From Streptomyces changanensis (GTDB lineage: Bacteria > Actinomycetota > Actinomycetes > Streptomycetales > Streptomycetaceae): 64,000 bases of DNA. Position 1 is the first letter of the stretch, and every line of letters starts with the position of its first letter. Below are positions 1 through 64,000 of this stretch, one piece after another. The stretch is from the NCBI RefSeq assembly GCF_024600715.1, contig NZ_CP102332.1:5394001-5458000 (forward strand), read 5' to 3'. The position numbers and the translations under genes were made by a program. The notes under the pieces are model-generated. The model was not told the DNA's origin and searched no databases. It saw only the letters and a list, made by a program, of their open reading frames with translations.

Positions 1-5
1 ACGGC

Positions 6-470
6 GTGACGGCGCCACCGGAAGGGACGGCGGCACTGCCGGAGGGCACGGCGGTCGTGCGGGACGGGGCCCGGGAGCGGCTGGGGCTGGCCCAGGCGGC
101 GTTGCTGTCGGCGCTCGTGGCGGGGACGCCCGCGCCGGAGGGGTTCGACGGGGCGCGTCTGCGGGTGCAGGCCGGGGCGCTGGTGCGCAAGCGGGCCGGG
201 GTGGTGGCGAAGGTCGCCCCCGAGCTGCCCGGGCTGCTCGGCGACGGCTACCGTGACGCGTTCGCGGCGTACGCGGGCTCCCGCCCGATGCCGGGCGGCT
301 ACCGGCAGGACGCCCTGGCCTTCGCCCGGTACGCGCTCGACGCGGGTCTGCCCGGGGACGCGGCCGGGCGGCGCCGGCTGTACCGGTGGTGGGCGGAGCG
401 GTCGGCCCCCCGCCCGCCGGGCCGGGCGGCGCGGCTGGTGCACGCCGCCCGCGCGGCGCTGGTGCGGTGA
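6..470 (+). CDS. Conserved hypothetical protein, possibly partial domain unit
   Basis: This 154-residue reading frame starts at a GTG whose last two bases begin a TGA, as in a coupled upstream gene that lies outside the window. The protein is Ala/Arg/Leu-rich, soluble, and has no signal peptide or membrane segment. The pattern of helices ending in tryptophan/arginine-rich stretches (YRWWAERS near the C-terminus) recalls the small C-terminal domain found on or next to DUF692-type proteins near hemQ in streptomycetes, but that link is from memory only. No catalytic motif is visible. It could be a stand-alone protein or the last part of a longer gene. Confidence 0.5.
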
Positions 471-717
471 CACCCCTCAACCGCACGAAAATCGGTGACA
501 CCCTCGGCCGGGCGGGGGAGCGGCGGCGCGGGGGAGGGGCGGGTGGGACGACCCTGGTGCGAGGCCGTGGGAGTGCAAAGTGCCCTGGCGCGGAGGCCCT
601 GGGGGGTGACGCCGGTGCGGCGCGCAGGGAACTGCGCGCCGCACCCGGAGCCGGACCCGGTGTCGCTGGAGCGGCGGACGGTTCGCGTCCGCCGTCTGAT
701 CTTCCGGGTCGGGGGGC

Positions 718-743
718 GGCGGCCGGCTGGATGCCCGGCCGCC
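718..743 (-). terminator. Hairpin downstream of hemQ
   Basis: A 9-bp perfect inverted repeat (GGCGGCCGG / CCGGCCGCC) with an 8-nt loop sits 18 bases past the hemQ stop codon on the minus strand. There is no U tract, which is usual for streptomycete terminators. The rest of 471-760 holds no gene I can support. Confidence 0.5.
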
Positions 744-760
744 ACCGTGCTGTCGGGCCG

Positions 761-1474
761 TCAGGCCAGGCCCGCCACCAGGTCCGCGACCGCCTTGCGG
801 CGGCCGGTGTAGAACGGGACCTCCTCGCGGACGTGCATCCGCGCCTCGCTGGCCCGCAGGTGGCGCATGAGGTCGACGATGCGGTACAGCTCGTCCGCCT
901 CGAAGGCGAGGATCCACTCGTAGTCGCCGAGGGAGAACGAGGCGACCGTGTTGGCGCGGACGTCGGGGAAGCCGCGGGCCATCTTGCCGTGGTCGGCGAG
1001 CATGCGGCGGCGGTCCTCGTCGGGCAGCAGGTACCAGTCGTACGAGCGCACGAACGGGTACACGCTGACGTAGTCGCGGGGCGTCTCGTCGGCGAGGAAC
1101 GCCGGGATGTGCGACTTGTTGAACTCGGCCGGGCGGTGCAGCGCCATGTTCGACCACACGGGCTCCAGCGCGCGGCCGAGGCGGGTGCGGCGGAAGAGGT
1201 TGTACGCCTCCTGGAGTTCGTCCGAGGTCTCCGCGTGCCACCAGATCATCAGGTCGGCGTCGGCGCGCAGTCCGGAGAGGTCGTAGGTGCCGCGGACGGT
1301 GACGTCCTTGGCGGCCAGCTGGTCGAACAGGTCCTGGACCTCGTCGGCGTAGCCGCTCCGGTCCTCGGGCAGAGCCTCGCGCAGTCGGAAGACGGACCAC
1401 AGGGTGTAGCGGATGACCTCGTTGAGGTCCTTCGCCTTCTTACCGGCGTTCGGGATCTTTTCGGGCGCACTCAT
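761..1474 (-). CDS. hemQ: Hydrogen-peroxide-dependent coproheme decarboxylase HemQ (ChdC)
   Basis: HemQ belongs to the chlorite-dismutase-like family and converts coproheme to haem b, the last step of the actinobacterial haem pathway. The 237-residue protein has the expected length and family features: the IRYTLWSVF entry strand, the SxxxxxxDWYLLP region, and the HxRASEARxHVREE helix near the C-terminus. The start is the ATG of MSAPEKIPN. hemG lies 10 bases upstream on the same strand, so the two form an operon. Members of this family active on chlorite differ in pocket residues, and the genomic pairing with hemG argues for haem synthesis. Confidence 0.95.
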
Positions 1475-1484
1475 AGGGCTATTC

Positions 1485-2930
1485 TCACTCGTCGCTCTCG
1501 GTGCTCCGCGCCAGGGTCGGCGTGGCGATGATCTCGTCCGCGGCCCGCCACGCGTCCGCGACCACCGCCGGGACGCCCACGCCGTCGTACGCCGCCCCGC
1601 ACACCCGCAGCGCGGGGAGCGCGGCGACCGCGTCGCGGATCCGGGCGACCCGGCCCAGGTGACCGACGGGGTACTGCGGCAGGCCGCCGACCCAACGGGT
1701 GACCTCGGTGGCCACCGGCCGCGCGGCGAGCCCGACGGCGTCCCCCAGGTCCCGCAGCGACGCCGTGACCAGGTCGGCGTCGTCCCGCTCCAGGTGCTCC
1801 TCCTCGCCGTACCGGCCGACGGAGGCGCGCAGGACGAAGAGGTCGCCGGACCCCTCGTCGACCCACTTCCACTTGTGCCCGGAGAACGTGGACGCCTTGA
1901 TCGTGCGGCCGTCGACCGGCGGTACCAGGAAGCCGGAGCCCTCGGGCAGGCCGGCGAGGTCGGCGCGCCGGAAGGCGAGGGTGACGAGGGCCATCGAGGC
2001 GTACTCGATCGCGCCCAGCTCCGCGGCGGCGGCCGGCGACACCGCGGCGAGGAGCCGCGACGCGGCCGGGGCGGGGGTCGCGAGGACCACCGCGTCGGCG
2101 TGCAGGACCTCCGTCCCCGTACGGACCTCCCACGTCCCGGCGCCTCCGTCCCGCCCGGCACGGCGGGTGAGGGCGTCGACGGGGGTGGCGGTGCGGATCT
2201 CGCCGCCGAGGGCGGTGACCGCGTCGGCGACGGCGAGCGGCAACCGCCCCACCCCGCCCTCGACGCCCATGAAGACCGGGCCGGCGGGCACCTGGGCCGC
2301 CGCGCCTTGCACGGCGCGGACGGCGTCGGTCAGGGTGGCGTGGCGGCGGGCGGCCTCGAACAGCTTCGGCACGGCGGCCCGCATGGAGATCCGGTACGAG
2401 TCGCCCGCGTACACCCCGCCGAGGAGGGGTTCGACGAGCCGGTCGACGATCTCGCGGCCCATCCGCTCGGCGACGAACGCACCGATGGCGACGTCGTCGC
2501 CGAGCTCGGTGGGCGGCTGCGCGCGGTCGCCTTCGAGCGCGCGCAGCCCCTCCGCCGAGAGCAGGTCGCCGAGCCCGCGGGCGTCGCCGGGGACGCCCAT
2601 GACGTGCCCCTGGGGCATCGGCCGCAGCGCGCCCCGGGTCCAGACGGACGCACGGGTCGTGGCGGGCGGCTGGAGCCGGTCGCCGAGGCCGACGGCGCGG
2701 GCCAGTTCGAGCGCCTCGGGACGGCGGGCCAGGATCGACTCGGCCCCGAGGTCGACGGGGGCGTCCGCGATCCGCCCGGCGTGGAGCTTGCCGCCGAGCC
2801 GACCGGTGGCTTCCAGCAGCGTCACGCGCCGCCCCGCGAGCAGGAGGCGGTGGGCGGCGGCGAGTCCGGCGATGCCGCCGCCCACGACGACGACGCGTCC
2901 GTGGGGCGTGTCCACGTTGTCCACGTTCAT
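1485..2930 (-). CDS. hemG: Coproporphyrinogen III / protoporphyrinogen oxidase
   Basis: This is an FAD-dependent oxidase of the HemY/CgoX type. In actinobacteria it aromatises coproporphyrinogen III to coproporphyrin III, upstream of ferrochelatase and HemQ. The 481-residue protein opens with a Rossmann dinucleotide motif ([16 protein letters not shown], residues about 14-29) followed by the acidic FAD-ribose binding residue in [10 protein letters not shown]. The C-terminal [11 protein letters not shown] stretch is the second FAD-contact motif of the family. It precedes hemQ by 10 bases, so the two are co-transcribed. Confidence 0.93.
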
Positions 2931-3065
2931 GGGTCCACTCTCTCAAACGCCGTGACGCGGCCCGACCGTGACCCTTTCGGAACCGGGAAAGGGCAACCAC
3001 GTCCCCCGTCCCGCGCGTCGAACCGGCGTCACTGGACACGGCACGAGACACCTTGGGGGACATCC

Positions 3066-4352
3066 ATGCCGAACCGAACCCGACCGCGGCACGCCTGCGC
3101 GGCCGTCCTGATCGGCGCCACGCTGGCCCTCGCCGGGTGCGGCGCCGGCGCGGACGGCGGCACGTCGTCGACCGCCGACCGGGCCGCCGCGCCCGAGGCG
3201 GCCCGGGGGGACGCGGACGCCGGCTCCGCGTACGGGCCCGAGTCGGCCCGCGGCGGCGCGGGCGGCGCGAAGGGGGCGGCGCCGGCCGCGGTGCAGCAGC
3301 ACGTCATCAGGACGGCGGAGCTGTCGGTGGAGGTGGTGGACGCGGGCGAGGCGCTGGCGCGGGCGCGGGACGCCGCGGCGAAGGCGGGCGGCCACGTCGC
3401 CGACGAGTCGACACGGCGCCGCCAGGGCCCCGACGGGGCCGACGGGATGACGTCGAGGATCGTGCTGCGCGTCCCGCAGGCGGCGTACGAGCAGGTGCTC
3501 GGCGAGCTCAGCGGCGCGGGCCGGCTGCTGTCGCGGAAGGCGGAGGCGAAGGACGTCACCGACCAGGTGGTGGACGTGGGCAGCCGCGTCGCCACCCAGC
3601 GGGCCAGCGTGGAGCGGGTCCGGAAGCTGATGGACCAGGCCACGCGGCTGAGTGACGTGGTGACGCTGGAACAGGAGCTGAGCACCCGCCAGGCCGCGCT
3701 GGAGTCGCTCCTCGCCCAGCAGGCCGCCCTGAAGGACCGTACGGCGCTGGCCACGATCACCCTGGAGCTCTCGGAGCGGCGGACCCCGCAGAAGCCGGCG
3801 GAGAAGGACGACCCCGGCCCGCTGGACGCCCTGGCGGGCGGTTGGGACGCGCTGGCCGCGACGGTGAAGTGGGTGGTGATCGTCCTGGCGGCGCTGGCCC
3901 CGTGGCTGGCGGTGGCGGCGCTGCTGTACGTCCTGTGGCGGGTGTTCGGCCGCCCGTGGCGGGCCCGCAGGGCGGCCCGGCGGCCGGCCCCCGCTGCGGC
4001 CGCCCGGCCCGTCCCGGGACGCGGTCCCGTACCGGCGTACGCATCCGCACCCACCCACGCACCGGTGCCGGCCCAGGCGCCGACTCACGCCCCGACCCCG
4101 GCCGCGGCTCCCGTTCCCGCCTCCGCGTCCACGTCCGGCACGGACGCGGACGCCGGTACGGGCACGAGCACGGGCACGGGCACGGAGGGGGGCCCGGACG
4201 CCGGCACGGACGCGGGCTCCGGCACGAGCACCGGCACCGGCACGGGCACGGAGGGGCGTCCGGGCGCCGGCACGGACGCGGACGCCGGCGCGGGCACGGG
4301 CGCCAAGAGCACGGACGCCGGGCGCCCGGGGACGGGGCGCGGGGCGGACTGA
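3066..4352 (+). CDS. DUF4349 membrane-anchored lipoprotein with low-complexity tail
   Basis: The N-terminus is a lipoprotein signal ending in a lipobox (LALAGC). A DUF4349 domain follows (about residues 80-245): the IRTAELSVEV start, the VTDQVVDVGSRVATQRASVERVRKLM coiled-coil segment and the ITLELSE strand are typical. A single strong transmembrane helix lies near residues 265-300. The last 110 residues are a cytoplasmic tail of Pro/Ala and then Gly/Thr/Asp repeats (GTGTSTGTGTE-like) with near-repetitive DNA. Family function is unknown, with an envelope role presumed. The tail is the only unusual part and may vary between strains by slippage. Confidence 0.85.
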   Translation: MPNRTRPRHACAAVLIGATLALAGCGAGADGGTSSTADRAAAPEAARGDADAGSAYGPESARGGAGGAKGAAPAAVQQHVIRTAELSVEVVDAGEALARARDAAAKAGGHVADESTRRRQGPDGADGMTSRIVLRVPQAAYEQVLGELSGAGRLLSRKAEAKDVTDQVVDVGSRVATQRASVERVRKLMDQATRLSDVVTLEQELSTRQAALESLLAQQAALKDRTALATITLELSERRTPQKPAEKDDPGPLDALAGGWDALAATVKWVVIVLAALAPWLAVAALLYVLWRVFGRPWRARRAARRPAPAAAARPVPGRGPVPAYASAPTHAPVPAQAPTHAPTPAAAPVPASASTSGTDADAGTGTSTGTGTEGGPDAGTDAGSGTSTGTGTGTEGRPGAGTDADAGAGTGAKSTDAGRPGTGRGAD

Positions 4353-4367
4353 ACGGCCCCGACCCCG

Positions 4368-4373
4368 TAGCGT
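4368..4373 (+). promoter_or_regulatory. Possible -10 element of a leaderless promoter
   Basis: TAGCGT fits the streptomycete TAGRRT-like -10 consensus loosely and lies 7 bases before the ATG at 4381. No Shine-Dalgarno sequence is present there, so the mRNA may be leaderless. I see no convincing -35 element. Confidence 0.3.
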
Positions 4374-4380
4374 GTTCCGC

Positions 4381-5769
4381 ATGGGACGTGTGGGACGGCG
4401 ACAGCGGTTGGTGGTGGTCGGGGGTGACGCGGCGGGGATGTCCGCCGCGTCACAGGCCCGGCGGCTGAAGGGGGTCGACGACCTGGAGATCGTCGCGTTC
4501 GAGCGCGGCGGCTTCTCGTCGTACTCGGCCTGCGGCATCCCGTACTGGGTGGGCGGTGACGTGGAGGGGCCCGATCGGCTCGTCGCGCGCACCCCGCAGG
4601 AGCACCGCGCCCGCGACATCGACCTGCGGCTGCGGACCGAGGTGACCGAGCTCGACCTGGACGGACGGCGCGTCCGGGCCCGGGACCTCGACTCCGGGGA
4701 GGAGCAGTGGACGGGCTTCGACCGGCTCGTGCTCGCGACCGGGGCGCGGCCGGTGCGCCCGCCGCTGCCGGGCATCGACGCGCCGGGCGTGCACGGCGTG
4801 CAGACCCTCGGCGACGGACAGGCCCTGCTCGACACCCTGGCCGCGACGCCCGGGCGCCGCGCGGTCGTGGTCGGCGCCGGGTACATCGGCGTGGAGATGG
4901 CCGAGGCGCTGCTCAAGCGCGGCTACGAGGTGACCGTCCTCAACCGGGGCGAGCAGCCCATGGCGACCCTCGACCCGGACATGGGCCGGCTGGTGCACAC
5001 GGCCATGGAGGGGATGGGCATCGACGTCGTCGCCGGCGCCGGGGTCACCGCGATCCGGACCGGAGCGGACGGCCGGGTGCGGGCGGTGGAGGCCGGGGAC
5101 GCCACGTACCCGGCCGACGTCGTCGTGCTCGGCATCGGCGTCGAGCCGGAGACGTCCCTGGCCCGGGCGGCGGGCCTGCCGCTCGGCGTGTACGGCGGGC
5201 TGCTGACCGACCTGTCGATGCGGGTGCGCGGGCACGAGGACGTGTGGGCGGGCGGCGACTGCGTGGAGGTGCTCGACCTGGTCTCCGGCCGCGAACGGCA
5301 CGTCCCGCTCGGCACGCACGCCAACAAGCACGGCCAGGTGATCGGGGCGAACGTGGGAGGCGGCTACGGCACCTTCCCGGGCGTGGTCGGCACGGCGGTG
5401 AGCAAGGTCTGCTCGCTGGAGATCGCCCGCACGGGCCTGCGCGAACGCGACGCGCGCGAGGTGGGGCTGCGGTACGTGGCGGTGACGGTCGAGTCGACGA
5501 GCCGCGCGGGCTACTACCCGGACGCGGCGCCGATGACGGTGAAGATGCTGGCCGAACTGCGCACGGGCCGCCTGCTGGGCACCCAGATCGTCGGCCGGGA
5601 GGGCGCCGGCAAGCGCGTGGACATCGCGGCGGTGGCCCTGACCGCGGGGATGACCGTGGAGCAGGTCGCGGCCCTCGACCTGGGGTACGCGCCGCCGTTC
5701 TCCCCTGTGTGGGACCCCGTCCAGGTCGCCGCCCGCAAGGCCGTCGCGGCGGTCCGCGAGGCGGGGTGA
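4381..5769 (+). CDS. FAD-dependent pyridine nucleotide-disulfide oxidoreductase (CoA-disulfide reductase-like)
   Basis: The protein is a two-dinucleotide-domain flavoprotein. The FAD motif (VVVGGDAAGMSAASQ) is near residue 10, the NAD(P)H motif (VVVGAGYIGVEMAE) near residue 160, and the second FAD motif ends in GGDC near residue 295. The sequence SSYSACGIPYW near residue 45 carries the single redox cysteine typical of CoA-disulfide reductase, NADH oxidase and NADH peroxidase relatives. No rhodanese domain is attached. The likely role is reduction of low-molecular-weight disulfides, persulfides or oxygen in the cytosol. The exact substrate cannot be read from sequence. The ATG at 4381 is preferred over an upstream in-frame GTG because of the -10-like hexamer just ahead. 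Confidence 0.85.
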   Translation: MGRVGRRQRLVVVGGDAAGMSAASQARRLKGVDDLEIVAFERGGFSSYSACGIPYWVGGDVEGPDRLVARTPQEHRARDIDLRLRTEVTELDLDGRRVRARDLDSGEEQWTGFDRLVLATGARPVRPPLPGIDAPGVHGVQTLGDGQALLDTLAATPGRRAVVVGAGYIGVEMAEALLKRGYEVTVLNRGEQPMATLDPDMGRLVHTAMEGMGIDVVAGAGVTAIRTGADGRVRAVEAGDATYPADVVVLGIGVEPETSLARAAGLPLGVYGGLLTDLSMRVRGHEDVWAGGDCVEVLDLVSGRERHVPLGTHANKHGQVIGANVGGGYGTFPGVVGTAVSKVCSLEIARTGLRERDAREVGLRYVAVTVESTSRAGYYPDAAPMTVKMLAELRTGRLLGTQIVGREGAGKRVDIAAVALTAGMTVEQVAALDLGYAPPFSPVWDPVQVAARKAVAAVREAG

Positions 5770-5800
5770 CCGCCGACCGCCGCAGCCGGCGCGGTCGGGG

Positions 5801-6745
5801 TCAGCGTGCGGTCTGGGTCGCGATCAGGTCCGAGACCTTCACGAAGCGGTAGCCGCGTGCGCGGAGTTCGGGGACGATCCGGCGGATGGCCGCCTCCGTG
5901 ACCGGGGCCGCGCTGCGGGTGCAGTGCAGCACCACGACCGAGCCCGGCCGCACCCCGGCCAGCACCTGGTCGGCCACCGCGTCCGCGTCGGAGGCGAACG
6001 CGTCGCCGCCCACCACGTCCCACTGGACGGCGGTGACCTTCGTCGGCGCGAGCGCCCGCAGCGCGGCCTCGTCGTGGCAGCCGCCGGGGAAGCGGAAGTA
6101 CGGCACGACGTTGCGGGCGCCCGCCGTGCGGAACGCCGCGAACGCCTTCCGCACGTCCGCCGCCATCTCCTCGGGCGGCAGCCGTGGCAGGCCGTAGCAG
6201 GGGGAGCGGAAGGCGTGGTGGCTGTAGGAGTGGTTGGCGATCTCGAAGCGCGGGTCGGTGCCGATCGACCGCGCCTGGTCCGGGTACTCCTCCGCCCAGC
6301 GGCCCGTCATGAACACCGTGGCCTCCACCTCCAGGCGGCGCAGGGTGGCGATGAGAGCAGGGTTGTCGAACCGCTCGCCGCTCGCCGCCCGCGGGCCCTG
6401 GTCGGCGGTCATGTCGGCGTCGAAGGTGAGGGCCACGGTCCGGTCCGCGGCCCGGCCGCCCGCGCCTCCCGTACCACCCCTGGCGCCCGCGCCTCCCGTA
6501 CCGTCCGCGCCGCCCGCGCCGTCGGTCCGGCGCTCGAAGACCGGGGTCAGGCCGTCGGGTCCCGGCGCCAGCGTGGGCGGCGTGCGCACGGCCGGGGCGG
6601 TCGCCGCGTGCGGGGGCGCCGAGGGGGAGGGGCCCGCGGCCCCGGCCGGCCGGGCGGCCGGGCCGGCCGCGGGCGGTGTCCCGCAGCCGGTCGCCAGGGC
6701 GCACAGCACGGCCAGTACGGACAGACGTCGAGCAGAAAATGTCAC
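5801..6745 (-). CDS. Secreted lipoprotein polysaccharide deacetylase (CE4 family)
   Basis: The GTG start gives a signal peptide ending in a lipobox (LATGC) and a Pro/Ala/Gly-rich linker of about 90 residues. A NodB-type deacetylase domain follows. The metal and catalytic motifs are visible: LTFDADMT carries the catalytic Asp and metal Asp, NHSYSHHAF is the HxxxH zinc motif, and VVLHC near the end is the C-terminal His motif. CE4 enzymes remove N-acetyl groups from peptidoglycan or chitin-like polymers outside the cell. The linker contains short Gly/Thr/Ala repeats. No clear Shine-Dalgarno sequence precedes the start, so a leaderless transcript is possible. Confidence 0.88.
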   Translation of the reverse strand: MTFSARRLSVLAVLCALATGCGTPPAAGPAARPAGAAGPSPSAPPHAATAPAVRTPPTLAPGPDGLTPVFERRTDGAGGADGTGGAGARGGTGGAGGRAADRTVALTFDADMTADQGPRAASGERFDNPALIATLRRLEVEATVFMTGRWAEEYPDQARSIGTDPRFEIANHSYSHHAFRSPCYGLPRLPPEEMAADVRKAFAAFRTAGARNVVPYFRFPGGCHDEAALRALAPTKVTAVQWDVVGGDAFASDADAVADQVLAGVRPGSVVVLHCTRSAAPVTEAAIRRIVPELRARGYRFVKVSDLIATQTAR

Positions 6746-6909
6746 TATCGGAAAATATATGATCAGTTGCGCGTCGTCGGAGATGTGCTCTTCTGCGTCG
6801 GACGTGTCGGAGGTGTCGGCCGTTGTCGGACGTGACGTGACGTGCCGAAAGGGCCGGACGGGCCGGACGGGTCGGATCTGCCGTCGGGCGGGTCGGACCT
6901 GCCGGGACG

Positions 6910-8277
6910 TCAGCGCCAGTGGCCGGTGACGGCGAAGGTCGTGCCGGGCGCGTAGCAGTTCACGTACATCGTCCGGCCGTCCGGCGAGAAGGTGACGCCG
7001 GCGAACTCCCCGTAGACCGGGTCGTCGGCGGTGCCGGTGTTCCGGGCGTTGCGGGCCATCGCGTAGACCTCGCCCCGCCGCGTCAGCCCGTAGACGTGCT
7101 GGACGCCGTCGCCGTCCTCGCACACCATGAGGCCGCCCCCCGGCGCGAGGCAGATGTTGTCGGGTGACTCGCCCGGCAGGTCGACGCCGGTGTCGGGTCC
7201 GAAGACCACGACGAGCGTGAGGCGCCCGGAGTCCGGGTCGTACCGCCACACCTGGCCGTGGTGGTCGGCGGCCGAGCCCTGCGCGGCGCGCGCGAAGCTG
7301 GAGACGAAGTAGACCGACCGTCCGCCCCAGTAGCACCCCTCCAGCTTCTGGGCGTGCGTGATGCCGCGCGGTCCGAAGTCCTGGAACCGGATGGGGGTCC
7401 GCCGGGCCTGGCTGTCGGGTACGGGCACCCACTCGACGCCGTCGAAGCGGGTCCCCGGCTCGCGCACCGCGGACAGGTCGGACACGTCCGGCACGCGCAT
7501 GGCCTGGAGCGCGCCGCCCGCGAGCAGCGAGCCGGGGCCGCCCAGCGGCCGGTGCGGCAGGAAGCGGTAGAAGAGCCCGAACGGGCGGTCGAAGGCGTCC
7601 TCCGTCTCGTAGACGACGCCGTTGCGCGGGTCGACGGCGACCGCCTCGTGCGGGAAGCGGCCCATCGCCGTGAGGGGCACCGCGCCGGAGCGGCGCGGAT
7701 CGGCGGGGTCGACCTCGAAGACGAAGCCGTGGTCCTTGCCGTACCCGGCGGTGCCGGCCTGCGCCTCGGTCTCCTCGCAGGTCAGCCAGGTCCGCCAGGG
7801 CGTGGGGCCACCGGCGCAGTTGACGGCGGTGCCGGCGAGGGCGACGCGCTCGTCCACGACGGAGCCGCGCCGGTCGAGGGTGAGGGCCGTGCAGCCGCCC
7901 CGGGCCGCCGGGTCGTACGTCAGCCCGGCGACGGTCGGGACGCCGAGGGCGGCCGTCGCGCCGTTCTCGTGGTTGCGGACCAGGTGGACGCGGCCCTGGC
8001 GGCCCGCGAAGGCGCCCATGCCGTCGTGCCGGCCGGGGACCGTGCCCTCCCCGGAGCGCAGTGGCCGGCCCTCCGCGGACAGCACCCGGTAGCGGAAGCC
8101 GCGCGGGAGGTCGAGGAGCCCCGCGGGGTCGCGGACGAGCGGGCCGTACCCGACGTCCCCGGTGTGGGCGGTGGCGGCGGCGGTGCCGGCGAAGAGCTCG
8201 GCGAGCGCGCCGCTGAAGGCGATCCCGGCGAGCGCGGTACCGGTGCGGGCGAGGAGGTGACGTCGTGTTGCGGACAT
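6910..8277 (-). CDS. PhoX-like (DUF839) secreted phosphatase, Tat substrate
   Basis: The N-terminus has a twin-arginine signal (RRHLLARTG followed by a hydrophobic run to AAATA), so export through Tat is expected. The rest is a DUF839/PhoX beta-propeller. NHENG near residue 100, TCEET near residue 165, FPHEA, and SPDNICLAPGGGLMVCEDGDG near residue 360 are family motifs; the acidic residues in them bind calcium and iron in PhoX enzymes. A good Shine-Dalgarno sequence (GCAGGGAG) precedes the ATG. Extracellular phosphate scavenging from phosphomonoesters is the likely role, and a repeat resembling a PHO box lies upstream. Confidence 0.85.
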   Translation of the reverse strand: MSATRRHLLARTGTALAGIAFSGALAELFAGTAAATAHTGDVGYGPLVRDPAGLLDLPRGFRYRVLSAEGRPLRSGEGTVPGRHDGMGAFAGRQGRVHLVRNHENGATAALGVPTVAGLTYDPAARGGCTALTLDRRGSVVDERVALAGTAVNCAGGPTPWRTWLTCEETEAQAGTAGYGKDHGFVFEVDPADPRRSGAVPLTAMGRFPHEAVAVDPRNGVVYETEDAFDRPFGLFYRFLPHRPLGGPGSLLAGGALQAMRVPDVSDLSAVREPGTRFDGVEWVPVPDSQARRTPIRFQDFGPRGITHAQKLEGCYWGGRSVYFVSSFARAAQGSAADHHGQVWRYDPDSGRLTLVVVFGPDTGVDLPGESPDNICLAPGGGLMVCEDGDGVQHVYGLTRRGEVYAMARNARNTGTADDPVYGEFAGVTFSPDGRTMYVNCYAPGTTFAVTGHWR

Positions 8278-8350
8278 GGCGACTCCCTGCTTGCGGACAG
8301 GAACACGGACGTGACGGATCCGCACACGTGTATCACGCAGGGTGGTGGGA

Positions 8351-8373
8351 GGTGAATGGTGTGGACGGTGTGG
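8351..8373 (-). promoter_or_regulatory. Direct repeats upstream of phoX-like gene (possible PhoP box)
   Basis: Read on the minus strand, the sequence is CCACACCGT, CCACACCAT, then TTCACC, about 75 bases upstream of the phosphatase start. PhoP sites in Streptomyces are direct repeats related to GTTCACC. The 9-base spacing seen here is not the usual 11, so the assignment is tentative. Confidence 0.3.
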
Positions 8374-8554
8374 CTTGCGACGGCCGGTGCGGCCTCCCCG
8401 GTCGGGCGGGGCGGTTCCGTACGCCGTCCGTCGTCTGCCGCCCGCCGTGGCTGCCGCCGGCCGCCACCCGTCGCCGGTCGCCTGCCGTGGCCGCCGCCCA
8501 CCGGTCGCCGCCCGCCCGCCGCCGGCCGCCCGCGCGGCCGGGGCGCACACGGCC

Positions 8555-8584
8555 GCGGCCACCACCCCGCGGGGTGGTGGCCGC
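8555..8584 (-). terminator. Perfect 30-bp palindrome downstream of osmC-like gene
   Basis: GCGGCCACCACCCC is followed directly by its reverse complement around a central GC. The palindrome begins 18 bases past the osmC stop on the minus strand. A very stable stem without a U tract is typical of streptomycete terminators. Confidence 0.7.
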
Positions 8585-8602
8585 AGCCGGAGGGTCGGCG
8601 CC

Positions 8603-9031
8603 TCAGCCGGCGAGCGCCGCCGAGAGGGTGATCGTCGTGCCCGCGAGCGCCTGGCTCACGGGGCAGCCCGCCTTGGCGTCCTCCGCGGCCTTCGTGAACG
8701 CGGCCTCGTCCATCCCGGGCACCTCGCCCTCGACGGTGATGTGCACGCCCGTGATGCCCTTGCCGGGCTGGAACGTGACGTCGGCCTTCGTCGTCAGCCG
8801 GGTCGGCGGCGTCCCGGCCTTCGTGAGGGCGCCGGACAGGAACATGGAGAAGCAGCTGGAGTGCGCGGCGGCGATGAGCTCCTCGGGGCTCGTCATGCCG
8901 TTCGGCTCCTCGGCGCGCGCCGGCCAGGAGACCGGGTAGGAGCCGATGCCGGAGGAGTCGAGGGTCACGGTGCCCGTGCCCTCGGTGAGGTCGCCCTCCC
9001 AGACGGTGTGCGCGTGACGCGTGGTGGCCAT
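8603..9031 (-). CDS. OsmC/Ohr-family peroxiredoxin
   Basis: This 142-residue protein is of the OsmC subfamily. TSPEELIAAAHSSCFSM carries the first redox cysteine (about residue 60), and AKAGCPVSQAL near residue 123 carries the second. Such proteins reduce organic hydroperoxides in the cytosol. The start is the ATG of MATTRHAHTVWEG; an upstream in-frame codon would add a run unlike the family. The gene ends at the palindromic terminator and seems monocistronic. Confidence 0.92.
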   Translation of the reverse strand: MATTRHAHTVWEGDLTEGTGTVTLDSSGIGSYPVSWPARAEEPNGMTSPEELIAAAHSSCFSMFLSGALTKAGTPPTRLTTKADVTFQPGKGITGVHITVEGEVPGMDEAAFTKAAEDAKAGCPVSQALAGTTITLSAALAG

Positions 9032-9091
9032 GCCAGGTTCCCTTCCGGCGCCGTACGGCACCAGGACGGTGGAGGCTTACGACCGTCCAAC

Positions 9092-10162
9092 CTACTGCGT
9101 GACCAGCCCCTTGGCGTCCCTGGCCAGCGCGGTGAGCCGCGAGATCGCCCGGAAGTACTTCTTCCGGTACCCGCCGTTCAGCATCTCGTCACTGAACAGC
9201 CGGTCGAAGGGCAGGCCGGACGCGAGGACCGGTATCTCCCGGTCGTACAGCCGGTCGGCGAGGACCACCAGGCGCAGCGCGGTCGACTGGTCGGGCACGG
9301 CCGTCACGCCGGTGAGGCAGACCGCCGCCACGTCCTCCGTGAGCGCCCCGTACCGGCTGGGGTGGACCCGCGCCAGGTGCTCCAGCAGCGCGGGGAAGTG
9401 ATCCAGGGAGGCGCCGGGCGTCGCACGCGCGACCCGGGTGACCTCCTCGTCCGCGTACGGCGGCGGGGCCTCGGGCAGCCCGCGGTGGCGGTAGTCCTCG
9501 CCGTCGATGCGCAGCGGCCGGAAGTGTGCGGACAGCCCCTGGATCTCGCGCAGGAAGTCGGCGGCGGCGAACCGGCCCTCGCCGAGCTTGCCGGGCAGCG
9601 TGTTGGAGGTGGCGGCGAGCGCCACGCCCGCCTCGACCAGCTTGCCGAGCAGCGTGGAGACCAGCACCGTGTCACCCGGGTCGTCCAGCTCGAACTCGTC
9701 GATGCACAGGAGCCGGTGGCCGCTGAGGGTCCGCACGGTCTGCTGGAACCCGAGCGCGCCGACGAGGTTGGTCAGCTCCACGAACGTGCCGAACGCCTTG
9801 AGCGCGGGCTCGGCGGGGGTGGCGTGCCACAGCGACGCCAGCAGGTGCGTCTTGCCGACGCCGTACCCGCCGTCGAGGTACACGCCGCGGGGGCCGGTGG
9901 GGGCGGCGGGCTTGCGGGAGAACCAGCGGCGCCTGCCCGTGCCGCTCGCGTGGGCCCCGCCGAGCCCCTCGGCGAAGGCGGCGAGCACCTCGACCGCCTC
10001 GGTCTGGCTCGGCTGGTTCGGGTCCGGGATGTAGGTGTCGAAGCGCACCCCGTCGAACCGCGGCGGCGGCACCATCTCGGCGACCAGGCGGTCGGCGGGG
10101 ACGTGCGGCTCGCGCGCGCACAGGGACAGCGGGACCGCTTCGGTCAGGGCACTCGTCGACAC
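9092..10162 (-). CDS. zapE: Cell division protein ZapE (AFG1-family ATPase)
   Basis: This AFG1/LACE1-type P-loop ATPase has a Walker A motif (GGYGVGKTHLL, near residue 110) and a Walker B motif (LLCIDEFELDDPGD). The sensor stretch ATSNTLP follows, and the FFRAIS-like C-terminal motif appears as KYFRAISRL. The family interacts with the divisome and helps quality control at the membrane. At 356 residues it is of normal length. It diverges from the RibD-like gene at 10199 with only 36 bases between the starts, so their promoters overlap. Confidence 0.9.
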   Translation of the reverse strand: MSTSALTEAVPLSLCAREPHVPADRLVAEMVPPPRFDGVRFDTYIPDPNQPSQTEAVEVLAAFAEGLGGAHASGTGRRRWFSRKPAAPTGPRGVYLDGGYGVGKTHLLASLWHATPAEPALKAFGTFVELTNLVGALGFQQTVRTLSGHRLLCIDEFELDDPGDTVLVSTLLGKLVEAGVALAATSNTLPGKLGEGRFAAADFLREIQGLSAHFRPLRIDGEDYRHRGLPEAPPPYADEEVTRVARATPGASLDHFPALLEHLARVHPSRYGALTEDVAAVCLTGVTAVPDQSTALRLVVLADRLYDREIPVLASGLPFDRLFSDEMLNGGYRKKYFRAISRLTALARDAKGLVTQ

Positions 10163-10198
10163 GCTCCCCACTGTAAGCGCCGTGCCAGACTGCTCGGC

Positions 10199-11080
10199 AT
10201 GCGACGCCTGTTCCCTGTGACCGACCAGACACCGCCCGTCCCCACCGGGCGCCCCGACGGCTCGACCGTGCCCGCCGGCGGGGCCGCGACCGGGACCGGG
10301 ACAGCCGCCGGGACCGCCGGCGTCCCCGGGGCCCCGGCCGAGGGGCGCGAGTGGTCCCTCGACGAGCTGGCGGAGGCGTACGCCTACCCGGCCACCGCCG
10401 CGCCCGCGGGCGGCGCCGCCTGGCTGCGGGCGAACATGGTCTCGTCCCTGGACGGCGCCGCCCAGCACGACGGCCGCTCGCAGCCGATCTCCTCCGCCGC
10501 CGACATGCGGATCTTCGGCACCCTGCGCGGACTCGCCGACGTCGTCGTGGTGGGTGCCGAGACCGTCCGTCTGGAGGGGTACCGGCCGGCCCGCGCGCGG
10601 GACGCCTTCGCCGCCCGGCGGGCCGCCGCCGGGCAGGGCCCCGCCCCGGCCGTCGCGGTGGTGAGCGCCTCCCTGGATCTGGACTTCTCGCTGCCGCTGT
10701 TCACCGCGCCGCTCGTGCCGACGTTGCTGCTGACGGGCGCGGCCGCCCCCGCCGACCGGGTCGGCCGGGCCCGGGAGGCCGGCGTGGAGGTCGTCGTCGC
10801 GGGCGACGGGGCGGGCGCGGAGCCCGCCCGGATCGTGGCGGAGCTCGCGGCGCGCGGGCTGACGCGGCAGCTCACCGAGGGCGGCCCGCGCCTGCTGGGT
10901 CAGTTCGTCGCCGCCGGGGTACTCGACGAACTGTGCCTCACCGTCTCGCCGACCCTCACCGCCGGGGACGCCCAGCGGATCGCGGGCGGGCCGTCCATGG
11001 CCGTCCCCGCGCGGTTCGCGCTGGCGTCGCTGCTGGAGGAGGACGGCTTCCTCTTCACCCGGTACCGGCGGAAGGGCTGA
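10199..11080 (+). CDS. RibD C-terminal-type pyrimidine reductase
   Basis: The protein has a low-complexity Gly/Thr/Ala-rich N-terminus (about residues 20-50). A RibD C-terminal/dihydrofolate-reductase-like domain follows, seen in NMVSSLDGAA near residue 80, VVVGAETVR, and LTEGGPRLLGQF near residue 225. Members reduce 5-amino-6-ribosylamino-pyrimidinone in riboflavin synthesis or act as stand-alone reductases of unknown substrate. No other rib gene is nearby. CAGACT lies about 10 bases ahead of the ATG with no Shine-Dalgarno sequence, suggesting a leaderless transcript. Confidence 0.85.
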   Translation: MRRLFPVTDQTPPVPTGRPDGSTVPAGGAATGTGTAAGTAGVPGAPAEGREWSLDELAEAYAYPATAAPAGGAAWLRANMVSSLDGAAQHDGRSQPISSAADMRIFGTLRGLADVVVVGAETVRLEGYRPARARDAFAARRAAAGQGPAPAVAVVSASLDLDFSLPLFTAPLVPTLLLTGAAAPADRVGRAREAGVEVVVAGDGAGAEPARIVAELAARGLTRQLTEGGPRLLGQFVAAGVLDELCLTVSPTLTAGDAQRIAGGPSMAVPARFALASLLEEDGFLFTRYRRKG

Positions 11081-11192
11081 TCCGGCGATCGGTATGAATT
11101 AGCCGTTCCGGTTACTTCCCGCCGGGCACACTTAACATCTCAGACCCCGTGCGGGCACGGGGAAGGATGGTTTCCGCAGAAGGGCTCCGAAG

Positions 11193-11663
11193 GTGTTCAC
11201 AAGCGTTCTGATGATCGAGAAACCGCTGTCCTCCACGGACGTGGACTTCGTCACGACCCTGCACGGGGACGAGGACGTCTCGTTCATCGTGCTCATGCAG
11301 CCCCGCGGCGACCAGGCCGACGCCCTGCTGCGCGCCATCGACGACGTCGCCGTCGGCGCGATCGGGGACGCCGCCCGGGAGGGGGAGGAGCCGTCCGGCG
11401 CGGAGGCCCGGGGCCCCGCGGAGACGGCCATGGACCTGTCCGTGCAGGCCCTGCGCGCCGCCGGCTGCGAGGCCGTGGGCCAGGTCGTCGCCGACCACCC
11501 TCTCGACAAGATGAAGGCCGTCGTGGAGGAGGCGCACGCCGACGAGGTGATCGTGCTGACCGCGCCCCACTACGTGGAGGAGTTCTTCCACCGGGACTGG
11601 GCCTCCCGCGCGCGTCACAAGGTCGGCGTACCGGTGCTCAAGCTGTTCGCCCACAACGAATAG
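11193..11663 (+). CDS. Conserved actinobacterial hypothetical protein (often labelled IGPS-like)
   Basis: This 156-residue soluble protein starts with GTG and has two alpha/beta halves. The second half (LDKMKAVVEEAHADEVIVLTAPHYVEEFFHRDWASRARHK in outline) looks like a universal-stress or nucleotide-binding Rossmann-like fold. Orthologues in Streptomyces are often annotated as indole-3-glycerol phosphate synthase, but no TIM-barrel or IGPS active-site motif is present. I treat that name as unsupported. It precedes murC by 42 bases on the same strand. Confidence 0.75.
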   Translation: MFTSVLMIEKPLSSTDVDFVTTLHGDEDVSFIVLMQPRGDQADALLRAIDDVAVGAIGDAAREGEEPSGAEARGPAETAMDLSVQALRAAGCEAVGQVVADHPLDKMKAVVEEAHADEVIVLTAPHYVEEFFHRDWASRARHKVGVPVLKLFAHNE

Positions 11664-11705
11664 GCTGGCCCCCTACGTACGACACACCCCCGGGGAGAGA
11701 TCCGC

Positions 11706-13100
11706 ATGGCACCCGCCATCCCTGCCGCAATGGAACGGCCGCACTTCATCGGCATCGGCGGCGCCGGAATGTCGGGCATCGCGAAGATCCTCGCCCAGCG
11801 CGGGGCCAAGGTCGCCGGCAGCGACGCGCGCGAGTCCGAGACCGCCGCGTCGCTGCGCGCCCTCGGCGCGACCGTCCACATCGGCCACGCCGCCCACCAC
11901 CTGGCCGACGACGCCAGCTGCGTCGTGGTCTCCAGCGCCATCCGCGCCGACAACCCCGAGCTGGCCCGCGCGCGGCAGCTCGCCGTCCCGGTCGTCCACC
12001 GCTCCGACGCCCTCGCCGCGCTCATGCGGGACCTGCGCCCGATCGCCGTCGCCGGCACCCACGGCAAGACGACCACCACGTCGATGCTGGCCGTCGCCCT
12101 GACGGAGCTGGGCCTCGACCCGTCGTACGCCATCGGTGGCGACCTCGCGGGCCCCGGCACCAACGCCCGGCACGGCGAGGGCGAGCTCTTCGTCGCCGAG
12201 GCGGACGAGAGCGACCGCAGCTTCCAGAAGTACGACCCCGAAGTCGCGCTCGTCCTCAACGTCGAGCTCGACCACCACGCGAACTACGCCTCGCTGGAGG
12301 AGATCCACGAGTCCTTCGAGGCGTTCGTCGCCCGCGTCCGCCCCGGCGGCACCCTCGTGGTCGGCGAGCACCCGGGCGCCCGGGAGCTGGCCGAGCGCGT
12401 CTCGGGCCGCCCGGAGCTGGAGGTCCTGCGGGTCGGCGAGGACGAGGGCGCCGACGCGTGGATCCGCCGCATCACCCCCCACGGCATGACGAGTGAGGTG
12501 ACCGTCGCCCTCGACGGCGTGGAGCACACCTTCACCGTCTCCGTCCCGGGCCGCCACTACGCCCACAACGCCGCCGCCGCGCTCGCCGCCGGCGCCCGCG
12601 TGGGCATCGACCCGGCCGACCTGGCCCGGGCCCTCACCGCCTACACCGGCGTCGGCCGCCGCCTCCAGCTCAAGGGCGAGGCCGCGGGCGTGCAGGTCGT
12701 CGACTCCTACGCCCACCACCCCACCGAGATGACCGCCGACCTGGAGGCGATGCGGGCCGCGGCCGGGACCGGCCGGCGCCTCCTGGTGGTCTTCCAGCCG
12801 CACCTGTTCTCCCGCACCCAGGAGCTCGGCACGGAGATGGGGCAGGCCCTCGCCCTCGCGGACGCCTCCCTCGTCCTGGACATCTACCCGGCCCGCGAGG
12901 ACCCGGTCCCGGGCGTGACCAGCGCTCTGATCAGCGACGCGGCCACCGCGGCGGGCGCCGCCGTCACACCGGTCCACGACAAGGCGTCCGTCCCCGACCT
13001 GGTCGCGGGAATGGCGCGCCCCGGCGACCTCGTTCTCACCATGGGCGCCGGCGACGTCACGGACCTCGGCCCGAGGATCCTCGCCCGCCTGGCGGACTGA
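11706..13100 (+). CDS. murC: UDP-N-acetylmuramate--L-alanine ligase
   Basis: MurC adds L-Ala to UDP-MurNAc with ATP in the cytosolic phase of peptidoglycan synthesis. The 464-residue protein has the N-terminal UDP-binding motif (FIGIGGAGMSGIA) at residue 15. The ATP-binding P-loop (AGTHGKTTTTSM) is near residue 117, the family motif NVELDHHANY near residue 180, and the C-terminal ligase-domain motif DSYAHHPTE near residue 330. A purine-rich Shine-Dalgarno sequence (GGGGAGAG) precedes the ATG. It lies away from the dcw cluster, as in other streptomycetes. Confidence 0.96.
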   Translation: MAPAIPAAMERPHFIGIGGAGMSGIAKILAQRGAKVAGSDARESETAASLRALGATVHIGHAAHHLADDASCVVVSSAIRADNPELARARQLAVPVVHRSDALAALMRDLRPIAVAGTHGKTTTTSMLAVALTELGLDPSYAIGGDLAGPGTNARHGEGELFVAEADESDRSFQKYDPEVALVLNVELDHHANYASLEEIHESFEAFVARVRPGGTLVVGEHPGARELAERVSGRPELEVLRVGEDEGADAWIRRITPHGMTSEVTVALDGVEHTFTVSVPGRHYAHNAAAALAAGARVGIDPADLARALTAYTGVGRRLQLKGEAAGVQVVDSYAHHPTEMTADLEAMRAAAGTGRRLLVVFQPHLFSRTQELGTEMGQALALADASLVLDIYPAREDPVPGVTSALISDAATAAGAAVTPVHDKASVPDLVAGMARPGDLVLTMGAGDVTDLGPRILARLAD

Positions 13101-13126
13101 CCCGAGCAGAGGGAGCTGAGCACACC

Positions 13127-13534
13127 ATGGCGTACGAGGTCGACAAGCCGGACGAGCAGTGGCGCACCGAGCTGAGCCCGCAGGAGTACCACGTCCTGCG
13201 CGAGGCCGGTACGGAGCCCGCCTTCACCGGCGAGTACACCGACACGAAGACCAAGGGGGTCTACTCCTGCCGCGCCTGCGGGGCCGAGCTCTTCACCTCG
13301 GAGACCAAGTTCGCCTCGCACTGCGGCTGGCCGTCCTTCTACGACCCGAAGGACGGCGCCGCCGTCGAGCTCGTGGAGGACCGCTCGTACGGCATGGCCC
13401 GCACCGAGGTGCGCTGCGCCCGGTGCGGCTCGCACCTGGGGCACGTCTTCGAGGGCGAGGGCTACCCGACCCCGACCGACCAGCGGTACTGCATCAACTC
13501 CGTCTCGCTGCGGCTCGCCCCCGACGAGGGGTGA
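13127..13534 (+). CDS. msrB: Peptide-methionine (R)-S-oxide reductase
   Basis: MsrB reduces the R epimer of methionine sulfoxide in proteins. The 135-residue protein has both zinc CxxC motifs (SCRACG and RCARCGS), the HCGWPSF substrate-pocket motif and the catalytic-cysteine motif RYCINSVSL at the C-terminus. It follows murC by 26 bases with its own Shine-Dalgarno sequence (AGAGGGAG). Confidence 0.96.
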   Translation: MAYEVDKPDEQWRTELSPQEYHVLREAGTEPAFTGEYTDTKTKGVYSCRACGAELFTSETKFASHCGWPSFYDPKDGAAVELVEDRSYGMARTEVRCARCGSHLGHVFEGEGYPTPTDQRYCINSVSLRLAPDEG

Positions 13535-13655
13535 CCGCGGCGCGCCCGGTGACGGGCGGGTGACGCCTCCCCGGTGGCGGTCGCGCGGCGGGTGCGCGGC
13601 GGGTGTGCGGCCACAGGCGTGCGGGCCGGGGCCCGCGCGCGGCGGCCGCGCCGCC

Positions 13656-14648
13656 TCAGTCGTGGGCCGCCGCCCCGGGCCGGGCCGGGAGGCCGCCCGC
13701 CGCGTGGACCTCCTCCACGGGCCGCGCCTCCGCCCGTGGCGCGCCCCACGCCTCCGCCGCGCGGACCGCCGCCGCGGCCTGCGCGCGCCCCATCGCCCCC
13801 CAGCCCAGCAGGTCCACCGCCTGCTGCGGCGTGACGAGCAGACGGGCGTACCGGATGTTCAGCGCCGGGTCGACGGCCGAGGGGCCCATCCCGGTCAGCG
13901 GGGCGGCGAAGCGGGTCCTGGCCACCGGCCGGCCGTCGTGCACGTCCGGCAGGTGGCCCAGGTACACGGGTTCGCCGGTGGTCACGGACGCCTCCTCGCC
14001 GGCCTCCCGCACCAGCGCCGCGGCCGGTGACGGGTCCTGCGGCTCGATGGTCCCGCCCGGCAGCTCCGCGTGGCCGTCGCGCGGGTCGACCAGCACGAGC
14101 ACCCGCCCGTCGGGCGCGAAGAGCCACCCCCACGCCTGACGGGGCGTCAACTGCGTGGGTACGGGCGTCCCCTCGTACCAGGGCAGCTCCTGCGCCGTCC
14201 TCGGCCGCCCGAAGAGCCCCAGCCGGTCCAGGACCGGGGCCGGCCCGGCGGGCCTCCCCTCCTCCAGCACCACCGGGCCCGCGCCGGCGACGCGCGCCCG
14301 CAGCGCGGCCAGCATCCGCCGCCCCTCGGCCGCCGGCAGCAGTCCGGCCGCGACGGCCGGCTCCACGCACGTGACCGGCCCCTCCACCCCGCCGAGTCCG
14401 GCGGCGTCGAGGCGACCGCCGTCGACGACGAGCCGTCCCTCGCAGCCGGCCGCCACCCGGTCGAAGACCAGGACCGGCCGCGCGGGCACCGTGCCGCACG
14501 GCAGGGACAGGGCGCAGCCGCAGGACGGCAGCGCCCACGGGCCGCCCCCGCCCGCCGGCCGTACCAGCAGCGGTCGCGCGCGCTCGTCGGTCACCAGCAC
14601 GCCGACGGTCGACCGCAGGACGGACGGGGGGTGGGGGGTCTCGAGCAC
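13656..14648 (-). CDS. NUDIX hydrolase domain protein
   Basis: The protein has a Nudix-like box around residue 215 (GGTIEPQDPSPAAALVREAGEEA in outline, with REAGEE the metal-binding helix). Residue spacing before the RE pair is one longer than canonical and the first Glu is replaced by Asp. The N-terminal 120 residues are a separate, unassigned domain. The GTG at 14648 is chosen because a GGAG lies 7 bases ahead; the frame is open further upstream but with Pro/Arg-rich shadow-like sequence. The substrate is unknown. Confidence 0.75.
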   Translation of the reverse strand: MLETPHPPSVLRSTVGVLVTDERARPLLVRPAGGGGPWALPSCGCALSLPCGTVPARPVLVFDRVAAGCEGRLVVDGGRLDAAGLGGVEGPVTCVEPAVAAGLLPAAEGRRMLAALRARVAGAGPVVLEEGRPAGPAPVLDRLGLFGRPRTAQELPWYEGTPVPTQLTPRQAWGWLFAPDGRVLVLVDPRDGHAELPGGTIEPQDPSPAAALVREAGEEASVTTGEPVYLGHLPDVHDGRPVARTRFAAPLTGMGPSAVDPALNIRYARLLVTPQQAVDLLGWGAMGRAQAAAAVRAAEAWGAPRAEARPVEEVHAAGGLPARPGAAAHD

Positions 14649-15041
14649 GGGCCGGCTCCAGGGTCTCGTCGTGGCGCCCGACCGCCGCCGGAGCGGCGAC
14701 CGGCCGGGACCGCTCGCGGTGCGGGCGCGGGGGCGGGTGCGGTGCGAGGGGGCGGTGGGGGTGGTGGGCGCGATGGGTGCGGTGCGCCCAAGATCGTAAC
14801 GCCACAGGGGAGTTGACGGAACGGCCTGCGACACCTGCCGGGCCCGCCCGCACACCCCCCGACCCTGGCATCTTGATGCAGTGGCACCTTACGGCCACAA
14901 GGGCGCTCTGGAGAGTCCCCGCGTGGCCGTGCCATTTTGAACGGGCGGCTACCGGGTGAATTCCCGGGGGACGGCACAGGAAGTCCCGCCGCCGAACGCA
15001 CCCACTGTCGTGCCAATGCCTTGGACGAACGAGGACCATCC
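14649..15041. other. Intergenic region between NUDIX gene and small peptide gene
   Basis: There are 393 bases between divergent genes. The first half is GC-rich low-complexity sequence with runs of gtg and ggg words. From about 14860 the base composition is more balanced, with a TTGATG at 14873 as a possible -35 element but no good -10. Nothing else is recognisable. Confidence 0.5.
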
Positions 15042-15194
15042 ATGCCGACCAGATTCATCGCTGCTCTCGCCTGCTCCACGGCCGCGTGCGTCGCCGTGTT
15101 GATCGTCGACCCCGCGAAGCGGACCGATGAGCTCCAGTCCTCTTCCGTCTCGAATGTCGTCGAGAACTCCGAGGACAGCTGGGGCTGGGACTGA
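15042..15194 (+). CDS. Small secreted or membrane peptide (50 aa), unknown
   Basis: The peptide begins MPTRFIAALACSTAACVAVLIV, a positively charged start followed by one hydrophobic segment long enough for a signal or single membrane helix. It ends in an acidic tail rich in Ser, Asn, Glu and Asp that finishes DSWGWD. A GAGGA lies 6 bases ahead of the ATG. It is 23 bases from the next gene, so the two are likely co-transcribed. I do not recognise the family. A short exported signal peptide or an accessory membrane peptide is possible. Confidence 0.6.
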   Translation: MPTRFIAALACSTAACVAVLIVDPAKRTDELQSSSVSNVVENSEDSWGWD

Positions 15195-15217
15195 AACACC
15201 GAACGGGGGGACGTCTG

Positions 15218-15928
15218 ATGGAAGACCGGGAACGACTGGCCGCGGACCTCGCGGAGCTGCCCCGGCTGTACGCCGAGATGGAGTACCTCATGGGGCCGGT
15301 CGCCACCGGCCCCCTTCAGCGGGTCAGTGGCACCAGGAGCACCGACCGCGTCTTCGACGAGGCCGCCGCGGCGGCCCGCTCCGCCATCGTGGGCGTGCTC
15401 GCCTCGTGGGCCGGTGTGGCGGTCGAGACCTACGGGCCGCCCGTGCCCGAGCGCCGGGTGCCCGAGCTCGCCGCGTTCCTCGCCCGTCACCTCGACCTGC
15501 TCGCAAACCACCCGGCCGTCGCCGACATGGCCGGGGAGATCGCGCAGGTCACCGACGGGGCGAGGCGGATCGCCCGGCCGGACGGCGTCCGCCGCATCCG
15601 GGTCGGTGCCTGCGTCAGGGACGGGTGCGGGGGCGAGGTCGTCGTCACCATGGGCGGCGGCGCCGACGGGTGGGCGCGGGACGTCCGCTGCGGGGCGGGC
15701 CACGTCTGGCAGCCGCACGAGTGGCTGGACCTGCGCGGCCGGATGGCCGCGGCGGAGCCCGCGCGGGCGGCCCGCCGGACGCTGCCCACCCGGCTCGCCG
15801 CCGTCGCCGTCGGGGTCTCCGAGGCGACCGTGCGCAAGTGGGCCAGCCGCGGCAAGCTCACCCGCCACGGCACGGCGACCCGCGCCGAATACGACCTCGA
15901 AGAATTGACCCTGCTCGCCGCCGGATAG
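15218..15928 (+). CDS. Putative DNA-binding protein with cysteine-rich middle and C-terminal HTH
   Basis: This 236-residue soluble protein has three visible parts. The N-terminal helical region runs to about residue 125. A short segment with cysteines (GACVRDGCGG and VRCGAGHVW, residues about 130-165) could bind a metal. The C-terminal helix-turn-helix (LAAVAVGVSEATVRKWASRGKLTRHG in outline) resembles MerR/excisionase-type domains in which a wing follows the recognition helix. It sits directly before the phosphonate cluster and could regulate it, or could belong to an independent peptide/regulator pair with the preceding gene. Confidence 0.65.
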   Translation: MEDRERLAADLAELPRLYAEMEYLMGPVATGPLQRVSGTRSTDRVFDEAAAAARSAIVGVLASWAGVAVETYGPPVPERRVPELAAFLARHLDLLANHPAVADMAGEIAQVTDGARRIARPDGVRRIRVGACVRDGCGGEVVVTMGGGADGWARDVRCGAGHVWQPHEWLDLRGRMAAAEPARAARRTLPTRLAAVAVGVSEATVRKWASRGKLTRHGTATRAEYDLEELTLLAAG

Positions 15929-15949
15929 CGCGGGACAGGAATCCACGCA

Positions 15950-15995
15950 GCCGAATGCGCGCATGAATTGACATCCGTTCATGCGCGGATTCGGC
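15950..15995. promoter_or_regulatory. Near-perfect 18-bp inverted repeat with TTGACA in its loop
   Basis: The arms 15950-15967 and 15978-15995 match at 17 of 18 positions as reverse complements (GCCGAATGCGCGCATGAA against GCCGAATCCGCGCATGAA). The 10-base loop TTGACATCCG contains a consensus -35 hexamer. The element can be a terminator for the gene ending at 15928, an operator, or both. It lies about 200 bases ahead of the first cluster gene. Confidence 0.6.
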
Positions 15996-16032
15996 ATGTC
16001 CGCATTCGTGGAAAAGCGGTTGTGGATCATGT

Positions 16033-16061
16033 TTGACAAGGGCGTGGGCGGGTGTCACGCT
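16033..16061 (+). promoter_or_regulatory. Candidate promoter of the phosphonate cluster's first operon
   Basis: A perfect TTGACA (16033-16038) is followed after 17 bases by CACGCT (16056-16061), a weak -10. It is 133 bases ahead of the first cluster gene, in a stretch of lower GC than the surroundings. Confidence 0.4.
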
Positions 16062-16193
16062 GGGGCCAGCGGAAGAAGTGTCGGAATTTACGGACCGACC
16101 CGCCTCGAACTCCTGATATCGGCACCGCCGGTGCGGTCGACCGCCGAGGCGCATTTCTCCGGATCAGCATCGGATCGCCGATTGGGTACGGTC

Positions 16194-17432
16194 ATGACTC
16201 TGGACTCGGACGACGCCACCCTGAAATCCCTCGAGGAGATCGAGCGGGCGCGGGCCGCCTGGGAGGACCGCCCCCGCCATTCCTCGCCCGACGCCGCGTA
16301 CCGCGCTTTCGTCGACGAGCTCCGCAGGGACGTCCCCTTCTACCGGGACGCGGGCGTGGAACTCCCCCTGACGGACCGGGCGGTACACCAGGAGAACGGC
16401 GAGCTGTTCCGCTCGCCGCGCGTCGCGGCGACGTACCGGCTCTCCTCCAGCGGGACCACCGGGAAGCCGCTCGAAGTGAGGCTCGACGACGCCGCCTGGT
16501 ACGCCGTCAATTACCGTTTCTTCGCGCAGATACGGGACGTCGCCGGGCTCCCCGCCGACCTCTTTCGGCGCGGTGAGCCGGCCGTCGTCTTCATCAGCAA
16601 CAAGCCCGGCCGCGCCAGTTTCGTCCGCCCGCTCCCGCCCCTGGGCAACGGCCTGTACGTACGCCTCCAACTCGGCGGCGCCGACGCGCTGCGGCTGTTC
16701 TCCCGGCTCCGCGCGCCGGTGCTCTACGGGAAGCCGACGTACCTGCTCGACCTGCGTGCCGCCCTGCTCCGGCAGGGCGCGGCCGAACCGCCCTGGACGC
16801 CCCGGCTGCTGCTCGTCAGCGGCGAGCCCCTGCACGACGACGACCGGCGCCGCCTCACCGACTACTTCCGGGCACCCGTCGTGGACGCCCTGGCGTCGAC
16901 CGAGGGCGGCCTCGTCGCCGCCACCACGCCCGACGCGCGCACCTACCGGGTCTTCGGCGAGAACGTCCGCCTGGAGGTCCTGGACGAGCACGGCGCGCCG
17001 CGCCCCGCCGGAGCGGGCGAGCTGGTGCTGACCAACCTCGTCAACCGCGGCACCTTCGTCGCCCGCTACCGCACCGGCGACCACGCCGAACTGGACACCG
17101 CCCCCGACGGCACCCAGCGGCTGCTGCGGCTGCGCGGACGCGAGCCGGGGACCCTGCGGTTCCGTACGGCGGAGCTGCCCGCCGAGACGGTGACCGGCGC
17201 CGTCGGCCACCTGCCCGGGCTCGGCGACTTCCAGGTCGACCTGCGCGACCCGGACCGGACCGTGCTGCGCTGGGCCCCCGAGCCCGGCCGCCCCGACGAG
17301 GAGGGGCTCCGGCGGGAGCTGCGCGCGGCCCTGGACCGCCTGCTGCCGGGCGAGGAGCCGCTGCTGGAGCGCCACGAGCGGATCACCCCGCCCGGGGGCA
17401 AGAAGCGGCGCTACCTGACCGCGCCCGCGTGA
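16194..17432 (+). CDS. PaaK-like adenylate-forming enzyme
   Basis: The protein resembles phenylacetate-CoA ligase/coenzyme F390 synthetase. It has the AMP-binding loop YRLSSSGTTGKP (residues 81-92), a central region with LYGKPTYLLDL, the SGEPLHDDDR and ALASTEGG stretches of the family, and a hinge motif RYRTGDHAEL near residue 300. At 412 residues it is of family length. Such enzymes activate a carboxylate as the acyl-adenylate and pass it to CoA or another nucleophile. As first gene of the cluster it may activate an amino acid or acyl unit for attachment to the phosphonate. The ATG at 16194 is the only start that gives a family-like N-terminus. The substrate is unknown. Confidence 0.82.
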   Translation: MTLDSDDATLKSLEEIERARAAWEDRPRHSSPDAAYRAFVDELRRDVPFYRDAGVELPLTDRAVHQENGELFRSPRVAATYRLSSSGTTGKPLEVRLDDAAWYAVNYRFFAQIRDVAGLPADLFRRGEPAVVFISNKPGRASFVRPLPPLGNGLYVRLQLGGADALRLFSRLRAPVLYGKPTYLLDLRAALLRQGAAEPPWTPRLLLVSGEPLHDDDRRRLTDYFRAPVVDALASTEGGLVAATTPDARTYRVFGENVRLEVLDEHGAPRPAGAGELVLTNLVNRGTFVARYRTGDHAELDTAPDGTQRLLRLRGREPGTLRFRTAELPAETVTGAVGHLPGLGDFQVDLRDPDRTVLRWAPEPGRPDEEGLRRELRAALDRLLPGEEPLLERHERITPPGGKKRRYLTAPA

Positions 17433-17547
17433 CCCCGCCCGCCCGCGGACCGGGCGCCGCCGGCACCGACGGCACCGACGGCACCGACCCCGCGACCATC
17501 CCGTCGCCCAGCGACCCCACCCACACCCGGCGGAAGCGACCGACCCC

Positions 17548-18573
17548 ATGACGCGAGACCTGACCTGGACGGGCAACCACTTCCTGGACCCCGCCGCCCA
17601 CACCGCCCGGCTGCTCCGGGCGGCCGAGGACATCGACATCACCAACAAGGACGAGGTGTGGAGCCGGCAGGTGGCCACGGCCGCCGCCGCCCACTTCGGC
17701 GTGCCCGCCGACTTCGTCCGCGTCGGCGCCGGCGCCACCCAGCTCATCGACACCCTGCTGCGCAGCGCCTACCGCGGGCTCGTGGTGGACGTGACCCCCA
17801 ACTTCCACCTCACCGCGACCGTCGCCCGCCAGCAGGGCTGGGAGTACCTCGCCGTCCCGGTGCGCGAACCCGGGGAGCTGCTCCCCGCGCTGGAGCCCCA
17901 CCTCGGGCGCGACGACGCGATCACCGTGCTGTGCTCGCCGCGCAACCCGCTCGGCTACCAGTTCCCGGTGGAGGACGTCGCCGCGCTCCTCGAGCGGGCG
18001 CGGGGCCTGGTCGTCCTGGACGAGGTGTACGCGGACTTCGCCCCGGCGACCGCGCTGCCCCTGGTCGAGCGCTTCCCGAACCTGGTCGTCATGCGCACCT
18101 TCTCCAAGGCGTGGGGCCTGGCGAACCTGCGGATCGGCTTCGCCGTCTCCGCCTCCTTCGCCCGCGAGGACTTCCCGTTCTGGCTCATGCCGAACAGCGT
18201 CTCGGGCGTCGCCCAGCGCACCGCGCTCGGCCTCCTCGCCGATCCGGCGCCGGTCCGCGACAGCGTCCGCCGCGTGCACGCGTGCCGTGAGCGGCTCGTC
18301 GCCGGGCTGAGCGGGGTGGAGGGGCTGCGCCTGTGGCCGTCGGACGCCAACTACGTCTGCCTGGAGACCCCCCGGGCCGCCGAGGTCGTCGAGGAGCTGG
18401 GCCACGCCGGGTACCGCACGCGGCTCGTCCACGACCTGCGCGGCTACCCCGCCGACTGGCCGGCCGGCGTGCGGATCGTCGTCCCGCCCGAGCCCGACGT
18501 GGACCGCGTCGTCAAGGGCGTCCTCCACGCCCACCAGGGGCCCGGGGCCGCGCCGGCGCCGGCGGACCGGTGA
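17548..18573 (+). CDS. PLP-dependent aminotransferase, HisC/CobD-like (class I/II)
   Basis: This is a fold-type I PLP enzyme of 341 residues. VGAGATQLID (about residue 59) binds the cofactor phosphate, SPRNPLG contains the conserved Asn133, LDEVYADF carries Asp158 and Tyr161, and TFSKAWGLANLRIGF carries the Schiff-base lysine Lys187. Relatives include histidinol-phosphate aminotransferase and threonine-phosphate decarboxylase, so transamination or decarboxylation of a phosphorylated or phosphonylated amino acid is plausible here. Its end overlaps the next gene (GTGA), indicating translational coupling. The 115-base gap ahead holds three copies of ggcaccgac (17462-17488). Confidence 0.85.
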   Translation: MTRDLTWTGNHFLDPAAHTARLLRAAEDIDITNKDEVWSRQVATAAAAHFGVPADFVRVGAGATQLIDTLLRSAYRGLVVDVTPNFHLTATVARQQGWEYLAVPVREPGELLPALEPHLGRDDAITVLCSPRNPLGYQFPVEDVAALLERARGLVVLDEVYADFAPATALPLVERFPNLVVMRTFSKAWGLANLRIGFAVSASFAREDFPFWLMPNSVSGVAQRTALGLLADPAPVRDSVRRVHACRERLVAGLSGVEGLRLWPSDANYVCLETPRAAEVVEELGHAGYRTRLVHDLRGYPADWPAGVRIVVPPEPDVDRVVKGVLHAHQGPGAAPAPADR

Positions 18574-20546
18574 CCGGCGGACCGGCGCGCGCCACCGGCG
18601 GGGCGGCCACCGGCGGTGGCGCGGGGCGGACCGACGGGCCGCCCTCGCTCAGCGCCGACGGGCGGTACGCCGCCTGGCTCTCCGCCGGCGACGGCGCCAC
18701 CCGCCTCGTCGTGCACGACCTCGCGGCCCGGCGCGAACACGGCCGCTCGGACGTCGGAGCCGCCCGCTGCCGCGCCTTCACCTGGTCGCACCTGCCCGGA
18801 GTCGGCCTCGCCCTCTCCGACCCGGACGGCTCCGAGAGCTGGACGCTCTTCCGCGTCGACGTGGCGGACGGCACCTGGACGCCGCTCGGCGCGCCGGGGC
18901 GGCGCACACGGCTGGCCGGACTGAGCCCGCAGCGCCCCGAGGAGGTGCTGCTCGCCGCCGAGGGGGGCGAGCCCGGCCGACTCGACCACCACCTGGTGTC
19001 CCTGCGCACCGGCGCCCGGACGGAGGTGCTCCGCGACCGCGGCTACGCGGCCGTCTACGCCGACACGTCCCTGCGCCCCCGGCTGACCGAGACCGTCGGC
19101 GACGACGGCTCGCGCGACCTGTGGCACGGCGAGCCCACCGCCGGCCGGCCGTTCCTGCACGTCCCGCACGAGGACGCGCTCACCGTGCGGTTCCTCGCCT
19201 TCGCACCCGACGGGGACACCGCGTACTTCGTCCTGCCCGACGGCCCCGACGGCGTCCGCCTCACCGCCCTCGCCTGCCGGGACGGCGCCCCCGCGCGCGA
19301 GCTGCGCACCGAGCACCGGGTGCGCGGCGGGGACATCCCGGACGTCCTGTTCGAGCCCGGCACCGGCCGCCCGGGGATCGTGCAGACCGAACGCGAGCGG
19401 CGCGCCTGCGTCGCCCTGGACCCCCGCTGGGCACCCGTACTCGAGCACCTGCGCACGCGCCTCGGCACCGAACCCGTGGTCACCGAGCGCCGCGGCGGCC
19501 GGTGGCTGGTGGCCGCGCACCGCCCCGAGCACGACACGCACTGGTACGTCCACGAGCCCGCCGGCGGCGACACCTGGCGGCTCGGCGCGGCCCGGCCCGG
19601 CACCCCGCCATCGTCCGTCACGTGCCGCGCCGTCGGCGTGCCGCTGCGCGGCGGCGGCGAGGCCGTCACGTACGTCACGCGCGGCACGGCACGCGGGGAC
19701 GGCGACGGGCCCGGCCCCGCCGTGCTGCTCGTCCACGGCGGGCCCTGGCGGCGCAGCCGCTGGGAGTACGCCGAGCGGCGCACCTGGCTCGCCGAGCGGG
19801 GCTGCACCGTCATCGAGCCCAACTTCCGCGGCTCCACCGGCTTCGGCCCGGCCTGGACCAACGCCGCCGACCGGCAGTGGGGCCTGGCCATGCAGGACGA
19901 CCTGGAGGACGCCCTCGACTGGGCGGTCGCCGAGGGCGTCGCCGACCCCGACCGGCTCGCCCTGGTCGGCGGCAGCTACGGCGGGTACGCGGTGCTCCAG
20001 ATGGCGGCCACCACCCGCCGGGACCTGCGCTGCGTGGTGGCGACCTCGCCCCTCACCGACCTGGTGCGCTTCCTGGAGGAACCCCCCGCCTTCTGGCGGA
20101 CCGCCGCGCCCATGCTGCACCGCCGCGTCGGGGACCCCGCCGACCCCGACCAGCGGGCGGCGCTCCGGGCGGTGTCGCCGGTGGACAACGCCGCCGGCGT
20201 GCGCTGCCCCGTCCTGCTCGTCCACGGCGCCAACGACAGCCGCGTCCCGGCCGAGATGGCCACCCGGATGTTCATGGCGCTGGCCCGGGCGGGCAAGGAC
20301 GCGACCCTCGCGCTCTTCCCCGACGAGGGACACGAGGTGGTCACCACCGGCAACCGGGCCGCGCTCCACGCCGTGACGGCCGCCCACCTCGACACGCACC
20401 TGTTCGACCGCCCGCCCGCCGCCGACGCGGGCCCGCCCGGTGACACCACCCTCAAGCTCTTCGACACACCCCACGCGGCGCGCCGCAAGGCGGCGTCCGC
20501 GCCCGATCCTGGAGACGTCCATGGCACTGCACTTCACGCGCAGTAA
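18570..20546 (+). CDS. S9 prolyl-oligopeptidase family serine peptidase
   Basis: The N-terminal two thirds form a beta-propeller-like region, and the C-terminal 230 residues are an alpha/beta hydrolase. The catalytic triad is readable: Ser469 in GGSYGGYA, Asp556 in HGANDSR and His588 in DEGHEV. HGGPWRRSRW gives the oxyanion region and PNFRGSTGFG the usual S9C motif. The GTG at 18570 overlaps the aminotransferase stop. No signal peptide is present, so the enzyme is cytosolic. In a phosphonate cluster it may trim a phosphonopeptide or act as an acyl transferase or hydrolase in maturation or self-protection. The first 20 residues are Gly/Ala/Thr low complexity. Confidence 0.88.
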   Translation: MTGGPARATGGAATGGGAGRTDGPPSLSADGRYAAWLSAGDGATRLVVHDLAARREHGRSDVGAARCRAFTWSHLPGVGLALSDPDGSESWTLFRVDVADGTWTPLGAPGRRTRLAGLSPQRPEEVLLAAEGGEPGRLDHHLVSLRTGARTEVLRDRGYAAVYADTSLRPRLTETVGDDGSRDLWHGEPTAGRPFLHVPHEDALTVRFLAFAPDGDTAYFVLPDGPDGVRLTALACRDGAPARELRTEHRVRGGDIPDVLFEPGTGRPGIVQTERERRACVALDPRWAPVLEHLRTRLGTEPVVTERRGGRWLVAAHRPEHDTHWYVHEPAGGDTWRLGAARPGTPPSSVTCRAVGVPLRGGGEAVTYVTRGTARGDGDGPGPAVLLVHGGPWRRSRWEYAERRTWLAERGCTVIEPNFRGSTGFGPAWTNAADRQWGLAMQDDLEDALDWAVAEGVADPDRLALVGGSYGGYAVLQMAATTRRDLRCVVATSPLTDLVRFLEEPPAFWRTAAPMLHRRVGDPADPDQRAALRAVSPVDNAAGVRCPVLLVHGANDSRVPAEMATRMFMALARAGKDATLALFPDEGHEVVTTGNRAALHAVTAAHLDTHLFDRPPAADAGPPGDTTLKLFDTPHAARRKAASAPDPGDVHGTALHAQ

Positions 20547-21774
20547 CGCGCTGCTGCTCCTGACCCCGAAGACGGGCAGCACGTGGATCCGCAGGAAGGT
20601 CAGGGAACTCGGCCTGGAGGTCGCCGAGGTCGGCGACCCGGCGATGCGCGAGCACGACCTCCTCGCCGACTTCGACCGCTCCCGGTACGGCTTCGTCGGC
20701 GCCTTCGTCCGCGACCCGCTCGAGTGGTACCGCTCCTACTGGTCCTACCGCATGGAGAAGGGCTGGCGGCCGCAGTACCCGCTCGACGAGCACTGCGAGA
20801 GCGACGACTTCCAGACCTTCGTGCGGCGGGCCGTGACCGTCCTGCCGGGCGCGCTCGGCAACATCTACACCTCGTACGTCGGCACGCCGGACGACGAGGT
20901 GGACTTCGTCGGCCGGCAGGAGGACCTGGCAGCCGACTTCGCGCGGTTCCTGAAGCTCGCCGGCGAGGAGTTCGACGCCTCCGTCCTCGCCGAGGGCGAC
21001 CGGATCAACGCGACCAGCATCCGTCCCGACTACCCGGAGGAGCTCAAGGAGCTCATCACCCTCTCCGAGTGGGAGACCATGGCGCGCTTCGGCTACCTCG
21101 ACGCCCGGCCCGACCCGATCGGCCTCGCCGAGATGCGCGCCCGCTACCCCGAGGACGCCGGTGACCTGCGGCTGCTGTCCCTGTGGACCGAGAAGATCCA
21201 CTGGGCGCCGGACGACGTCAAGCGGGCCTCGGGCCGGCCGGTGCGCCCCGAGACCCGGTACGCCCGCGTCCACAGCAACTTCGCGCTCTTCGCCCAGCAC
21301 AAGAAGCAGGACCCCGAGTACGCCGGCACCCGCTACCGCGAGGCGCTGCGCCTCGACCCGGCCCACCCGCGCACGCTGTGCAACTACGCCCTGTACGTCG
21401 CCGAGCACGAGGACGACACGGCCGGCGCCCGCGCGCTGATGCTGCGGGCGCTGTCGGGCCGCCCGAACCACCCGTACACCCTCGGCAAGCTGGCGAAGCT
21501 GACCGCCGAGCGGCTCGACGACCCCGACCTCGCGGAGGTCCTCTACCGGCAGAGCCTCGCCGCCAACAGCGACCAGCGGGAGCTGCGCGCCGAGTTCGCC
21601 CGGTTCCTCGCGGGCCGCGGCAAGACCGACGAGGCGGTGGCCCTGCTCGCGGAGGAGGCCGAGAGCCCGCGGGCCGACCGGCTCACCCTGCTCACCCACG
21701 CGTCGGTCCTGGCCCGCGCCGGCCGGATCACCGAGGCCCGCCGCTTCCAGCAGCTCGCCGCCACCGCCGCCTGA
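20521..21774 (+). CDS. PAPS-dependent sulfotransferase fused to TPR-like repeats
   Basis: Residues 11-22 (LLLLTPKTGSTW) form the 5'-phosphosulfate loop of sulfotransferases. Residues 60-75 (GAFVRDPLEWYRSYWS) match the 3'-phosphate-binding strand and helix with Arg64 and Ser72. From about residue 260 the chain turns into helical repeats (YREALRLDPAHPRTLCNYALYVAEHEDD and similar, roughly four units), resembling TPR motifs. The 417-residue size fits a small sulfotransferase plus repeats. The ATG has GGAG 7 bases ahead and lies inside the end of the peptidase gene (26-base overlap). With the PAPS-making genes downstream, it is expected to sulfate a cluster intermediate. The acceptor is unknown. 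Confidence 0.85.
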   Translation: MALHFTRSNALLLLTPKTGSTWIRRKVRELGLEVAEVGDPAMREHDLLADFDRSRYGFVGAFVRDPLEWYRSYWSYRMEKGWRPQYPLDEHCESDDFQTFVRRAVTVLPGALGNIYTSYVGTPDDEVDFVGRQEDLAADFARFLKLAGEEFDASVLAEGDRINATSIRPDYPEELKELITLSEWETMARFGYLDARPDPIGLAEMRARYPEDAGDLRLLSLWTEKIHWAPDDVKRASGRPVRPETRYARVHSNFALFAQHKKQDPEYAGTRYREALRLDPAHPRTLCNYALYVAEHEDDTAGARALMLRALSGRPNHPYTLGKLAKLTAERLDDPDLAEVLYRQSLAANSDQRELRAEFARFLAGRGKTDEAVALLAEEAESPRADRLTLLTHASVLARAGRITEARRFQQLAATAA

Positions 21775-21794
21775 GCACGAAAAGGAGAACGACC

Positions 21795-22670
21795 ATGACG
21801 ATCACGGAGGACCGGCTCGCCCGGACCATCCAGGACGAGTCCGTGTCCGCGGCCGGCCGGACGGTCGCGCAGACCGTCGCCGCGGCCCGCGAGGTCGTCG
21901 GGCGGAACAGGATCTGCCTGGTCCGCGACTTCCCCCTGGACCCCGACCGTTACCTGGAGTTCCTCGGCGCCTTCGGCGAACCGCTGCGGAACTACTCCTC
22001 GCTCAGCGAGCTGGCGAAGACCGACCCGCACCCGCAGATCAACCGGGTGAAGTACAAGAAGAAGACCGAGGGCGCCCAGTCCGTCCACTACGTCGCCGGC
22101 GGTCTGCGGCCGCACTCCGCCCGCTCCTGGTGCACGCCCCGCCCGGCGTTCTTCGCGATGCTCATGGTGGAGCCCGGCTGGCGGGAGGTCCCGGCCGGGC
22201 AGCGGGGCGAGTCCGTCGTGGTCTCCTGGTACGACCTGTTCACCCGGCTCGCCGAGCGGGACGGCGCCGTGTTCGAGGAGCACTTCGCGCGGCTGTCGGG
22301 CACGCCGATCACCTTCCGGGCCAACAACGTGCGGGAGGAGCTGAGCGACCTGCCGCTGCTCTACCCGCTGGACGACTCCCGCGGGCGGTACGACGTGGGC
22401 GTCCGGCTCAAGCAGGACCTGCGCGACAAGATCGCGGGCATCGAGGACCAGCTGCCCGACGCCGACGCCTACCGGAAGTCCCTGGACTACCTGCTGGACG
22501 CCAGCGTCGAGGACGGGCTGTTCTCCTGCTTCCCGATGGAGCGCGGCGACCTGCTGCTGCTGGACAACCACCGGTTCGCGCACGGCCGTCAGAAGATCGT
22601 CGGCGAGTACGCGGTCGACGGCGAGGCGCGGACCAACGACCGCGAGCTGTGGAGCGTCACGGTCCGCTGA
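21795..22670 (+). CDS. TauD/clavaminate synthase-like protein lacking the canonical acidic iron ligand
   Basis: The 291-residue protein has the double-stranded beta-helix signature of the TauD/clavaminate synthase-like family. The proximal motif reads His107-Ser108-Ala109, where the family normally has His-x-Asp/Glu. The distal His263 is present in DNHRFAHGR. The C-terminal strand reads ELWSVTVR, where relatives have a 2-oxoglutarate-binding Arg in place of Ser. Loss of the acid is the hallmark of Fe/2OG halogenases, but loss of the arginine makes this assignment uncertain. A paralogue with the same changes lies at 32329-33186. AAAGGAG precedes the ATG by 7 bases. It follows the sulfotransferase by 20 bases. 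Confidence 0.8.
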   Translation: MTITEDRLARTIQDESVSAAGRTVAQTVAAAREVVGRNRICLVRDFPLDPDRYLEFLGAFGEPLRNYSSLSELAKTDPHPQINRVKYKKKTEGAQSVHYVAGGLRPHSARSWCTPRPAFFAMLMVEPGWREVPAGQRGESVVVSWYDLFTRLAERDGAVFEEHFARLSGTPITFRANNVREELSDLPLLYPLDDSRGRYDVGVRLKQDLRDKIAGIEDQLPDADAYRKSLDYLLDASVEDGLFSCFPMERGDLLLLDNHRFAHGRQKIVGEYAVDGEARTNDRELWSVTVR

Positions 22671-22707
22671 CCGGGGCGAACACCGTCACACCCAGAAGGA
22701 GAAGCAC

Positions 22708-22947
22708 ATGGACAACCCCGTCCCCACCACCCCCGGCGAGGACGCGGCCGAGCCGACCGGGCAGGCGGCCGAGCAGGCCGACCTGGCCGCCGTCTGCGCC
22801 GAGCTCCAGGGCGAGCTCGACGCGCTGATGGCCGGCCCCGGGACGAACGCGGCGGCGCAGTCGCTCGACACGGCCGTCTCGTCGCTGAAGGAGGTCGAGC
22901 AGCGCAACGTCTCGTCGGTGCAGCTCGTGGCGCTCGCCGACCGGTAG
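22708..22947 (+). CDS. Small acidic protein (79 aa), unknown
   Basis: The gene has a strong Shine-Dalgarno sequence (AGAAGGAG, 6 bases ahead of the ATG) and lies just before a strong terminator. The protein is acidic and helical after an unstructured Pro/Thr-rich start (first 20 residues), with no cysteine. Two helices are predicted by eye at about 23-43 and 49-65, and it ends in SSVQLVALADR. It lacks a signal peptide and is not a carrier protein with a phosphopantetheine serine motif (no GxDS). It may be a scaffold, a partner of the preceding TauD-like protein, or a peptide substrate. I do not recognise a family. Confidence 0.6.
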   Translation: MDNPVPTTPGEDAAEPTGQAAEQADLAAVCAELQGELDALMAGPGTNAAAQSLDTAVSSLKEVEQRNVSSVQLVALADR

Positions 22948-23008
22948 GCGGACCCGCTCCCACCGCCCCGCGCCGGGGCGGTGACACCGCTCCGCCGCGG
23001 TGGTGACG

Positions 23009-23044
23009 CCTCCCCGCCGGGCCCCCGCGGGCCCGGCGGGGAGG
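23009..23044 (+). terminator. Strong terminator ending the first cluster operon
   Basis: A perfect 16-bp stem (CCTCCCCGCCGGGCCC and its complement) has a 4-base loop CCGC. It is 61 bases past the small gene and is followed by AT-richer bases CAATTC. It marks the end of the transcription unit starting at 16194. Confidence 0.85.
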
Positions 23045-23047
23045 CAA

Positions 23048-23076
23048 TTCCCGGCACTGTTCCCGGCCCGTAGAAT
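23048..23076 (+). promoter_or_regulatory. Candidate promoter of the ATCase-like gene
   Basis: TAGAAT (23071-23076) matches the streptomycete -10 consensus well. TTCCCG 17 bases upstream is a weak -35. The element sits right after the terminator and 50 bases ahead of the ATG at 23127, which itself lacks a clear Shine-Dalgarno sequence. Confidence 0.45.
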
Positions 23077-23126
23077 GGCCGCGGCCGAGGGCTGTACCCG
23101 GTGTCATAGAGAAAGTCAGAGTCGTC

Positions 23127-24185
23127 ATGTCATTGACCGGAAAGCACATTCTCTCCAGCGACCTCTTCACCCGGGACGACCTGGAGCGGCTCTTCGAACT
23201 GGCGGACGTCCTGACGCCGGTGGCCCGCGGCCGGAAGGTCACGCGGGTCCTCGAGGGCGCCGTGATGGCGAGCCTCTTCTTCGAGGCCAGCACCCGCACG
23301 CGGCTGAGCTGCGAGTCGGCCTTCCTGCGCCTGGGCGGCGGAGTGACGACGACCACCGGGGTCGAGCTGCTGTCGATCGCCAAGGGCGAGTCGCTGGCCG
23401 ACACCAGCCGCGTCGTCAGCGGCTACTGCGACCTCGTCGTGATGCGCCACCCCGACGAGGCGGCCGTCCACGAGTTCGCCGACGCCACCCACGTCCCCGT
23501 CGTCAACGGCGGCAACGGCGCGGGCGAGCACCCCACGCAGGCGCTCCTCGACATGTTCACCATGCACCGCGAGTTCCACCGCCTCGGCCGCGACATCGAC
23601 GGCGCCCGGATCGCCATGGTCGGCGACCTCCGCCACGGCCGCACCGTCCACTCGCTGATCAAGCTGCTGTCCCGGTACGACAAGCTGACGCTGGTCTGCG
23701 TCTCGCCCGACAGCCTCGGCATGCCCGCTCCGCTGCTGGAACTCGCCGCGAGCCGCGGCCACCACGTCGAGGTGAGCGACCGGCCCGAGGCCGGCCTGCG
23801 GGACGCCGACCTGGTGTACGCGACGCGCCTGCAGACGGAGCGCTTCGCCGACCTGCCCGTCCCGTACAGCGACGAGTTCCGCATCGACCGCGCGCTGGTG
23901 GACCGGGTCTGCCGCCCCGACACGGTGATCATGCACCCGCTGCCCCGGGACAGCCGCCCCGCCGCCAACGACCTCGGCACGGACCTGAACACCGACCCCC
24001 GGCTGGCGATCTTCCGGCAGACCGACGCGGGCATCCCGATCCGCATGGCGCTCTTCGCGTCGGTGCTGGGCGTCGCCGACGCCATCCGGCCCTCGCTGCG
24101 CCCGGCCACCTGGTACCGGCCGGACTTCACGGGCCCCGACGACGCCCCCTTCTACCGCAACACCGCGGTGGAGGGCATCGCGTAG
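23127..24185 (+). CDS. Aspartate carbamoyltransferase, extra copy (putative resistant target)
   Basis: This 352-residue protein matches the catalytic chain of ATCase, which condenses carbamoyl phosphate with aspartate in pyrimidine synthesis. Every binding motif I can align by eye with the E. coli chain is present: FFEASTRTRLS (Ser55, Thr56, Arg57), AKGESLADT (Lys86), VMRHP (Arg107), HPTQALLD (His135), GDLRHGRTVHSL (Arg172), TRLQTERF (Arg234, Gln236) and HPLPRD. By these motifs it resembles the E. coli type more than the actinobacterial PyrB I know. It has about 40 extra C-terminal residues. No pyrimidine gene (pyrI, pyrC, pyrR, carAB) is near. It may be a self-resistance copy against a PALA-like product, or a carbamoylating biosynthetic enzyme. 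Confidence 0.88.
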   Translation: MSLTGKHILSSDLFTRDDLERLFELADVLTPVARGRKVTRVLEGAVMASLFFEASTRTRLSCESAFLRLGGGVTTTTGVELLSIAKGESLADTSRVVSGYCDLVVMRHPDEAAVHEFADATHVPVVNGGNGAGEHPTQALLDMFTMHREFHRLGRDIDGARIAMVGDLRHGRTVHSLIKLLSRYDKLTLVCVSPDSLGMPAPLLELAASRGHHVEVSDRPEAGLRDADLVYATRLQTERFADLPVPYSDEFRIDRALVDRVCRPDTVIMHPLPRDSRPAANDLGTDLNTDPRLAIFRQTDAGIPIRMALFASVLGVADAIRPSLRPATWYRPDFTGPDDAPFYRNTAVEGIA

Positions 24186-24209
24186 CCGACAGACACGAAC
24201 CACCCAGAC

Positions 24210-24253
24210 GAACGCCGAAGCGGGCCGGAGACCTCCGGCCCGCTTCGGCGTTC
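24210..24253 (+). terminator. Long perfect hairpin between ATCase-like and MFS genes
   Basis: The arms 24210-24230 and 24233-24253 are perfect 21-base reverse complements (GAACGCCGAAGCGGGCCGGAG). The stem is stronger than most streptomycete terminators. Only 25 bases separate it from the MFS start codon. Confidence 0.75.
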
Positions 24254-24278
24254 CCGCGTCCGAGCCAAGAGGAATTCC

Positions 24279-25586
24279 ATGAGTGGTGAGACGCGCCGCG
24301 AGAAACGCCGACGGGATTTCGCCGCCTACCGGCATCCGATCGTCGCGGTGACGATGGCGAGCACGTTCTTCCTGAAGCTCGTGTCGTATCTCTGTATTCC
24401 GTTCATGACGATCTTCCTGAGCCGCAACGCCGACCTGCCGGCCCACGTGATCGGGCTGCTCGTCGGGCTCAACCAGATCGGCTCGCTGACCGCCGGCTTC
24501 TTCAGCGGCGTCCTCGCGGACCGGATCGGGCGGCGGCGGATCCTGCTCGTCGGGCTCTTCGGCACCGCGCTGGTCTTCGGGCTGCTGTTCGCCGTGGCCA
24601 CGTACCTGCGGCAGTCGCTGGCGTTCCCCGTGCTGTTCGGGGTGCTGAACGTCTCGTACGGCGTGATGTCGGCGTTCTTCTGGCCGGTCACCCAGGTGGT
24701 GATGGCCGACAGCCTGCCGAAGGAGCAGCGGCCGGTGCTCTTCCGCCACCGGTACGTGCTGACGAACACGGCCGTGGCCGTCGGCCCGCCGACCGGGGCC
24801 TTCCTGGGGCTCGCCTCCGACCGGCTCGCCTTCGTCATCGCGGGCGGCTGCTACCTGCTCTTCGCGCTCGCGTACGCGTGGCTCGGCCGGGGCACGGAGT
24901 ACGGCGCCCCCGTCCCGACGCCCGCCGCCTCGGCCCCCGCGGCGGGAGCCAAGGCGGCGGGGGACCGGCGCAGCTTCACCGGGGCGCTGCGGGTGCTCGC
25001 GGCGGACCGGGCGTTCCGCAGCCTCACCGTGTCGATGATCCTGTTCACCCTGGCGTACTGCCAGATCGAGTCGAACCTCTCGCGGATCGTCAGCACCGGG
25101 TTCCCCGACGGGATCCGCTTCTTCGCGGTGCTGCTCACGGTCAACGCCGTGGCCGTCATCGCGCTCCAGCCGCTTGCCTCCCGGGCCGCCGAGCGGCTGG
25201 GCCCCCGGCGCACCCTCCTCACGGGCAACGCGCTGTTCGCGGTCGTCTGCCTGCTGTTCCCGCTCACCGGCTCCGGCCGGGCGGCCCTCGTGGCGCTGGT
25301 CGTGCTGATCAGCCTCGCCGAGGTCCTGGTCGTCCCCACGGTGAGCGTCGTGGTGGACGAACTCGCGCCACCCGACCTGCGCGGCACGTACTTCGGTGCG
25401 GCCACGCTCCGCAACCTCGGTCTCGGCCTCGGGCCCGCGGCGGGCGGGCTCGTGCTGACGCTGTTCCCCCGGGAACTGCTCTTCGTCTTCATGGGGCTGT
25501 GCGCCGCCGCCGCGTGGGCCGTCATCCACTTCACCCTCAGGGAGAACGCCGGTGCGCATCCTGGTCCTGCATCAGAACCTGTTTGA
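24279..25586 (+). CDS. MFS transporter, probable product exporter
   Basis: The 435-residue protein has about 12 hydrophobic helices. The loop between helices 2 and 3 carries the MFS signature in GVLADRIGRRRILLVG, and a longer Ala/Pro-rich cytoplasmic loop lies in the middle (about residues 208-235). This fits drug/metabolite efflux carriers of the major facilitator family. AAGAGG lies 7 bases ahead of the ATG. Its end overlaps the next gene by 35 bases, so it is co-translated with the ATP-grasp/CysQ fusion. Export of the phosphonate product is the likely job. Confidence 0.85.
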   Translation: MSGETRREKRRRDFAAYRHPIVAVTMASTFFLKLVSYLCIPFMTIFLSRNADLPAHVIGLLVGLNQIGSLTAGFFSGVLADRIGRRRILLVGLFGTALVFGLLFAVATYLRQSLAFPVLFGVLNVSYGVMSAFFWPVTQVVMADSLPKEQRPVLFRHRYVLTNTAVAVGPPTGAFLGLASDRLAFVIAGGCYLLFALAYAWLGRGTEYGAPVPTPAASAPAAGAKAAGDRRSFTGALRVLAADRAFRSLTVSMILFTLAYCQIESNLSRIVSTGFPDGIRFFAVLLTVNAVAVIALQPLASRAAERLGPRRTLLTGNALFAVVCLLFPLTGSGRAALVALVVLISLAEVLVVPTVSVVVDELAPPDLRGTYFGAATLRNLGLGLGPAAGGLVLTLFPRELLFVFMGLCAAAAWAVIHFTLRENAGAHPGPASEPV

Positions 25587-27564
25587 ACGGCTCGCCTACG
25601 AGCGGGCCATCGACCACTCCGTCCACGACGTCGTGTACGCCGGGACGCCGCAGTACCTCGCCAACATCCCCGCCCATGTCCGCTGCGGGACGTTCCCCCT
25701 GGACCCGGCCCGGCCCGTCGCCGACCAGCTGCGGCCGTGGATGGCCGGGCAGCCGCCGTTCCAGCGGATCATCGCCCGGCACGAGAAGCTGATCACCCCG
25801 GCCGCCGAGCTGCGCGACGCCTTCGGCATCCCCGGCATGGGCGCCGCGGCGGCGCGCAACTTCCGCGACAAGGTGACCATGAAGCGGACCCTGGCGCGGG
25901 CCGGTTTCCGCGTGCCGCGCTTCGTCCCCGCGGACCGGCCGGCAGCCCCGGACGGTCCGGCCGCCCCGGACCGGCCCGGCGCCGGCCCCGGCTGGCGCGG
26001 CCGGACCATCGTCAAGCCGCGCGACGAGGGCGGCAGCCAGGGGGTACGTCTCTTCGAGACCCTCGACGAGGCGCTGGAGTTCGTCCGCGCCGCCGCCGCG
26101 CAGTCCCCCGCGGACCCGGCCGCGCAGACCGGCACGGAGCAGGGCACGGGCGGCGGGTTCGCCGCCCGGTACGAGCTGGAGGAGTACGTCGAGGGCCCGA
26201 TCTGGCACGTGGACGGCTTCCTCTTCAAGGGCGAGGCGGTGGTGGCCCAGCCGTCCCGCTACGTCGGCACGCCGCTGGGCTTCGAGAACGGGGCGCCCAT
26301 CGGCTCCGTGCAGTTCGACCACCCGGAGCTGACGGAGTGGGCCGTGCGCTGCGTGCGGGCGCTCGGCGGCGAGACGCTCACCTTCCACCTCGAAGCGATC
26401 ATGACCCCGAGCGGGCCGGTCTTCATGGAGGTCGCGGCCCGCTGCGGCGGCGGGTACATCGTCGACGTCACCGAGCGGCGCACCGGCGCCCACCTGCACA
26501 CGCTGGACATGGCGTCGGACGTGGACGACGCGCTCGCCGAGCGCTTCCTCGGCCCGCCCGCACCCGGCCTCGCGCACGGCTTCTTCCTCTTCCCCGGCCA
26601 CGTCCACGGCGGCGCGGCCGTCTCCGTGCGCGGCGCCCGCGCCCTGCTGGACGACCCCGTGGTGGTGCGCCACCGGATCACCGCACCGGGCACGACCACC
26701 CCGACCAGCCACTCCTACCGGCCCGAACACCTGCCGCTGTCCGGCGTGGTCCGCGGCCCCGACCCGGAGGCGCTGGTGCGGTACGTCGAACGGGTCCTGG
26801 AGCAGGTCACCGTCGAGGACGACCACCGGCTGGCGCACCGGCTGGCCGAGGAGGCCGGCGAGCTGCTGCTGAAGCTGCGGGCGGAGTCCGGCTTCGCCGA
26901 CCCGGCGGCGCTGAAGGCGGCGGGCGACCGGCTGTCGCACGAGTTCCTCGCCGCGGCGCTCGCGGCGGAGCGCCCCGGCGACGCCGTCCTCTCCGAGGAG
27001 GGGAAGGCGGACGCGGCGCGGCTGACCGCCGAGCGGGTGTGGATCGTCGACCCCCTGGACGGCACCCGCGAGTTCTCCGAGCCGGGCCGGGAGGACTGGG
27101 CCGTGCACGTCGCCCTGTGGACCGGCGGCCGGCTCGCCGCGGGGGCCGTCGCCCTGCCCGCCCAGGGCGTCACGCTGTCCACCGGCACACCGCCGCCCAC
27201 GCCGGACTCCCCGGCGGACCGCCTGCCCGTCCTCGGCAGCCGCTCGCGGTCGCCCGCCTTCCTCACGCAGGTCGCCGGGCGGATCGGCGCCGAGCTGGCC
27301 GGCATGGGCTCGGCGGGCGCCAAGACGGCGGCCGTGATCCGCGGCGACGCCCGCGCGTACCTGCACGCGGGCGGCCAGTACGAGTGGGACTCGGCCGCTC
27401 CGGCCGCCGTCGCGCTCGCCGCCGGACTGCACGTGTCCCGGCTGGACGGCACCCCGCCGGTCTACAACCGCGCGGACCCCTACCTGCCGGACCTCCTGGT
27501 CTGCCGCCCGCAGGACGCGGCCGCCCTGCTGGCGGCCGTCGCGGAGGCCACGACCGGCTCCTGA
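25552..27564 (+). CDS. Fusion: ATP-grasp ligase and CysQ-type PAP phosphatase
   Basis: The N-terminal half (to about residue 415) is an ATP-grasp domain: [14 protein letters not shown] near residue 152 gives the ATP-binding Lys, LEEYVEGP follows, and [24 protein letters not shown] (in outline) contains the Mg-binding acid and the terminal Arg. The C-terminal half (about 420-670) is an inositol-monophosphatase-like domain of the CysQ type: [17 protein letters not shown] (Asp500, Asp503) and [11 protein letters not shown] carry the metal ligands. CysQ turns 3'-phosphoadenosine 5'-phosphate, the by-product of sulfotransferases, into AMP. The ligase could join phosphonoacetate or an intermediate to an amino acid. 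The GTG start has GGGAG 8 bases ahead. I know of no common protein with this pairing. Confidence 0.85.
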
Positions 27565-27610
27565 CCGGTCCTCACCGACCGGACCACACCCTCACCGAGG
27601 TCGAAGGACG

Positions 27611-28204
27611 ATGACGGACACAGACAACAGCACATTCGAGGCGGTGCCCGCACACCCCGCGGGACCCGCCGGACGCGGCGCGACGGTCTGGCTCACCGGC
27701 CTCCCCAGCGCCGGGAAGACCACCCTGGCCCGCGCCCTGGCCGAACGCCTCCGCGCCGCCGGCCACCGCACCGAGGTCCTGGACGGCGACGAGGTCCGGG
27801 AGTTCCTCTCGGCGGGGCTGGGTTTCGGCCGCGCGGACCGGGACACCAACGTGCGGCGGATCGGCTTCGTCGCCGAGCTGCTCGCCTCGAACGGCGTGAA
27901 GGTCCTGGTGCCCGTCATCGCCCCGTACGCCGACAGTCGCGCCGAGGTGCGCGCACACCACCGGCGGGAGGGCACCCCGTACGTCGAGGTGCATGTCGCC
28001 ACGCCGGTGGAGGTGTGCTCGGAGCGGGACGTGAAGGGGCTGTACGCCCGGCAGGCCGCCGGCGAGATCAGCGGGCTGACCGGCGTCGACGACCCGTACG
28101 AGGAGCCCGACGCCCCGGACCTGCGCCTGGACACGGCCGGCCGGCCGGTGGCCGGGTCGGCCGCGGACATCCACGCCCTGCTCGTCGGAAGGGGACTGGC
28201 ATGA
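27611..28204 (+). CDS. cysC: Adenylylsulfate (APS) kinase, cluster copy
   Basis: CysC phosphorylates APS to PAPS, the sulfate donor for sulfotransferases. The 197-residue protein has the P-loop GLPSAGKTT (about residue 35), the [10 protein letters not shown] motif, the [10 protein letters not shown] loop and the IAPYADSR and [11 protein letters not shown] motifs; all look intact. It has about 20 extra N-terminal residues compared with the second copy at 62417-62950. It overlaps cysD by ATGA, and the operon continues to 32285. Its place beside a sulfotransferase gene points to specialised sulfation and not to cysteine synthesis. Confidence 0.93.
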
Positions 28205-29124
28205 GTGCCGTGACCGGGGCGACCGGTGTCTACCGCCCCACCCACCTGGACGTCCTGGAGTCCGAGGCGGTGCACATCTTCCGCGAGGTGGCGGGTGAGT
28301 TCGAGCGGCCGGTGGTCCTCTTCTCCGGCGGCAAGGACTCCATCGTCATGCTGCACCTGGCGCTGAAGGCGTTCTGGCCCGCGCCGGTCCCGTTCTCGCT
28401 GCTGCACGTCGACACCGGGCACAACTTCCCCGAGGTCATCGAGTACCGCGACCGCACCGTCGCGAAGCACGGGCTGACCCTGCACGTCGCACGCGTCCAG
28501 GAGTACGTCGACGACGGCCGGCTCACCGAGCGGCCCGACGGAACCCGCAACCCCCTCCAGACGGTGCCGCTGCTCGACGCGATCGAACGGCACCGCTTCG
28601 ACGCGGTGTTCGGCGGCGGCCGGCGCGACGAGGAGAAGGCGCGCGCCAAGGAGCGGGTGTTCTCCCTGCGCGACGAGTTCGGCGCCTGGGACCCGCGCCG
28701 CCAGCGCCCCGAGCTGTGGGACCTGTACAACGGCCGCCACATGGTCGGCGAGCACGTGCGGGTCTTCCCGCTGTCGAACTGGACCGAGCTGGACGTGTGG
28801 CAGTACATCGAGCGCGAGGGCATCGAGCTGCCGGAGATCTACTTCGCGCACGAGCGCGAGGTGTTCTCCCGGTCCGGCATGTGGCTCACCGCCGGCGAGT
28901 GGGGCGGTCCGAAGGAGTCCGAGCCGGTGGAGAAGCGGATGATCCGCTACCGCACGGTCGGCGACATGTCCTGCACCGGCGCCGTCGACTCCGACGCCAC
29001 CACCGTCGCCGACGTCATCGCCGAGATCGCCGCCAGCCGCCTCACCGAGCGCGGCGCCACCCGCGCCGACGACAAGCTGTCCGAGGCCGCCATGGAGGAC
29101 CGCAAGCGTGAGGGGTACTTCTGA
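28201..29124 (+). CDS. cysD: Sulfate adenylyltransferase subunit 2, cluster copy
   Basis: CysD makes APS from ATP and sulfate, driven by GTP hydrolysis in CysN. The 307-residue protein has the PP-loop [12 protein letters not shown] near residue 43, [16 protein letters not shown], the [15 protein letters not shown] loop and the [21 protein letters not shown]-terminal region. It is nearly the same as the primary copy at 61387-62325 through long stretches, including at the DNA level, so the two are recent duplicates or undergo gene conversion. It is separated from cysN by one base. Confidence 0.95.
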
Positions 29125-29125
29125 C

Positions 29126-30427
29126 ATGACGGCCACCACCCACACCCGGCACGACCCCGCGGCGGCCACCCTGCTGCGCTTCGCGACCGCGGGCTCCGTC
29201 GACGACGGCAAGTCCACCCTGGTGGGCCGGCTCCTGCACGACTCCAAGTCGGTCCTCGTCGACCAGCTGGAGGCCGTCGAGGCGGCCTCCCGGCGCCGCG
29301 GCCAGGACGTCCCGGACCTGGCGCTGCTCACGGACGGCCTGCGGGCCGAACGCGAGCAGGGCATCACCATCGACGTCGCCTACCGCTACTTCGCCACCCC
29401 CCGGCGCCGGTTCATCCTCGCCGACACCCCCGGCCACGTGCAGTACACCCGCAACATGGTCACCGGCGCGTCCACCGCGGACCTCACCGTCGTCCTGGTC
29501 GACGCGCGCAACGGCGTCGTCGAGCAGACCCGCCGGCACGCCGCCGTCTCCGCGCTGCTGCGCGTCCCCCGGCTCGTGCTCGCCGTGAACAAGATGGACC
29601 TCGTCGGCTACGACGAGGCGGTCTTCGCGGCCGTCGCGGACGAGTTCACCGGCTACGCGCGCCGTCTCGGCACCGCCGACGTCGTGGCGATCCCGCTCTC
29701 CGCGCTGGAGGGCGACAACGTCGTCGCCCCGTCCGCGCACACGGACTGGTACAGCGGTCCCACCCTGATGGAGCACCTGGAGGGCGTCGAGGTCGCCGCC
29801 GGCTCGCCGGACGCGCCCGCCCGCTTCCCCGTCCAGTACGTCATCCGCCCGCAGAGCGGCGCGCACCGCGACTACCGCGGCTACGCGGGACGGCTGGCGT
29901 CCGGCGTGCTGCGGCCCGGCGACACCGTGACCGTCCTGCCCTCCGGGCAGCGGGCCACCGTCGCCGGCATCGACGTCCTCGGCACCCCGGCGTCCGCCGC
30001 GCGGGCCACCCAGTCGGTCACCGTCCGGCTGGCCGAGGACGTCGACGTCTCCCGCGGCGACCTGATCGCCGCCGGCGCCGCGCCCCGGCTCACCCGGGAC
30101 GTCACCGCGACCGTCTGCCACCTCCACGAACGCCCCCTGCGCACCGGAGACAAGGTCCTGCTCAAGCACACCACGCGGACCGTGCGGGCGGTGGTCCGGG
30201 AGATCACGTACCGCACCGACGTCGACACGCTGGAACGGCGCGACGCCGCCGGCGCCCTGGACGTCAACGACCTGGGCCGCGTCGTCCTGCGCACCGCCGA
30301 GCCCCTCGCCCTCGACGACTACGCGGACAACCGCCGTACGGGCGCCTTCCTCCTGATCGACCCGGCCGACGGCACCACCCGCTCGGCCGGCCTGGTCGGG
30401 GAGACGTCCGCCTGGGGGGCGCCGTGA
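29126..30427 (+). CDS. cysN: Sulfate adenylyltransferase subunit 1 (GTPase), cluster copy
   Basis: CysN is an elongation-factor-like GTPase that powers APS formation. The 433-residue protein has G1 AGSVDDGKST (about residue 17), switch II DTPGHVQYTRNM, and NKMDLVG for guanine specificity, followed by two beta-barrel domains. There is no C-terminal CysC fusion, consistent with the separate cysC gene. It overlaps the antiporter gene by GTGA. It pairs with the second copy at 60053-61384. Confidence 0.95.
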   Translation: MTATTHTRHDPAAATLLRFATAGSVDDGKSTLVGRLLHDSKSVLVDQLEAVEAASRRRGQDVPDLALLTDGLRAEREQGITIDVAYRYFATPRRRFILADTPGHVQYTRNMVTGASTADLTVVLVDARNGVVEQTRRHAAVSALLRVPRLVLAVNKMDLVGYDEAVFAAVADEFTGYARRLGTADVVAIPLSALEGDNVVAPSAHTDWYSGPTLMEHLEGVEVAAGSPDAPARFPVQYVIRPQSGAHRDYRGYAGRLASGVLRPGDTVTVLPSGQRATVAGIDVLGTPASAARATQSVTVRLAEDVDVSRGDLIAAGAAPRLTRDVTATVCHLHERPLRTGDKVLLKHTTRTVRAVVREITYRTDVDTLERRDAAGALDVNDLGRVVLRTAEPLALDDYADNRRTGAFLLIDPADGTTRSAGLVGETSAWGAP

Positions 30428-31815
30428 CCGACGTCGACCTCTTCCGGCTGTTCGCCTCCCTGATGCTGCTGCTCCTCGCGGCGCACCTCATGGGCAGGCT
30501 CTTCGCGCGCCTGCGGCAGCCGCCGGTCATCGGGGAGATCACCGGCGGCCTGCTGCTCGGCCCGTCGCTCTTCGGCCTCCTCGCCCCCGGCGCGCAGGGG
30601 TGGCTCTTCCCGCCGACCGGGCCGGCCGCGACCGGGCTCGCCCTCGTGTACCAACTCGGCGTGCTGCTGCTCATGTTCCTCGCGGGGCTGCAGATGCGTG
30701 CGGTGTTCTCCCGTCACGACGGGCGGGCCGTGGTGCTGATCGCCGTCGTCGGCATGGTCATCCCGTTCGGCTGCGGTCTGCTGCTGGTACGGGTCGTCGA
30801 CCTCTCCTCGGTCGTCGGGGAGGCGGGCGACCACACCGCGCTCACGCTGGTGATCGCGTGCGCCGTCGCGATCACCAGCATCCCGGTGATCTCCCGGATC
30901 ATGATGGACCTCGGCATCGCCGGCACCTCCTTCGCCCGGGTGGTGCTCTCGGTCGCCGTCCTGGAGGACATCGTCCTCAACGTGGTGATCGCGGTCGCCC
31001 TCGGCATGGTCGGCGGCGGCCCGCACGACGCCTTCGGCGCCCCGGCGCTGCTCGGGGTGGGCACGGGCGACGGGGCCATCGCCTACCACGCCCTCGTCTC
31101 GGTCGTCTTCTTCGGCCTGACGGCCGGGGTGGGGACGCTCCTGCGCCGCCGTACCGCGGCCCGCCCGGACGTGCCGGCGGCCGGACCGGGGCCGACCGCG
31201 GGCCGGCCGGAGGCGGGGGAGCGGCCGGGGGCGGGCGTCCAGGTCGCCGTGCAGGTCGCCGTGGTCCTCGGCGCCGGCGGCACCTGCGTCTTCCTCGGCA
31301 TCACGCCGATGTACGGCGCCTTCCTCGTGGGCCTGATGACGAGCTGGAGCCGCGGCGCGGGCGAGCCCGACCCGATGGCCGCCGTCCGCGGCTTCGCGAC
31401 CGGGTTCTTCATCCCCGTCTACTTCGCGATCGTCGGCCTCAAACTCGACCTGGTCCACGCCTTCGACCCCCTGCTCACCGTGGCGTTCACCGCCTTCGCC
31501 TGCGTGGTCAAGGCGGCCAGCGTCTACCTCGGTGCCCGCTGGGCCGGCCGGCCGCGGGCGGGCGCGCTCAACCTCGCGGTCGCCATGAACGCCCGCGGCG
31601 GCCCCGGCATCGTCCTGGCGACCCTCGCCTACGACGCGCGGATCATCAACGCGACCCTCTTCACCACCCTGGTCCTCACCGCCGTCATCACCTCCCTGAT
31701 GGCCGGCGGATGGCTCGAGTCCGCGATCCGCCGCGGCCTGCTGCCCCGCGACGGGGACGAGGAGCGGCCGCCCGTGGCGGACCGTACCGACAAGATCCCG
31801 GCAGGTGCCCGATGA
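30424..31815 (+). CDS. Cation:proton antiporter (CPA2/KefB-type membrane protein)
   Basis: The 463-residue protein has about 12 membrane helices and the CPA2 signatures PPVIGEITGGLLLGPS (about residue 36), VLEDIVLNVVIAVALG and AMNARGGPGIVLAT. A hydrophilic Gly/Pro/Ala insert lies in the middle (about residues 242-275). The family exchanges K+ or Na+ for protons. No TrkA-N or other regulatory domain is attached. It is translationally coupled to cysN (GTGA) and to the next gene (ATGA), so it is part of the sulfation operon. It might export an anionic product, balance charge, or simply have been carried along. Confidence 0.85.
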   Translation: MTDVDLFRLFASLMLLLLAAHLMGRLFARLRQPPVIGEITGGLLLGPSLFGLLAPGAQGWLFPPTGPAATGLALVYQLGVLLLMFLAGLQMRAVFSRHDGRAVVLIAVVGMVIPFGCGLLLVRVVDLSSVVGEAGDHTALTLVIACAVAITSIPVISRIMMDLGIAGTSFARVVLSVAVLEDIVLNVVIAVALGMVGGGPHDAFGAPALLGVGTGDGAIAYHALVSVVFFGLTAGVGTLLRRRTAARPDVPAAGPGPTAGRPEAGERPGAGVQVAVQVAVVLGAGGTCVFLGITPMYGAFLVGLMTSWSRGAGEPDPMAAVRGFATGFFIPVYFAIVGLKLDLVHAFDPLLTVAFTAFACVVKAASVYLGARWAGRPRAGALNLAVAMNARGGPGIVLATLAYDARIINATLFTTLVLTAVITSLMAGGWLESAIRRGLLPRDGDEERPPVADRTDKIPAGAR

Positions 31816-32285
31816 ACCAGCACGCGACCGTCTGCACGTGTCTCCCCGGCGCCACCCTGTGGCTGGCGCCCCCGACGGCCGGTACCGCCCCGGCGGACGC
31901 GGCAACCGGTACCGCCCCGGCGGCCGGTCCCGTGGCGCCCGACGCCGCCGGTGCGGGCCATGCCGCCGGTGCCGCCGCGCTGGCCGAGCGGCTGCGCGGC
32001 GAGCACCGCCGCGTCGAGGTGCTGGAGGGGACGGCCGGGCTCGGTTCGCCCGGGGACACCGCGGCCGCCGCCGTCCTGCGGACCGGCCTGGTGGCCGAGA
32101 TCCTCGCCCGCAACGGCATCGCCGTCCTCGTGACCGGTGTCGCGCCGGACGAGTGCGCGCTGGCGTCCGTACGCGAGCGCCACCGGGAGGGCGGGGTCCC
32201 GTTCCTCACCCTGCCGTCCGGTGGGTCGACCGACGAGCTGTACGCCGCCCTGGTCGCCAACGGCCTTGGTGTGCAGGCGAGTTGA
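31812..32285 (+). CDS. Degenerate APS-kinase-like protein without P-loop
   Basis: The 157-residue protein aligns by eye with CysC. GATLWLAPPTAG replaces [33 protein letters not shown] matches the following helix and strand, and RTGLVAEILARNGIAVLV and RERHREGGVPF match [18 protein letters not shown] and HHRREGTPY. The Walker lysine, the DGDEVR motif and the whole [10 protein letters not shown] loop are missing, and the segment after the would-be P-loop is an Ala/Gly/Pro filler. The frame is intact and coupled to the antiporter gene (ATGA). It may be a non-catalytic partner of the active CysC, or a decaying duplicate. Kinase activity is not expected. Confidence 0.7.
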   Translation: MNQHATVCTCLPGATLWLAPPTAGTAPADAATGTAPAAGPVAPDAAGAGHAAGAAALAERLRGEHRRVEVLEGTAGLGSPGDTAAAAVLRTGLVAEILARNGIAVLVTGVAPDECALASVRERHREGGVPFLTLPSGGSTDELYAALVANGLGVQAS

Positions 32286-32328
32286 CGGCCGACCGACGTT
32301 CCCTTCTCCCGTCCAAGGGGTTATGATC

Positions 32329-33186
32329 ATGTTCGACAGCATCGCCATCGACTGCTCGGGGATGTCGCCGGCGGACATCAGGGCCGCGACGGTCGCCTCC
32401 GTCGCCGAGCACCGGCTCGCCTACCTCCGCGGTTTCCCGCTCGACGTCGCGCGCTACACCGACCTACTGGAGCACCTGGGCGAGCTCTGCCCGAACTACG
32501 CGGCCGGCTCCGCCTCCGACGCGTACGCCCTCCACCCGGCCGTCAACACGGTCCGCTGCCGGGCCCCCGAACCGGGTGGCGAACAGCGCGTCCAGGAGAA
32601 GGCCGGATCACTGCCCCTGCACACCGGGCGCTCCTTCGCCCGGCGGCGGCCGCTCCACCTGGCCATGCTCATGGCCGACCCCGGCTGGCGCGACTTCGCA
32701 CCGGGACACAACGGCGAGTCCCTGATCGTGCGCTGGGGCGACGTCCTGCGCGCCGTGCGGGAGCGCCACCCGGAGCACTGGGCGGAGGACCTGCGCCTCC
32801 TCACCGCCAACTCGGTCAGCTTCCCCGCCTCCCACCTCGACGAGGAGCCCTCCGCGCTGCCCTTCCTGTACGTGCCCGGGACGCCCCGGCTCACCCCGGT
32901 GCCGGACGACGTCGCCGTGCGCCTCCCCCAGGACGTCACCCGGCTGGGCCGGGCGGCCGAGCGGATGCCGGACGGGGAGCGCTGGTACGAGGCCGTCGTG
33001 CGGTTCAAGGCCACGGCCGACGACCCGGAGGTGCACCAGGCGTACGTCATGGAGGCCGGCGACGTCGTCGTCATCGACAACGACCGCTACGGGCACGGCC
33101 GCCAGGAGGTGGTCGCCACCCGCACCGCGCCGGACGGGGGCACGGCGGTCAATCCCCGCACCATCTGGAGCGTCAACATCCAGTGA
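32329..33186 (+). CDS. Second TauD/clavaminate synthase-like protein lacking the acidic iron ligand
   Basis: The 285-residue protein is a paralogue of the one at 21795-22670. The proximal motif reads His98-Thr99-Gly100 where Asp or Glu is expected at the third position. The distal His256 is in DNDRYGHGR. The C-terminal strand TIWSVNIQ again lacks the usual Arg. A Gly at this position is found in Fe/2OG halogenases such as the BesD group. AAGGGG lies 8 bases ahead of the ATG at 32329, which favours it over the ATG six bases earlier. The gene follows the degenerate CysC by 43 bases. Confidence 0.78.
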   Translation: MFDSIAIDCSGMSPADIRAATVASVAEHRLAYLRGFPLDVARYTDLLEHLGELCPNYAAGSASDAYALHPAVNTVRCRAPEPGGEQRVQEKAGSLPLHTGRSFARRRPLHLAMLMADPGWRDFAPGHNGESLIVRWGDVLRAVRERHPEHWAEDLRLLTANSVSFPASHLDEEPSALPFLYVPGTPRLTPVPDDVAVRLPQDVTRLGRAAERMPDGERWYEAVVRFKATADDPEVHQAYVMEAGDVVVIDNDRYGHGRQEVVATRTAPDGGTAVNPRTIWSVNIQ

Positions 33187-33229
33187 CCTCCGCCCGGCCA
33201 TCCCTCCCTCCCACCTCCTGGAACAGGTC

Positions 33230-34270
33230 ATGACCAGAATCATCGCGAGTTGCACGCGCGGAACCCACGGGCTCCCGGACGAGCTGACGGCCGTCGAGGG
33301 CGTCGGGCAGGCGGGCGACGTGGTCGTCGCCCGGGTCGTCTCGGTGGGCGCCTACAAGGCCGTCGAGAACACCAGCGGCCGGGACGTCCGCGTCCGCGTC
33401 GGAGACGAGGTCGTCGGCGTGCTCGGCGAGCGCCACTCCACCACCTCGATCTACGGGGGGCTGCCCGAGGGCGGCCTGCCCGTGAAGGCCGGCGACCCGG
33501 CCGACCTGATGGCGGTCGGCGGCATCATCGGCATCGCCGCGTCGTCCCCGTCCTCCCTCGGCACCGCCACCGCCCTGGAGCTGGTCGGCCTGGCCGCCGA
33601 CCGGGACGGGCGGGTGCTGCGGCTGCGGCGCAAGGCGGCCGACACGGTTCCGGCCACGCCCGTCGTGTTCGTCGGCGGCACCGCGGCCGAGGTCGGCAAG
33701 ACCACCTTCGCCTCCGCCCTCGTCCACCACCTGACCGCCCGCCACGGGCTGCGGGTCGGCGTCACCAAGCTGGCCGGCACCGGCCGGCTGCGCGACCTGC
33801 TGACCCTCGCCGACGCCGGTGCCCACTGCGCGGCCGACTTCGTCGACGCCGGCCTCGGCACCACGTACGGGCACGGAGCCGACGCCGTCGTCGGCGCCGC
33901 CCGCCACCTCGTGGGCCGGCTCGCCGACGAGGGCGCCGAGATCGTCGTCGCCGAGCTCGGCGGCGACCTGTGGGGCGCCGGCATCCCCGACATCCTGCGC
34001 GACCCGGGCCTCGTCGCCACCGCCCGCGCCCTGGTCCTGGTGCCGTCCGACACGATGGCCTCCCTCGGGGTGGAGACCTGGCTCGGGCGCAACGACATCA
34101 CCATCCCCGCCGTCCACGGCGTGCCCCACCGCAACGTCATGGCCGCCCGGGAGCGCGCCGACCGCGGCATGGGCGTGCAGCTGGTCGACCCGCACGACCC
34201 GGACGACCTGGAGCGCATGGTGCGCGAGGTGCTGTTCGCGGGCCGGGAGCCGGGGGAGGGCACCCGGTGA
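33230..34270 (+). CDS. P-loop NTPase resembling DUF1611/MobB-like proteins
   Basis: The 346-residue protein has an N-terminal beta-rich part (to about residue 135). A P-loop domain follows: VGGTAAEVGKTTFASAL (Walker A Lys157), VTKLAGTGRLRD, and IVVAELGGDLWGAG as a Walker B-like strand. The arrangement resembles the C-terminal domain of DUF1611 proteins and dethiobiotin-synthetase-like folds, where the P-loop binds ATP for phosphoryl or ligase chemistry. It is translationally coupled (GTGA) to the ATP-grasp gene, so the two proteins probably act together. The reaction is unknown; activation of a carboxylate or amine by phosphorylation is possible. Confidence 0.7.
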   Translation: MTRIIASCTRGTHGLPDELTAVEGVGQAGDVVVARVVSVGAYKAVENTSGRDVRVRVGDEVVGVLGERHSTTSIYGGLPEGGLPVKAGDPADLMAVGGIIGIAASSPSSLGTATALELVGLAADRDGRVLRLRRKAADTVPATPVVFVGGTAAEVGKTTFASALVHHLTARHGLRVGVTKLAGTGRLRDLLTLADAGAHCAADFVDAGLGTTYGHGADAVVGAARHLVGRLADEGAEIVVAELGGDLWGAGIPDILRDPGLVATARALVLVPSDTMASLGVETWLGRNDITIPAVHGVPHRNVMAARERADRGMGVQLVDPHDPDDLERMVREVLFAGREPGEGTR

Positions 34271-35589
34271 GCCCGGCCGCACCGCACGTCGCGCTGCTCC
34301 TGGGCGCCGGCGGTATCTCGCCGGACGCCGCCCTGGAGGCGGCCATCACGGTCACCCGCCAGGTCACCGTCGTCTGGTACGAGGGCGGCCCGACGGCCGC
34401 CGCCGCCACCGCCCTCAAGGAGCGCTGGAGCCGGGAGTGCACTGGCGAATGGCTCGCCACCGGCGACCACCGCGAGATCCCCGGCATGCTCGCCGAACTC
34501 CACCGGCGGCGCCCGCTGCACGGCGTGGCGACCTTCGGCGAACCGCTCATCGTCGCGCAGGCCGAGGCGCAGGAGCTGCTGGGCCTGCCCGGCAACCCGC
34601 CCGGCGCCGTCCGCACCGCCCAGTCGAAGCTGGACCAGCGGCGCCGACTGCGCGGGGCCGGCGTCGAGACGATCCGCTTCCGGGTCGTCCGCGACCAGGG
34701 CGACGTGTCCGAGGCCGTCGCCGAGGTCGGCTTCCCGGCCATCCTGAAGCCCGTCCACGGCGCGGCCAGCTTCCTCGTCAGCAAGGTCCACGACGAGGCG
34801 GAGCTGCGCGCCCGGCTGGCCGAGGCGCTCACCGCGTACCGGCAGTCGCCGCTGCTGGACCCCGAGCCGCTGTTCGTCCTCGAACAGCTGCTCGTCGGCG
34901 ACGAGTGGTACGAGGAGCCGGGCTTCGCGGACTACGTCAGCGTCGAGTCCCTGGTGGCGGACGGCCGCGTCACGCACGTCGGCATCACCGACAAACTCCC
35001 GCAGCACGGCTTCGTCGAGACGGGCCACGCCGCCCCCACCTCCCTGCCGGCCCACCGGCAGCGGCAGGTGCTCGACCACACCGGCCGGATCATCGGAGCC
35101 CTCGGGATCCGCTGGGGCGCGACCCACGTCGAGCTCAAGCTCACCCCCGACGGCCCCGCCTGCATCGAGCTCAACGCCCGCCTCGGCGGCCCCATGGGCC
35201 ATCTGCTGCGGGCCGCGACCGGCGCCGACATCGCCGCGGACGTCGTCAGGCTCGCCCTGGGCCGCCCGCCCGAGGGTGACTACGGCCGGGTCCGCCACGC
35301 CCTGTACCGCTGCGTGCCGCCGCCCGCCGAACCGGTGCGGATGACCGCGCAGACACCGCGCGAGGAACTGCTCGCGGCCTTCCCGGAGCTGGTGTTCTGC
35401 AAGACCCGGTTCGCGCCGGGCGCCGAGCTCCACCCGGATCGGCCCTACAACGTCCTCACCTTCCTCGTCACCGGTGACGACATGCGCTCCTGCCTCGCCA
35501 CCGCACGGCGGGTGGAGGACGCCTACCGGGCTGAGTTCGTCCCGCTCGCCGGCGGCCCGCCCGCGGCCCGCGCGGCCGCGACCCCCTGA
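34267..35589 (+). CDS. ATP-grasp amino acid/peptide ligase
   Basis: The 440-residue protein has the layout of BacD/carnosine-synthase-like ligases. The N-terminal domain begins VALLLGAGG. ATP-grasp motifs follow: FPAILKPVHGAASFLVSKV near residue 157 (Lys for ATP), FVLEQLLVGDEW, HVELKLTPDGPACIELNARLGG (in outline, near residue 280-300; Glu and Asn bind Mg). The C-terminal part is GDDMRSCLATARRVEDAY. Such enzymes form amide bonds via acyl phosphates. In this cluster it is a candidate for coupling phosphonoacetate, or a later acid, to an amino acid. The GTG start overlaps the previous stop. Confidence 0.88.
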   Translation: MSPAAPHVALLLGAGGISPDAALEAAITVTRQVTVVWYEGGPTAAAATALKERWSRECTGEWLATGDHREIPGMLAELHRRRPLHGVATFGEPLIVAQAEAQELLGLPGNPPGAVRTAQSKLDQRRRLRGAGVETIRFRVVRDQGDVSEAVAEVGFPAILKPVHGAASFLVSKVHDEAELRARLAEALTAYRQSPLLDPEPLFVLEQLLVGDEWYEEPGFADYVSVESLVADGRVTHVGITDKLPQHGFVETGHAAPTSLPAHRQRQVLDHTGRIIGALGIRWGATHVELKLTPDGPACIELNARLGGPMGHLLRAATGADIAADVVRLALGRPPEGDYGRVRHALYRCVPPPAEPVRMTAQTPREELLAAFPELVFCKTRFAPGAELHPDRPYNVLTFLVTGDDMRSCLATARRVEDAYRAEFVPLAGGPPAARAAATP

Positions 35590-35618
35590 CGCACCGACCC
35601 CACCGACGGAAGGCCGAC

Positions 35619-36140
35619 ATGCACTCCACCGCCACGGGTGCGACCGCCCGCGCCCTGCTCGACAGCCTCGTGGACCACGGCTTCACGCTGGCCACCGGCG
35701 TCCCGTGCTCCCTGCTCACCGGGGCGTTCCGCCTCCTGGAGGACCCGGGCGACGACGCCCGGCTCGCCCGGCTGCGCTACGTCCCCGCACCCCGCGAGGA
35801 CAGCGCCATCGGCATCGCCTCCGGAGCCGTCGTCGCCGGGGAGCGCGCCGTGGTCCTCATGCAGAACTCGGGGCTCGGCTACTCCCTCAACGTCATCACC
35901 TCGTTCAACCTCATCTACGACGTGCCCGTGCTGCTGATCGTCAGCTGGCGGGGCCACGACGGCAACGACGCCGTCGAGCACGACGTGATCGGGGCGGAGC
36001 TGCTGCGGCTGCTGGAGCTGTTCCGGCTCCCGTACACCGTCCTGGACCACGCCGACCCGGCCGCCTCCGTCGCCACCGTGATCGACCTGATGGACAAGGA
36101 GCAGCGCTGCGGCGTGCTCGTCGTCCGGGAAGGCATCTGA
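35619..36140 (+). CDS. Phosphonopyruvate decarboxylase, alpha (N-terminal) subunit
   Basis: This 173-residue protein is the pyrimidine-binding half of a thiamine diphosphate decarboxylase. PREDSAIGIASG near residue 58 carries the Glu that activates the cofactor. GVPCSLLTG and QNSGLGYSLN are motifs of the phosphonopyruvate/sulfopyruvate decarboxylase family. Fused homologues are about twice this length. Its TGA overlaps the start of the beta subunit (TGATG). Next to PEP mutase, the reaction must be irreversible decarboxylation of phosphonopyruvate to phosphonoacetaldehyde, which pulls the unfavourable mutase reaction forward. Confidence 0.9.
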   Translation: MHSTATGATARALLDSLVDHGFTLATGVPCSLLTGAFRLLEDPGDDARLARLRYVPAPREDSAIGIASGAVVAGERAVVLMQNSGLGYSLNVITSFNLIYDVPVLLIVSWRGHDGNDAVEHDVIGAELLRLLELFRLPYTVLDHADPAASVATVIDLMDKEQRCGVLVVREGI

Positions 36141-36724
36141 TGTCCGCACCCGCCCCCACCCCTTCCGCCGCGCTGACGCTCTCCGACGTCGCCGCCGAGC
36201 TCCTCGACCGGCACCCCGACGCGGTGATCGTCTCCACCTGTGGTTTCACCACCCGCGAGCTGTTCAACGCGGCGGACCGGCCGGAGAACTTCTACCTCGT
36301 CGGCTCCATGGGCATCGCCGCGCCCGTCGCCCTCGGCATCGCGCTCGCCCGCCCCGCGCGGACGGTGATCGCCCTCGACGGCGACGGCTCCCTGCTGATG
36401 AACCTCGGCGTACTGCCCCTGGTCGCGGGCGCCGGCGTCCCCCTGCTCCACGTCGTCGTCGACAACGGCATGCACGAGAGCACCGGCGGCCAGGCCACCG
36501 TGGGACGCGCCGACTTCACCGCCCTCGCGCTCGCCGCCGGATACGCCCACGCCGTCCGAGTCGAGGACGCCGCCGGCCTCCGGGCGGCCGACCTGACCCC
36601 GCGGCCCGCCCTGCTGCACGCGCTGACCGGACCGCGCACCGGCGGCCCGGGGCGCCGGGTGACGCACACCCCGCAGCAGATCGTCGAGCGGCTCTCCGCC
36701 GCGCTCGACCCGGTCGCCGCCTGA
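36140..36724 (+). CDS. Phosphonopyruvate decarboxylase, beta (C-terminal) subunit
   Basis: This 194-residue protein is the pyrophosphate-binding half. LDGDGSLLMNLG (near residue 77) and the later VVDNGMHESTGGQ make up the GDG-to-N thiamine diphosphate motif with its Mg ligands. FNAADRPENFYLVGSMG is the family entry motif. It is coupled to the alpha subunit. The same split occurs in ComD/ComE sulfopyruvate decarboxylase of coenzyme M synthesis, but the neighbouring PEP mutase decides for phosphonopyruvate. Confidence 0.92.
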   Translation: MSAPAPTPSAALTLSDVAAELLDRHPDAVIVSTCGFTTRELFNAADRPENFYLVGSMGIAAPVALGIALARPARTVIALDGDGSLLMNLGVLPLVAGAGVPLLHVVVDNGMHESTGGQATVGRADFTALALAAGYAHAVRVEDAAGLRAADLTPRPALLHALTGPRTGGPGRRVTHTPQQIVERLSAALDPVAA

Positions 36725-36762
36725 CCTCCCGGACCCACCCCACCTGTGAAGGAGTTGCCCGA

Positions 36763-37659
36763 ATGTCGAAGACCCGTGCCCTGCGTGAAGCCCTGAACGG
36801 CCCCGCCATAGCCCGGATCATGGGGGCGCACGGCGCCCTGAGCGCCAAGCTCGGCGAGGAGGCCGGCTTCGAGGCGATCTGGGCCAGCGGACTGGAGATC
36901 TCGGCCGCCCGCGCCATCCCGGACGCCAACATCCTCTCCATGGCCGAGTGCCTGGAGGCGGCGGCCGAGATCGCCGGCGCCGTGGGGATCCCGGTCCTCG
37001 CCGACTGCGACTCCGGCTTCGGCGGCGTCGGCAACGTCGTGCACATGATCCGCTCGTACGAGGCGCGGGGCATGGCCGGCGTGTGCATCGAGGACAAGAT
37101 GTTCCCGAAGATGAACAGCTTCGTGGAGGGCAACCAGGACCTCGCCCCCCTCGGCGACTTCGCCGCGAAGATCACCGCGGCCAAGGAGGCCCGCACCGAC
37201 CCCGACTTCGTGGTCGTGGCGCGGATCGAGGCCCTGATCGCCGGGGCCGGCATGGAGGAGGCGCTGCGCCGCGCCGCCGTCTACGAGCGGGCCGGCGCGG
37301 ACGCCCTGCTCATCCACTCCAAGCAGAGCGCCCCCGACGAGGTGTTCGCCTTCCGCGAGTCCTACCGCGGCGCCCTGCCCGTCATCGTCGTGCCCACGAC
37401 GTACCCGCAGGTCACCGCGGACGAGCTGACCACCCGCGGCTTCGGCGGGGTCATCTACGCCAACCAGGGGCTGCGGGCGTCGATCAGCGCCATGCGCGAC
37501 GTCCTCGCCCAGATCGGCGGCGCCGGCTCGACCTACGGCGTGGAGGGCTCCATCGCCGCGCTGAAGGACGTGTTCGCGCTCCAGCGGGTCGACGAGCTGC
37601 TGGCGCTCCAGCAGCGCCACGACCGGCTGACCGCCACCTACGCCGCGCCGCTCGACTGA
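36763..37659 (+). CDS. pepM: Phosphoenolpyruvate phosphomutase
   Basis: PepM rearranges PEP to phosphonopyruvate, the C-P bond-forming first step of nearly all phosphonate pathways. The 298-residue protein is of the isocitrate-lyase superfamily and has the diagnostic motif EDKMFPKMNS (Glu110 to Ser119; EDK-x5-NS consensus). Asp81 and Asp83 in LADCDSGFGG bind Mg, and IWASGLEIS precedes them. The EDK-x5-NS motif separates true mutases from methylisocitrate and oxaloacetate lyases. AAGGAG lies 8 bases ahead of the ATG. It follows the decarboxylase genes by 38 bases. Confidence 0.97.
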   Translation: MSKTRALREALNGPAIARIMGAHGALSAKLGEEAGFEAIWASGLEISAARAIPDANILSMAECLEAAAEIAGAVGIPVLADCDSGFGGVGNVVHMIRSYEARGMAGVCIEDKMFPKMNSFVEGNQDLAPLGDFAAKITAAKEARTDPDFVVVARIEALIAGAGMEEALRRAAVYERAGADALLIHSKQSAPDEVFAFRESYRGALPVIVVPTTYPQVTADELTTRGFGGVIYANQGLRASISAMRDVLAQIGGAGSTYGVEGSIAALKDVFALQRVDELLALQQRHDRLTATYAAPLD

Positions 37660-37778
37660 CCCGGCGCCGGCCCGGCCCGGGGCGCCCCCGCGCGCGAGCC
37701 GGTCCGCCGCCCGCCGGTCCGCCCGGGTTCCCGAGCCCCGGGCGGGCCGCCCCGACGCACGCCAGACAAAGGAAGAGT

Positions 37779-39254
37779 ATGGAGCCCCGCCGTACCGCCC
37801 CCGCACCGGCCGTCGTAGAGGTGCGCAACCTCGTCGGCGACACCTGGCGCGACGCCCTGTCGGGCCGCCGCCAGGAGAACCGCAACCCCGCCCGGCTCGG
37901 CGAGATCGTCAGCCGCAGCGCCGACTCAGACGCCGCCGACGTGCGCGACGCCGTCGCGGCGGCGGCCGCCGCGCTGCCGGCCTGGCACGACCTGGGCCCC
38001 GTCCGGCGCGGGGAGATCGTGATGCGCGCGGCCTCCCTCGTCCGGGAGCGCCGCGAGGAGTTCGCCGTGGCGATCACCCGTGAGCAGGGCAAGCTGCTGC
38101 GCGAGGCGCGCGGCGAGGTCGACCGGACCGTCGCGCTGATGGAGTACACGGCCGGTGAGGGACGCCGGCTCGGCGGGGCGACCCTGCCCGCCGACGACCC
38201 GCGCACCCTGGCATTGACCCGGCGCCACCCCATCGGGGTGGTCGGCCTCGTCACCCCGTGGAACTTCCCGCTGGCGATCCCCGCCTGGAAGGCGGCCCCC
38301 GCCCTCGTCGCGGGCTGCACCGCCGTCCTCAAGCCGTCCCCGCTCACCCCGTACACCGCCGCGCTGCTGGTGGAGTGCCTGCTGGCGGCGGGGGCGACCG
38401 GCGGGGTGCTCAACCTCGTCCACGGCGGCCGCGCCGCGGGCGAGGCGCTGGTCGCCGAACCGGCCGTGTCAGGCGTCTCCTTCACCGGCTCCGTCGAGGT
38501 CGGCCGGGCCATCCACACCGCCGGCGCGCCCCGCTTCCTGCGGACGCAGCTGGAGATGGGCGGCAAGAACGCCGCCCTGGTGCTCGCCGACGCGGACCTC
38601 GACCTGGCCGCCGACGCGATCGTCGCGGGCGCCTTCGGCCAGGCCGGACAGCGCTGCTCGGCCACCAGCCGCGTCGTGGTCGACCGCGCCGTCCGCGACG
38701 GCCTCGTGGCGCGCCTCACCGCGCGGGCGGACGCCCTCACGGCCGGGGACGGCCTCGACCCGGACGCCGGGCTCGGCCCCGTCGTCTCCGAGGAGCGCCT
38801 GCGGGCCTGCGTGGACGGGGTCCGCCGGGCCGTGGCGGACGGGGCGTCCGTCGTCCGCGGCGGCGAGCGCCTCGGCGGCGCCCTCGCCGACGGCTGCTTC
38901 ATGGCCCCGACCGTCCTGGTGGACGTCGAAGCGGACAGTTTCGTCGCCCAGGAGGAGATCTTCGGTCCGGTCCTCTCCGTCATCGACTGCGACGGCTTCG
39001 AGGACGGGCTGCGCGTCGTGAACTCCGTGCGCTACGGCATGGCCGCGGCCGTCTTCACCGGTGACCAGAGCCTCGCCCTGCGGGCGCTCGACCGCATCGA
39101 CGCGGGCATGCTGCACGTCAACCGGCCCGGCGTCGGCGCGTACCCGCACATGCCGCACGTCGGGGCGAAGGAGTCCCAGTACGGCCCGGCCGAATGCTCC
39201 CCGCAGGTCTGGGACTTCTACACGGAGTGGCGCACGGCCTGCGTGAGCTACTGA
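37779..39254 (+). CDS. Aldehyde dehydrogenase, probable phosphonoacetaldehyde dehydrogenase
   Basis: This NAD(P)-dependent aldehyde dehydrogenase of 491 residues has VTPWNFPLAIPAWK near residue 165, SFTGSVEVG near residue 235, the catalytic Glu259 in LEMGGKN, the nucleophile Cys293 in GQRCSATSR, and EEIFGPVLSV near residue 395. It is closest in pattern to succinate-semialdehyde/glyceraldehyde-type dehydrogenases. As last gene after PepM and Ppd it most likely oxidises phosphonoacetaldehyde to phosphonoacetate. AAAGGAAG lies just ahead of the ATG. The 119-base gap before it holds GC-rich spacer only. Confidence 0.88.
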   Translation: MEPRRTAPAPAVVEVRNLVGDTWRDALSGRRQENRNPARLGEIVSRSADSDAADVRDAVAAAAAALPAWHDLGPVRRGEIVMRAASLVRERREEFAVAITREQGKLLREARGEVDRTVALMEYTAGEGRRLGGATLPADDPRTLALTRRHPIGVVGLVTPWNFPLAIPAWKAAPALVAGCTAVLKPSPLTPYTAALLVECLLAAGATGGVLNLVHGGRAAGEALVAEPAVSGVSFTGSVEVGRAIHTAGAPRFLRTQLEMGGKNAALVLADADLDLAADAIVAGAFGQAGQRCSATSRVVVDRAVRDGLVARLTARADALTAGDGLDPDAGLGPVVSEERLRACVDGVRRAVADGASVVRGGERLGGALADGCFMAPTVLVDVEADSFVAQEEIFGPVLSVIDCDGFEDGLRVVNSVRYGMAAAVFTGDQSLALRALDRIDAGMLHVNRPGVGAYPHMPHVGAKESQYGPAECSPQVWDFYTEWRTACVSY

Positions 39255-39366
39255 CCCCGGCCCGCCGTCACGGCCCGCGGTCGTGGGCCCACGCCGCGTC
39301 CGCGCGCTCGATCCTCGGACCCCCTCTCGGAACCCCGCCCCCAGCCCTTACCATGCACGCTGGCGA

Positions 39367-39372
39367 TATGAT
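39367..39372 (+). promoter_or_regulatory. Candidate -10 element ahead of the LuxR-type regulator
   Basis: TATGAT is a 5 of 6 match to the -10 consensus, 29 bases ahead of the GTG start. No good -35 is visible at 17 bases. The GGGGGGAAG Shine-Dalgarno sequence lies between it and the start. Confidence 0.35.
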
Positions 39373-39401
39373 CAAGGCACTGGGGGGAAGGTGCGTGAGC
39401 G

Positions 39402-40439
39402 GTGAGGCGGGTCACTGAGGCGGTCGACCACTCCGACGACGATCCTGATCAGAGGCCACTGGCGTCCCTTCTGGGGCTCCACGGGCGCAGTCTTGACGTG
39501 TACCGGCTAATCGTGTCCCAGCCGGGGTGGGGCGTGGCCGAGATCGCCGGCGACCTGGGCATGACCGGGCCGGAGGTGCGCGCCTGCCTCGACGAGCTGG
39601 CCGAACTGTCCATGCTGTACTCGGGCGGGACGGCGGCCGCTCCGGTCGCGCTCCCGCCCGGCATCGCCCTCGCCGCCCTGCTGCACCGGCGGGAACTGGA
39701 GATCCAGGCGCAGCAGACCCAACTGGCCGCCGCCCGCGCGCTCGCCGCCGAGCTGGCCGTGGCGTACTCCTCCAACTGCGGGCACCGGGGCAACATCGGG
39801 CTGGAGCGGCTCGACGACGTCGTCGCCGTCCGCTCCCGGCTCGCCGAACTCGCCACCCTCGCCAAGCACGAGCTGCTCTCCTTCATGCCCGGCGGCGGCC
39901 AGAGCGAGGACGCCCTCAACGCCAGCCGTCCGCTGGACGAGCACAGTCTCGCCGCGGGCGTGCGCATCCGCACCCTGTACCTCGACAGCGTCCGCAACGA
40001 CCGCGCCACCATGGAGTACGCCCGCTGGCTCTCCGGACTCGGCGGCGAGATACGGACGATCCCCTCCCTCCCCGTCCGCCTGCTCATCGTGGACGGCACG
40101 CAGGCGCTGCTGCCCGTCGACCCCGAGAACAGCCGCGCGGGCGCGGTGGTCGTCCACGCCCCGGGCGTACTGGCGGCGCTGGTCAGCCTCTTCGAGTCGT
40201 ACTGGGAGCGTGCCCGGCCGCTCGGCGCGGTCGAGTCCGCCGAGGCCGGCGAGCCGACCGCCCAGGAGCTGGAGCTGCTCAGGCTGCTGGAGACCGGCAG
40301 CACGGACGAGGTGGCCGCCCGCCGCCTCGGCGTCTCGCTGCGCACGGTGCGCCGGATGATGGCCGAGATCATGAGCAAACTGGGTGCGCGCAGCCGCTTC
40401 GAGGCAGGTCTGCTCGCCGCCCGCTGCGGCTGGCTGTAG
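39402..40439 (+). CDS. LuxR-family transcriptional regulator with N-terminal TrmB-like HTH
   Basis: The 345-residue protein starts at a GTG 11 bases after a purine-rich Shine-Dalgarno sequence. Residues 25-75 form a winged-helix-like domain (VYRLIVSQPGWGVAEIAGDLGMTGPEVRACLDEL in outline). A middle domain of about 150 residues, related to phospholipase-D-like/HKD sensing domains of TrmB regulators, follows. A C-terminal LuxR helix-turn-helix (DEVAARRLGVSLRTVRRMMAEIMSKLGARSR in outline) ends the chain. This architecture is common for pathway regulators of streptomycete clusters. It is the only clear regulator inside the cluster boundary and is likely to control it. Confidence 0.85.
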   Translation: MRRVTEAVDHSDDDPDQRPLASLLGLHGRSLDVYRLIVSQPGWGVAEIAGDLGMTGPEVRACLDELAELSMLYSGGTAAAPVALPPGIALAALLHRRELEIQAQQTQLAAARALAAELAVAYSSNCGHRGNIGLERLDDVVAVRSRLAELATLAKHELLSFMPGGGQSEDALNASRPLDEHSLAAGVRIRTLYLDSVRNDRATMEYARWLSGLGGEIRTIPSLPVRLLIVDGTQALLPVDPENSRAGAVVVHAPGVLAALVSLFESYWERARPLGAVESAEAGEPTAQELELLRLLETGSTDEVAARRLGVSLRTVRRMMAEIMSKLGARSRFEAGLLAARCGWL

Positions 40440-40523
40440 GCGCCCTCCCGGGGAAGGCCGCCTGCTGTCATGGCAGTTAGAGGCCAGTCGCCCTGCTGCC
40501 CTCTTCTCGGTCGCGATGCGATC

Positions 40524-40922
40524 ATGTTGCGCATGTACGCGATCCACATCCGGTTGGATTCCCCAGGGCAGCACGGGGTCGCCTTGGACATCGGCGCTGT
40601 CGCCCAGGAGCTTCAGCGGATCCCAGGTTGCACTGTGGAACATTTCTACGCGCATAGACCCCCGGCGGTCGCGGAGACGGGCCCCTCCGGGGCGGGCGGC
40701 GTCCTGTACGTCCTGGGCGGGTCGCTGGAGGTGGCGGGGAACGGCGCCCTCGCCGCCGTCCGCAGGGTGCTCGACGGTGTGCCGGCCTCCGCGGCGCTGG
40801 AGACCCCCGCGCACCGGTGGGTGACCGGCCTGTGCGACGCCACGGTGCGGGTGGGGTTCGACCGCCACCGCGGCGCCGCGCCGGCCGGTGCCGGGGAACG
40901 TCAGGAGAGCTTGCCGTCGTAG
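40524..40922 (+). CDS. Hypothetical protein next to the regulator
   Basis: The frame can start at ATG 40524 or 40533 (MYAIHIRLDSPGQHG) and gives a soluble protein of about 130 residues. It has a beta-alpha pattern (VALDIGAVAQELQRIPGCTVEHFYAH, then VLYVLGGSLEVAGNGALAAVRRVLDG). I do not recognise a family. Its end overlaps the convergent acid phosphatase gene by 22 bases. Whether it belongs to the cluster is unclear. Confidence 0.55.
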   Translation: MLRMYAIHIRLDSPGQHGVALDIGAVAQELQRIPGCTVEHFYAHRPPAVAETGPSGAGGVLYVLGGSLEVAGNGALAAVRRVLDGVPASAALETPAHRWVTGLCDATVRVGFDRHRGAAPAGAGERQESLPS

Positions 40923-41560
40923 TCCGGCAGCTTGAAGGTGCGCTCGGCGTGGCCGCCCGTCAGGTCGCTGGGACGGTTGCCGATGTTCGCGATGACCGTG
41001 TAGCCCTTGGCCTCGATCTCGGCGCGCTTTTCGGTCTTGTACGCGGCGACCTCCTCGAACAGGTCGGGCAGGTCCCGGACGTACAGCCCGGTCACGGGGT
41101 AGCCGACGGCCTTCAGGTTGTGCGCCGTGAGGTCGTGGATGATGCCGGGGCGGGCGGTGACGAAGAAGACGGCCACGCCGCGCGAGTGGGCGTAGCGCGC
41201 GAGGTCGAGGACGGGGCGGACGGCCGGGGTCGGGTACTCCCAGAAGTAGTGGAAGTCCGTCTCCAGGGACGTGTTGTCGATGTCCAGGACGATCGCGAGC
41301 TTCTGTCCCGACCCGCCGGCGGTGCGCTGCTCCAGGTAGGGGCGCGCGGAGGTGAGCGCCGTGGCCACGTCGCGCTGCCAGGCGGTGTAGTCGACGCCCC
41401 GCAGCTGGGCGAGTCCGCCGTGCGTCGCGACGGCCGCGGCCCGCCGCTCGGCCGGCTCCGCCGCGGCGGCCGCGGTCGCCTGGGCGGGCAGGGCGAGGGT
41501 CAGGGCGGCCGAGGCGGCCAGGGCGGCGCTCCACCGACGTGCTCTTCCGGGTGCGTGCAT
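40901..41560 (-). CDS. Secreted HAD-family acid phosphatase
   Basis: The 219-residue protein has a Sec signal peptide (first 35 residues, ending near AQATAAAAA) and a class B acid phosphatase-like HAD domain. The nucleophile motif is VLDIDNTSLE (DxDxT) near residue 95, the second motif is FFVTARPG, and the later acidic motif is ANIGNRPSDL. GAGGAG lies 8 bases ahead of the ATG at 41560, which rules out the in-frame GTG three codons earlier. It hydrolyses phosphomonoesters outside the cell and is most likely unrelated to the phosphonate cluster. Confidence 0.88.
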   Translation of the reverse strand: MHAPGRARRWSAALAASAALTLALPAQATAAAAAEPAERRAAAVATHGGLAQLRGVDYTAWQRDVATALTSARPYLEQRTAGGSGQKLAIVLDIDNTSLETDFHYFWEYPTPAVRPVLDLARYAHSRGVAVFFVTARPGIIHDLTAHNLKAVGYPVTGLYVRDLPDLFEEVAAYKTEKRAEIEAKGYTVIANIGNRPSDLTGGHAERTFKLPDYDGKLS

Positions 41561-41698
41561 GGGATCCACTCCTCTTCGGATCGGGTGGGCGGCTCCGCCA
41601 CCCCGTGAATCGGCATGTTCGCGTCACATGGTGGACGGAATGCAGCCTTCCGGCTACCGATCGGTAGCCACCAGACGAGAGACGGGACAATCGGCCCC

Positions 41699-42325
41699 AT
41701 GGACGCGCATCGACTCGCCGTACTCACCACCCGCGCACGACAACTGGCCTCCACCGGGCCCCGCCGCATCCTCGGTCTGGCCGGCGCGCCCGGCGCGGGG
41801 AAGTCCACCCTCGCCGCCCGCCTCGTCGACGGGCTCGACGGGCTCGCCGCGCTCGTGCCGATGGACGGCTTCCACCTCGCGCAGGCCGAACTGGAACGAC
41901 TCGGCCGTGCCGCCCGCAAGGGCGCCCCCGACACCTTCGACGCCGCCGGGTACGCGGCCCTGCTCGCCCGGCTGCGCGCTCCCGAGCCCGGCGTCACCGT
42001 GTACGCGCCGGCCTTCGACCGCGACCTGGAGGAACCCGTCGCGGGCAGCGTCCCGGTCCCGCCCGACCTCCCGCTCGTCGTCACGGAGGGCAACTACCTG
42101 CTGCACGACGACCCCGCGTGGGCGCCGGTACGGGCGCTGCTGGACGAGGTGTGGTTCGTGGAGACCGACGACCGCCTCCGCGTCCGCCGCCTCGTCGAAC
42201 GACACGTGGCCCACGGCAAGGACCGCGCCCGCGCGGAGCGCTGGGTCCGGGAGTCGGACGAGGCGAACGCGCGCCTGGTCGCCGCGGGCCGCGACCGAGC
42301 GGACCTCGTCGTCCACCTGGCGTGA
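41699..42325 (+). CDS. Nucleoside/nucleotide kinase family protein (uridine kinase-like)
   Basis: This 208-residue P-loop kinase has GLAGAPGAGKSTLA near residue 30, PMDGFHLAQ with the catalytic Asp, the FDRDLEEP substrate loop and the VTEGNYLL strand. The pattern is that of the YggC/FrcK group related to uridine and pantothenate kinases. The physiological substrate is unknown. GACAAT sits about 10 bases ahead of the ATG with no Shine-Dalgarno sequence, suggesting a leaderless transcript. It is divergent from the acid phosphatase gene. Confidence 0.85.
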   Translation: MDAHRLAVLTTRARQLASTGPRRILGLAGAPGAGKSTLAARLVDGLDGLAALVPMDGFHLAQAELERLGRAARKGAPDTFDAAGYAALLARLRAPEPGVTVYAPAFDRDLEEPVAGSVPVPPDLPLVVTEGNYLLHDDPAWAPVRALLDEVWFVETDDRLRVRRLVERHVAHGKDRARAERWVRESDEANARLVAAGRDRADLVVHLA

Positions 42326-42633
42326 TGTGACGTCGCCTCACCTGACGTGGTGTGGACGGGCGCGCCCTTCCCCGGCCGCCGGCCCGCGCTGACCGGACCC
42401 GACGCGACCTGACCGGCTCGACCGGGCCGGCCTCTCTCCCCGGCCCGGCCCTCCCGGCCCGGCCCTCCCGGACCGGGGGCCGGACCGGGGGCCTGACCCG
42501 TCGGCCGGCTGTCGGCCGGCCGAGCCCCTGTTCCGGGCCCCGGGCCGAGAACCGTCGGTCCGGTGGGCCGGGCCGCGGGGCCGGTGAGGCCGTCGGGGCT
42601 CCGTGGCCGGCCGGGACCGTCCAGACTGAGGGC
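42326..42633. other. Intergenic low-complexity region
   Basis: There are 308 bases between two same-strand genes. The sequence is made of GC-rich short repeats of ccggcc and ccggccctc words and a small inverted repeat around tcggccggctgtcggccggccga. I see no gene, and only a possible -10 (CAGACT) just before the LysR gene. Confidence 0.5.
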
Positions 42634-43506
42634 ATGGACCCCGACCTGCTGCGCACGTTCGTGACGGTGACCCGGCTCGGCTCCTTCTCGGCGGCCGCCC
42701 ACGAGCTCGGCCGCGACCGGTCCGCGGTCGCCCGGGACCTCGCCGACCTCGAACGCGACCTGGGCCTGCCCCTGCTGACCCGCCGGCCCGTCGTCCCCAC
42801 CGTGGCGGGCGCCCGGCTCCTGGAGCACGCCGTGCCGCTGCTGCTCCGCCTCGGCGCGGCGCGCGCGGACCTCGCCCGGCTCGCCGCCGCGCCGGATGCC
42901 GAACTGGCCGTCGCCGCCTCGCCGCTCGCCGTCGGCCCCCGGCTGCTCGCCGCGCTCCCCACCGCCACCGCCCGCGTCACCCTGACGGTCCTGCCCCGCG
43001 AGGCGGTACGCGCCGCCCTCGCCGCGGGGGCCGCCGTCCTCGGCCTCGTCGACCGGCTCGACGTTCCGGGTGACCCGGCCGACGACGGGCCCGAGGCCGC
43101 CGAGCCCACCGCCACCCGCGTCGCCACGGCCCCCCTCGCCCTGCACCTGCCCGCCGGGGACCCGCTCGCCCACCGGTCGGGTGTGCGCCTCGGTGACCTC
43201 GCGGCCGCCCGCTGGATCGACGCCCCGGCCGCGGGGATCCCGCTCGACCGGCTCCGCGCCGCCCACGGCACGTACGGGTTCCGGCCCGCGCTGCGCTACG
43301 ACGGCACCGACGTCCGCACCCTCACCGCGCTCGCCGCGGCCGGCCGTGGACTGGCGCTCCTGCCGGAGACCGTCCCGGCCGCCCCCGGCGCCACCGCCGT
43401 ACCCCTCGTCGAACCGCGGCTCGTCCACCGCGTGGAGCTCCTGCGCGCCGCCGCCCCGGCGGGCCCCGCGGCCGAACTGGCCGACCGCCTCACCCGCGCC
43501 CGCTGA
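42634..43506 (+). CDS. LysR-family transcriptional regulator
   Basis: The 290-residue protein starts with the LysR winged helix (DLLRTFVTVTRLGSFSAAAHELGRDRSAVARDLADLERDLG in outline). An effector-binding domain with an unusually Ala-rich composition follows, seen in AAGRGLALLPETV near the end. CAGACT lies 10 bases ahead of the ATG, as in leaderless streptomycete genes. No obvious divergently transcribed target gene is adjacent; the downstream treZ gene is convergent. Confidence 0.85.
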   Translation: MDPDLLRTFVTVTRLGSFSAAAHELGRDRSAVARDLADLERDLGLPLLTRRPVVPTVAGARLLEHAVPLLLRLGAARADLARLAAAPDAELAVAASPLAVGPRLLAALPTATARVTLTVLPREAVRAALAAGAAVLGLVDRLDVPGDPADDGPEAAEPTATRVATAPLALHLPAGDPLAHRSGVRLGDLAAARWIDAPAAGIPLDRLRAAHGTYGFRPALRYDGTDVRTLTALAAAGRGLALLPETVPAAPGATAVPLVEPRLVHRVELLRAAAPAGPAAELADRLTRAR

Positions 43507-43544
43507 CCGACCGGCCCCGGCGGCCACCGATCACCGACGATCCG

Positions 43545-43592
43545 CCGCCCCCGCCTCCGACCGCCCCCGCCTCCGACCGCCCCCGCCTCCGA
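43545..43592. repeat. Three 16-bp tandem repeats
   Basis: The unit ccgcccccgcctccga is repeated three times without gaps (first base of the first copy differs). It lies between the convergent LysR and treZ genes. Confidence 0.8.
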
Positions 43593-43670
43593 CCAGGACA
43601 CCGGCACCGGCCGCCCAGCACCACCGGCCGGCCGGCCGCCACCACACCGCCGGCCGGCCGCCACCGCGCG

Positions 43671-45434
43671 TCAGCGGTCCGCGAGCACCACGCACGACTC
43701 CGGGGGCACCACCAGCGTCCCGCCCTCGCCCTCCGGCTCCGCCACCGGCTCCCACGCGGCCAGCACCCGTACGCCGTCCTGGCCCAGCGCGATCCTGGCC
43801 GGCGCGGAGCCGAGGTTCACCGCCACCCGCACGTCACCGCGGCGGTACGCGATCCAGCGGGCCTCCTCGTCGTACGCGAGGCGGATCGCCGCCAGGTCCG
43901 GGTCGGTGAGGTCCGGCAGCTCGGCCCGCAGGGCGATGAGCCGCGTGTGCCACTCCAGCAGCCGGGCGTGCGGCTCGCGCTCCGGCTCCGACCAGTCCAG
44001 GCAGGAGCGGTCCCGTGTCGCCGGCTCCTGCGGGTCGGGCACGTCCTCCTCCTTCCAGCCGTGCGCCGCGAACTCCCGCCGCCGCCCGGTGCGGACCGCC
44101 TCCGCCAGCTCCGGGTCGGTGTGGTCGGTGAAGAACTGCCACGGTGTCCCCGCGCCCCACTCCTCGCCCATGAACAGCATCGGCGTGAACGGCCCGGTGA
44201 GGACGAGCGCCGCCGCGCACGCCAGCAGGCCGGGGGAGAGGGACGCCGAGAGCCGGTCCCCCTGCGCCCGGTTGCCCACCTGGTCGTGGGTCTGGGCGTA
44301 GCCGAGGAAGCGGTGCGCGGGCACCGTCGCCACGTCGACCGGGCGGCCGTGCGTACGGCCCCGGAACGTCGAGTACGTCCCGTCGTGGAAGAAGACCCGG
44401 CCCAGCGTCTTCGCCAGCGCGTCCAGCGGTCGCCGCGCGAAGTCGGCGTAGTACCCCTGGGACTCGCCCGTCAGCGCGGTGTGCAGGGCGTGGTGGAAGT
44501 CGTCGTTCCACTGGGCGTGCAACCCCAGGCCGCCGGCCTCGCGCGGGGTCGTCGTCCGCGGGTCGCACAGGTCCGACTCGGCGATCAGGAAGTGCTCGCG
44601 GCCCTGCTCCGCCGCGAGTTCGTCGACCGCGGCCGACAGCTCCTCCAGGAACGTCAGCGCCCGCGTGTCGGCGAGGGCGTGCACCGCGTCCAGCCGCAGC
44701 CCGTCGACGCGGTAGTCCCGCAGCCAGGACAGCGCGCTGCCCAGCAGGAACGCCCGCACCTCGTCCGAGCCCGGCGCGTCCAGGTTCACCGCCGCGCCCC
44801 ACGGCGTGTGGTGGGTCTCCGTGAAGTACGGACCGAAGGCGGGCAGGTGGTTGCCGGACGGGCCCAGGTGGTTGTGGACCACGTCCAGCACCACGCCGAG
44901 CCCCAGACCGTGCGCGGCGTCCACGAACCGCTTGAGCGCCGCGGGCCCGCCGTACGGCTCGTGCACCGCCCATAGCGACACACCCTCGTACCCCCAGCCG
45001 TGCCGGCCGGGGAACGGGCACAGCGGCATCAGCTCCACGTGGGTGACGCCCAGCCGCACCAGGTGCTCCAGCCGCCCGGCCGCCGCGTCCAACGTGCCCT
45101 GCGGGGTGTACGTCCCGACGTGCAGTTCGTACAGGACCGCCTCGCGCAGTCCCCGCCGGGGCGGCTCGTGGCGCCACTCGTACGTCCCGTGGTCGACCAC
45201 CGCGCTGCGCCCGTCCGGCCCGTCCGGCTGGCGCCGCGACCGCGGGTCGGGCAGGACGGGGCCGCCGTCCAGCGCGTACCCGTACCGGGCCCCGTCCGGG
45301 ACGCCGCCGTCACCGGCCACCAGCGTCGTCCACCAGCCCTCGCGGACCGGGTCGCGCTCCATCGGGTGCCGGGCACCCGCAAGTTCCAGCTCCACCCGCT
45401 CGCGCGCGTTCGGCGCCCACACCTCGAACAGCAC
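43671..45434 (-). CDS. treZ: Malto-oligosyltrehalose trehalohydrolase
   Basis: TreZ releases trehalose from maltooligosyltrehalose made by TreY. The 587-residue GH13 enzyme begins with the carbohydrate-binding VLFEVWAPNA. The catalytic motifs are DVVHNHLG (region I), DGLRLDAVHAL (nucleophile Asp), LIAESDLCDPR (acid/base Glu) and QTHDQVGNRAQG (region IV). The GTG start has GAGGGG 7 bases ahead. treY lies 0.9 kb away on the same strand, with an FHA gene in opposite orientation between. Confidence 0.93.
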   Translation of the reverse strand: MLFEVWAPNARERVELELAGARHPMERDPVREGWWTTLVAGDGGVPDGARYGYALDGGPVLPDPRSRRQPDGPDGRSAVVDHGTYEWRHEPPRRGLREAVLYELHVGTYTPQGTLDAAAGRLEHLVRLGVTHVELMPLCPFPGRHGWGYEGVSLWAVHEPYGGPAALKRFVDAAHGLGLGVVLDVVHNHLGPSGNHLPAFGPYFTETHHTPWGAAVNLDAPGSDEVRAFLLGSALSWLRDYRVDGLRLDAVHALADTRALTFLEELSAAVDELAAEQGREHFLIAESDLCDPRTTTPREAGGLGLHAQWNDDFHHALHTALTGESQGYYADFARRPLDALAKTLGRVFFHDGTYSTFRGRTHGRPVDVATVPAHRFLGYAQTHDQVGNRAQGDRLSASLSPGLLACAAALVLTGPFTPMLFMGEEWGAGTPWQFFTDHTDPELAEAVRTGRRREFAAHGWKEEDVPDPQEPATRDRSCLDWSEPEREPHARLLEWHTRLIALRAELPDLTDPDLAAIRLAYDEEARWIAYRRGDVRVAVNLGSAPARIALGQDGVRVLAAWEPVAEPEGEGGTLVVPPESCVVLADR

Positions 45435-45582
45435 TGGCGATCCCCTCGTCGTCGGACGGCCCATCGGTACCGCGTCCCCATCCTGGCGGGATCGAGATCC
45501 GGAAGCACGGCACTTGGCCGATCGGACCCCGCGGCGGACACCCGTCTGGACACTCCGGGCCCCGACACCGACAATCACCTCT

Positions 45583-46134
45583 GTGACGTCGCCTTTCGAG
45601 TCCCAGACGCATCCCGCCCGGCTGTCGGACGCCGAGCGGGACGGCGCGCTGGAGCTGCTCCGCGAGGGCGCGGTGCAGGGCAAGCTGTCCCACGACACGT
45701 TCCTGCGCCGCATGGAGCTCGCCCTCGTCGCCCGCCACTCCGAGGAGCTGGCGGCCCTCACCGACGACCTGCGCGAGCACCCCGGGGGCTGGTCGCGGAA
45801 GCTGTTCGGCGCCGTCGAGCGGATGTCCGCCTTCTCGGTCCGGCTCGGCCGGGCGTGGCAGGCCGAGCGGCTGCCGAAGCTGCTCCTGCCGGAGCCGGGC
45901 CCGTACCCACTGCGCATAGGCCGCGACCCGGTGAACGGACTGCGGCTCAGCCACGAGACGGTGTCCCGGCTGCACGCCGAACTCAGTCTGCAGGGCGGAC
46001 TGTGGATGCTGCGCGACCTCAACTCCACCAACGGCACCACCGTCAACGGCCGCCGCGTCACCGGCACCGTCGTCGTCCAGCCCGGCGACATGGTCTCCTT
46101 CGGCCGGATGGCCTTCCGCCTCGACGCCCGCTGA
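45583..46134 (+). CDS. DUF1707 and FHA domain protein
   Basis: The 183-residue protein has an N-terminal DUF1707 segment (RLSDAERDGALELLREGAVQGKLSHDTFLRRMELAL in outline, residues 15-55). A C-terminal FHA domain starts near residue 105: LRIGRDPVNGLRL, SRLHAEL, LNSTNGTTVNGRRV, a complete phosphothreonine-binding set. It is probably a phospho-signalling adaptor. It is divergent from treZ. Confidence 0.9.
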   Translation: MTSPFESQTHPARLSDAERDGALELLREGAVQGKLSHDTFLRRMELALVARHSEELAALTDDLREHPGGWSRKLFGAVERMSAFSVRLGRAWQAERLPKLLLPEPGPYPLRIGRDPVNGLRLSHETVSRLHAELSLQGGLWMLRDLNSTNGTTVNGRRVTGTVVVQPGDMVSFGRMAFRLDAR

Positions 46135-46191
46135 GCCGTACGGAGCGGCCACCGGCCCGCCCTCGGGAGCCGCCGCCCCGCCACTCCCGGC

Positions 46192-46305
46192 GGAGCGGTC
46201 ACCGTCTCCGCCCATCGGAGGGCCCGCCCCGCCGCGCCCGGTGGAGCGGTCACCGTCTCCGCCCATCGAAGGGCCCGCCCCGCCGCGCCCGGTGGAGCGG
46301 TCACC
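46192..46305. repeat. 51-bp tandem repeat
   Basis: Two full copies start at 46192 and 46243, differing at one or two bases, and a 12-base third start is at 46294. A diverged copy precedes at 46142. The repeat fills the space between the convergent FHA and treY genes. The 51-base unit equals 17 codons, but no gene uses it. Confidence 0.85.
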
Positions 46306-46326
46306 CGTCGTCATCCGCCCGGCCGG

Positions 46327-48657
46327 TCACTCCGTACGGCTCAGCAGGGCCACCGGCCGTTCGGCGAACAGCTCCGCCAGCGGCACGGGCCGCCCGCCGT
46401 CGAGGACCCGGCCGCCGTCCAGGGCGTCGGCCCACCGGCCCTCCGGCAGCGTCAGCGCCGTGTCGCCCCAGCCGCCCCGCTCCGCCAGCCGCAGCGACAG
46501 CCGCGTCACCGCCGTCACCACCCGGTCCGACCGGACGAACGCCACGCAGTGGTCCGCGGCCTCGCCCGAGGCCGCCAGCGGCGTGTACGTCCCCTCCGGG
46601 CCGAACACCTCCGGGTGGCGCCGCCGCAGCCCGAGCGCGGCCCGCGTCAGGGCCGTCTTGCGGTCCGCGCGCGGCGGCGTGAACGGCGCGCGGTTGTCCG
46701 GGTCGACGAGCGCCTCGTAGACGGCCTCCGTCCCCTGGTACAGGTCCGGCACGCCCGGCATCGTCAGGTGCACCAGCGCAGCGCCCAGCACGTTCGCCCA
46801 CGCGTGCGGCTCCACCTCCGCCGCCAGCTCCGCCACCGCGTGCTGCGGAGGCCCCGCCGGGCCGTCCGTCACGAACGCGGCCACGGCCTCCTCGTACACC
46901 GCGTCCTGCTCCGTCCAGCCCGTGTGCAGCCCCGCCTCGCGCGCCGCCTTGAGCAGCGCGCCCTCCAGGCGCTCGCGCGCCGGCCGGCCCAGGCCCAGGG
47001 AGGTCTGCCACGCCGACCACGCGAGCTGCCCGTCGGGCGCCGCCACGCGCGCCACGTCCCCGAGGAGCTTCGCCCACCGGCCCGGGCACTGCGACAGCAC
47101 CGCGATCCTGGCCCGCACGTCCGCGCTGCGCTTGGTGTCGTGGGTCGACAGCACCGTCCCCGTCGCCGGCCAGTCGCGGGCGAGGCGGGCGCAGTACGCG
47201 TGGAACTCCTCCGGCGACACGGCCGGCCGGCCCGGCTCGCCGCCCACCTCGTTCGCCGACAGCAGCGGCACGTACCGGTAGAAGGCCGTGTCCTCCACCG
47301 ACTTCGCCCGCAGCGCGGACGACGTCTGCGCGAACCGCGCGCGGAAGGCCCGCTGGTCGGGCCCGTCGCCGAGCCGCCCCAGCGCCAGCTCCCGCACGAC
47401 GTCGACGGCGGCCGCCTCCTCCGGCACGGTGAACGTCTCCTTCGCGGCCCGCGCCGCCCCCTCGGTCAGCACCTCCTCCGCGCCGCCCTGCGGGTAGGGC
47501 CGGTAGACGGGCACCCGGATGAGCAGTTCGCGGACCGCGGCCCGCAGCGCCCACGGCGCGTGGTCGCGGAGCCCGGGGTAGGCGGCGCAGACCCGCTCCG
47601 CCGTCCGCGTCAGGTACGCCACCTCGGCGGCCAGCTCGTGCGTGACCACCCGGTAGGCGGCCCGGCGGGCCGTCGCCTCCCAGTACCCGCCGCGGTCGCC
47701 CGGCGGGGAGGCGAACCTGCGGTACACGTCGGCCAGTTCCTCGGCGCCTGCGCCGTCCACGAACAGCCCGTCGATCCGGCGCAGCGCGTCGTACCCCGTG
47801 GTGCCCGCCACCGGCCAGGAGGAAGGGAGCCGCTCGTCGCCGGTGAGGATCTTCTCCACCACCGTCCAGCAGGCCCCGCCCGTCGCCGCCTCCAGGGTGC
47901 GCAGGTACGCCTCCGGGTCGGCGAGCCCGTCCGGGTGGTCGATGCGCAGGCCGTCGACGACGCCGTCCCGCACCAGTTCGAGGATCTTGGCGTGGGTGGC
48001 CTCGAAGACCTCCGGGTCCTCCACGCGCACCCCGATGAGGTCGGAGATGGTGAAGAAGCGCCGGTAGTTCAGCTCCGTGCGGGCCAGCCGCCACCACGCC
48101 GGGCGGTACCACTGGGCGTCCAGCAGTTCCGCCAGGGGAAGCCCGGCCGTGCCCGGTCGGAGCGGGAAGACCTGCGTGCCGCACCGCAGCACCTCCGCGT
48201 CGGCGTCGACCCGCAGGTCGTCGGTGAGTTCGCCGATCCGCTGCGGCAGCACCGGCAGCAGCACCCGGCCGCCGCCCGCCTCCCAGTCGATGTCGAACCA
48301 GCGGGCGTAGGGCGAGGCGGGTCCGTCGCGCAGCACCTCCCACAGGGCCCGGTTGTGGGGCAGTGCGGCCGCCATGTGGTTGGGCACGAGGTCGACGACC
48401 AGGCCCAGCCCGTGGTCCCGCGCGGTGCGGGCGAGGTCGCGCAGCCCCGCCTCGCCGCCGAGCTCCTCGCGGACCCGTCCGTGGTCGGTCACGTCGTAGC
48501 CGTGCGTCGAACCGGGCACCGCCTCCAGGACCGGTGACAGGTGCAGGTGCGAGACCCCGAGCGAGGCGAGGTGGGGCACCGCGCCGGCGGCCGCCCGGAA
48601 CGGGAAGTCCGGCTGGAGCTGGAGCCGGTACGTGGCGAGGGGCGTGTGGGAGGTCAT
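46327..48657 (-). CDS. treY: Malto-oligosyltrehalose synthase
   Basis: TreY converts the reducing-end alpha-1,4 linkage of maltodextrins to trehalose-type alpha-1,1. The 776-residue GH13 enzyme starts MTSHTPLATYRLQLQPDF, typical of the family. It has GLVVDLVPNHMA, VDGLRIDHPDGLADP (nucleophile Asp) and a VEKIL acid/base Glu region near residue 255, and LSTHDTKRSADVRARI near residue 500. With treZ and glgX it forms the glycogen-to-trehalose module. Confidence 0.94.
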   Translation of the reverse strand: MTSHTPLATYRLQLQPDFPFRAAAGAVPHLASLGVSHLHLSPVLEAVPGSTHGYDVTDHGRVREELGGEAGLRDLARTARDHGLGLVVDLVPNHMAAALPHNRALWEVLRDGPASPYARWFDIDWEAGGGRVLLPVLPQRIGELTDDLRVDADAEVLRCGTQVFPLRPGTAGLPLAELLDAQWYRPAWWRLARTELNYRRFFTISDLIGVRVEDPEVFEATHAKILELVRDGVVDGLRIDHPDGLADPEAYLRTLEAATGGACWTVVEKILTGDERLPSSWPVAGTTGYDALRRIDGLFVDGAGAEELADVYRRFASPPGDRGGYWEATARRAAYRVVTHELAAEVAYLTRTAERVCAAYPGLRDHAPWALRAAVRELLIRVPVYRPYPQGGAEEVLTEGAARAAKETFTVPEEAAAVDVVRELALGRLGDGPDQRAFRARFAQTSSALRAKSVEDTAFYRYVPLLSANEVGGEPGRPAVSPEEFHAYCARLARDWPATGTVLSTHDTKRSADVRARIAVLSQCPGRWAKLLGDVARVAAPDGQLAWSAWQTSLGLGRPARERLEGALLKAAREAGLHTGWTEQDAVYEEAVAAFVTDGPAGPPQHAVAELAAEVEPHAWANVLGAALVHLTMPGVPDLYQGTEAVYEALVDPDNRAPFTPPRADRKTALTRAALGLRRRHPEVFGPEGTYTPLAASGEAADHCVAFVRSDRVVTAVTRLSLRLAERGGWGDTALTLPEGRWADALDGGRVLDGGRPVPLAELFAERPVALLSRTE

Positions 48658-48746
48658 GCGAACGTACGTACCCGCCGACACGGCGCGTCTCCCCTCGCTC
48701 GGCCCGACTACCCCGTTCGGCGGATCCCTCGTTCGGCTCAGGGGCC

Positions 48747-50897
48747 CTACGCCGGGCGGCGCAGGACGGTCAGGCTCCGGCCGACCACGGTGAGCCGGTC
48801 ACCCGCCGCCACCTTGTCGCCCTGGCCCGGCGGCACGCCCTCCGGCACGGCCGTGTCCACGACGACCTGCCACTGGCGGCCGTGGTTGACGGGCACCGTG
48901 AACTCCAGGTCCTCGGCGGCGGCGTTGAACATCAGCAGGAACGAGTCGTCGGAGATCCGCTCCCCGCGCGGCCCCGGCTCCGAGATGGCGTGGCCGTTGA
49001 GGAAGACCGTCAGGGCCTTGGCGTGGGCGGCCTGCCAGTCGCGCGCCTTCATCTCCCGCCCGTCGGGCACGAACCACGCGATGTCCGACAGGTCGTCGTG
49101 GGTGCCCTCCACCGGCCGCCCGTGGAAGAAGCGGCGGCGCCGGAAGACAGGGTGGTCGCGGCGTAGCCACACCATCGACCGGGTGAACTCCAGCAGCGAC
49201 CGGGCCTCCGCCGCCTCCCCCGTCTCCGTCTCCGCGTCCGCTTCCGCTTCCGGCCAGTGCACCCATGACAGCTCGCTGTCCTGGCAGTAGGCGTTGTTGT
49301 TGCCGTGCTGGGTGCGGCCGAACTCGTCACCGTGGCTGAGCATCGGCACGCCCTGGGAGAGCATCAGCGTGGCGATGAAGTTGCGCATCTGCCGCAGCCG
49401 CAGCGCGCGCACCTCCTCGTCGTCGGTCCCGCCCTCGACGCCGCAGTTCCACGAGCGGTTGTGGCTCTCCCCGTCGCGGTTGCCCTCACCGTTGGCGTCG
49501 TTGTGCTTCTCGTTGTACGAGACGAGGTCCCGCAGCGTGAAACCGTCGTGGCAGGTCACGAAGTTCACCGAGGCCAGCGGCCGCCGACCGTCGTCCTGGT
49601 ACAGGTCGGATGAGCCGGTGAGGCGGGAGGCGAACTCGGCCAGGGTGCGCGGCTCGCCCCGCCACAGGTCGCGGACCGTGTCGCGGTACATGCCGTTCCA
49701 CTCGGTCCACAGCGGCGGGAAGTTGCCCACCTGGTAGCCGCCCTCGCCGACGTCCCACGGCTCGGCGATCAGCTTCACCTGACTGACCACCGGGTCCTGC
49801 TGCACCAGGTCGAAGAACGACGACAGCCGGTCCACCTCGTGGAACTGGCGGGCCAGCGTCGCCGCCAGGTCGAAGCGGAAGCCGTCGACGTGCATCTCCG
49901 TCACCCAGTACCGCAGCGAGTCCATGATCAGCTGGAGGACGTGCGGGGACCGCATGAGCAGCGAGTTCCCGGTGCCGGTGGTGTCCATGTAGTACCGCGG
50001 GTCGTCCTCCACCAGCCGGTAGTACGAGGTGTTGTCCAGGCCGCGGAAGGAGAGCGTCGGGCCCAGGTGGTTGCCCTCGGCGGTGTGGTTGTACACCACG
50101 TCCAGGATGACCTCGATGCCCGCTTGGTGCAGGGCGCGCACGGCCGACTTGAACTCCAGCACCTGCTGCCCGCGGTCGCCCCACGAGGCGTAGGCGTTGT
50201 GCGGGGCGAAGAAGCCGATGGTGTTGTAACCCCAGTAGTTCGCCATGCCGGCGTCCGCGAGCCGGTGGTCCTGGACGAACTGGTGCACCGGCATCAGCTC
50301 GATCGCCGTGACGCCCAGCTCCGTCAGGTGCTCGATGATCGCCGGGTGGGCGAGCCCGGCGTACGTGCCCCGCAGCTCCTTGGGGAGGGCCGGGTGCAGC
50401 ATGGTCAGGCCCTTGACGTGCGCCTCGTAGATCACGGTGCGGTGGTAGTCCGTGCGCGGCGGCCGGTCGTCGCCCCAGTCGAAGTACGGGTTGACCACGA
50501 CGGACGACATGGTGTGCGGCGCCGAGTCCAGGTCGTTGCGGGAGTCCGGCTTGCCGAAGTGGTAGCCGTACACCGCCTCGCCCCAGTCGACGGACCCGGC
50601 GATGGCGCGCGCGTACGGGTCGAGCAGGAGCTTGGAGGAGTTGCACCGGGCGCCCTGCTCGGGCGCGTACGGCCCGTGCACGCGGAAGCCGTACCGCTGG
50701 CCCGGCATCACCCCGGGCAGGTACGCGTGCCGCACGAAGGCGTCGCTCTCGCGCAGCTCCACCGCGGTCTCCGAACCGTCCTCGTGCAGGAGGCACAGCT
50801 CGATGCGGTCGGCGACCTCCGAGAAGACCGCGAAGTTGGTTCCGGCGCCGTCGTAGGTGGCACCGAGGGGATACGCCTGTCCCGGCCAGACCTGCAT
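48747..50897 (-). CDS. glgX: Glycogen debranching protein
   Basis: This isoamylase-type GH13 enzyme of 716 residues removes alpha-1,6 branches of glycogen, feeding TreY. Visible features are the N-terminal CBM48-like AYPLGATYDGAGTNFAVFS, the catalytic motifs DVVYNHTAEG, GFRFDLAATL (nucleophile), LIAEPWDVGEGGYQ (acid/base) and NFVTCHDGFTLRDLV, and LSHGDEFGRTQ. It ends 90 bases from the treY start on the same strand, so co-transcription is possible. A direct repeat lies upstream. Confidence 0.95.
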   Translation of the reverse strand: MQVWPGQAYPLGATYDGAGTNFAVFSEVADRIELCLLHEDGSETAVELRESDAFVRHAYLPGVMPGQRYGFRVHGPYAPEQGARCNSSKLLLDPYARAIAGSVDWGEAVYGYHFGKPDSRNDLDSAPHTMSSVVVNPYFDWGDDRPPRTDYHRTVIYEAHVKGLTMLHPALPKELRGTYAGLAHPAIIEHLTELGVTAIELMPVHQFVQDHRLADAGMANYWGYNTIGFFAPHNAYASWGDRGQQVLEFKSAVRALHQAGIEVILDVVYNHTAEGNHLGPTLSFRGLDNTSYYRLVEDDPRYYMDTTGTGNSLLMRSPHVLQLIMDSLRYWVTEMHVDGFRFDLAATLARQFHEVDRLSSFFDLVQQDPVVSQVKLIAEPWDVGEGGYQVGNFPPLWTEWNGMYRDTVRDLWRGEPRTLAEFASRLTGSSDLYQDDGRRPLASVNFVTCHDGFTLRDLVSYNEKHNDANGEGNRDGESHNRSWNCGVEGGTDDEEVRALRLRQMRNFIATLMLSQGVPMLSHGDEFGRTQHGNNNAYCQDSELSWVHWPEAEADAETETGEAAEARSLLEFTRSMVWLRRDHPVFRRRRFFHGRPVEGTHDDLSDIAWFVPDGREMKARDWQAAHAKALTVFLNGHAISEPGPRGERISDDSFLLMFNAAAEDLEFTVPVNHGRQWQVVVDTAVPEGVPPGQGDKVAAGDRLTVVGRSLTVLRRPA

Positions 50898-51422
50898 AGA
50901 TAAGACTCTTCCATTCCGATCCGGCTGATGGGGTCACTTCCGGCTGATGGGGGTCACTGACCGATCCTCCACGAAAGTCGCGCGCCCGCCTAGGACGCCG
51001 GACGGTCCTACCGGGTGACCGGGAATACGGCTCGTTGCGGTGGTCTGGCCGGAAACCGTCCTTCCCGGGCTCCCCGCCGGCCGCGGCGGCGGTGCCGGAC
51101 GGCGCCCGCGCCCGCCCGGCGGCCCGGTCCGGCCGGCCGGACCGCCCGGCCCGGTCAACCGCGCGCACCCCCGTGTCCCCCCGGCCGGGGCGCCCGTGCC
51201 GCGGCCGCGCGCGCCGCCCGACCGCCGGGGGCGGCGCCCCGGGGCGCGCGGCTCACCACTATGAATCACCTCACCCCTCCTACCCCGTCACCCCGGAACC
51301 ACCGCCTCCGGCATGGAGGTTGGGAAAGAACCACGCGCATCCGGCTGCATCGCCTCCCCCTCCCGGAGTACCCTTCCTTGATCGTTGGAGACGGGCGTTC
51401 GGAAGCAGAAGGCGGTGCGCGG
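50898..51422. other. Divergent intergenic region between glgX and the HEPN gene
   Basis: These 525 bases hold no gene I can support. Next to glgX is the 19-bp direct repeat listed separately. Bases 51040-51260 are proline-codon-like GC-rich low-complexity sequence. From 51260 on, the composition is more balanced and should include the promoter for the gene at 51423. Confidence 0.5.
50921..50958. repeat. Direct repeat upstream of glgX
   Basis: CCGGCTGATGGGGTCACT (50921-50938) recurs as CCGGCTGATGGGGGTCACT (50940-50958), one base longer. The pair lies 24-61 bases ahead of the glgX start and may be a regulator site. Confidence 0.6.
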
Positions 51423-52664
51423 GTGAGCTCGGGAGGGCTGGAGCTGCCCCCAGGTGACTCAGGTCATGAAGGGGACTCCACTGACTCCGCTGATGTCCCG
51501 CCCGGCGCGGTCTCACTCGCCCGGCCCATGGAGATCGGCGCGGAGCTGGAGTGGGACGCCCAGGACTGGAGCGAGGTGCGCACCCGCGCCCAGCGCGCCG
51601 GGCGTGCCTACATCTGGCTGAATCTGGTCGAACAGCGACTGCGGGCCGTGGTGGCCGCCGTCCTCCGGCCGATCTACGAACCGATGCACGGCGACGACTG
51701 GGTCGTCGCCGCCGCCGGCCCCGCCGGGCAGGAGTGGGTGCAGCGGGCCGTCGCCGTCCGTGAGGTGTCCCGCCGCAAGGGCTACCTCCTGGACCCCGCC
51801 GACGACAACGTCCTCAGCTTCCTCACCCTGCCCCAGCTGCGCGAGCTGATGGTCCAGCACTGGCCCTGCTTCGAGCCGTACTTCGACGACCGCCGCGAGC
51901 TGGAGCTGGCCCTCGACGAGCTGGAGGTCACCCGCAACGTCGTCTCCCGCAACCGGGCCCTGTCGCGGACCGTGCTCGACCAGTCGGAGCGGGCCTCCGC
52001 CCGACTCCTGGAGATCCTCGGCAGCGGCGCGGGCGTGCCGTCCGCGCACCGGCTGCCCGTCGACGCCGTCGAGGACCTCGTGGGGGACCGGTACGCCGAC
52101 GTGGTCTCCGTCCACCCCGACCGCGTGCGCCTGCAGCGGCAGATGCCCGCCGAGGACCTCTTCGGCGGGGCCCGGCGCGTCGACGCCATCGGCATAGGTC
52201 TCAACCTGCTCGTGCAGAACTTCTCCGGGCGGCGCCTCGTCCGGCTCGCCGAGACCGGGTGCCGGATACGGCTGCTGTTCCTCAATCCGGCGAGCAGCGC
52301 CGTCAAACGGCGCGAGCGGGAGCTCGGCATCAGGAAGGGCGAGCTCAGCCGGTCCGTGGAGATGAACATCCTGCACATGCGGCGGGTCCGCTCCAAGCTG
52401 CGCGACCCGGGCGCCTTCGAGATCCAGGTGTTCGACGACACGCCCCGCTTCACCGCCTACCTCGTCGACGGCGACGGCCCCGACGGCGTCGGCATCGTCC
52501 AGTCCTACCTGCGGCGCGCCCGCGGCATGGAGGCGCCCGTGCTGGTGCTGCGGGGGGCGCGCCGACCCCTCGTCACCCCGTCGGGCGAGGCCGACCACGG
52601 GCTGTTCGAGACGTACCGCGAGGAGTTCGAGTCGTTCTGGGCGGATTCGCGCCCCGTCTCCTGA
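51423..52664 (+). CDS. SAV2148-type HEPN domain protein
   Basis: The 413-residue protein is highly conserved in streptomycetes. It starts with a GTG (VSSGGLELPPGDSG) after a GAAGG. The conserved body begins SLARPMEIGAELEW and has a helical HEPN-like core with VEQRLRAVVAAVLRPIYEP and FLTLPQLRELMVQHW. A C-terminal half with SVEMNILHMRRVRSKL follows. HEPN domains are often RNases or dimerisation modules, but the RxxxxH catalytic motif is not obvious here. Function is unknown. Confidence 0.85.
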   Translation: MSSGGLELPPGDSGHEGDSTDSADVPPGAVSLARPMEIGAELEWDAQDWSEVRTRAQRAGRAYIWLNLVEQRLRAVVAAVLRPIYEPMHGDDWVVAAAGPAGQEWVQRAVAVREVSRRKGYLLDPADDNVLSFLTLPQLRELMVQHWPCFEPYFDDRRELELALDELEVTRNVVSRNRALSRTVLDQSERASARLLEILGSGAGVPSAHRLPVDAVEDLVGDRYADVVSVHPDRVRLQRQMPAEDLFGGARRVDAIGIGLNLLVQNFSGRRLVRLAETGCRIRLLFLNPASSAVKRRERELGIRKGELSRSVEMNILHMRRVRSKLRDPGAFEIQVFDDTPRFTAYLVDGDGPDGVGIVQSYLRRARGMEAPVLVLRGARRPLVTPSGEADHGLFETYREEFESFWADSRPVS

Positions 52665-52905
52665 CCCGGCGCTGTCGGGCGCTCCCGGCCATAGCCCGGG
52701 CGCCCGCCGTCCTGCCCCCCGCCGCCCGGCGCTGTCCGGGCACCCGCCGTACCCGCCCCCCGGCCGGGCCCCGGGCCGTTCCCCGAAGCCTCCCGGGCCG
52801 CACCCCGGCCGCTCCCCGGGCCGGGTTGTCAGTGCCGCGTGCGAGGGTGAAGGCCCACTGGGGGAGGACGCCGCGCGGACCGCGGCGCCGTGAAGGAGGT
52901 GCGGC

Positions 52906-53652
52906 ATGGGCTGGCACGGGGAGACACTGGTCGGCTTCGACCTGGAGACGACGGGCACGGAGCCGTTCGAGGCGCGGATCGTCACGGCCGCCGTCGTGGA
53001 GGTGCGGGGCGGGGTCACCCGGTCGCGCCGCGAGTGGCTCGCCGACCCCGGCGTGCTCATCCCCGCCCAGGCGTCGGCGATCCACGGCATCAGCAGCGAG
53101 CACGCCGCCGCCCGGGGCCGCCCCGCCCGCGACGTGGCCGACGAGGTCGCCGACGCCCTGGCCGGGTACTGGATCCGGGGCGTGCCGGTCGTCGCGTACA
53201 ACGCCGCCTTCGACCTGACGCTCCTGACGGCCGAGTTGCGCCGCCACGGCCTGCCCTCGCTGAGCGAGCGGCTGGGCGGCGCGCCGATCGGCCCGGTCGT
53301 CGACCCGTACACCATCGACCGCGCCGTCGACCGCTACCGGCGCGGCAAGCGGAACCTGGAAGCGGTCTGCGCCGAGTACGGCGTGGTGCTCGACGACGCC
53401 CACGAGGCGGCCGCCGACGCGCTCGCCGCCGTGCTGGTGGCCTGCGCGATAGCCGAGCGGCACGCCCGAGTCGCGCGCCTGCCCCCGGCGGAGCTGCACA
53501 CCCGCCAGGTCGAGTGGTACGCCGCGTGGGCGACGGACTTCCAGGCGTTCCTGCGCCGCCAGGGCAGCCCCGACGCCGTGGTGGACCCCGCCTGGCCGCT
53601 ACGGCGGCCCGCGGCGTCGCCGGCACCCGACGTCGCTCCGGTCGCCGGCTGA
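52906..53652 (+). CDS. DnaQ-like DEDDh 3'-5' exonuclease
   Basis: The 248-residue protein has the exonuclease motifs I FDLETTGTEP (Asp and Glu), II VVAYNAAFDLTLL (Asp) and III HEAAADALAAV (His and Asp), plus HGISSEHA near residue 58, as in DNA polymerase III epsilon-like proteins. It is short and has no other domain. It probably acts in repair or RNA trimming. A GGAGG lies 6 bases ahead of the ATG. Confidence 0.9.
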   Translation: MGWHGETLVGFDLETTGTEPFEARIVTAAVVEVRGGVTRSRREWLADPGVLIPAQASAIHGISSEHAAARGRPARDVADEVADALAGYWIRGVPVVAYNAAFDLTLLTAELRRHGLPSLSERLGGAPIGPVVDPYTIDRAVDRYRRGKRNLEAVCAEYGVVLDDAHEAAADALAAVLVACAIAERHARVARLPPAELHTRQVEWYAAWATDFQAFLRRQGSPDAVVDPAWPLRRPAASPAPDVAPVAG

Positions 53653-53743
53653 CCGCACCGCTCCGGCGGCCCGCCGGACGGCCGCGCCGGGAGCCGGCCG
53701 CGTCGGACGCCGGTCGCCCGCCGGACGCGCGCGCCGGGAGCCC

Positions 53744-53822
53744 GTAGGGTCGGGAGTCGTCGGAGCAGGAGCCCGTCGGAGCAGGAGCGCGTCGGGTCGG
53801 GAGCCGGTCGGGTCAGGAGTGC
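53744..53822. repeat. Degenerate 16-bp tandem repeats
   Basis: Four units of 16 bases (gtcggagcaggagccc and variants) start at 53759, 53775, 53791 and 53807, with a shorter relative at 53744. They lie between convergent genes and run into the stop codon of the hydrolase gene. Confidence 0.7.
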
Positions 53823-54643
53823 TCGGCGAGGAAGTCGAGCAGCAGGGCGTTCACCCGCTCGGCCGCGTCCAGCTGCAGCCAGTGCCCGGCGCCCTCGATC
53901 CGCTCGTACCGCCACGGGCCCGCCACGTACTTGCCCGTGCCCGCCATCGACGCCTCCGTGAGGAACCGGTCGCGGCTGCTCCACAGGCCCTGCACCGGCC
54001 CCGGCAGCGGCGGCAGGGGCCCCTCGGGGCCGAACAGCACCTCCGGCGGCAGCCCCGCCCGGTAGACGGCGAGCGCCGCGGTCAGCGCCCCCGGCTCGGC
54101 CAGCCGGGCCAGCACCTCGTCGGCGTCCGGGTGCTCCGCGAGGAACTCCCGCGCCTTCGCGGCGCCGTCCCGCAGCAGCCACTCCTCGGCCAGACCCGCG
54201 TGCTGGAACAGCAGCATGTACCAGGACAGGCTGCGCTGCTCCCACCCCGCGTCCCACAGGGCGCCCAGGTGCCCCACCGACAGCAGCGACAGGCTCGCCA
54301 CGCGCTCGGGCGCGGTCATGGCCAGCCGCTGGACGATCCCCGACCCCCAGTCGTGCCCGACCAGGTGGACCCGCCCGACGTCCAGCCGGTCGAGCAGCTC
54401 CAGCAGGTCACCGGCCGAGCGGGCCGGGGCGTACGCCGCGGTGTCCGCGGGCCGGTCCGAGCCGCCGAAGCCGCGCAGGTCCGGGGCGATCACGCGGTAC
54501 CCGGCGGCGGCCAGCGCCGGCACCTGGTGGCGCCAGCAGGCGTGCGTGTCCGGGAAGCCGTGCACCAGCAGTACCGCCGGGGCCCGGCCGCCGCCCTCCC
54601 GGACCTCCACCTCCAGGGCCACCTCGGTGAGTTCGACGCGCAT
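53813..54643 (-). CDS. Alpha/beta hydrolase (epoxide hydrolase-like)
   Basis: The 276-residue protein has VLLVHGFPDTHACW (oxyanion HGFP), PDLRGFGGSDRP, and the nucleophile elbow LVGHDWGSGI, where Asp is the nucleophile as in epoxide hydrolases and haloalkane dehalogenases. A C-terminal GAGHWLQ gives the His. GGAGGA lies 7 bases ahead of the ATG at 54643, which is preferred over the longer frame. The substrate is unknown. Confidence 0.88.
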   Translation of the reverse strand: MRVELTEVALEVEVREGGGRAPAVLLVHGFPDTHACWRHQVPALAAAGYRVIAPDLRGFGGSDRPADTAAYAPARSAGDLLELLDRLDVGRVHLVGHDWGSGIVQRLAMTAPERVASLSLLSVGHLGALWDAGWEQRSLSWYMLLFQHAGLAEEWLLRDGAAKAREFLAEHPDADEVLARLAEPGALTAALAVYRAGLPPEVLFGPEGPLPPLPGPVQGLWSSRDRFLTEASMAGTGKYVAGPWRYERIEGAGHWLQLDAAERVNALLLDFLAEHS

Positions 54644-54698
54644 CGACAGTCCTCCGCTCTCGGCCATCACACCTCGGGACGGTCAGTCTGTCACTCCG

Positions 54699-55556
54699 TC
54701 AGAACGGGTACCAGCGCACCTCGGGGTCGCCGTCCCGCAGCGACGCCACCCGGCGGCGGAACTCGGCCAGCGCCGCCGGGTTCACCGGGGCGTGCTGGGC
54801 CACCCAGGCGCAACTGGCCGTCTCCCGCGCCCCGCGCAGCACCGCGCACCCCTCCCACTCGCGCACGTCCCAGCCGTACGCGGCGGTGAACGCGTCGTAC
54901 GCCGCCGGGTCCAGTCCGTACCGGTCGCGGGCCAGCGCGAGCACCACCAGGTCGTGCTCGCGCAGATCCGCCGAGAACGTCTCCAGGTCGACGAGGACCG
55001 GACCGTCCGGGCCCACGTGCGCGTTTCGGGGGAGCGCGTCACCGTGGATCGGCCCCGGGGCGAGCCGCGGGACGAGACCGGCGGCCGCCGCGGCGAACCC
55101 GTCCCTCCGCTCCCGCAGGAAGGCGGCGTCCTCCGGGTCGACCGCGTCCCCGGCCAGCCGCAGCCAGCGCTCCACCCCACCGAGCAACTCCCTGCGCGGC
55201 AGCGGGAAGGGCGGCGCCGGCAGCTCGTGCACCCACCGCAGCAGCGGGGCGAGGTCACGGGGCTCGGCCGGACGGACCGCGTCGGGCAGCCGGTGCCACA
55301 CGGTCACCGGGTGGCCGTCCACCAGCAGCGCGTCGGCCTCCGCCGCCCGCACCGCCGGGACGCCCGCCTCCGCCAGCCACGAGGCGACGGCCACCTCACG
55401 CCGCGCCCGGTCCAGCAGCTCGGCGTCACGGCCCACCTTCACGACCAGGCCGCCGACCGCGAACACCGCGTTCTCGCCCAGGGACAGCAGCGTCGCGCCC
55501 CCGCCCGCCGCGTACCCGGCCGCGTCCAGGATCCCCCGCGCCCGTGCCTCGTCCAT
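54699..55556 (-). CDS. Aminoglycoside phosphotransferase (APH) family protein
   Basis: The 285-residue kinase-like protein has GENAVFAVGGLVVKVGR (nucleotide loop and Lys), IHGDALPRNAHVG (catalytic HGD..N), and VLVDLETFSADLREHDL (Mg-binding Asp). The family covers antibiotic and small-molecule kinases; chromosomal members like this one usually have an unknown substrate. It is unlikely to be a resistance gene on this evidence alone. Confidence 0.85.
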   Translation of the reverse strand: MDEARARGILDAAGYAAGGGATLLSLGENAVFAVGGLVVKVGRDAELLDRARREVAVASWLAEAGVPAVRAAEADALLVDGHPVTVWHRLPDAVRPAEPRDLAPLLRWVHELPAPPFPLPRRELLGGVERWLRLAGDAVDPEDAAFLRERRDGFAAAAAGLVPRLAPGPIHGDALPRNAHVGPDGPVLVDLETFSADLREHDLVVLALARDRYGLDPAAYDAFTAAYGWDVREWEGCAVLRGARETASCAWVAQHAPVNPAALAEFRRRVASLRDGDPEVRWYPF

Positions 55557-55695
55557 ACCGCCGCCTCGCCCCTCGCGCTCCCGTTGCCGCGCGCCGCCCA
55601 CCGGCGCGCACCCGCGGGCGCGCCGCCCACCGCACCGCGCCCGCCGGCCAGTCTCGCACCGCCCGGTGTCGGAGCCGCCCCCTAGGGTGGCCGCC

Positions 55696-56259
55696 ATGAC
55701 GACCACCCGATACGCCGCGCTCCTGCGCGGGGTCAACGTCGGCGGGTCCAGGAAGGTCCCCATGGCCGACCTGCGCGCCCTCCTCACGGACCTCGGCCAC
55801 GGTGAGGTACGGACCCACCTCCAGTCCGGCAACGCCGTCTTCACCGCCGGACCGGGCGCCGACGAGGACACGCTCGCCGCCCGGCTCGAACAGGCCCTGG
55901 CGGAACGCTTCGGTTTCCCCGTCGACTGCCTCGTGCGCGGCGCCCCGTACCTGCGGGCGATCGTCGACGACTGCCCGTTCCCCGCCGACGGGCTGGAGGG
56001 CCGGCAGCTCCACGTCACCTACCTGAACGTCCCCGCGACCCCCGACCGGTTCGCCGCCGTCGACCCGGTCGCCCACCTCCCCGAGGAGTACCGCCTCGGC
56101 GACCGCGCCCTGTACCTCTACACCCCCGAGGGCCTCGGCCGGTCCGCCCTGGCCGACGCGCTCGCCCGTCCCGCCCTGCTGCGCGGGATCGTCGCCACCA
56201 CCCGCAACTGGAACACCGTGCGCAAGCTCGCCGACCTGACCGCGGAGCCCACCTCCTGA
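55696..56259 (+). CDS. DUF1697 family protein
   Basis: The 187-residue protein begins YAALLRGVNVGGSRKVPMADLRALL (in outline), the DUF1697 signature. It also has HLQSGNAVF and the C-terminal TTRNWNTVRKLADL. Function is unknown in the family. TAGGGT is 7 bases ahead of the ATG and no Shine-Dalgarno sequence is seen, so the transcript is probably leaderless. The gene is divergent from the APH-like gene. Confidence 0.92.
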   Translation: MTTTRYAALLRGVNVGGSRKVPMADLRALLTDLGHGEVRTHLQSGNAVFTAGPGADEDTLAARLEQALAERFGFPVDCLVRGAPYLRAIVDDCPFPADGLEGRQLHVTYLNVPATPDRFAAVDPVAHLPEEYRLGDRALYLYTPEGLGRSALADALARPALLRGIVATTRNWNTVRKLADLTAEPTS

Positions 56260-56284
56260 GCTCCGCCCGGGGCGGGGCGGCGGG

Positions 56285-57025
56285 TCAGCCCACGGCTGCC
56301 AGGGGGCGGGCCGGGCGGGCGGTGTCGTAGCGGCGCAGCAGCAGGCGGGCGAGTTCGGGTGCCGGGCCGAGGACGTCCGCGAGGACGTCGGCCCCGGTCG
56401 CGCCCGCGGCGATCCGGTCCGGCAGGCGCCCCGGGGCGATCACGTACGGGGCGACCGCCACCCGCCGTACGCCCTCCGACCGCAGCGCCCGGACGGCGTC
56501 CTCGGTGCGGGGGAGGGATGCGGAGGCGAACGCGGGCCGCACGGCGCACCAACCGGCGCGCCGCAGCTCCCGCGCCGTTTCAGCGATCACCGCGTTCGCC
56601 TCCGGGTCGGTGGAGCCCGCCGAGGCCAGGACGACCCCGGTCGAGCCCTTGTCGGCGGGGGTGAGCCCCGCCTCGTACAGCCGGCGTTCCACCGCCGCGA
56701 TCAGCAGCGGTGACGGTCCGAGGACGGCGGCCTGCCGGATCCTCAGCGCCGGCGGGGCCTGCCGCAGCACGGCCGGGACGTCGGCCTTGGCGTGGAAGGC
56801 CCGGGTCAGCAGGAGCGGCAGGACCACGACGTCGCGCTCGCCGTCCGCCGCCAGCCGTTCCAGCACGGCCGGCACCGACGGCACCGTGAAGTTGAGGAAC
56901 GCCGTCTCCACCCGGACGCCGGGGCGCAGCGCGCCCGCCTCCCGCACCAGGGCGTGGACGGTCGCGGCGTGCCGCGGGTCGCGGCTGCCGTGGGCGACGA
57001 CGAGGAGGACGGGAGCGGCCGGCAC
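56285..57025 (-). CDS. Sirohydrochlorin chelatase-like protein (CbiX family)
   Basis: The 246-residue protein has duplicated CbiX-type halves: VVAHGSRDPRHA with the metal-binding His near residue 11, and VVLPLLLTRAFHAKADVP with a second His. Such enzymes insert iron or cobalt into sirohydrochlorin. Placed at the end of the sulfur operon, iron chelation for the sirohaem of sulfite reductase fits well. The GTG start lies 4 bases past the permease stop. Confidence 0.88.
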   Translation of the reverse strand: MPAAPVLLVVAHGSRDPRHAATVHALVREAGALRPGVRVETAFLNFTVPSVPAVLERLAADGERDVVVLPLLLTRAFHAKADVPAVLRQAPPALRIRQAAVLGPSPLLIAAVERRLYEAGLTPADKGSTGVVLASAGSTDPEANAVIAETARELRRAGWCAVRPAFASASLPRTEDAVRALRSEGVRRVAVAPYVIAPGRLPDRIAAGATGADVLADVLGPAPELARLLLRRYDTARPARPLAAVG

Positions 57026-57029
57026 CGGA

Positions 57030-57926
57030 TCAGCCCTTGGTCATCAGACCGCGGCGGCGCAGCACCGTGCGCTCCAGCGGGCTGAACACGAGCAGGTCGA
57101 CGGCGATGCCGACGAGCAGGATCAGCAGGATCGCCAGGAAGATGCCGGGCATGTCGATGTTGTTGCGGCCGTTCTCCAGCAGCTGGCCCAGCCCCAGGCC
57201 GAGGTCGGGGGAGGAGGCGATGATCTCGGCGGCCATCAGGGAGCGCCACGAGAACGCCCACCCCTGCTTCAGACCCGCCAGGTAGCCGGGCAGGGCGGCC
57301 GGCATGACGATGTGCCAGGCACCCCGCAGACCGGTCGCGCCGAGGGTCCGGCCGGCCCGCAGGAACAGCGGCGGCACCTGGTCGACGCCCGCGACCAGCC
57401 CGTTCGCGATCGACGGCACCGCGCCGAGCAGGATCACCGCGTACATCATCGAGTCGTTGAGTCCCAGCCACAGCACGGCCGGGGCGACCCACGCCACCGA
57501 CGGCAGCGACTGCAGACCGGACAGGATCGGGCCGATCGCCGCGCGGACGAACCGCACCCGCGCCACCAGCAGCCCCAGCGGCGTGCCGATCGCCAGCGCC
57601 ATCAGGAAGCCGAGCAGCGCGCGCGACACGCTGGTCCACAGCACGTCCAGCAGCGTGCCCTGCAGCCACATCGTGGCCAGGCTGTCCCAGACGGCCGCGG
57701 GCGGCGGGAGCTTGTAGGCGTCGGTGACCTGCGCCCAGACCAGGACCTGCCACACCGCCAGCACCAGGGCGACGGCTACCAGCGGCGGCAGGACCTTCCT
57801 GACCAGGACCTCGCGCACCGGTGTGCGGCGCACCTGCACCGCGTCGAGCGCGTCCAGGCCGGCTTCGAGCCCGGCGAGGTCGTCCACCTTGCCGGTGGCA
57901 CCGGTCGTCGTGTCAGTGCTGCCCAT
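57030..57926 (-). CDS. ssuC: ABC transporter permease, sulfonate/nitrate/taurine type
   Basis: The 298-residue protein has six hydrophobic helices and the permease EAA loop (RTLGATGLRGAWHIVMPAALPGYLAGLKQGW in outline). GLQSLPSVAWVAPAVLWLGL is typical of the SsuC/TauC group. The ATG at 57926 overlaps the ATPase gene by 14 bases. It forms the membrane channel for the binding protein at 58745-59854. Confidence 0.9.
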   Translation of the reverse strand: MGSTDTTTGATGKVDDLAGLEAGLDALDAVQVRRTPVREVLVRKVLPPLVAVALVLAVWQVLVWAQVTDAYKLPPPAAVWDSLATMWLQGTLLDVLWTSVSRALLGFLMALAIGTPLGLLVARVRFVRAAIGPILSGLQSLPSVAWVAPAVLWLGLNDSMMYAVILLGAVPSIANGLVAGVDQVPPLFLRAGRTLGATGLRGAWHIVMPAALPGYLAGLKQGWAFSWRSLMAAEIIASSPDLGLGLGQLLENGRNNIDMPGIFLAILLILLVGIAVDLLVFSPLERTVLRRRGLMTKG

Positions 57927-58704
57927 GGCGGCGGATCTCCCCACGCAGTTCTTCGGTGATCTCGACGGACAGCTCCGCCACGGCGGCGTCCTCGATACGG
58001 CGCGGCTGGGGGATGTCGATGCGCCACTCGCGGGCGATCCGCCCCGGCCGCGAGGACAGCAGCACCACGCGCTCGGCCAGCCGCACCGCCTCGCGCACGT
58101 TGTGGGTGACGAACAGGACGGACAGCCGCGTCTCGCGCCAGATGCGCGTCAGCTCGTCGTGCAGCACGTCCCGGGTGATGGCGTCGAGCGCGGCGAACGG
58201 CTCGTCCATCAGCAGCAGGTCGCTGTCCTGGGCCAGCGCCCGCGCCAGCGCCACCCGCTGGCGCATGCCGCCGGACAGCTCGTGCACCCGCTTGCCGTAC
58301 GAGCCGCCCAGCCGCACCAGCTCCAGCAGCCGCTCCGCCTCGCCGCGCCGCTCGCCCTTCGGCACGCCGCGCAGCCGCAGCGCCAGCTCGATGTTCTTGC
58401 CGGCGGTCAGCCACGGGAACAGCGCGTGCTCCTGGAACATCAGGGACGGCCGGCCGCCGGGGGTCTCGATGGACCCCGCGGTCGGCCGGTCGAGCCCCGC
58501 GACCAGGTTCAGCAGCGTGGACTTGCCGCACCCCGAGGCGCCCAGGAGGGTGACGAACTCGCCGGGGGCGACGTCGAGCGAGATGTCGTCGAGCACGAGC
58601 TGTCGTCCGGTGGGTCCGGGAAAGGTCTTCGAGACGTGCGCGATGCGAGCCGCGTGGGTCACCGCGACGCGGTCCTCGGCCTTGGCGGCGAAGGTCGTGG
58701 CCAT
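57913..58704 (-). CDS. ssuB: ABC transporter ATPase, sulfonate/nitrate/taurine type
   Basis: The 263-residue ATPase has Walker A GASGCGKSTLL, Q-loop MFQEHALFPW, signature ELSGGMRQRVALA, Walker B DLLLMDEPFAALD and the switch His in FVTHN. A strong AGGAGG lies 8 bases ahead of the ATG at 58704, so an upstream in-frame GTG that overlaps it is rejected. It energises sulfonate uptake together with the permease. Confidence 0.92.
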   Translation of the reverse strand: MATTFAAKAEDRVAVTHAARIAHVSKTFPGPTGRQLVLDDISLDVAPGEFVTLLGASGCGKSTLLNLVAGLDRPTAGSIETPGGRPSLMFQEHALFPWLTAGKNIELALRLRGVPKGERRGEAERLLELVRLGGSYGKRVHELSGGMRQRVALARALAQDSDLLLMDEPFAALDAITRDVLHDELTRIWRETRLSVLFVTHNVREAVRLAERVVLLSSRPGRIAREWRIDIPQPRRIEDAAVAELSVEITEELRGEIRRHGQH

Positions 58705-58744
58705 GGTCGTCACCTCCTGGATACGGGAACGGGTGGTGGGCGGG

Positions 58745-59854
58745 CTACTTGGCGCCGAGACCGGCGTCGGCGACCGCGGGCTTGCCCGCGGCCACGAGGA
58801 CCTTGTTGAGCGGCCGGAGGTCGTAGATGCCCTTCAGGTCCGGCTGCTCGAGGAGGCCGGCGGCGACCGCGTGGTCCGCCTGGGCCCGCAGCGTCGCGGC
58901 CAGCGGGTCGTCGACGAACTGGATCGACGGCCACGCCGGGTCGATGACCTTGTCCCCGAGCGGCTTTCCGGTGAGCGCCTTCAGCTTGGCGTTGGCGGAG
59001 TCCTTCGCCTTCTCCGGGTTGGCGTTGATCCACGCGTTGGTCTTCACCGCGCCGCGCAGCACCGCCTCCACGACGTCCGGGTGCTCCTTGAGGAACCTCT
59101 GCGACACGATGATGTTCGTGATGACGAACTTCTTGTCCGGCCACAGGGTCGACTCGTCGAGAAGCACCCTGGCGCCCTCGCTGACCAGCTTCGACGCGGT
59201 CGGCTCCGGGACCCAGGCGCCGTCGATGGACCCGGACTTGTAGGCGTCCGGGGCCACCTTGTTCTCCGTGCGGACCACGAGGACGTCGCCCTTGCCGCTC
59301 TGGGCGTCGACCTTCCAGCCGCGTCCCTTGATCCAGTTGAGGAAGGCGACGTCCTGCGTGTTGCCGTGCTGCGGGGTGGCGATCCGCTTGCCCTTGAGGT
59401 CGTCCAGTGTCTTGATCTTCGCCGGGTTCACGACCAGCTTCACGCCACCGGACGCGGAACCCCCGACGATCCGCAGGTTCCTGCCCCCGGACTTCACGTA
59501 GCCGTTGATCGCGGGGGAGGGGCCGATGAAGCCGATGTCGATCGAGTCGGCGTTGAGCGCCTCGATCTCGGAGGGGCCGGCGTTGAAGGTCGACACCTTC
59601 AGCTCCGTGCCGCCCAGCTCCTTCTGGATGATGCCTTCCTGGTCGCCCACGAGGGCGGTGGCGTGAGTGAGGTTGGGGAAGTACCCGAGCCGCACCTCGT
59701 CCGCCGAGAGCTTCTCACCCTCGGCCGCCACCTTCTTCTCGTCACTGACGGCCTGGGAGCCGTAGCCGCAGGAGGCGAGCGCGCCGATCAGCAGCGGCAG
59801 GGCCGCGGCCAGGGCGGCGAGGCGGCGGAGCGAGGTGGTGCGGGAGGCAGGCAC
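58745..59854 (-). CDS. ssuA: ABC transporter substrate-binding lipoprotein (aliphatic sulfonates)
   Basis: The 369-residue protein has a lipoprotein signal with lipobox LASC and a periplasmic-binding-type domain of the SsuA/NMT1 group: VRLGYFPNLTHATALVG, DIGFIGPSPAINGYVKSGG, KGKRIATPQHGNTQDVAFLNW. The start is a GTG (VPASRTTSLRRL) with GAGAGGG 9 bases ahead. With CysHCDN beside it, organosulfonates or sulfate esters are the likely ligands. Confidence 0.88.
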   Translation of the reverse strand: MPASRTTSLRRLAALAAALPLLIGALASCGYGSQAVSDEKKVAAEGEKLSADEVRLGYFPNLTHATALVGDQEGIIQKELGGTELKVSTFNAGPSEIEALNADSIDIGFIGPSPAINGYVKSGGRNLRIVGGSASGGVKLVVNPAKIKTLDDLKGKRIATPQHGNTQDVAFLNWIKGRGWKVDAQSGKGDVLVVRTENKVAPDAYKSGSIDGAWVPEPTASKLVSEGARVLLDESTLWPDKKFVITNIIVSQRFLKEHPDVVEAVLRGAVKTNAWINANPEKAKDSANAKLKALTGKPLGDKVIDPAWPSIQFVDDPLAATLRAQADHAVAAGLLEQPDLKGIYDLRPLNKVLVAAGKPAVADAGLGAK

Positions 59855-60052
59855 GGGTGGGTTTCCCTCTCGGGTCAGGTACTTCGGGATCTTCGTCTGC
59901 GGTGCGCGTCGCGGCGCGGGTACGGCGGAGGGGCGCACGGCGTGCGCGCGGGCGTCAGCCGGCACATCGGGCGACTCCTCCGGTCCCCGCGCCGAGCCCG
60001 CCGCTGCCGACGCGGCCGCCCTCCTTCGCGAACGTCCCGTACGCGTCGGTCA

Positions 60053-61384
60053 TCAGAAGTCCCAGCCGTCGTCGTCGGCGGTGACGGTGGCCTTCTCGCT
60101 GGCGAACGACTCGCCCGCCATGCCCGCCGCGAGGGTGGTGCCGTCGGCGGGGTCGATCAGCAGGAAGGACCCGGTGCGGCGCGAGTCGGCGTACGCGTCG
60201 AGCGCGAGCGGCTCGGCCGTGCGGACGCGGACGGTGCCGATGTCGTTGGCGACCAGCCGGCCGGGCTCCGGGTGCTGGGAGAGGTCGTCCAGCGTGAGCC
60301 GGGACGGGATCTCCTTGACGATCGCCTTCACCGTGCGGGTGGTGTGCTTCAGCAGCACCCGCTGACCCACCGTCAGAGGCCGGTCGGCGACGTGGCAGAC
60401 GGTCGCCTCGACGTCCTGGCTGGTGGCCGGCGCGTCCCCGGTCGGCACGACGAGGTCGCCGCGCGAGACGTCGATGTCGTCCTCCAGCAGGAGGGTCACC
60501 GACTGCGGCGTCCAGGCGACGTCCACCGGCTCGCCGAGCAGGTCGATGCCGGAGATCCGCGACGTGCGCCCCGACGGCAGCACGGTGATCTCCTGCCCGA
60601 CCCGGAACGTGCCGGCGGCGATCTGCCCGGCGTACCCCCGGTAGTCCGGGTGCTCCGGGGTCTGCGGACGGATCACGTACTGCACGGGCAGCCGGGCGTG
60701 GCAGCCGGTCAGGTCGTGGCTGGCGGGCACGGTCTCCAGGTGCTCCAGCACGGTCGGGCCGCCGTACCAGTCCATCGTCGCGGACGGCTCCACGACGTTG
60801 TCCCCGGCGAGCGCCGAGATGGGGATCGCGGTGACCTCCGGCACGCCCAGCTCGGTCGCGTACGCCGTGAAGTCCTCGGCGATCCGGGCGAAGACCGCCT
60901 CCTCGTAGCCGACGAGGTCCATCTTGTTCACGGCGAGGACGACGTGCGGCACGCGCAGCAGCGCGGCGATGGCCGCGTGGCGGCGGGTCTGCTCGACCAC
61001 GCCGTTGCGCGCGTCCACCAGGATCACGGTCAGCTCGGCCGTCGACGCCCCGGTGACCATGTTGCGGGTGTACTGCACGTGGCCGGGGGTGTCGGCGAGG
61101 ATGAACCGGCGTCGAGGGGTGGCGAAGTAGCGGTAGGCGACGTCGATGGTGATGCCCTGCTCGCGTTCGGCCCGCAGGCCGTCGGTGAGCAGCGCCAGGT
61201 CGGGCGCCTCCTGGCCACGGGAGCGGGAGGCGTGCTCGACGGCCTCCAGCTGGTCGACGAGGACCGACTTGGAGTCGTGCAGGAGCCGGCCCACCAGGGT
61301 GGACTTGCCGTCGTCGACGGAGCCCGCGGTCGCGAAGCGCAGCAGGGTGGTGGCCGAGAGCGGCTCGGCGGCGGTGGTGGACAT
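60053..61384 (-). CDS. cysN: Sulfate adenylyltransferase subunit 1 (GTPase), primary copy
   Basis: The 443-residue GTPase has AGSVDDGKST, DTPGHVQYTRNM and NKMDLVG, as in the cluster copy. It belongs to the assimilatory operon cysH-cysC-cysD-cysN. It differs from the cluster copy mainly in the beta-barrel domains. The start is 2 bases after the cysD stop. Confidence 0.95.
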   Translation of the reverse strand: MSTTAAEPLSATTLLRFATAGSVDDGKSTLVGRLLHDSKSVLVDQLEAVEHASRSRGQEAPDLALLTDGLRAEREQGITIDVAYRYFATPRRRFILADTPGHVQYTRNMVTGASTAELTVILVDARNGVVEQTRRHAAIAALLRVPHVVLAVNKMDLVGYEEAVFARIAEDFTAYATELGVPEVTAIPISALAGDNVVEPSATMDWYGGPTVLEHLETVPASHDLTGCHARLPVQYVIRPQTPEHPDYRGYAGQIAAGTFRVGQEITVLPSGRTSRISGIDLLGEPVDVAWTPQSVTLLLEDDIDVSRGDLVVPTGDAPATSQDVEATVCHVADRPLTVGQRVLLKHTTRTVKAIVKEIPSRLTLDDLSQHPEPGRLVANDIGTVRVRTAEPLALDAYADSRRTGSFLLIDPADGTTLAAGMAGESFASEKATVTADDDGWDF

Positions 61385-61386
61385 CT

Positions 61387-62325
61387 CTAGAAGTACCCTT
61401 CGCGCTTGCGGTCTTCCATCGCGGCCTCGGACAGCTTGTCGTCGGCGCGGGTGGCGCCCCGCTCGGTCAGCCGGGACGCGGTGATCTCGGCGATCACGGC
61501 TTGGAGCGTGGTGGCGTCGGAGTCGACGGCGCCGGTGCAGGACATGTCGCCGACCGTGCGGTAGCGGATCATCCGCTTCTCCACCGGCTCGGACTCCTTC
61601 GGACCGCCCCACTCGCCGGCGGTGAGCCACATGCCGGACCGGGAGAACACCTCGCGCTCGTGCGCGAAGTAGATCTCCGGCAGCTCGATGCCCTCGCGCT
61701 CGATGTACTGCCACACGTCCAGCTCGGTCCAGTTCGACAGGGGGAACACGCGCACGTGCTCACCGGGCGCGTGCCGGCCGTTGTACAGCTGCCACAGCTC
61801 GGGGCGCTGGCGGCGGGGGTCCCACTGGGAGAACTCGTCGCGCAGGGAGAACACCCGCTCCTTGGCGCGCGCCTTCTCCTCGTCGCGCCGGCCGCCGCCG
61901 AACACCGCGTCGAAGCGGTGCTGCTGGATGGCCTCGGTCAGCGGCACGGTCTGGAGGGGGTTGCGGGTTCCGTCGGGCCGCTCGCGCAGGACGCCACGGT
62001 CGATGTAGTCCTGCACCGAGGCGACGTGCAGGCGCAGCCCGTGCTTCTCGACGGTGCGGTCGCGGTACTCGATGACCTCGGGGAAGTTGTGCCCGGTGTC
62101 GACGTGCAGCAGCGAGAACGGGACCGGCGCGGGCCAGAACGCCTTCAGCGCCAGGTGCAGCATGACGATGGAGTCCTTGCCGCCGGAGAAGAGGACCACC
62201 GGCCGCTCGAACTCACCCGCCACCTCGCGGAAGATGTGCACCGCCTCGGACTCCAGCGAGTCCAGGTGCGACAGCGCGAACGGGCTGTGGGTGTCTCCGT
62301 GGACGTGGGTGACCGTGGTCGTCAT
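61387..62325 (-). CDS. cysD: Sulfate adenylyltransferase subunit 2, primary copy
   Basis: The 312-residue protein has the PP-loop [10 protein letters not shown] and the other motifs seen in the copy at 28201-29124, with long identical stretches. The N-terminus (THVHGDTHSPFALSHLD) differs. It supplies APS for CysH and for CysC. Its start overlaps the stop of a 32-codon reading frame (ATGA). Confidence 0.95.
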   Translation of the reverse strand: MTTTVTHVHGDTHSPFALSHLDSLESEAVHIFREVAGEFERPVVLFSGGKDSIVMLHLALKAFWPAPVPFSLLHVDTGHNFPEVIEYRDRTVEKHGLRLHVASVQDYIDRGVLRERPDGTRNPLQTVPLTEAIQQHRFDAVFGGGRRDEEKARAKERVFSLRDEFSQWDPRRQRPELWQLYNGRHAPGEHVRVFPLSNWTELDVWQYIEREGIELPEIYFAHEREVFSRSGMWLTAGEWGGPKESEPVEKRMIRYRTVGDMSCTGAVDSDATTLQAVIAEITASRLTERGATRADDKLSEAAMEDRKREGYF

Positions 62326-62420
62326 GCTGCATCCCCATCATGAGCTGCTCCGCCTGCGTGGCGCGGAGGTGCGGGCGTCGTTGCTGTCTGCGGCTCGGCG
62401 GCCGCGCACGCGTCGCTCAC
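62322..62420 (-). CDS. Possible 32-aa coupling ORF between cysC and cysD
   Basis: A GTG start overlaps the cysC stop (GTGA) and a TGA stop overlaps the cysD start (ATGA). GAGAGGGG lies about 6 bases ahead of the GTG. The peptide is Ala/Pro/Thr-rich and ends HDGDAA, with codon use less GC-biased at third positions than its neighbours. It may serve only for translational coupling, or be chance. Confidence 0.35.
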   Translation of the reverse strand: MSDACAAAEPQTATTPAPPRHAGGAAHDGDAA

Positions 62421-62950
62421 AGCAGTCCCCTCTCGGTGAGCAGCGCGTGGACCGCCGCGGCGGACTCCTGCACGGTCTGGTTCTGGGACTCGATCCGCAG
62501 GTCGGGGCTCTCCGGCTCCTCGTACGGGTCGTCGACGCCGGTCAGCCCGCTGATCTCGCCGGCGGCCTGCCGGGCGTACAGCCCCTTCACGTCCCGCTCC
62601 GAGCACACCTCCACCGGCGTGGCGACATGCACCTCGACGTACGGGGTGCCCTCCCGCCGGTGGCGCTTGCGCACGGCCTCGCGGCTGTCGGCGTACGGGG
62701 CGATGACGGGTACGAGGACCTGCACGCCGTTCGACGCGAGCAGCTCGGCGACGAAGCCGATCCGCCGCACGTTGGTGTCCCGGTCCGCGCGGCCGAAACC
62801 CAGCCCCGCCGAGAGGAACTCCCGGACCTCGTCGCCGTCGAGCACCTCGACCCGCCGGCCCTCGGCGCGCAGCCGCTCCGCCAGCGCGTAGGCGATCGTG
62901 GTCTTGCCGGCGCTCGGCAGCCCGGTGAGCCAGATGGTGGCCCCAGTCAC
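62417..62950 (-). CDS. cysC: Adenylylsulfate (APS) kinase, primary copy
   Basis: The 177-residue kinase has [19 protein letters not shown], the [10 protein letters not shown] loop and [11 protein letters not shown]. The GTG at 62950 has GGGAGAAG 4-6 bases ahead and is preferred; an ATG at 62974 overlapping the cysH stop would add eight codons with atypical third positions. It makes PAPS for assimilation or sulfation. It closely resembles the cluster copy at 27611-28204. Confidence 0.9.
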   Translation of the reverse strand: MTGATIWLTGLPSAGKTTIAYALAERLRAEGRRVEVLDGDEVREFLSAGLGFGRADRDTNVRRIGFVAELLASNGVQVLVPVIAPYADSREAVRKRHRREGTPYVEVHVATPVEVCSERDVKGLYARQAAGEISGLTGVDDPYEEPESPDLRIESQNQTVQESAAAVHALLTERGLL

Positions 62951-62973
62951 GTTCTCTTCTCCCACAGTCGTCA

Positions 62974-63675
62974 TCAGCCGTGCAGCCCGCACTCGGTCTT
63001 CGCCCGGCCCGCCCAGCGGCCGGCGCGCGCGTCCTCGCCCTCCAGCACGCGGCGCGTGCAGGGCGCGCAGCCGACGGAGGCGTACCCGTCCATCAGCAGC
63101 GGGTTGGTGAGGACGCCGTGCTCGGCGACGTACGCGTCCACGTCGTCCTGCGTCCAGCGGGCGATCGGCGAGACCTTCACCTTGCGGCGCTTCTCGTCCC
63201 AGCCGACCACCGGGGTGTTCGCCCGGGTCGCGGACTCGTCGCGGCGCAGGCCCGTCGCCCAGGCGTCGTACCCGGCCAGGCCCTGTTCCAGCGGCCGCAC
63301 CTTGCGCAGCGCGCAGCACAGGTCGGGGTCGCGCTCGTACAGCCGCGGCCCGTACTCGGCGTCCTGCTCGGCCACCGTCTGCCGCGGCGTCAGCGTGATG
63401 ACCTCGACGTCCATCACGGCGTCGACCGCGTCACGGGTGCCGATGGTCTCCGGGAAGTGGTAGCCGGTGTCCAGGAACACCACCTTCACGCCGGGGAAGG
63501 CACGCGAGGCGAGGTGGGCGACGACCGCGTCCTCCATGGAGGAGGTGACGCAGAAGCGCTCGCCGAAGGTCTCGGCGGCCCAGGTCAGGATGGAGAGCGC
63601 CGGGGCGTCCTCCAGTTCGCGACCGGCCCGCTCGGCCAGGTCGCGGAGCTTGTCGTCGGTCTCCGTCAGGGTCAC
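62974..63675 (-). CDS. cysH: APS/PAPS reductase
   Basis: The 233-residue protein reduces activated sulfate to sulfite. It has the PP-loop-derived SSMEDAVVAHL, DTGYHFPET, and both cysteine motifs of the iron-sulfur type: DLCCALRK and GCAPCTRR. These cysteines bind a 4Fe-4S cluster and are typical of enzymes that can use APS directly. The catalytic cysteine is in KTECGLHG at the C-terminus. The GTG start overlaps the stop of the preceding small gene. Confidence 0.94.
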   Translation of the reverse strand: MTLTETDDKLRDLAERAGRELEDAPALSILTWAAETFGERFCVTSSMEDAVVAHLASRAFPGVKVVFLDTGYHFPETIGTRDAVDAVMDVEVITLTPRQTVAEQDAEYGPRLYERDPDLCCALRKVRPLEQGLAGYDAWATGLRRDESATRANTPVVGWDEKRRKVKVSPIARWTQDDVDAYVAEHGVLTNPLLMDGYASVGCAPCTRRVLEGEDARAGRWAGRAKTECGLHG

Positions 63676-63851
63676 GTGGGGTCCCCTCCGCCGTCGTGGC
63701 GCTGCAGGCCCCGGGCCAGCAGGCCCAGGAACTTCAGCTGGAAAGCCCGGTTGCAGGCCGCGCACTCCCAGGCGCCGTGGCCCTGCTCGCCGGGGCGCAG
63801 GTCCTCGTCGCCGCAGTACGGGCAGTGGAAGGGCGCCGCTCGCTCGCTCAC
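63672..63851 (-). CDS. Small zinc-ribbon protein of the sulfite reductase/cysH operon
   Basis: The 59-residue protein has two CxxC pairs (HCPYCGDEDL and WECAACNRAF), a zinc-ribbon layout. It overlaps cysH by GTGA. Such small proteins are conserved between sulfite reductase and cysH genes in streptomycetes; the role is unknown, perhaps assembly or electron transfer support. Confidence 0.8.
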   Translation of the reverse strand: MSERAAPFHCPYCGDEDLRPGEQGHGAWECAACNRAFQLKFLGLLARGLQRHDGGGDPT

Positions 63852-63897
63852 CGCGCCTCCCCGTTGCGCGGCGGCGTCGTGGCCGTGGGTGCGTCGT

Positions 63898-64000
63898 TCA
63901 CGACAGGGCCTCCTCCGGCGCCCGCGCCGCCCAGGTCGCGAAGCGCTCACCGGGCTCCCGCTCCGCCTGGTAGCGGGTGAGGACGCGCTCGATGTAGTCG
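63898..64000 (-). CDS. Nitrite/sulfite reductase, C-terminal end (partial)
   Basis: Only the last 33 codons are in the window, ending in a TGA. The sequence DYIERVLTRYQAERE, then GERFATWAARA, is typical of the C-terminus of assimilatory ferredoxin sulfite reductases. It is the first gene of the cys operon, which continues into the zinc-ribbon gene 46 bases on. Confidence 0.8.
   Translation of the reverse strand, partial: DYIERVLTRYQAEREPGERFATWAARAPEEALS

Follow-up and report, generated by a model that had tools for sequence, protein, structure and literature searches.

An Extra Aspartate Carbamoyltransferase in a Streptomyces Phosphonate Gene Cluster as a Candidate Self-Resistance Enzyme, and the Absence of pyrB from Kitasatospora Carrying the Same Enzyme Type

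Introduction

Why should a gene cluster for a phosphonate carry an aspartate carbamoyltransferase (ATCase)? The question is raised by a 64,000-nucleotide stretch of Streptomyces changanensis DNA, called the window throughout. A first-pass annotation had described the gene at 23127–24185 as an extra ATCase belonging to a phosphonate cluster, with no other pyrimidine genes nearby, and had read it as a self-resistant copy of the target of a product resembling N-phosphonoacetyl-L-aspartate (PALA). Carbamoyl transfer to an intermediate of the pathway was offered as the alternative. From sequence comparisons, target-replacement self-resistance of the kind known for ArgK, directed against a phosphonoacetyl-aspartate-like product, appears rather probable. 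A resistant target copy is the best reading because ATCases of this type replace PyrB, sit in every close cluster found, and are rare elsewhere in Streptomyces.

For a phosphonate family with an unsolved product, the ATCase points to both target and warhead, so that an ATCase assay can guide isolation of the product. To our knowledge, a natural PALA-like ATCase inhibitor would be new, and none was found in titles or abstract openings of the open-licence literature. The replacement of pyrB by the cluster-type ATCase in Kitasatospora is also new here. As a natural experiment, these losses indicate which enzyme sustains pyrimidine synthesis in the species concerned, and they allow one to test how a gene for resistance may turn into a housekeeping gene.

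The ATCase Gene and Its Product

The open reading frame begins with ATG, contains no internal stop and encodes 352 amino acids, and is thus complete; a GC3 of 0.98 is a strong coding signal. Both Pfam domains expected of the family are matched (OTCace_N, 148 bits; OTCace, 78 bits), and the profile TIGR00670 (asp_carb_tr) is passed with 269.6 bits against a cut-off of 236.95. Scores against PRK11891 (499 bits) and PRK08192 (414 bits) are higher, yet lie under the cut-offs of those profiles. The binding motifs of ATCases, as given in the available part of PMC4581275, are all found: SxRT (residues 55–58), HPxQ (135–138) and HxLP (270–273) for carbamoyl phosphate, and RxQxER (234–239, within TRLQTER) for aspartate. 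The HxLP motif is HPLP, and the best PDB score of this HPLP-type catalytic chain is to human CAD (237 bits), with the E. coli enzyme at about 182 bits. The earlier description as a complete ATCase of the E. coli catalytic-chain type was right about completeness; the E. coli label fits loosely only, this HPLP-type chain scoring nearer to human CAD.

Among the matches listed, the nearest named homologue outside the Streptomycetaceae is from Actinospica (75% identity), followed by short enzymes (~348 aa) of Verminephrobacter (69%) and Acidovorax temperans (64%); the ~430 aa type of Burkholderiales has 58–63% identity to the cluster ATCase. The second ATCase of Burkholderia (~430 aa), whose role is unsettled according to the part of PMC4581275 available, has the HPLP motif as here and differs in its longer N-terminus.

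The window genome also encodes a canonical PyrB (C1:985986–987005; 395.7 bits to PRK00856, above its cut-off). Profiles place this gene between pyrR and pyrC in an operon of the order pyrR-pyrB-pyrC-carA, and its product is about 36% identical to the cluster ATCase. The gene at 23127–24185 is therefore confirmed as a real, complete, second ATCase of this genome, and its description as an extra copy was correct. Two more ATCase matches in the genome have 33% and 28% identity. A carbamoyltransferase-like stretch of 33% identity with one internal TGA lies at C1:6705103–6705957. Among the cluster proteins scanned, neither a regulatory chain nor any other pyr gene was seen, in agreement with the annotation; the other clusters gave no match to the nearest "uridine kinase family" hit (41615–42325; PF00485, 28.7 bits).

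All PALA-contact residues that could be named, on what we take to be the E. coli list, are conserved in the cluster ATCase by sequence comparison. No resistance determinant is therefore visible, and the enzyme appears capable of PALA binding. In the E. coli enzyme R229, Q231, R167 and K84 bind aspartate (PMC4581275, available part). The claim of a self-resistant target copy thus keeps its extra, cluster-tied ATCase, and is strengthened by the replacement of pyrB described below, but gains no sequence sign of insensitivity.

Two clade-specific changes close to the active site were considered as resistance determinants and dropped. C62 and T237 are both present in 26 of 121 retrieved ATCases, mostly in an actinobacterial clade, and 84 of the 121 have F and K. 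Phenylalanine occupies position 62 in all 63 sequences that could be read among the 80 diverse loci listed, none of them from Streptomyces or Kitasatospora. C62 and T237 are not claimed for resistance because F/K is found in homologues that apparently share the cluster, namely the short ATCases P0035, P0037 and P0043, which are encoded on three non-actinobacterial or unassigned contigs apparently holding it.

The Phosphonate Cluster

From gene matches in relatives, the cluster covers about 15218–40922 (~25 kb); these bounds were set because six flanking ORF queries matched nothing in the relatives' loci. Its genes, with the expression signals discussed later, are collected in Table 1. The PepM protein contains EDK-MFPKM-NS, which we take to be the phosphoenolpyruvate mutase motif.

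Table 1. Genes and candidate signals of the phosphonate cluster, in window coordinates.
Feature	Position	Strand	Basis or remark
Conserved cluster protein	15218–15928	+	Profile scan, match in relatives
AMP-binding (adenylating) enzyme	15981–17432	+	True start probably further in
PLP-dependent HisC/CobD-like aminotransferase	17548–18573	+	Profiles
S9-family peptidase	18573–20546	+	Profiles; start approximate
Protein with C-terminal TPR, suggested PAPS sulfotransferase	20521–21774	+	Motifs and profiles
TauD-family dioxygenase 1	21795–22670	+	Start inferred
Conserved 79-aa protein	22708–22947	+	Match in relatives
-10-like element TAGAATGGC	23071–23079	+	56 bases upstream of the ATCase ATG
ATCase catalytic chain	23127–24185	+	352 aa; kfp15 equivalent by counted gene order
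GC-rich inverted repeat, terminator-like, no T run	24210–24253	.	24 bases after the ATCase stop
MFS transporter adjoining the ATCase gene	24279–25586	+	Profiles
Weak N-terminal ATP-grasp match with CysQ/inositol-monophosphatase-like C-terminal part	25552–27564	+	Profiles
CysC, APS kinase	27611–28204	+	Profile
CysD, sulfate adenylyltransferase small subunit	28201–29124	+	Start inferred
CysN, sulfate adenylyltransferase large subunit	29108–30427	+	Profiles
Sodium/proton-exchanger (CPA2) family membrane protein	30424–31815	+	Profiles
Short CysC-like protein	31812–32285	+	Start inferred
TauD-family dioxygenase 2	32323–33186	+	Start inferred
Conserved protein, faint P-loop match	33230–34270	+	Profiles, relatives
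ATP-grasp ligase, BacD-like	34267–35589	+	Profiles
Phosphonopyruvate decarboxylase, N-terminal (alpha) part	35619–36140	+	Profiles
Phosphonopyruvate decarboxylase, C-terminal (beta) part	36140–36724	+	Profiles
PepM, phosphoenolpyruvate mutase	36763–37659	+	TIGR02320 306.8 bits, slightly under cut-off of 319.55
Aldehyde dehydrogenase, putative phosphonoacetaldehyde dehydrogenase	37779–39254	+	Start inferred; role from PMC12723261 (available part)
LuxR-type regulator, counterpart of K. fiedleri activator kfp24	39402–40439	+	Profiles, relatives
Small conserved cluster protein	40470–40922	+	Profiles, relatives

The capacity to make phosphonoacetate, as first proposed, would lie in PepM, both decarboxylase parts and an aldehyde dehydrogenase whose counterpart in Kitasatospora fiedleri is assigned to phosphonoacetate formation (PMC12723261, available part). 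The annotation had also listed ATP-grasp ligases in the plural. The BacD-like one stands; the second match, in 25552–27564, is weak and lies below Pfam's cut-off.

The same cluster is known from K. fiedleri (G461) as the kfp cluster, a member of GCF09 that occurs also in Streptomyces sp. 31A4 and MMG1121 (PMC12723261). Like the window it has PepM, Ppd, aldehyde dehydrogenase, ATP-grasp, two TauD, PLP enzyme, cysDNCQ-like and LuxR genes, and judged by gene content the GCF09 set (with pepM, ppdA and ppdB) is complete in the window. In those parts of the paper available, deletion of pepM-ppdAB abolishes the phosphonate, which together with complementation shows that the cluster makes it, and overexpression of the LuxR gene raises phosphonate; the structure is unsolved, and a phosphonoacetate-derived phosphonopeptide is proposed as the product. 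The terms carbamoyl, aspartate, ATCase, transcarbamoylase, pyrimidine and kfp15 are absent from the main text of PMC12723261. The kfp cluster differs from that of the window in having the LuxR gene and its neighbour at the other end.

The O-phosphonoacetic acid serine cluster of Streptomyces NRRL F-525, reportedly studied by Freestone in 2017, offers a second comparison. Its aldehyde dehydrogenase, PepM and Ppd genes are in the same order, and its product is an amino acid that carries a phosphonoacetyl group (PMC12723261 and PMC12288639, available parts). The K. fiedleri cluster extends clearly past it (PMC12723261, same part).

In the proposed pathway, PepM and the two-part phosphonopyruvate decarboxylase would give phosphonoacetaldehyde, and the aldehyde dehydrogenase would convert this to phosphonoacetate. 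An ATP-grasp ligase might then couple phosphonoacetate to aspartate or an aspartyl peptide, yielding a PALA-like bisubstrate inhibitor that would next be tailored, perhaps by sulfation, and exported. The canonical PyrB would presumably be inhibited, and the cluster ATCase, if insensitive, would sustain pyrimidine synthesis. Other steps discussed in the available part of PMC12723261, hydroxylation and transamination to phosphonoalanine, count against a PALA-like product.

The model for such an arrangement is ArgK, the phaseolotoxin-resistant ornithine carbamoyltransferase (OTCase) of Pseudomonas syringae. It, too, is a second transcarbamylase, and it is encoded alongside a peptide that contains phosphorus and inhibits OTCase (PMC4530439, available part). 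There an OTCase is paired with a sulfodiaminophosphinyl compound, here an ATCase with a predicted phosphonate, and insensitivity is proven for ArgK only (same source). A target copy besides the housekeeping gene is present in the window genome and in one other Streptomyces (G085), both of which have pyrB; in the Kitasatospora carriers, unlike the ArgK arrangement, the housekeeping gene is gone. ArgK also acts on the phaseolotoxin precursor (PMC4530439, available part), and by analogy the cluster ATCase might serve as a sink as well, turning an aspartyl-peptide precursor, by carbamoylation, into an innocuous side product. Such a dual role is very improbable, the substrate loop having the ordinary ATCase motif.

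What the tailoring might be is hinted at by the protein at 20521–21774. Its N-terminal half contains the stretches PKTGSTW and VRDPLEWYRSYW, which we take to be PAPS sulfotransferase motifs and which suggest that the protein is such an enzyme. The Pfam matches listed for it are to TPR-type families only, and the PDB matches listed for a full-length model (pLDDT 92) cover the C-terminal half and are TPR proteins. The N-terminal half alone (5 sequences) gave a weak model (pLDDT 57.6) with sulfotransferases at ranks 1, 3 and 7; the best match, a sulfotransferase, had an E value of 0.32, and none reached 0.001. CysD, CysN, CysC and the CysQ-like domain suggest a supply of PAPS, as is also proposed in PMC12723261 (available part). 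Close to the window's right end (62423–62944, minus strand) there is another APS-kinase-like stretch, with 85% identity to the cluster CysC. The protein at 33230–34270 is 81% conserved across the three complete clusters of G085, G428 and G461, and a sequence search gave no meaningful PDB relative for it.

Conservation of the Cluster and Its ATCase

Samples of 392 Streptomyces genomes, the genus of the window, and 70 Kitasatospora genomes were searched with PepM (E ≤ 1e-110), a search that does not select through the ATCase. It matched 4 of the Streptomyces and 3 of the Kitasatospora genomes. Five of these seven, the window's own counted, have a PepM of at least 81% identity, and all five have the cluster with a cluster-type ATCase in it, which bears out the claim that the ATCase is part of the phosphonate cluster. 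It is a constant member, occupying the same spot between the 79-aa gene and the transporter in 5/5 clusters and two genera. From regulator to aldehyde dehydrogenase, 23 window genes were found in each of G085, G428 and K. fiedleri; in G440 the gene order is kept up to the contig end, and PepM is on another contig than the ATCase. The LuxR gene and its small neighbour (39402–40922) lie at the 3' end of the window's cluster and at the 5' end of those in G085, G428, G461 and G440, so one end has been rearranged.

Outside these clusters the ATCase type is rare in Streptomyces (2/392 genomes, each with the cluster). The two Streptomyces with the next-nearest PepM (G095 and G388; 67–68%) have no ATCase of the cluster type. 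Within 40 kb they have in common with the window cluster Ppd and ATP-grasp matches of 28–35%; G095 has in addition a 38% aldehyde dehydrogenase match, and in G388 a portion of the ATP-grasp/CysQ protein is matched as well, at 30%. These are different phosphonate clusters. Class-wide draws matched the window genome only (ATCase, 1/394; TPR protein, 1/236), and a family-wide draw for the ATCase type matched 11 of 394 genomes, the window's and 10 Kitasatospora.

Farther afield, at least nine ATCase homologues apparently pair with a homologue of the TPR protein on one contig, including those of Acidovorax temperans and two further contigs. These apparent shared contigs make it probable that the pair exists outside the actinobacteria. 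Nine plasmid records of Burkholderia, Caballeronia, Variovorax and Comamonas have ATCase matches (58.9–60.2%), and no match to the TPR protein was found in plasmid records. The TPR homologues of Nocardia, Amycolatopsis and Micromonospora had no ATCase partner among the 120 matches listed.

Loss of pyrB in Kitasatospora

The cluster-type ATCase is carried by 10 of the 70 Kitasatospora genomes in 11 copies, two of them in G428. A match at E ≤ 1e-15 was obtained in 69 of the 70: cluster-type in the 10 carriers, and in the other 59 a best match of 33–37% identity, the level of canonical PyrB (operon checked in three). The one genome with no match, G558, is 88% complete. G573 has four carbamoyltransferase matches, one of them 37% identical and ATCase-like on C4, besides its PyrB-level match.

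Canonical PyrB was not found in any of the ten carriers with the window PyrB as query at E ≤ 1e-15, where only cluster-type copies matched. In all ten pyrR, pyrC and carA are present in order, and pyrB is gone from between pyrR and pyrC; it is present in 5/5 controls (three Kitasatospora, G085 and the window genome). The pyrR-pyrC gap is 49–122 bp in carriers versus 991–995 bp in three controls, and by eye both extremities of pyrB, its first codons and its last bases, seem to survive in G461, G440 and G538. Fisher's exact test for 10/0 versus 0/59 gives p = 3e-12, a figure that ignores kinship and treats as independent genomes that are related.

A tree was built from PyrR, PyrC and CarA of 15 genomes, with just three pyrB-bearing Kitasatospora among them. 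A single clade of all ten carriers is rejected (p-AU 0.0007), and the minimum is two losses of pyrB. G461, G440 and G538 group together with 91/95 support, which is below the mark for firm support; the pyrB remnants of G461/G440 and G538 differ (122 versus 50 bp), and the ATCases of the two are not sisters.

In the producers G461 and G440, no ATCase was found besides the cluster copy. The annotation had held that the resistance reading would fail were this the only pyrB of its genome; it is not so in the window strain, and as far as searched it is so in these two producers. The type stands in for the missing pyrB and is the sole ATCase found in K. fiedleri and G440, a genomic pattern that makes it very probable that the enzyme functions as an ATCase in vivo. 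Replacement does not need production, since the cluster is absent from seven of the ten genomes that lack pyrB; three of these seven have a different, distant PepM (50–53%). Both Streptomyces carriers, the window genome and G085, retain pyrB.

These losses bear on the alternative of the first-pass annotation, in which the enzyme would be a biosynthetic carbamoyltransferase, making carbamoyl-aspartate or carbamoylating an aspartate-like intermediate as a building block, with the loss of pyrB following from redundancy. The ATCase gene is indeed flanked on both sides by cluster genes, and carbamoyltransferases have biosynthetic roles in the clusters for zwittermicin, viomycin and padanamide (PMC4581275, available part). 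Those enzymes, however, belong to the OTCase branch and have a (T/S)RWQTTG or TRWQSMG loop and an Asp in HxLP (same source). This signature of biosynthetic Dap/Dab transcarbamylases is absent from the cluster ATCase, which has RxQxER and HPLP instead. Moreover, the host PyrB would already supply carbamoyl-aspartate, and the type is the sole ATCase found in ten genomes, seven of them without the cluster. With its aspartate motif and its standing as the only ATCase type found in cluster-free genomes, a biosynthetic role becomes unlikely; transfer to a pathway intermediate alone fits poorly with replacement of pyrB in ten genomes, which strongly favours a true ATCase.

Stand-Alone Copies and Their Origin

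In the ATCase tree the stand-alone Kitasatospora copies lie apart (95/92) from the group of cluster copies. That group includes one stand-alone copy, of G538, and has 98/95 support without the window copy and 87/61 with it. The G538 gene is the only ATCase found in its genome; it shares 90% identity with the cluster copy of G428, stands without a surrounding cluster and adjoins what reads as a recombinase-like gene. Six stand-alone copies have common neighbours in one chromosomal region, and in G518 no cluster genes were found within the 30 kb read around the ATCase. The corresponding region is ATCase-free in 8/8 other genomes (both flanks recognised in G404, G471 and G552, one flank in five), which makes it probable that the ATCase was inserted at this site in an ancestor of that group.

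A mobile, working ATCase might also have been captured by the cluster as a passenger and have displaced pyrB by drift, with no part in resistance. The single region shared by the stand-alone copies of six genomes, empty in all eight others read, would suit such a gene, as would the recombinase-like neighbour in G538, the retention of both enzymes by two Streptomyces carriers and the conserved PALA contacts; the seven pyrB-less genomes without a cluster would fit plain xenologous replacement. Against this, the ATCase is in the same place in all five clusters of two genera, is apparently paired with the TPR gene in Acidovorax temperans and on two further contigs, and fits the predicted class of product. 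A passenger gene is accordingly judged rather unlikely. The resistant target copy, which remains the preferred reading, can be extended to a more tentative scenario, somewhat less likely than even: a natural PALA-type inhibitor would have been met by a resistance ATCase that moved with its own promoter in and outside the cluster and ousted pyrB at least twice, leaving a group of Kitasatospora species to run their pyrimidine synthesis on the resistance enzyme.

Expression Signals

The -10-like element occurs 46–84 bases upstream of the start in 12 of 13 ATCase copies; the G428 cluster copy is without it. The pattern was drawn up after viewing the sequences, and it is conservation that marks the element. 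Shuffling gives an expectation of 0.06 copies, a figure that overstates the case because the ATCase copies are related. A scan of 22900–24400 for consensus promoters and terminators called neither a -35/-10 pair nor an inverted repeat. By eye, an inverted repeat like that of the window follows the ATCase stop in 4/5 cluster copies. With the -10-like element upstream and the inverted repeat downstream, the ATCase gene may form a separate transcription unit, an arrangement that would be apt for resistance. In the available part of PMC12723261 the K. fiedleri cluster is viewed as a possible single operon.
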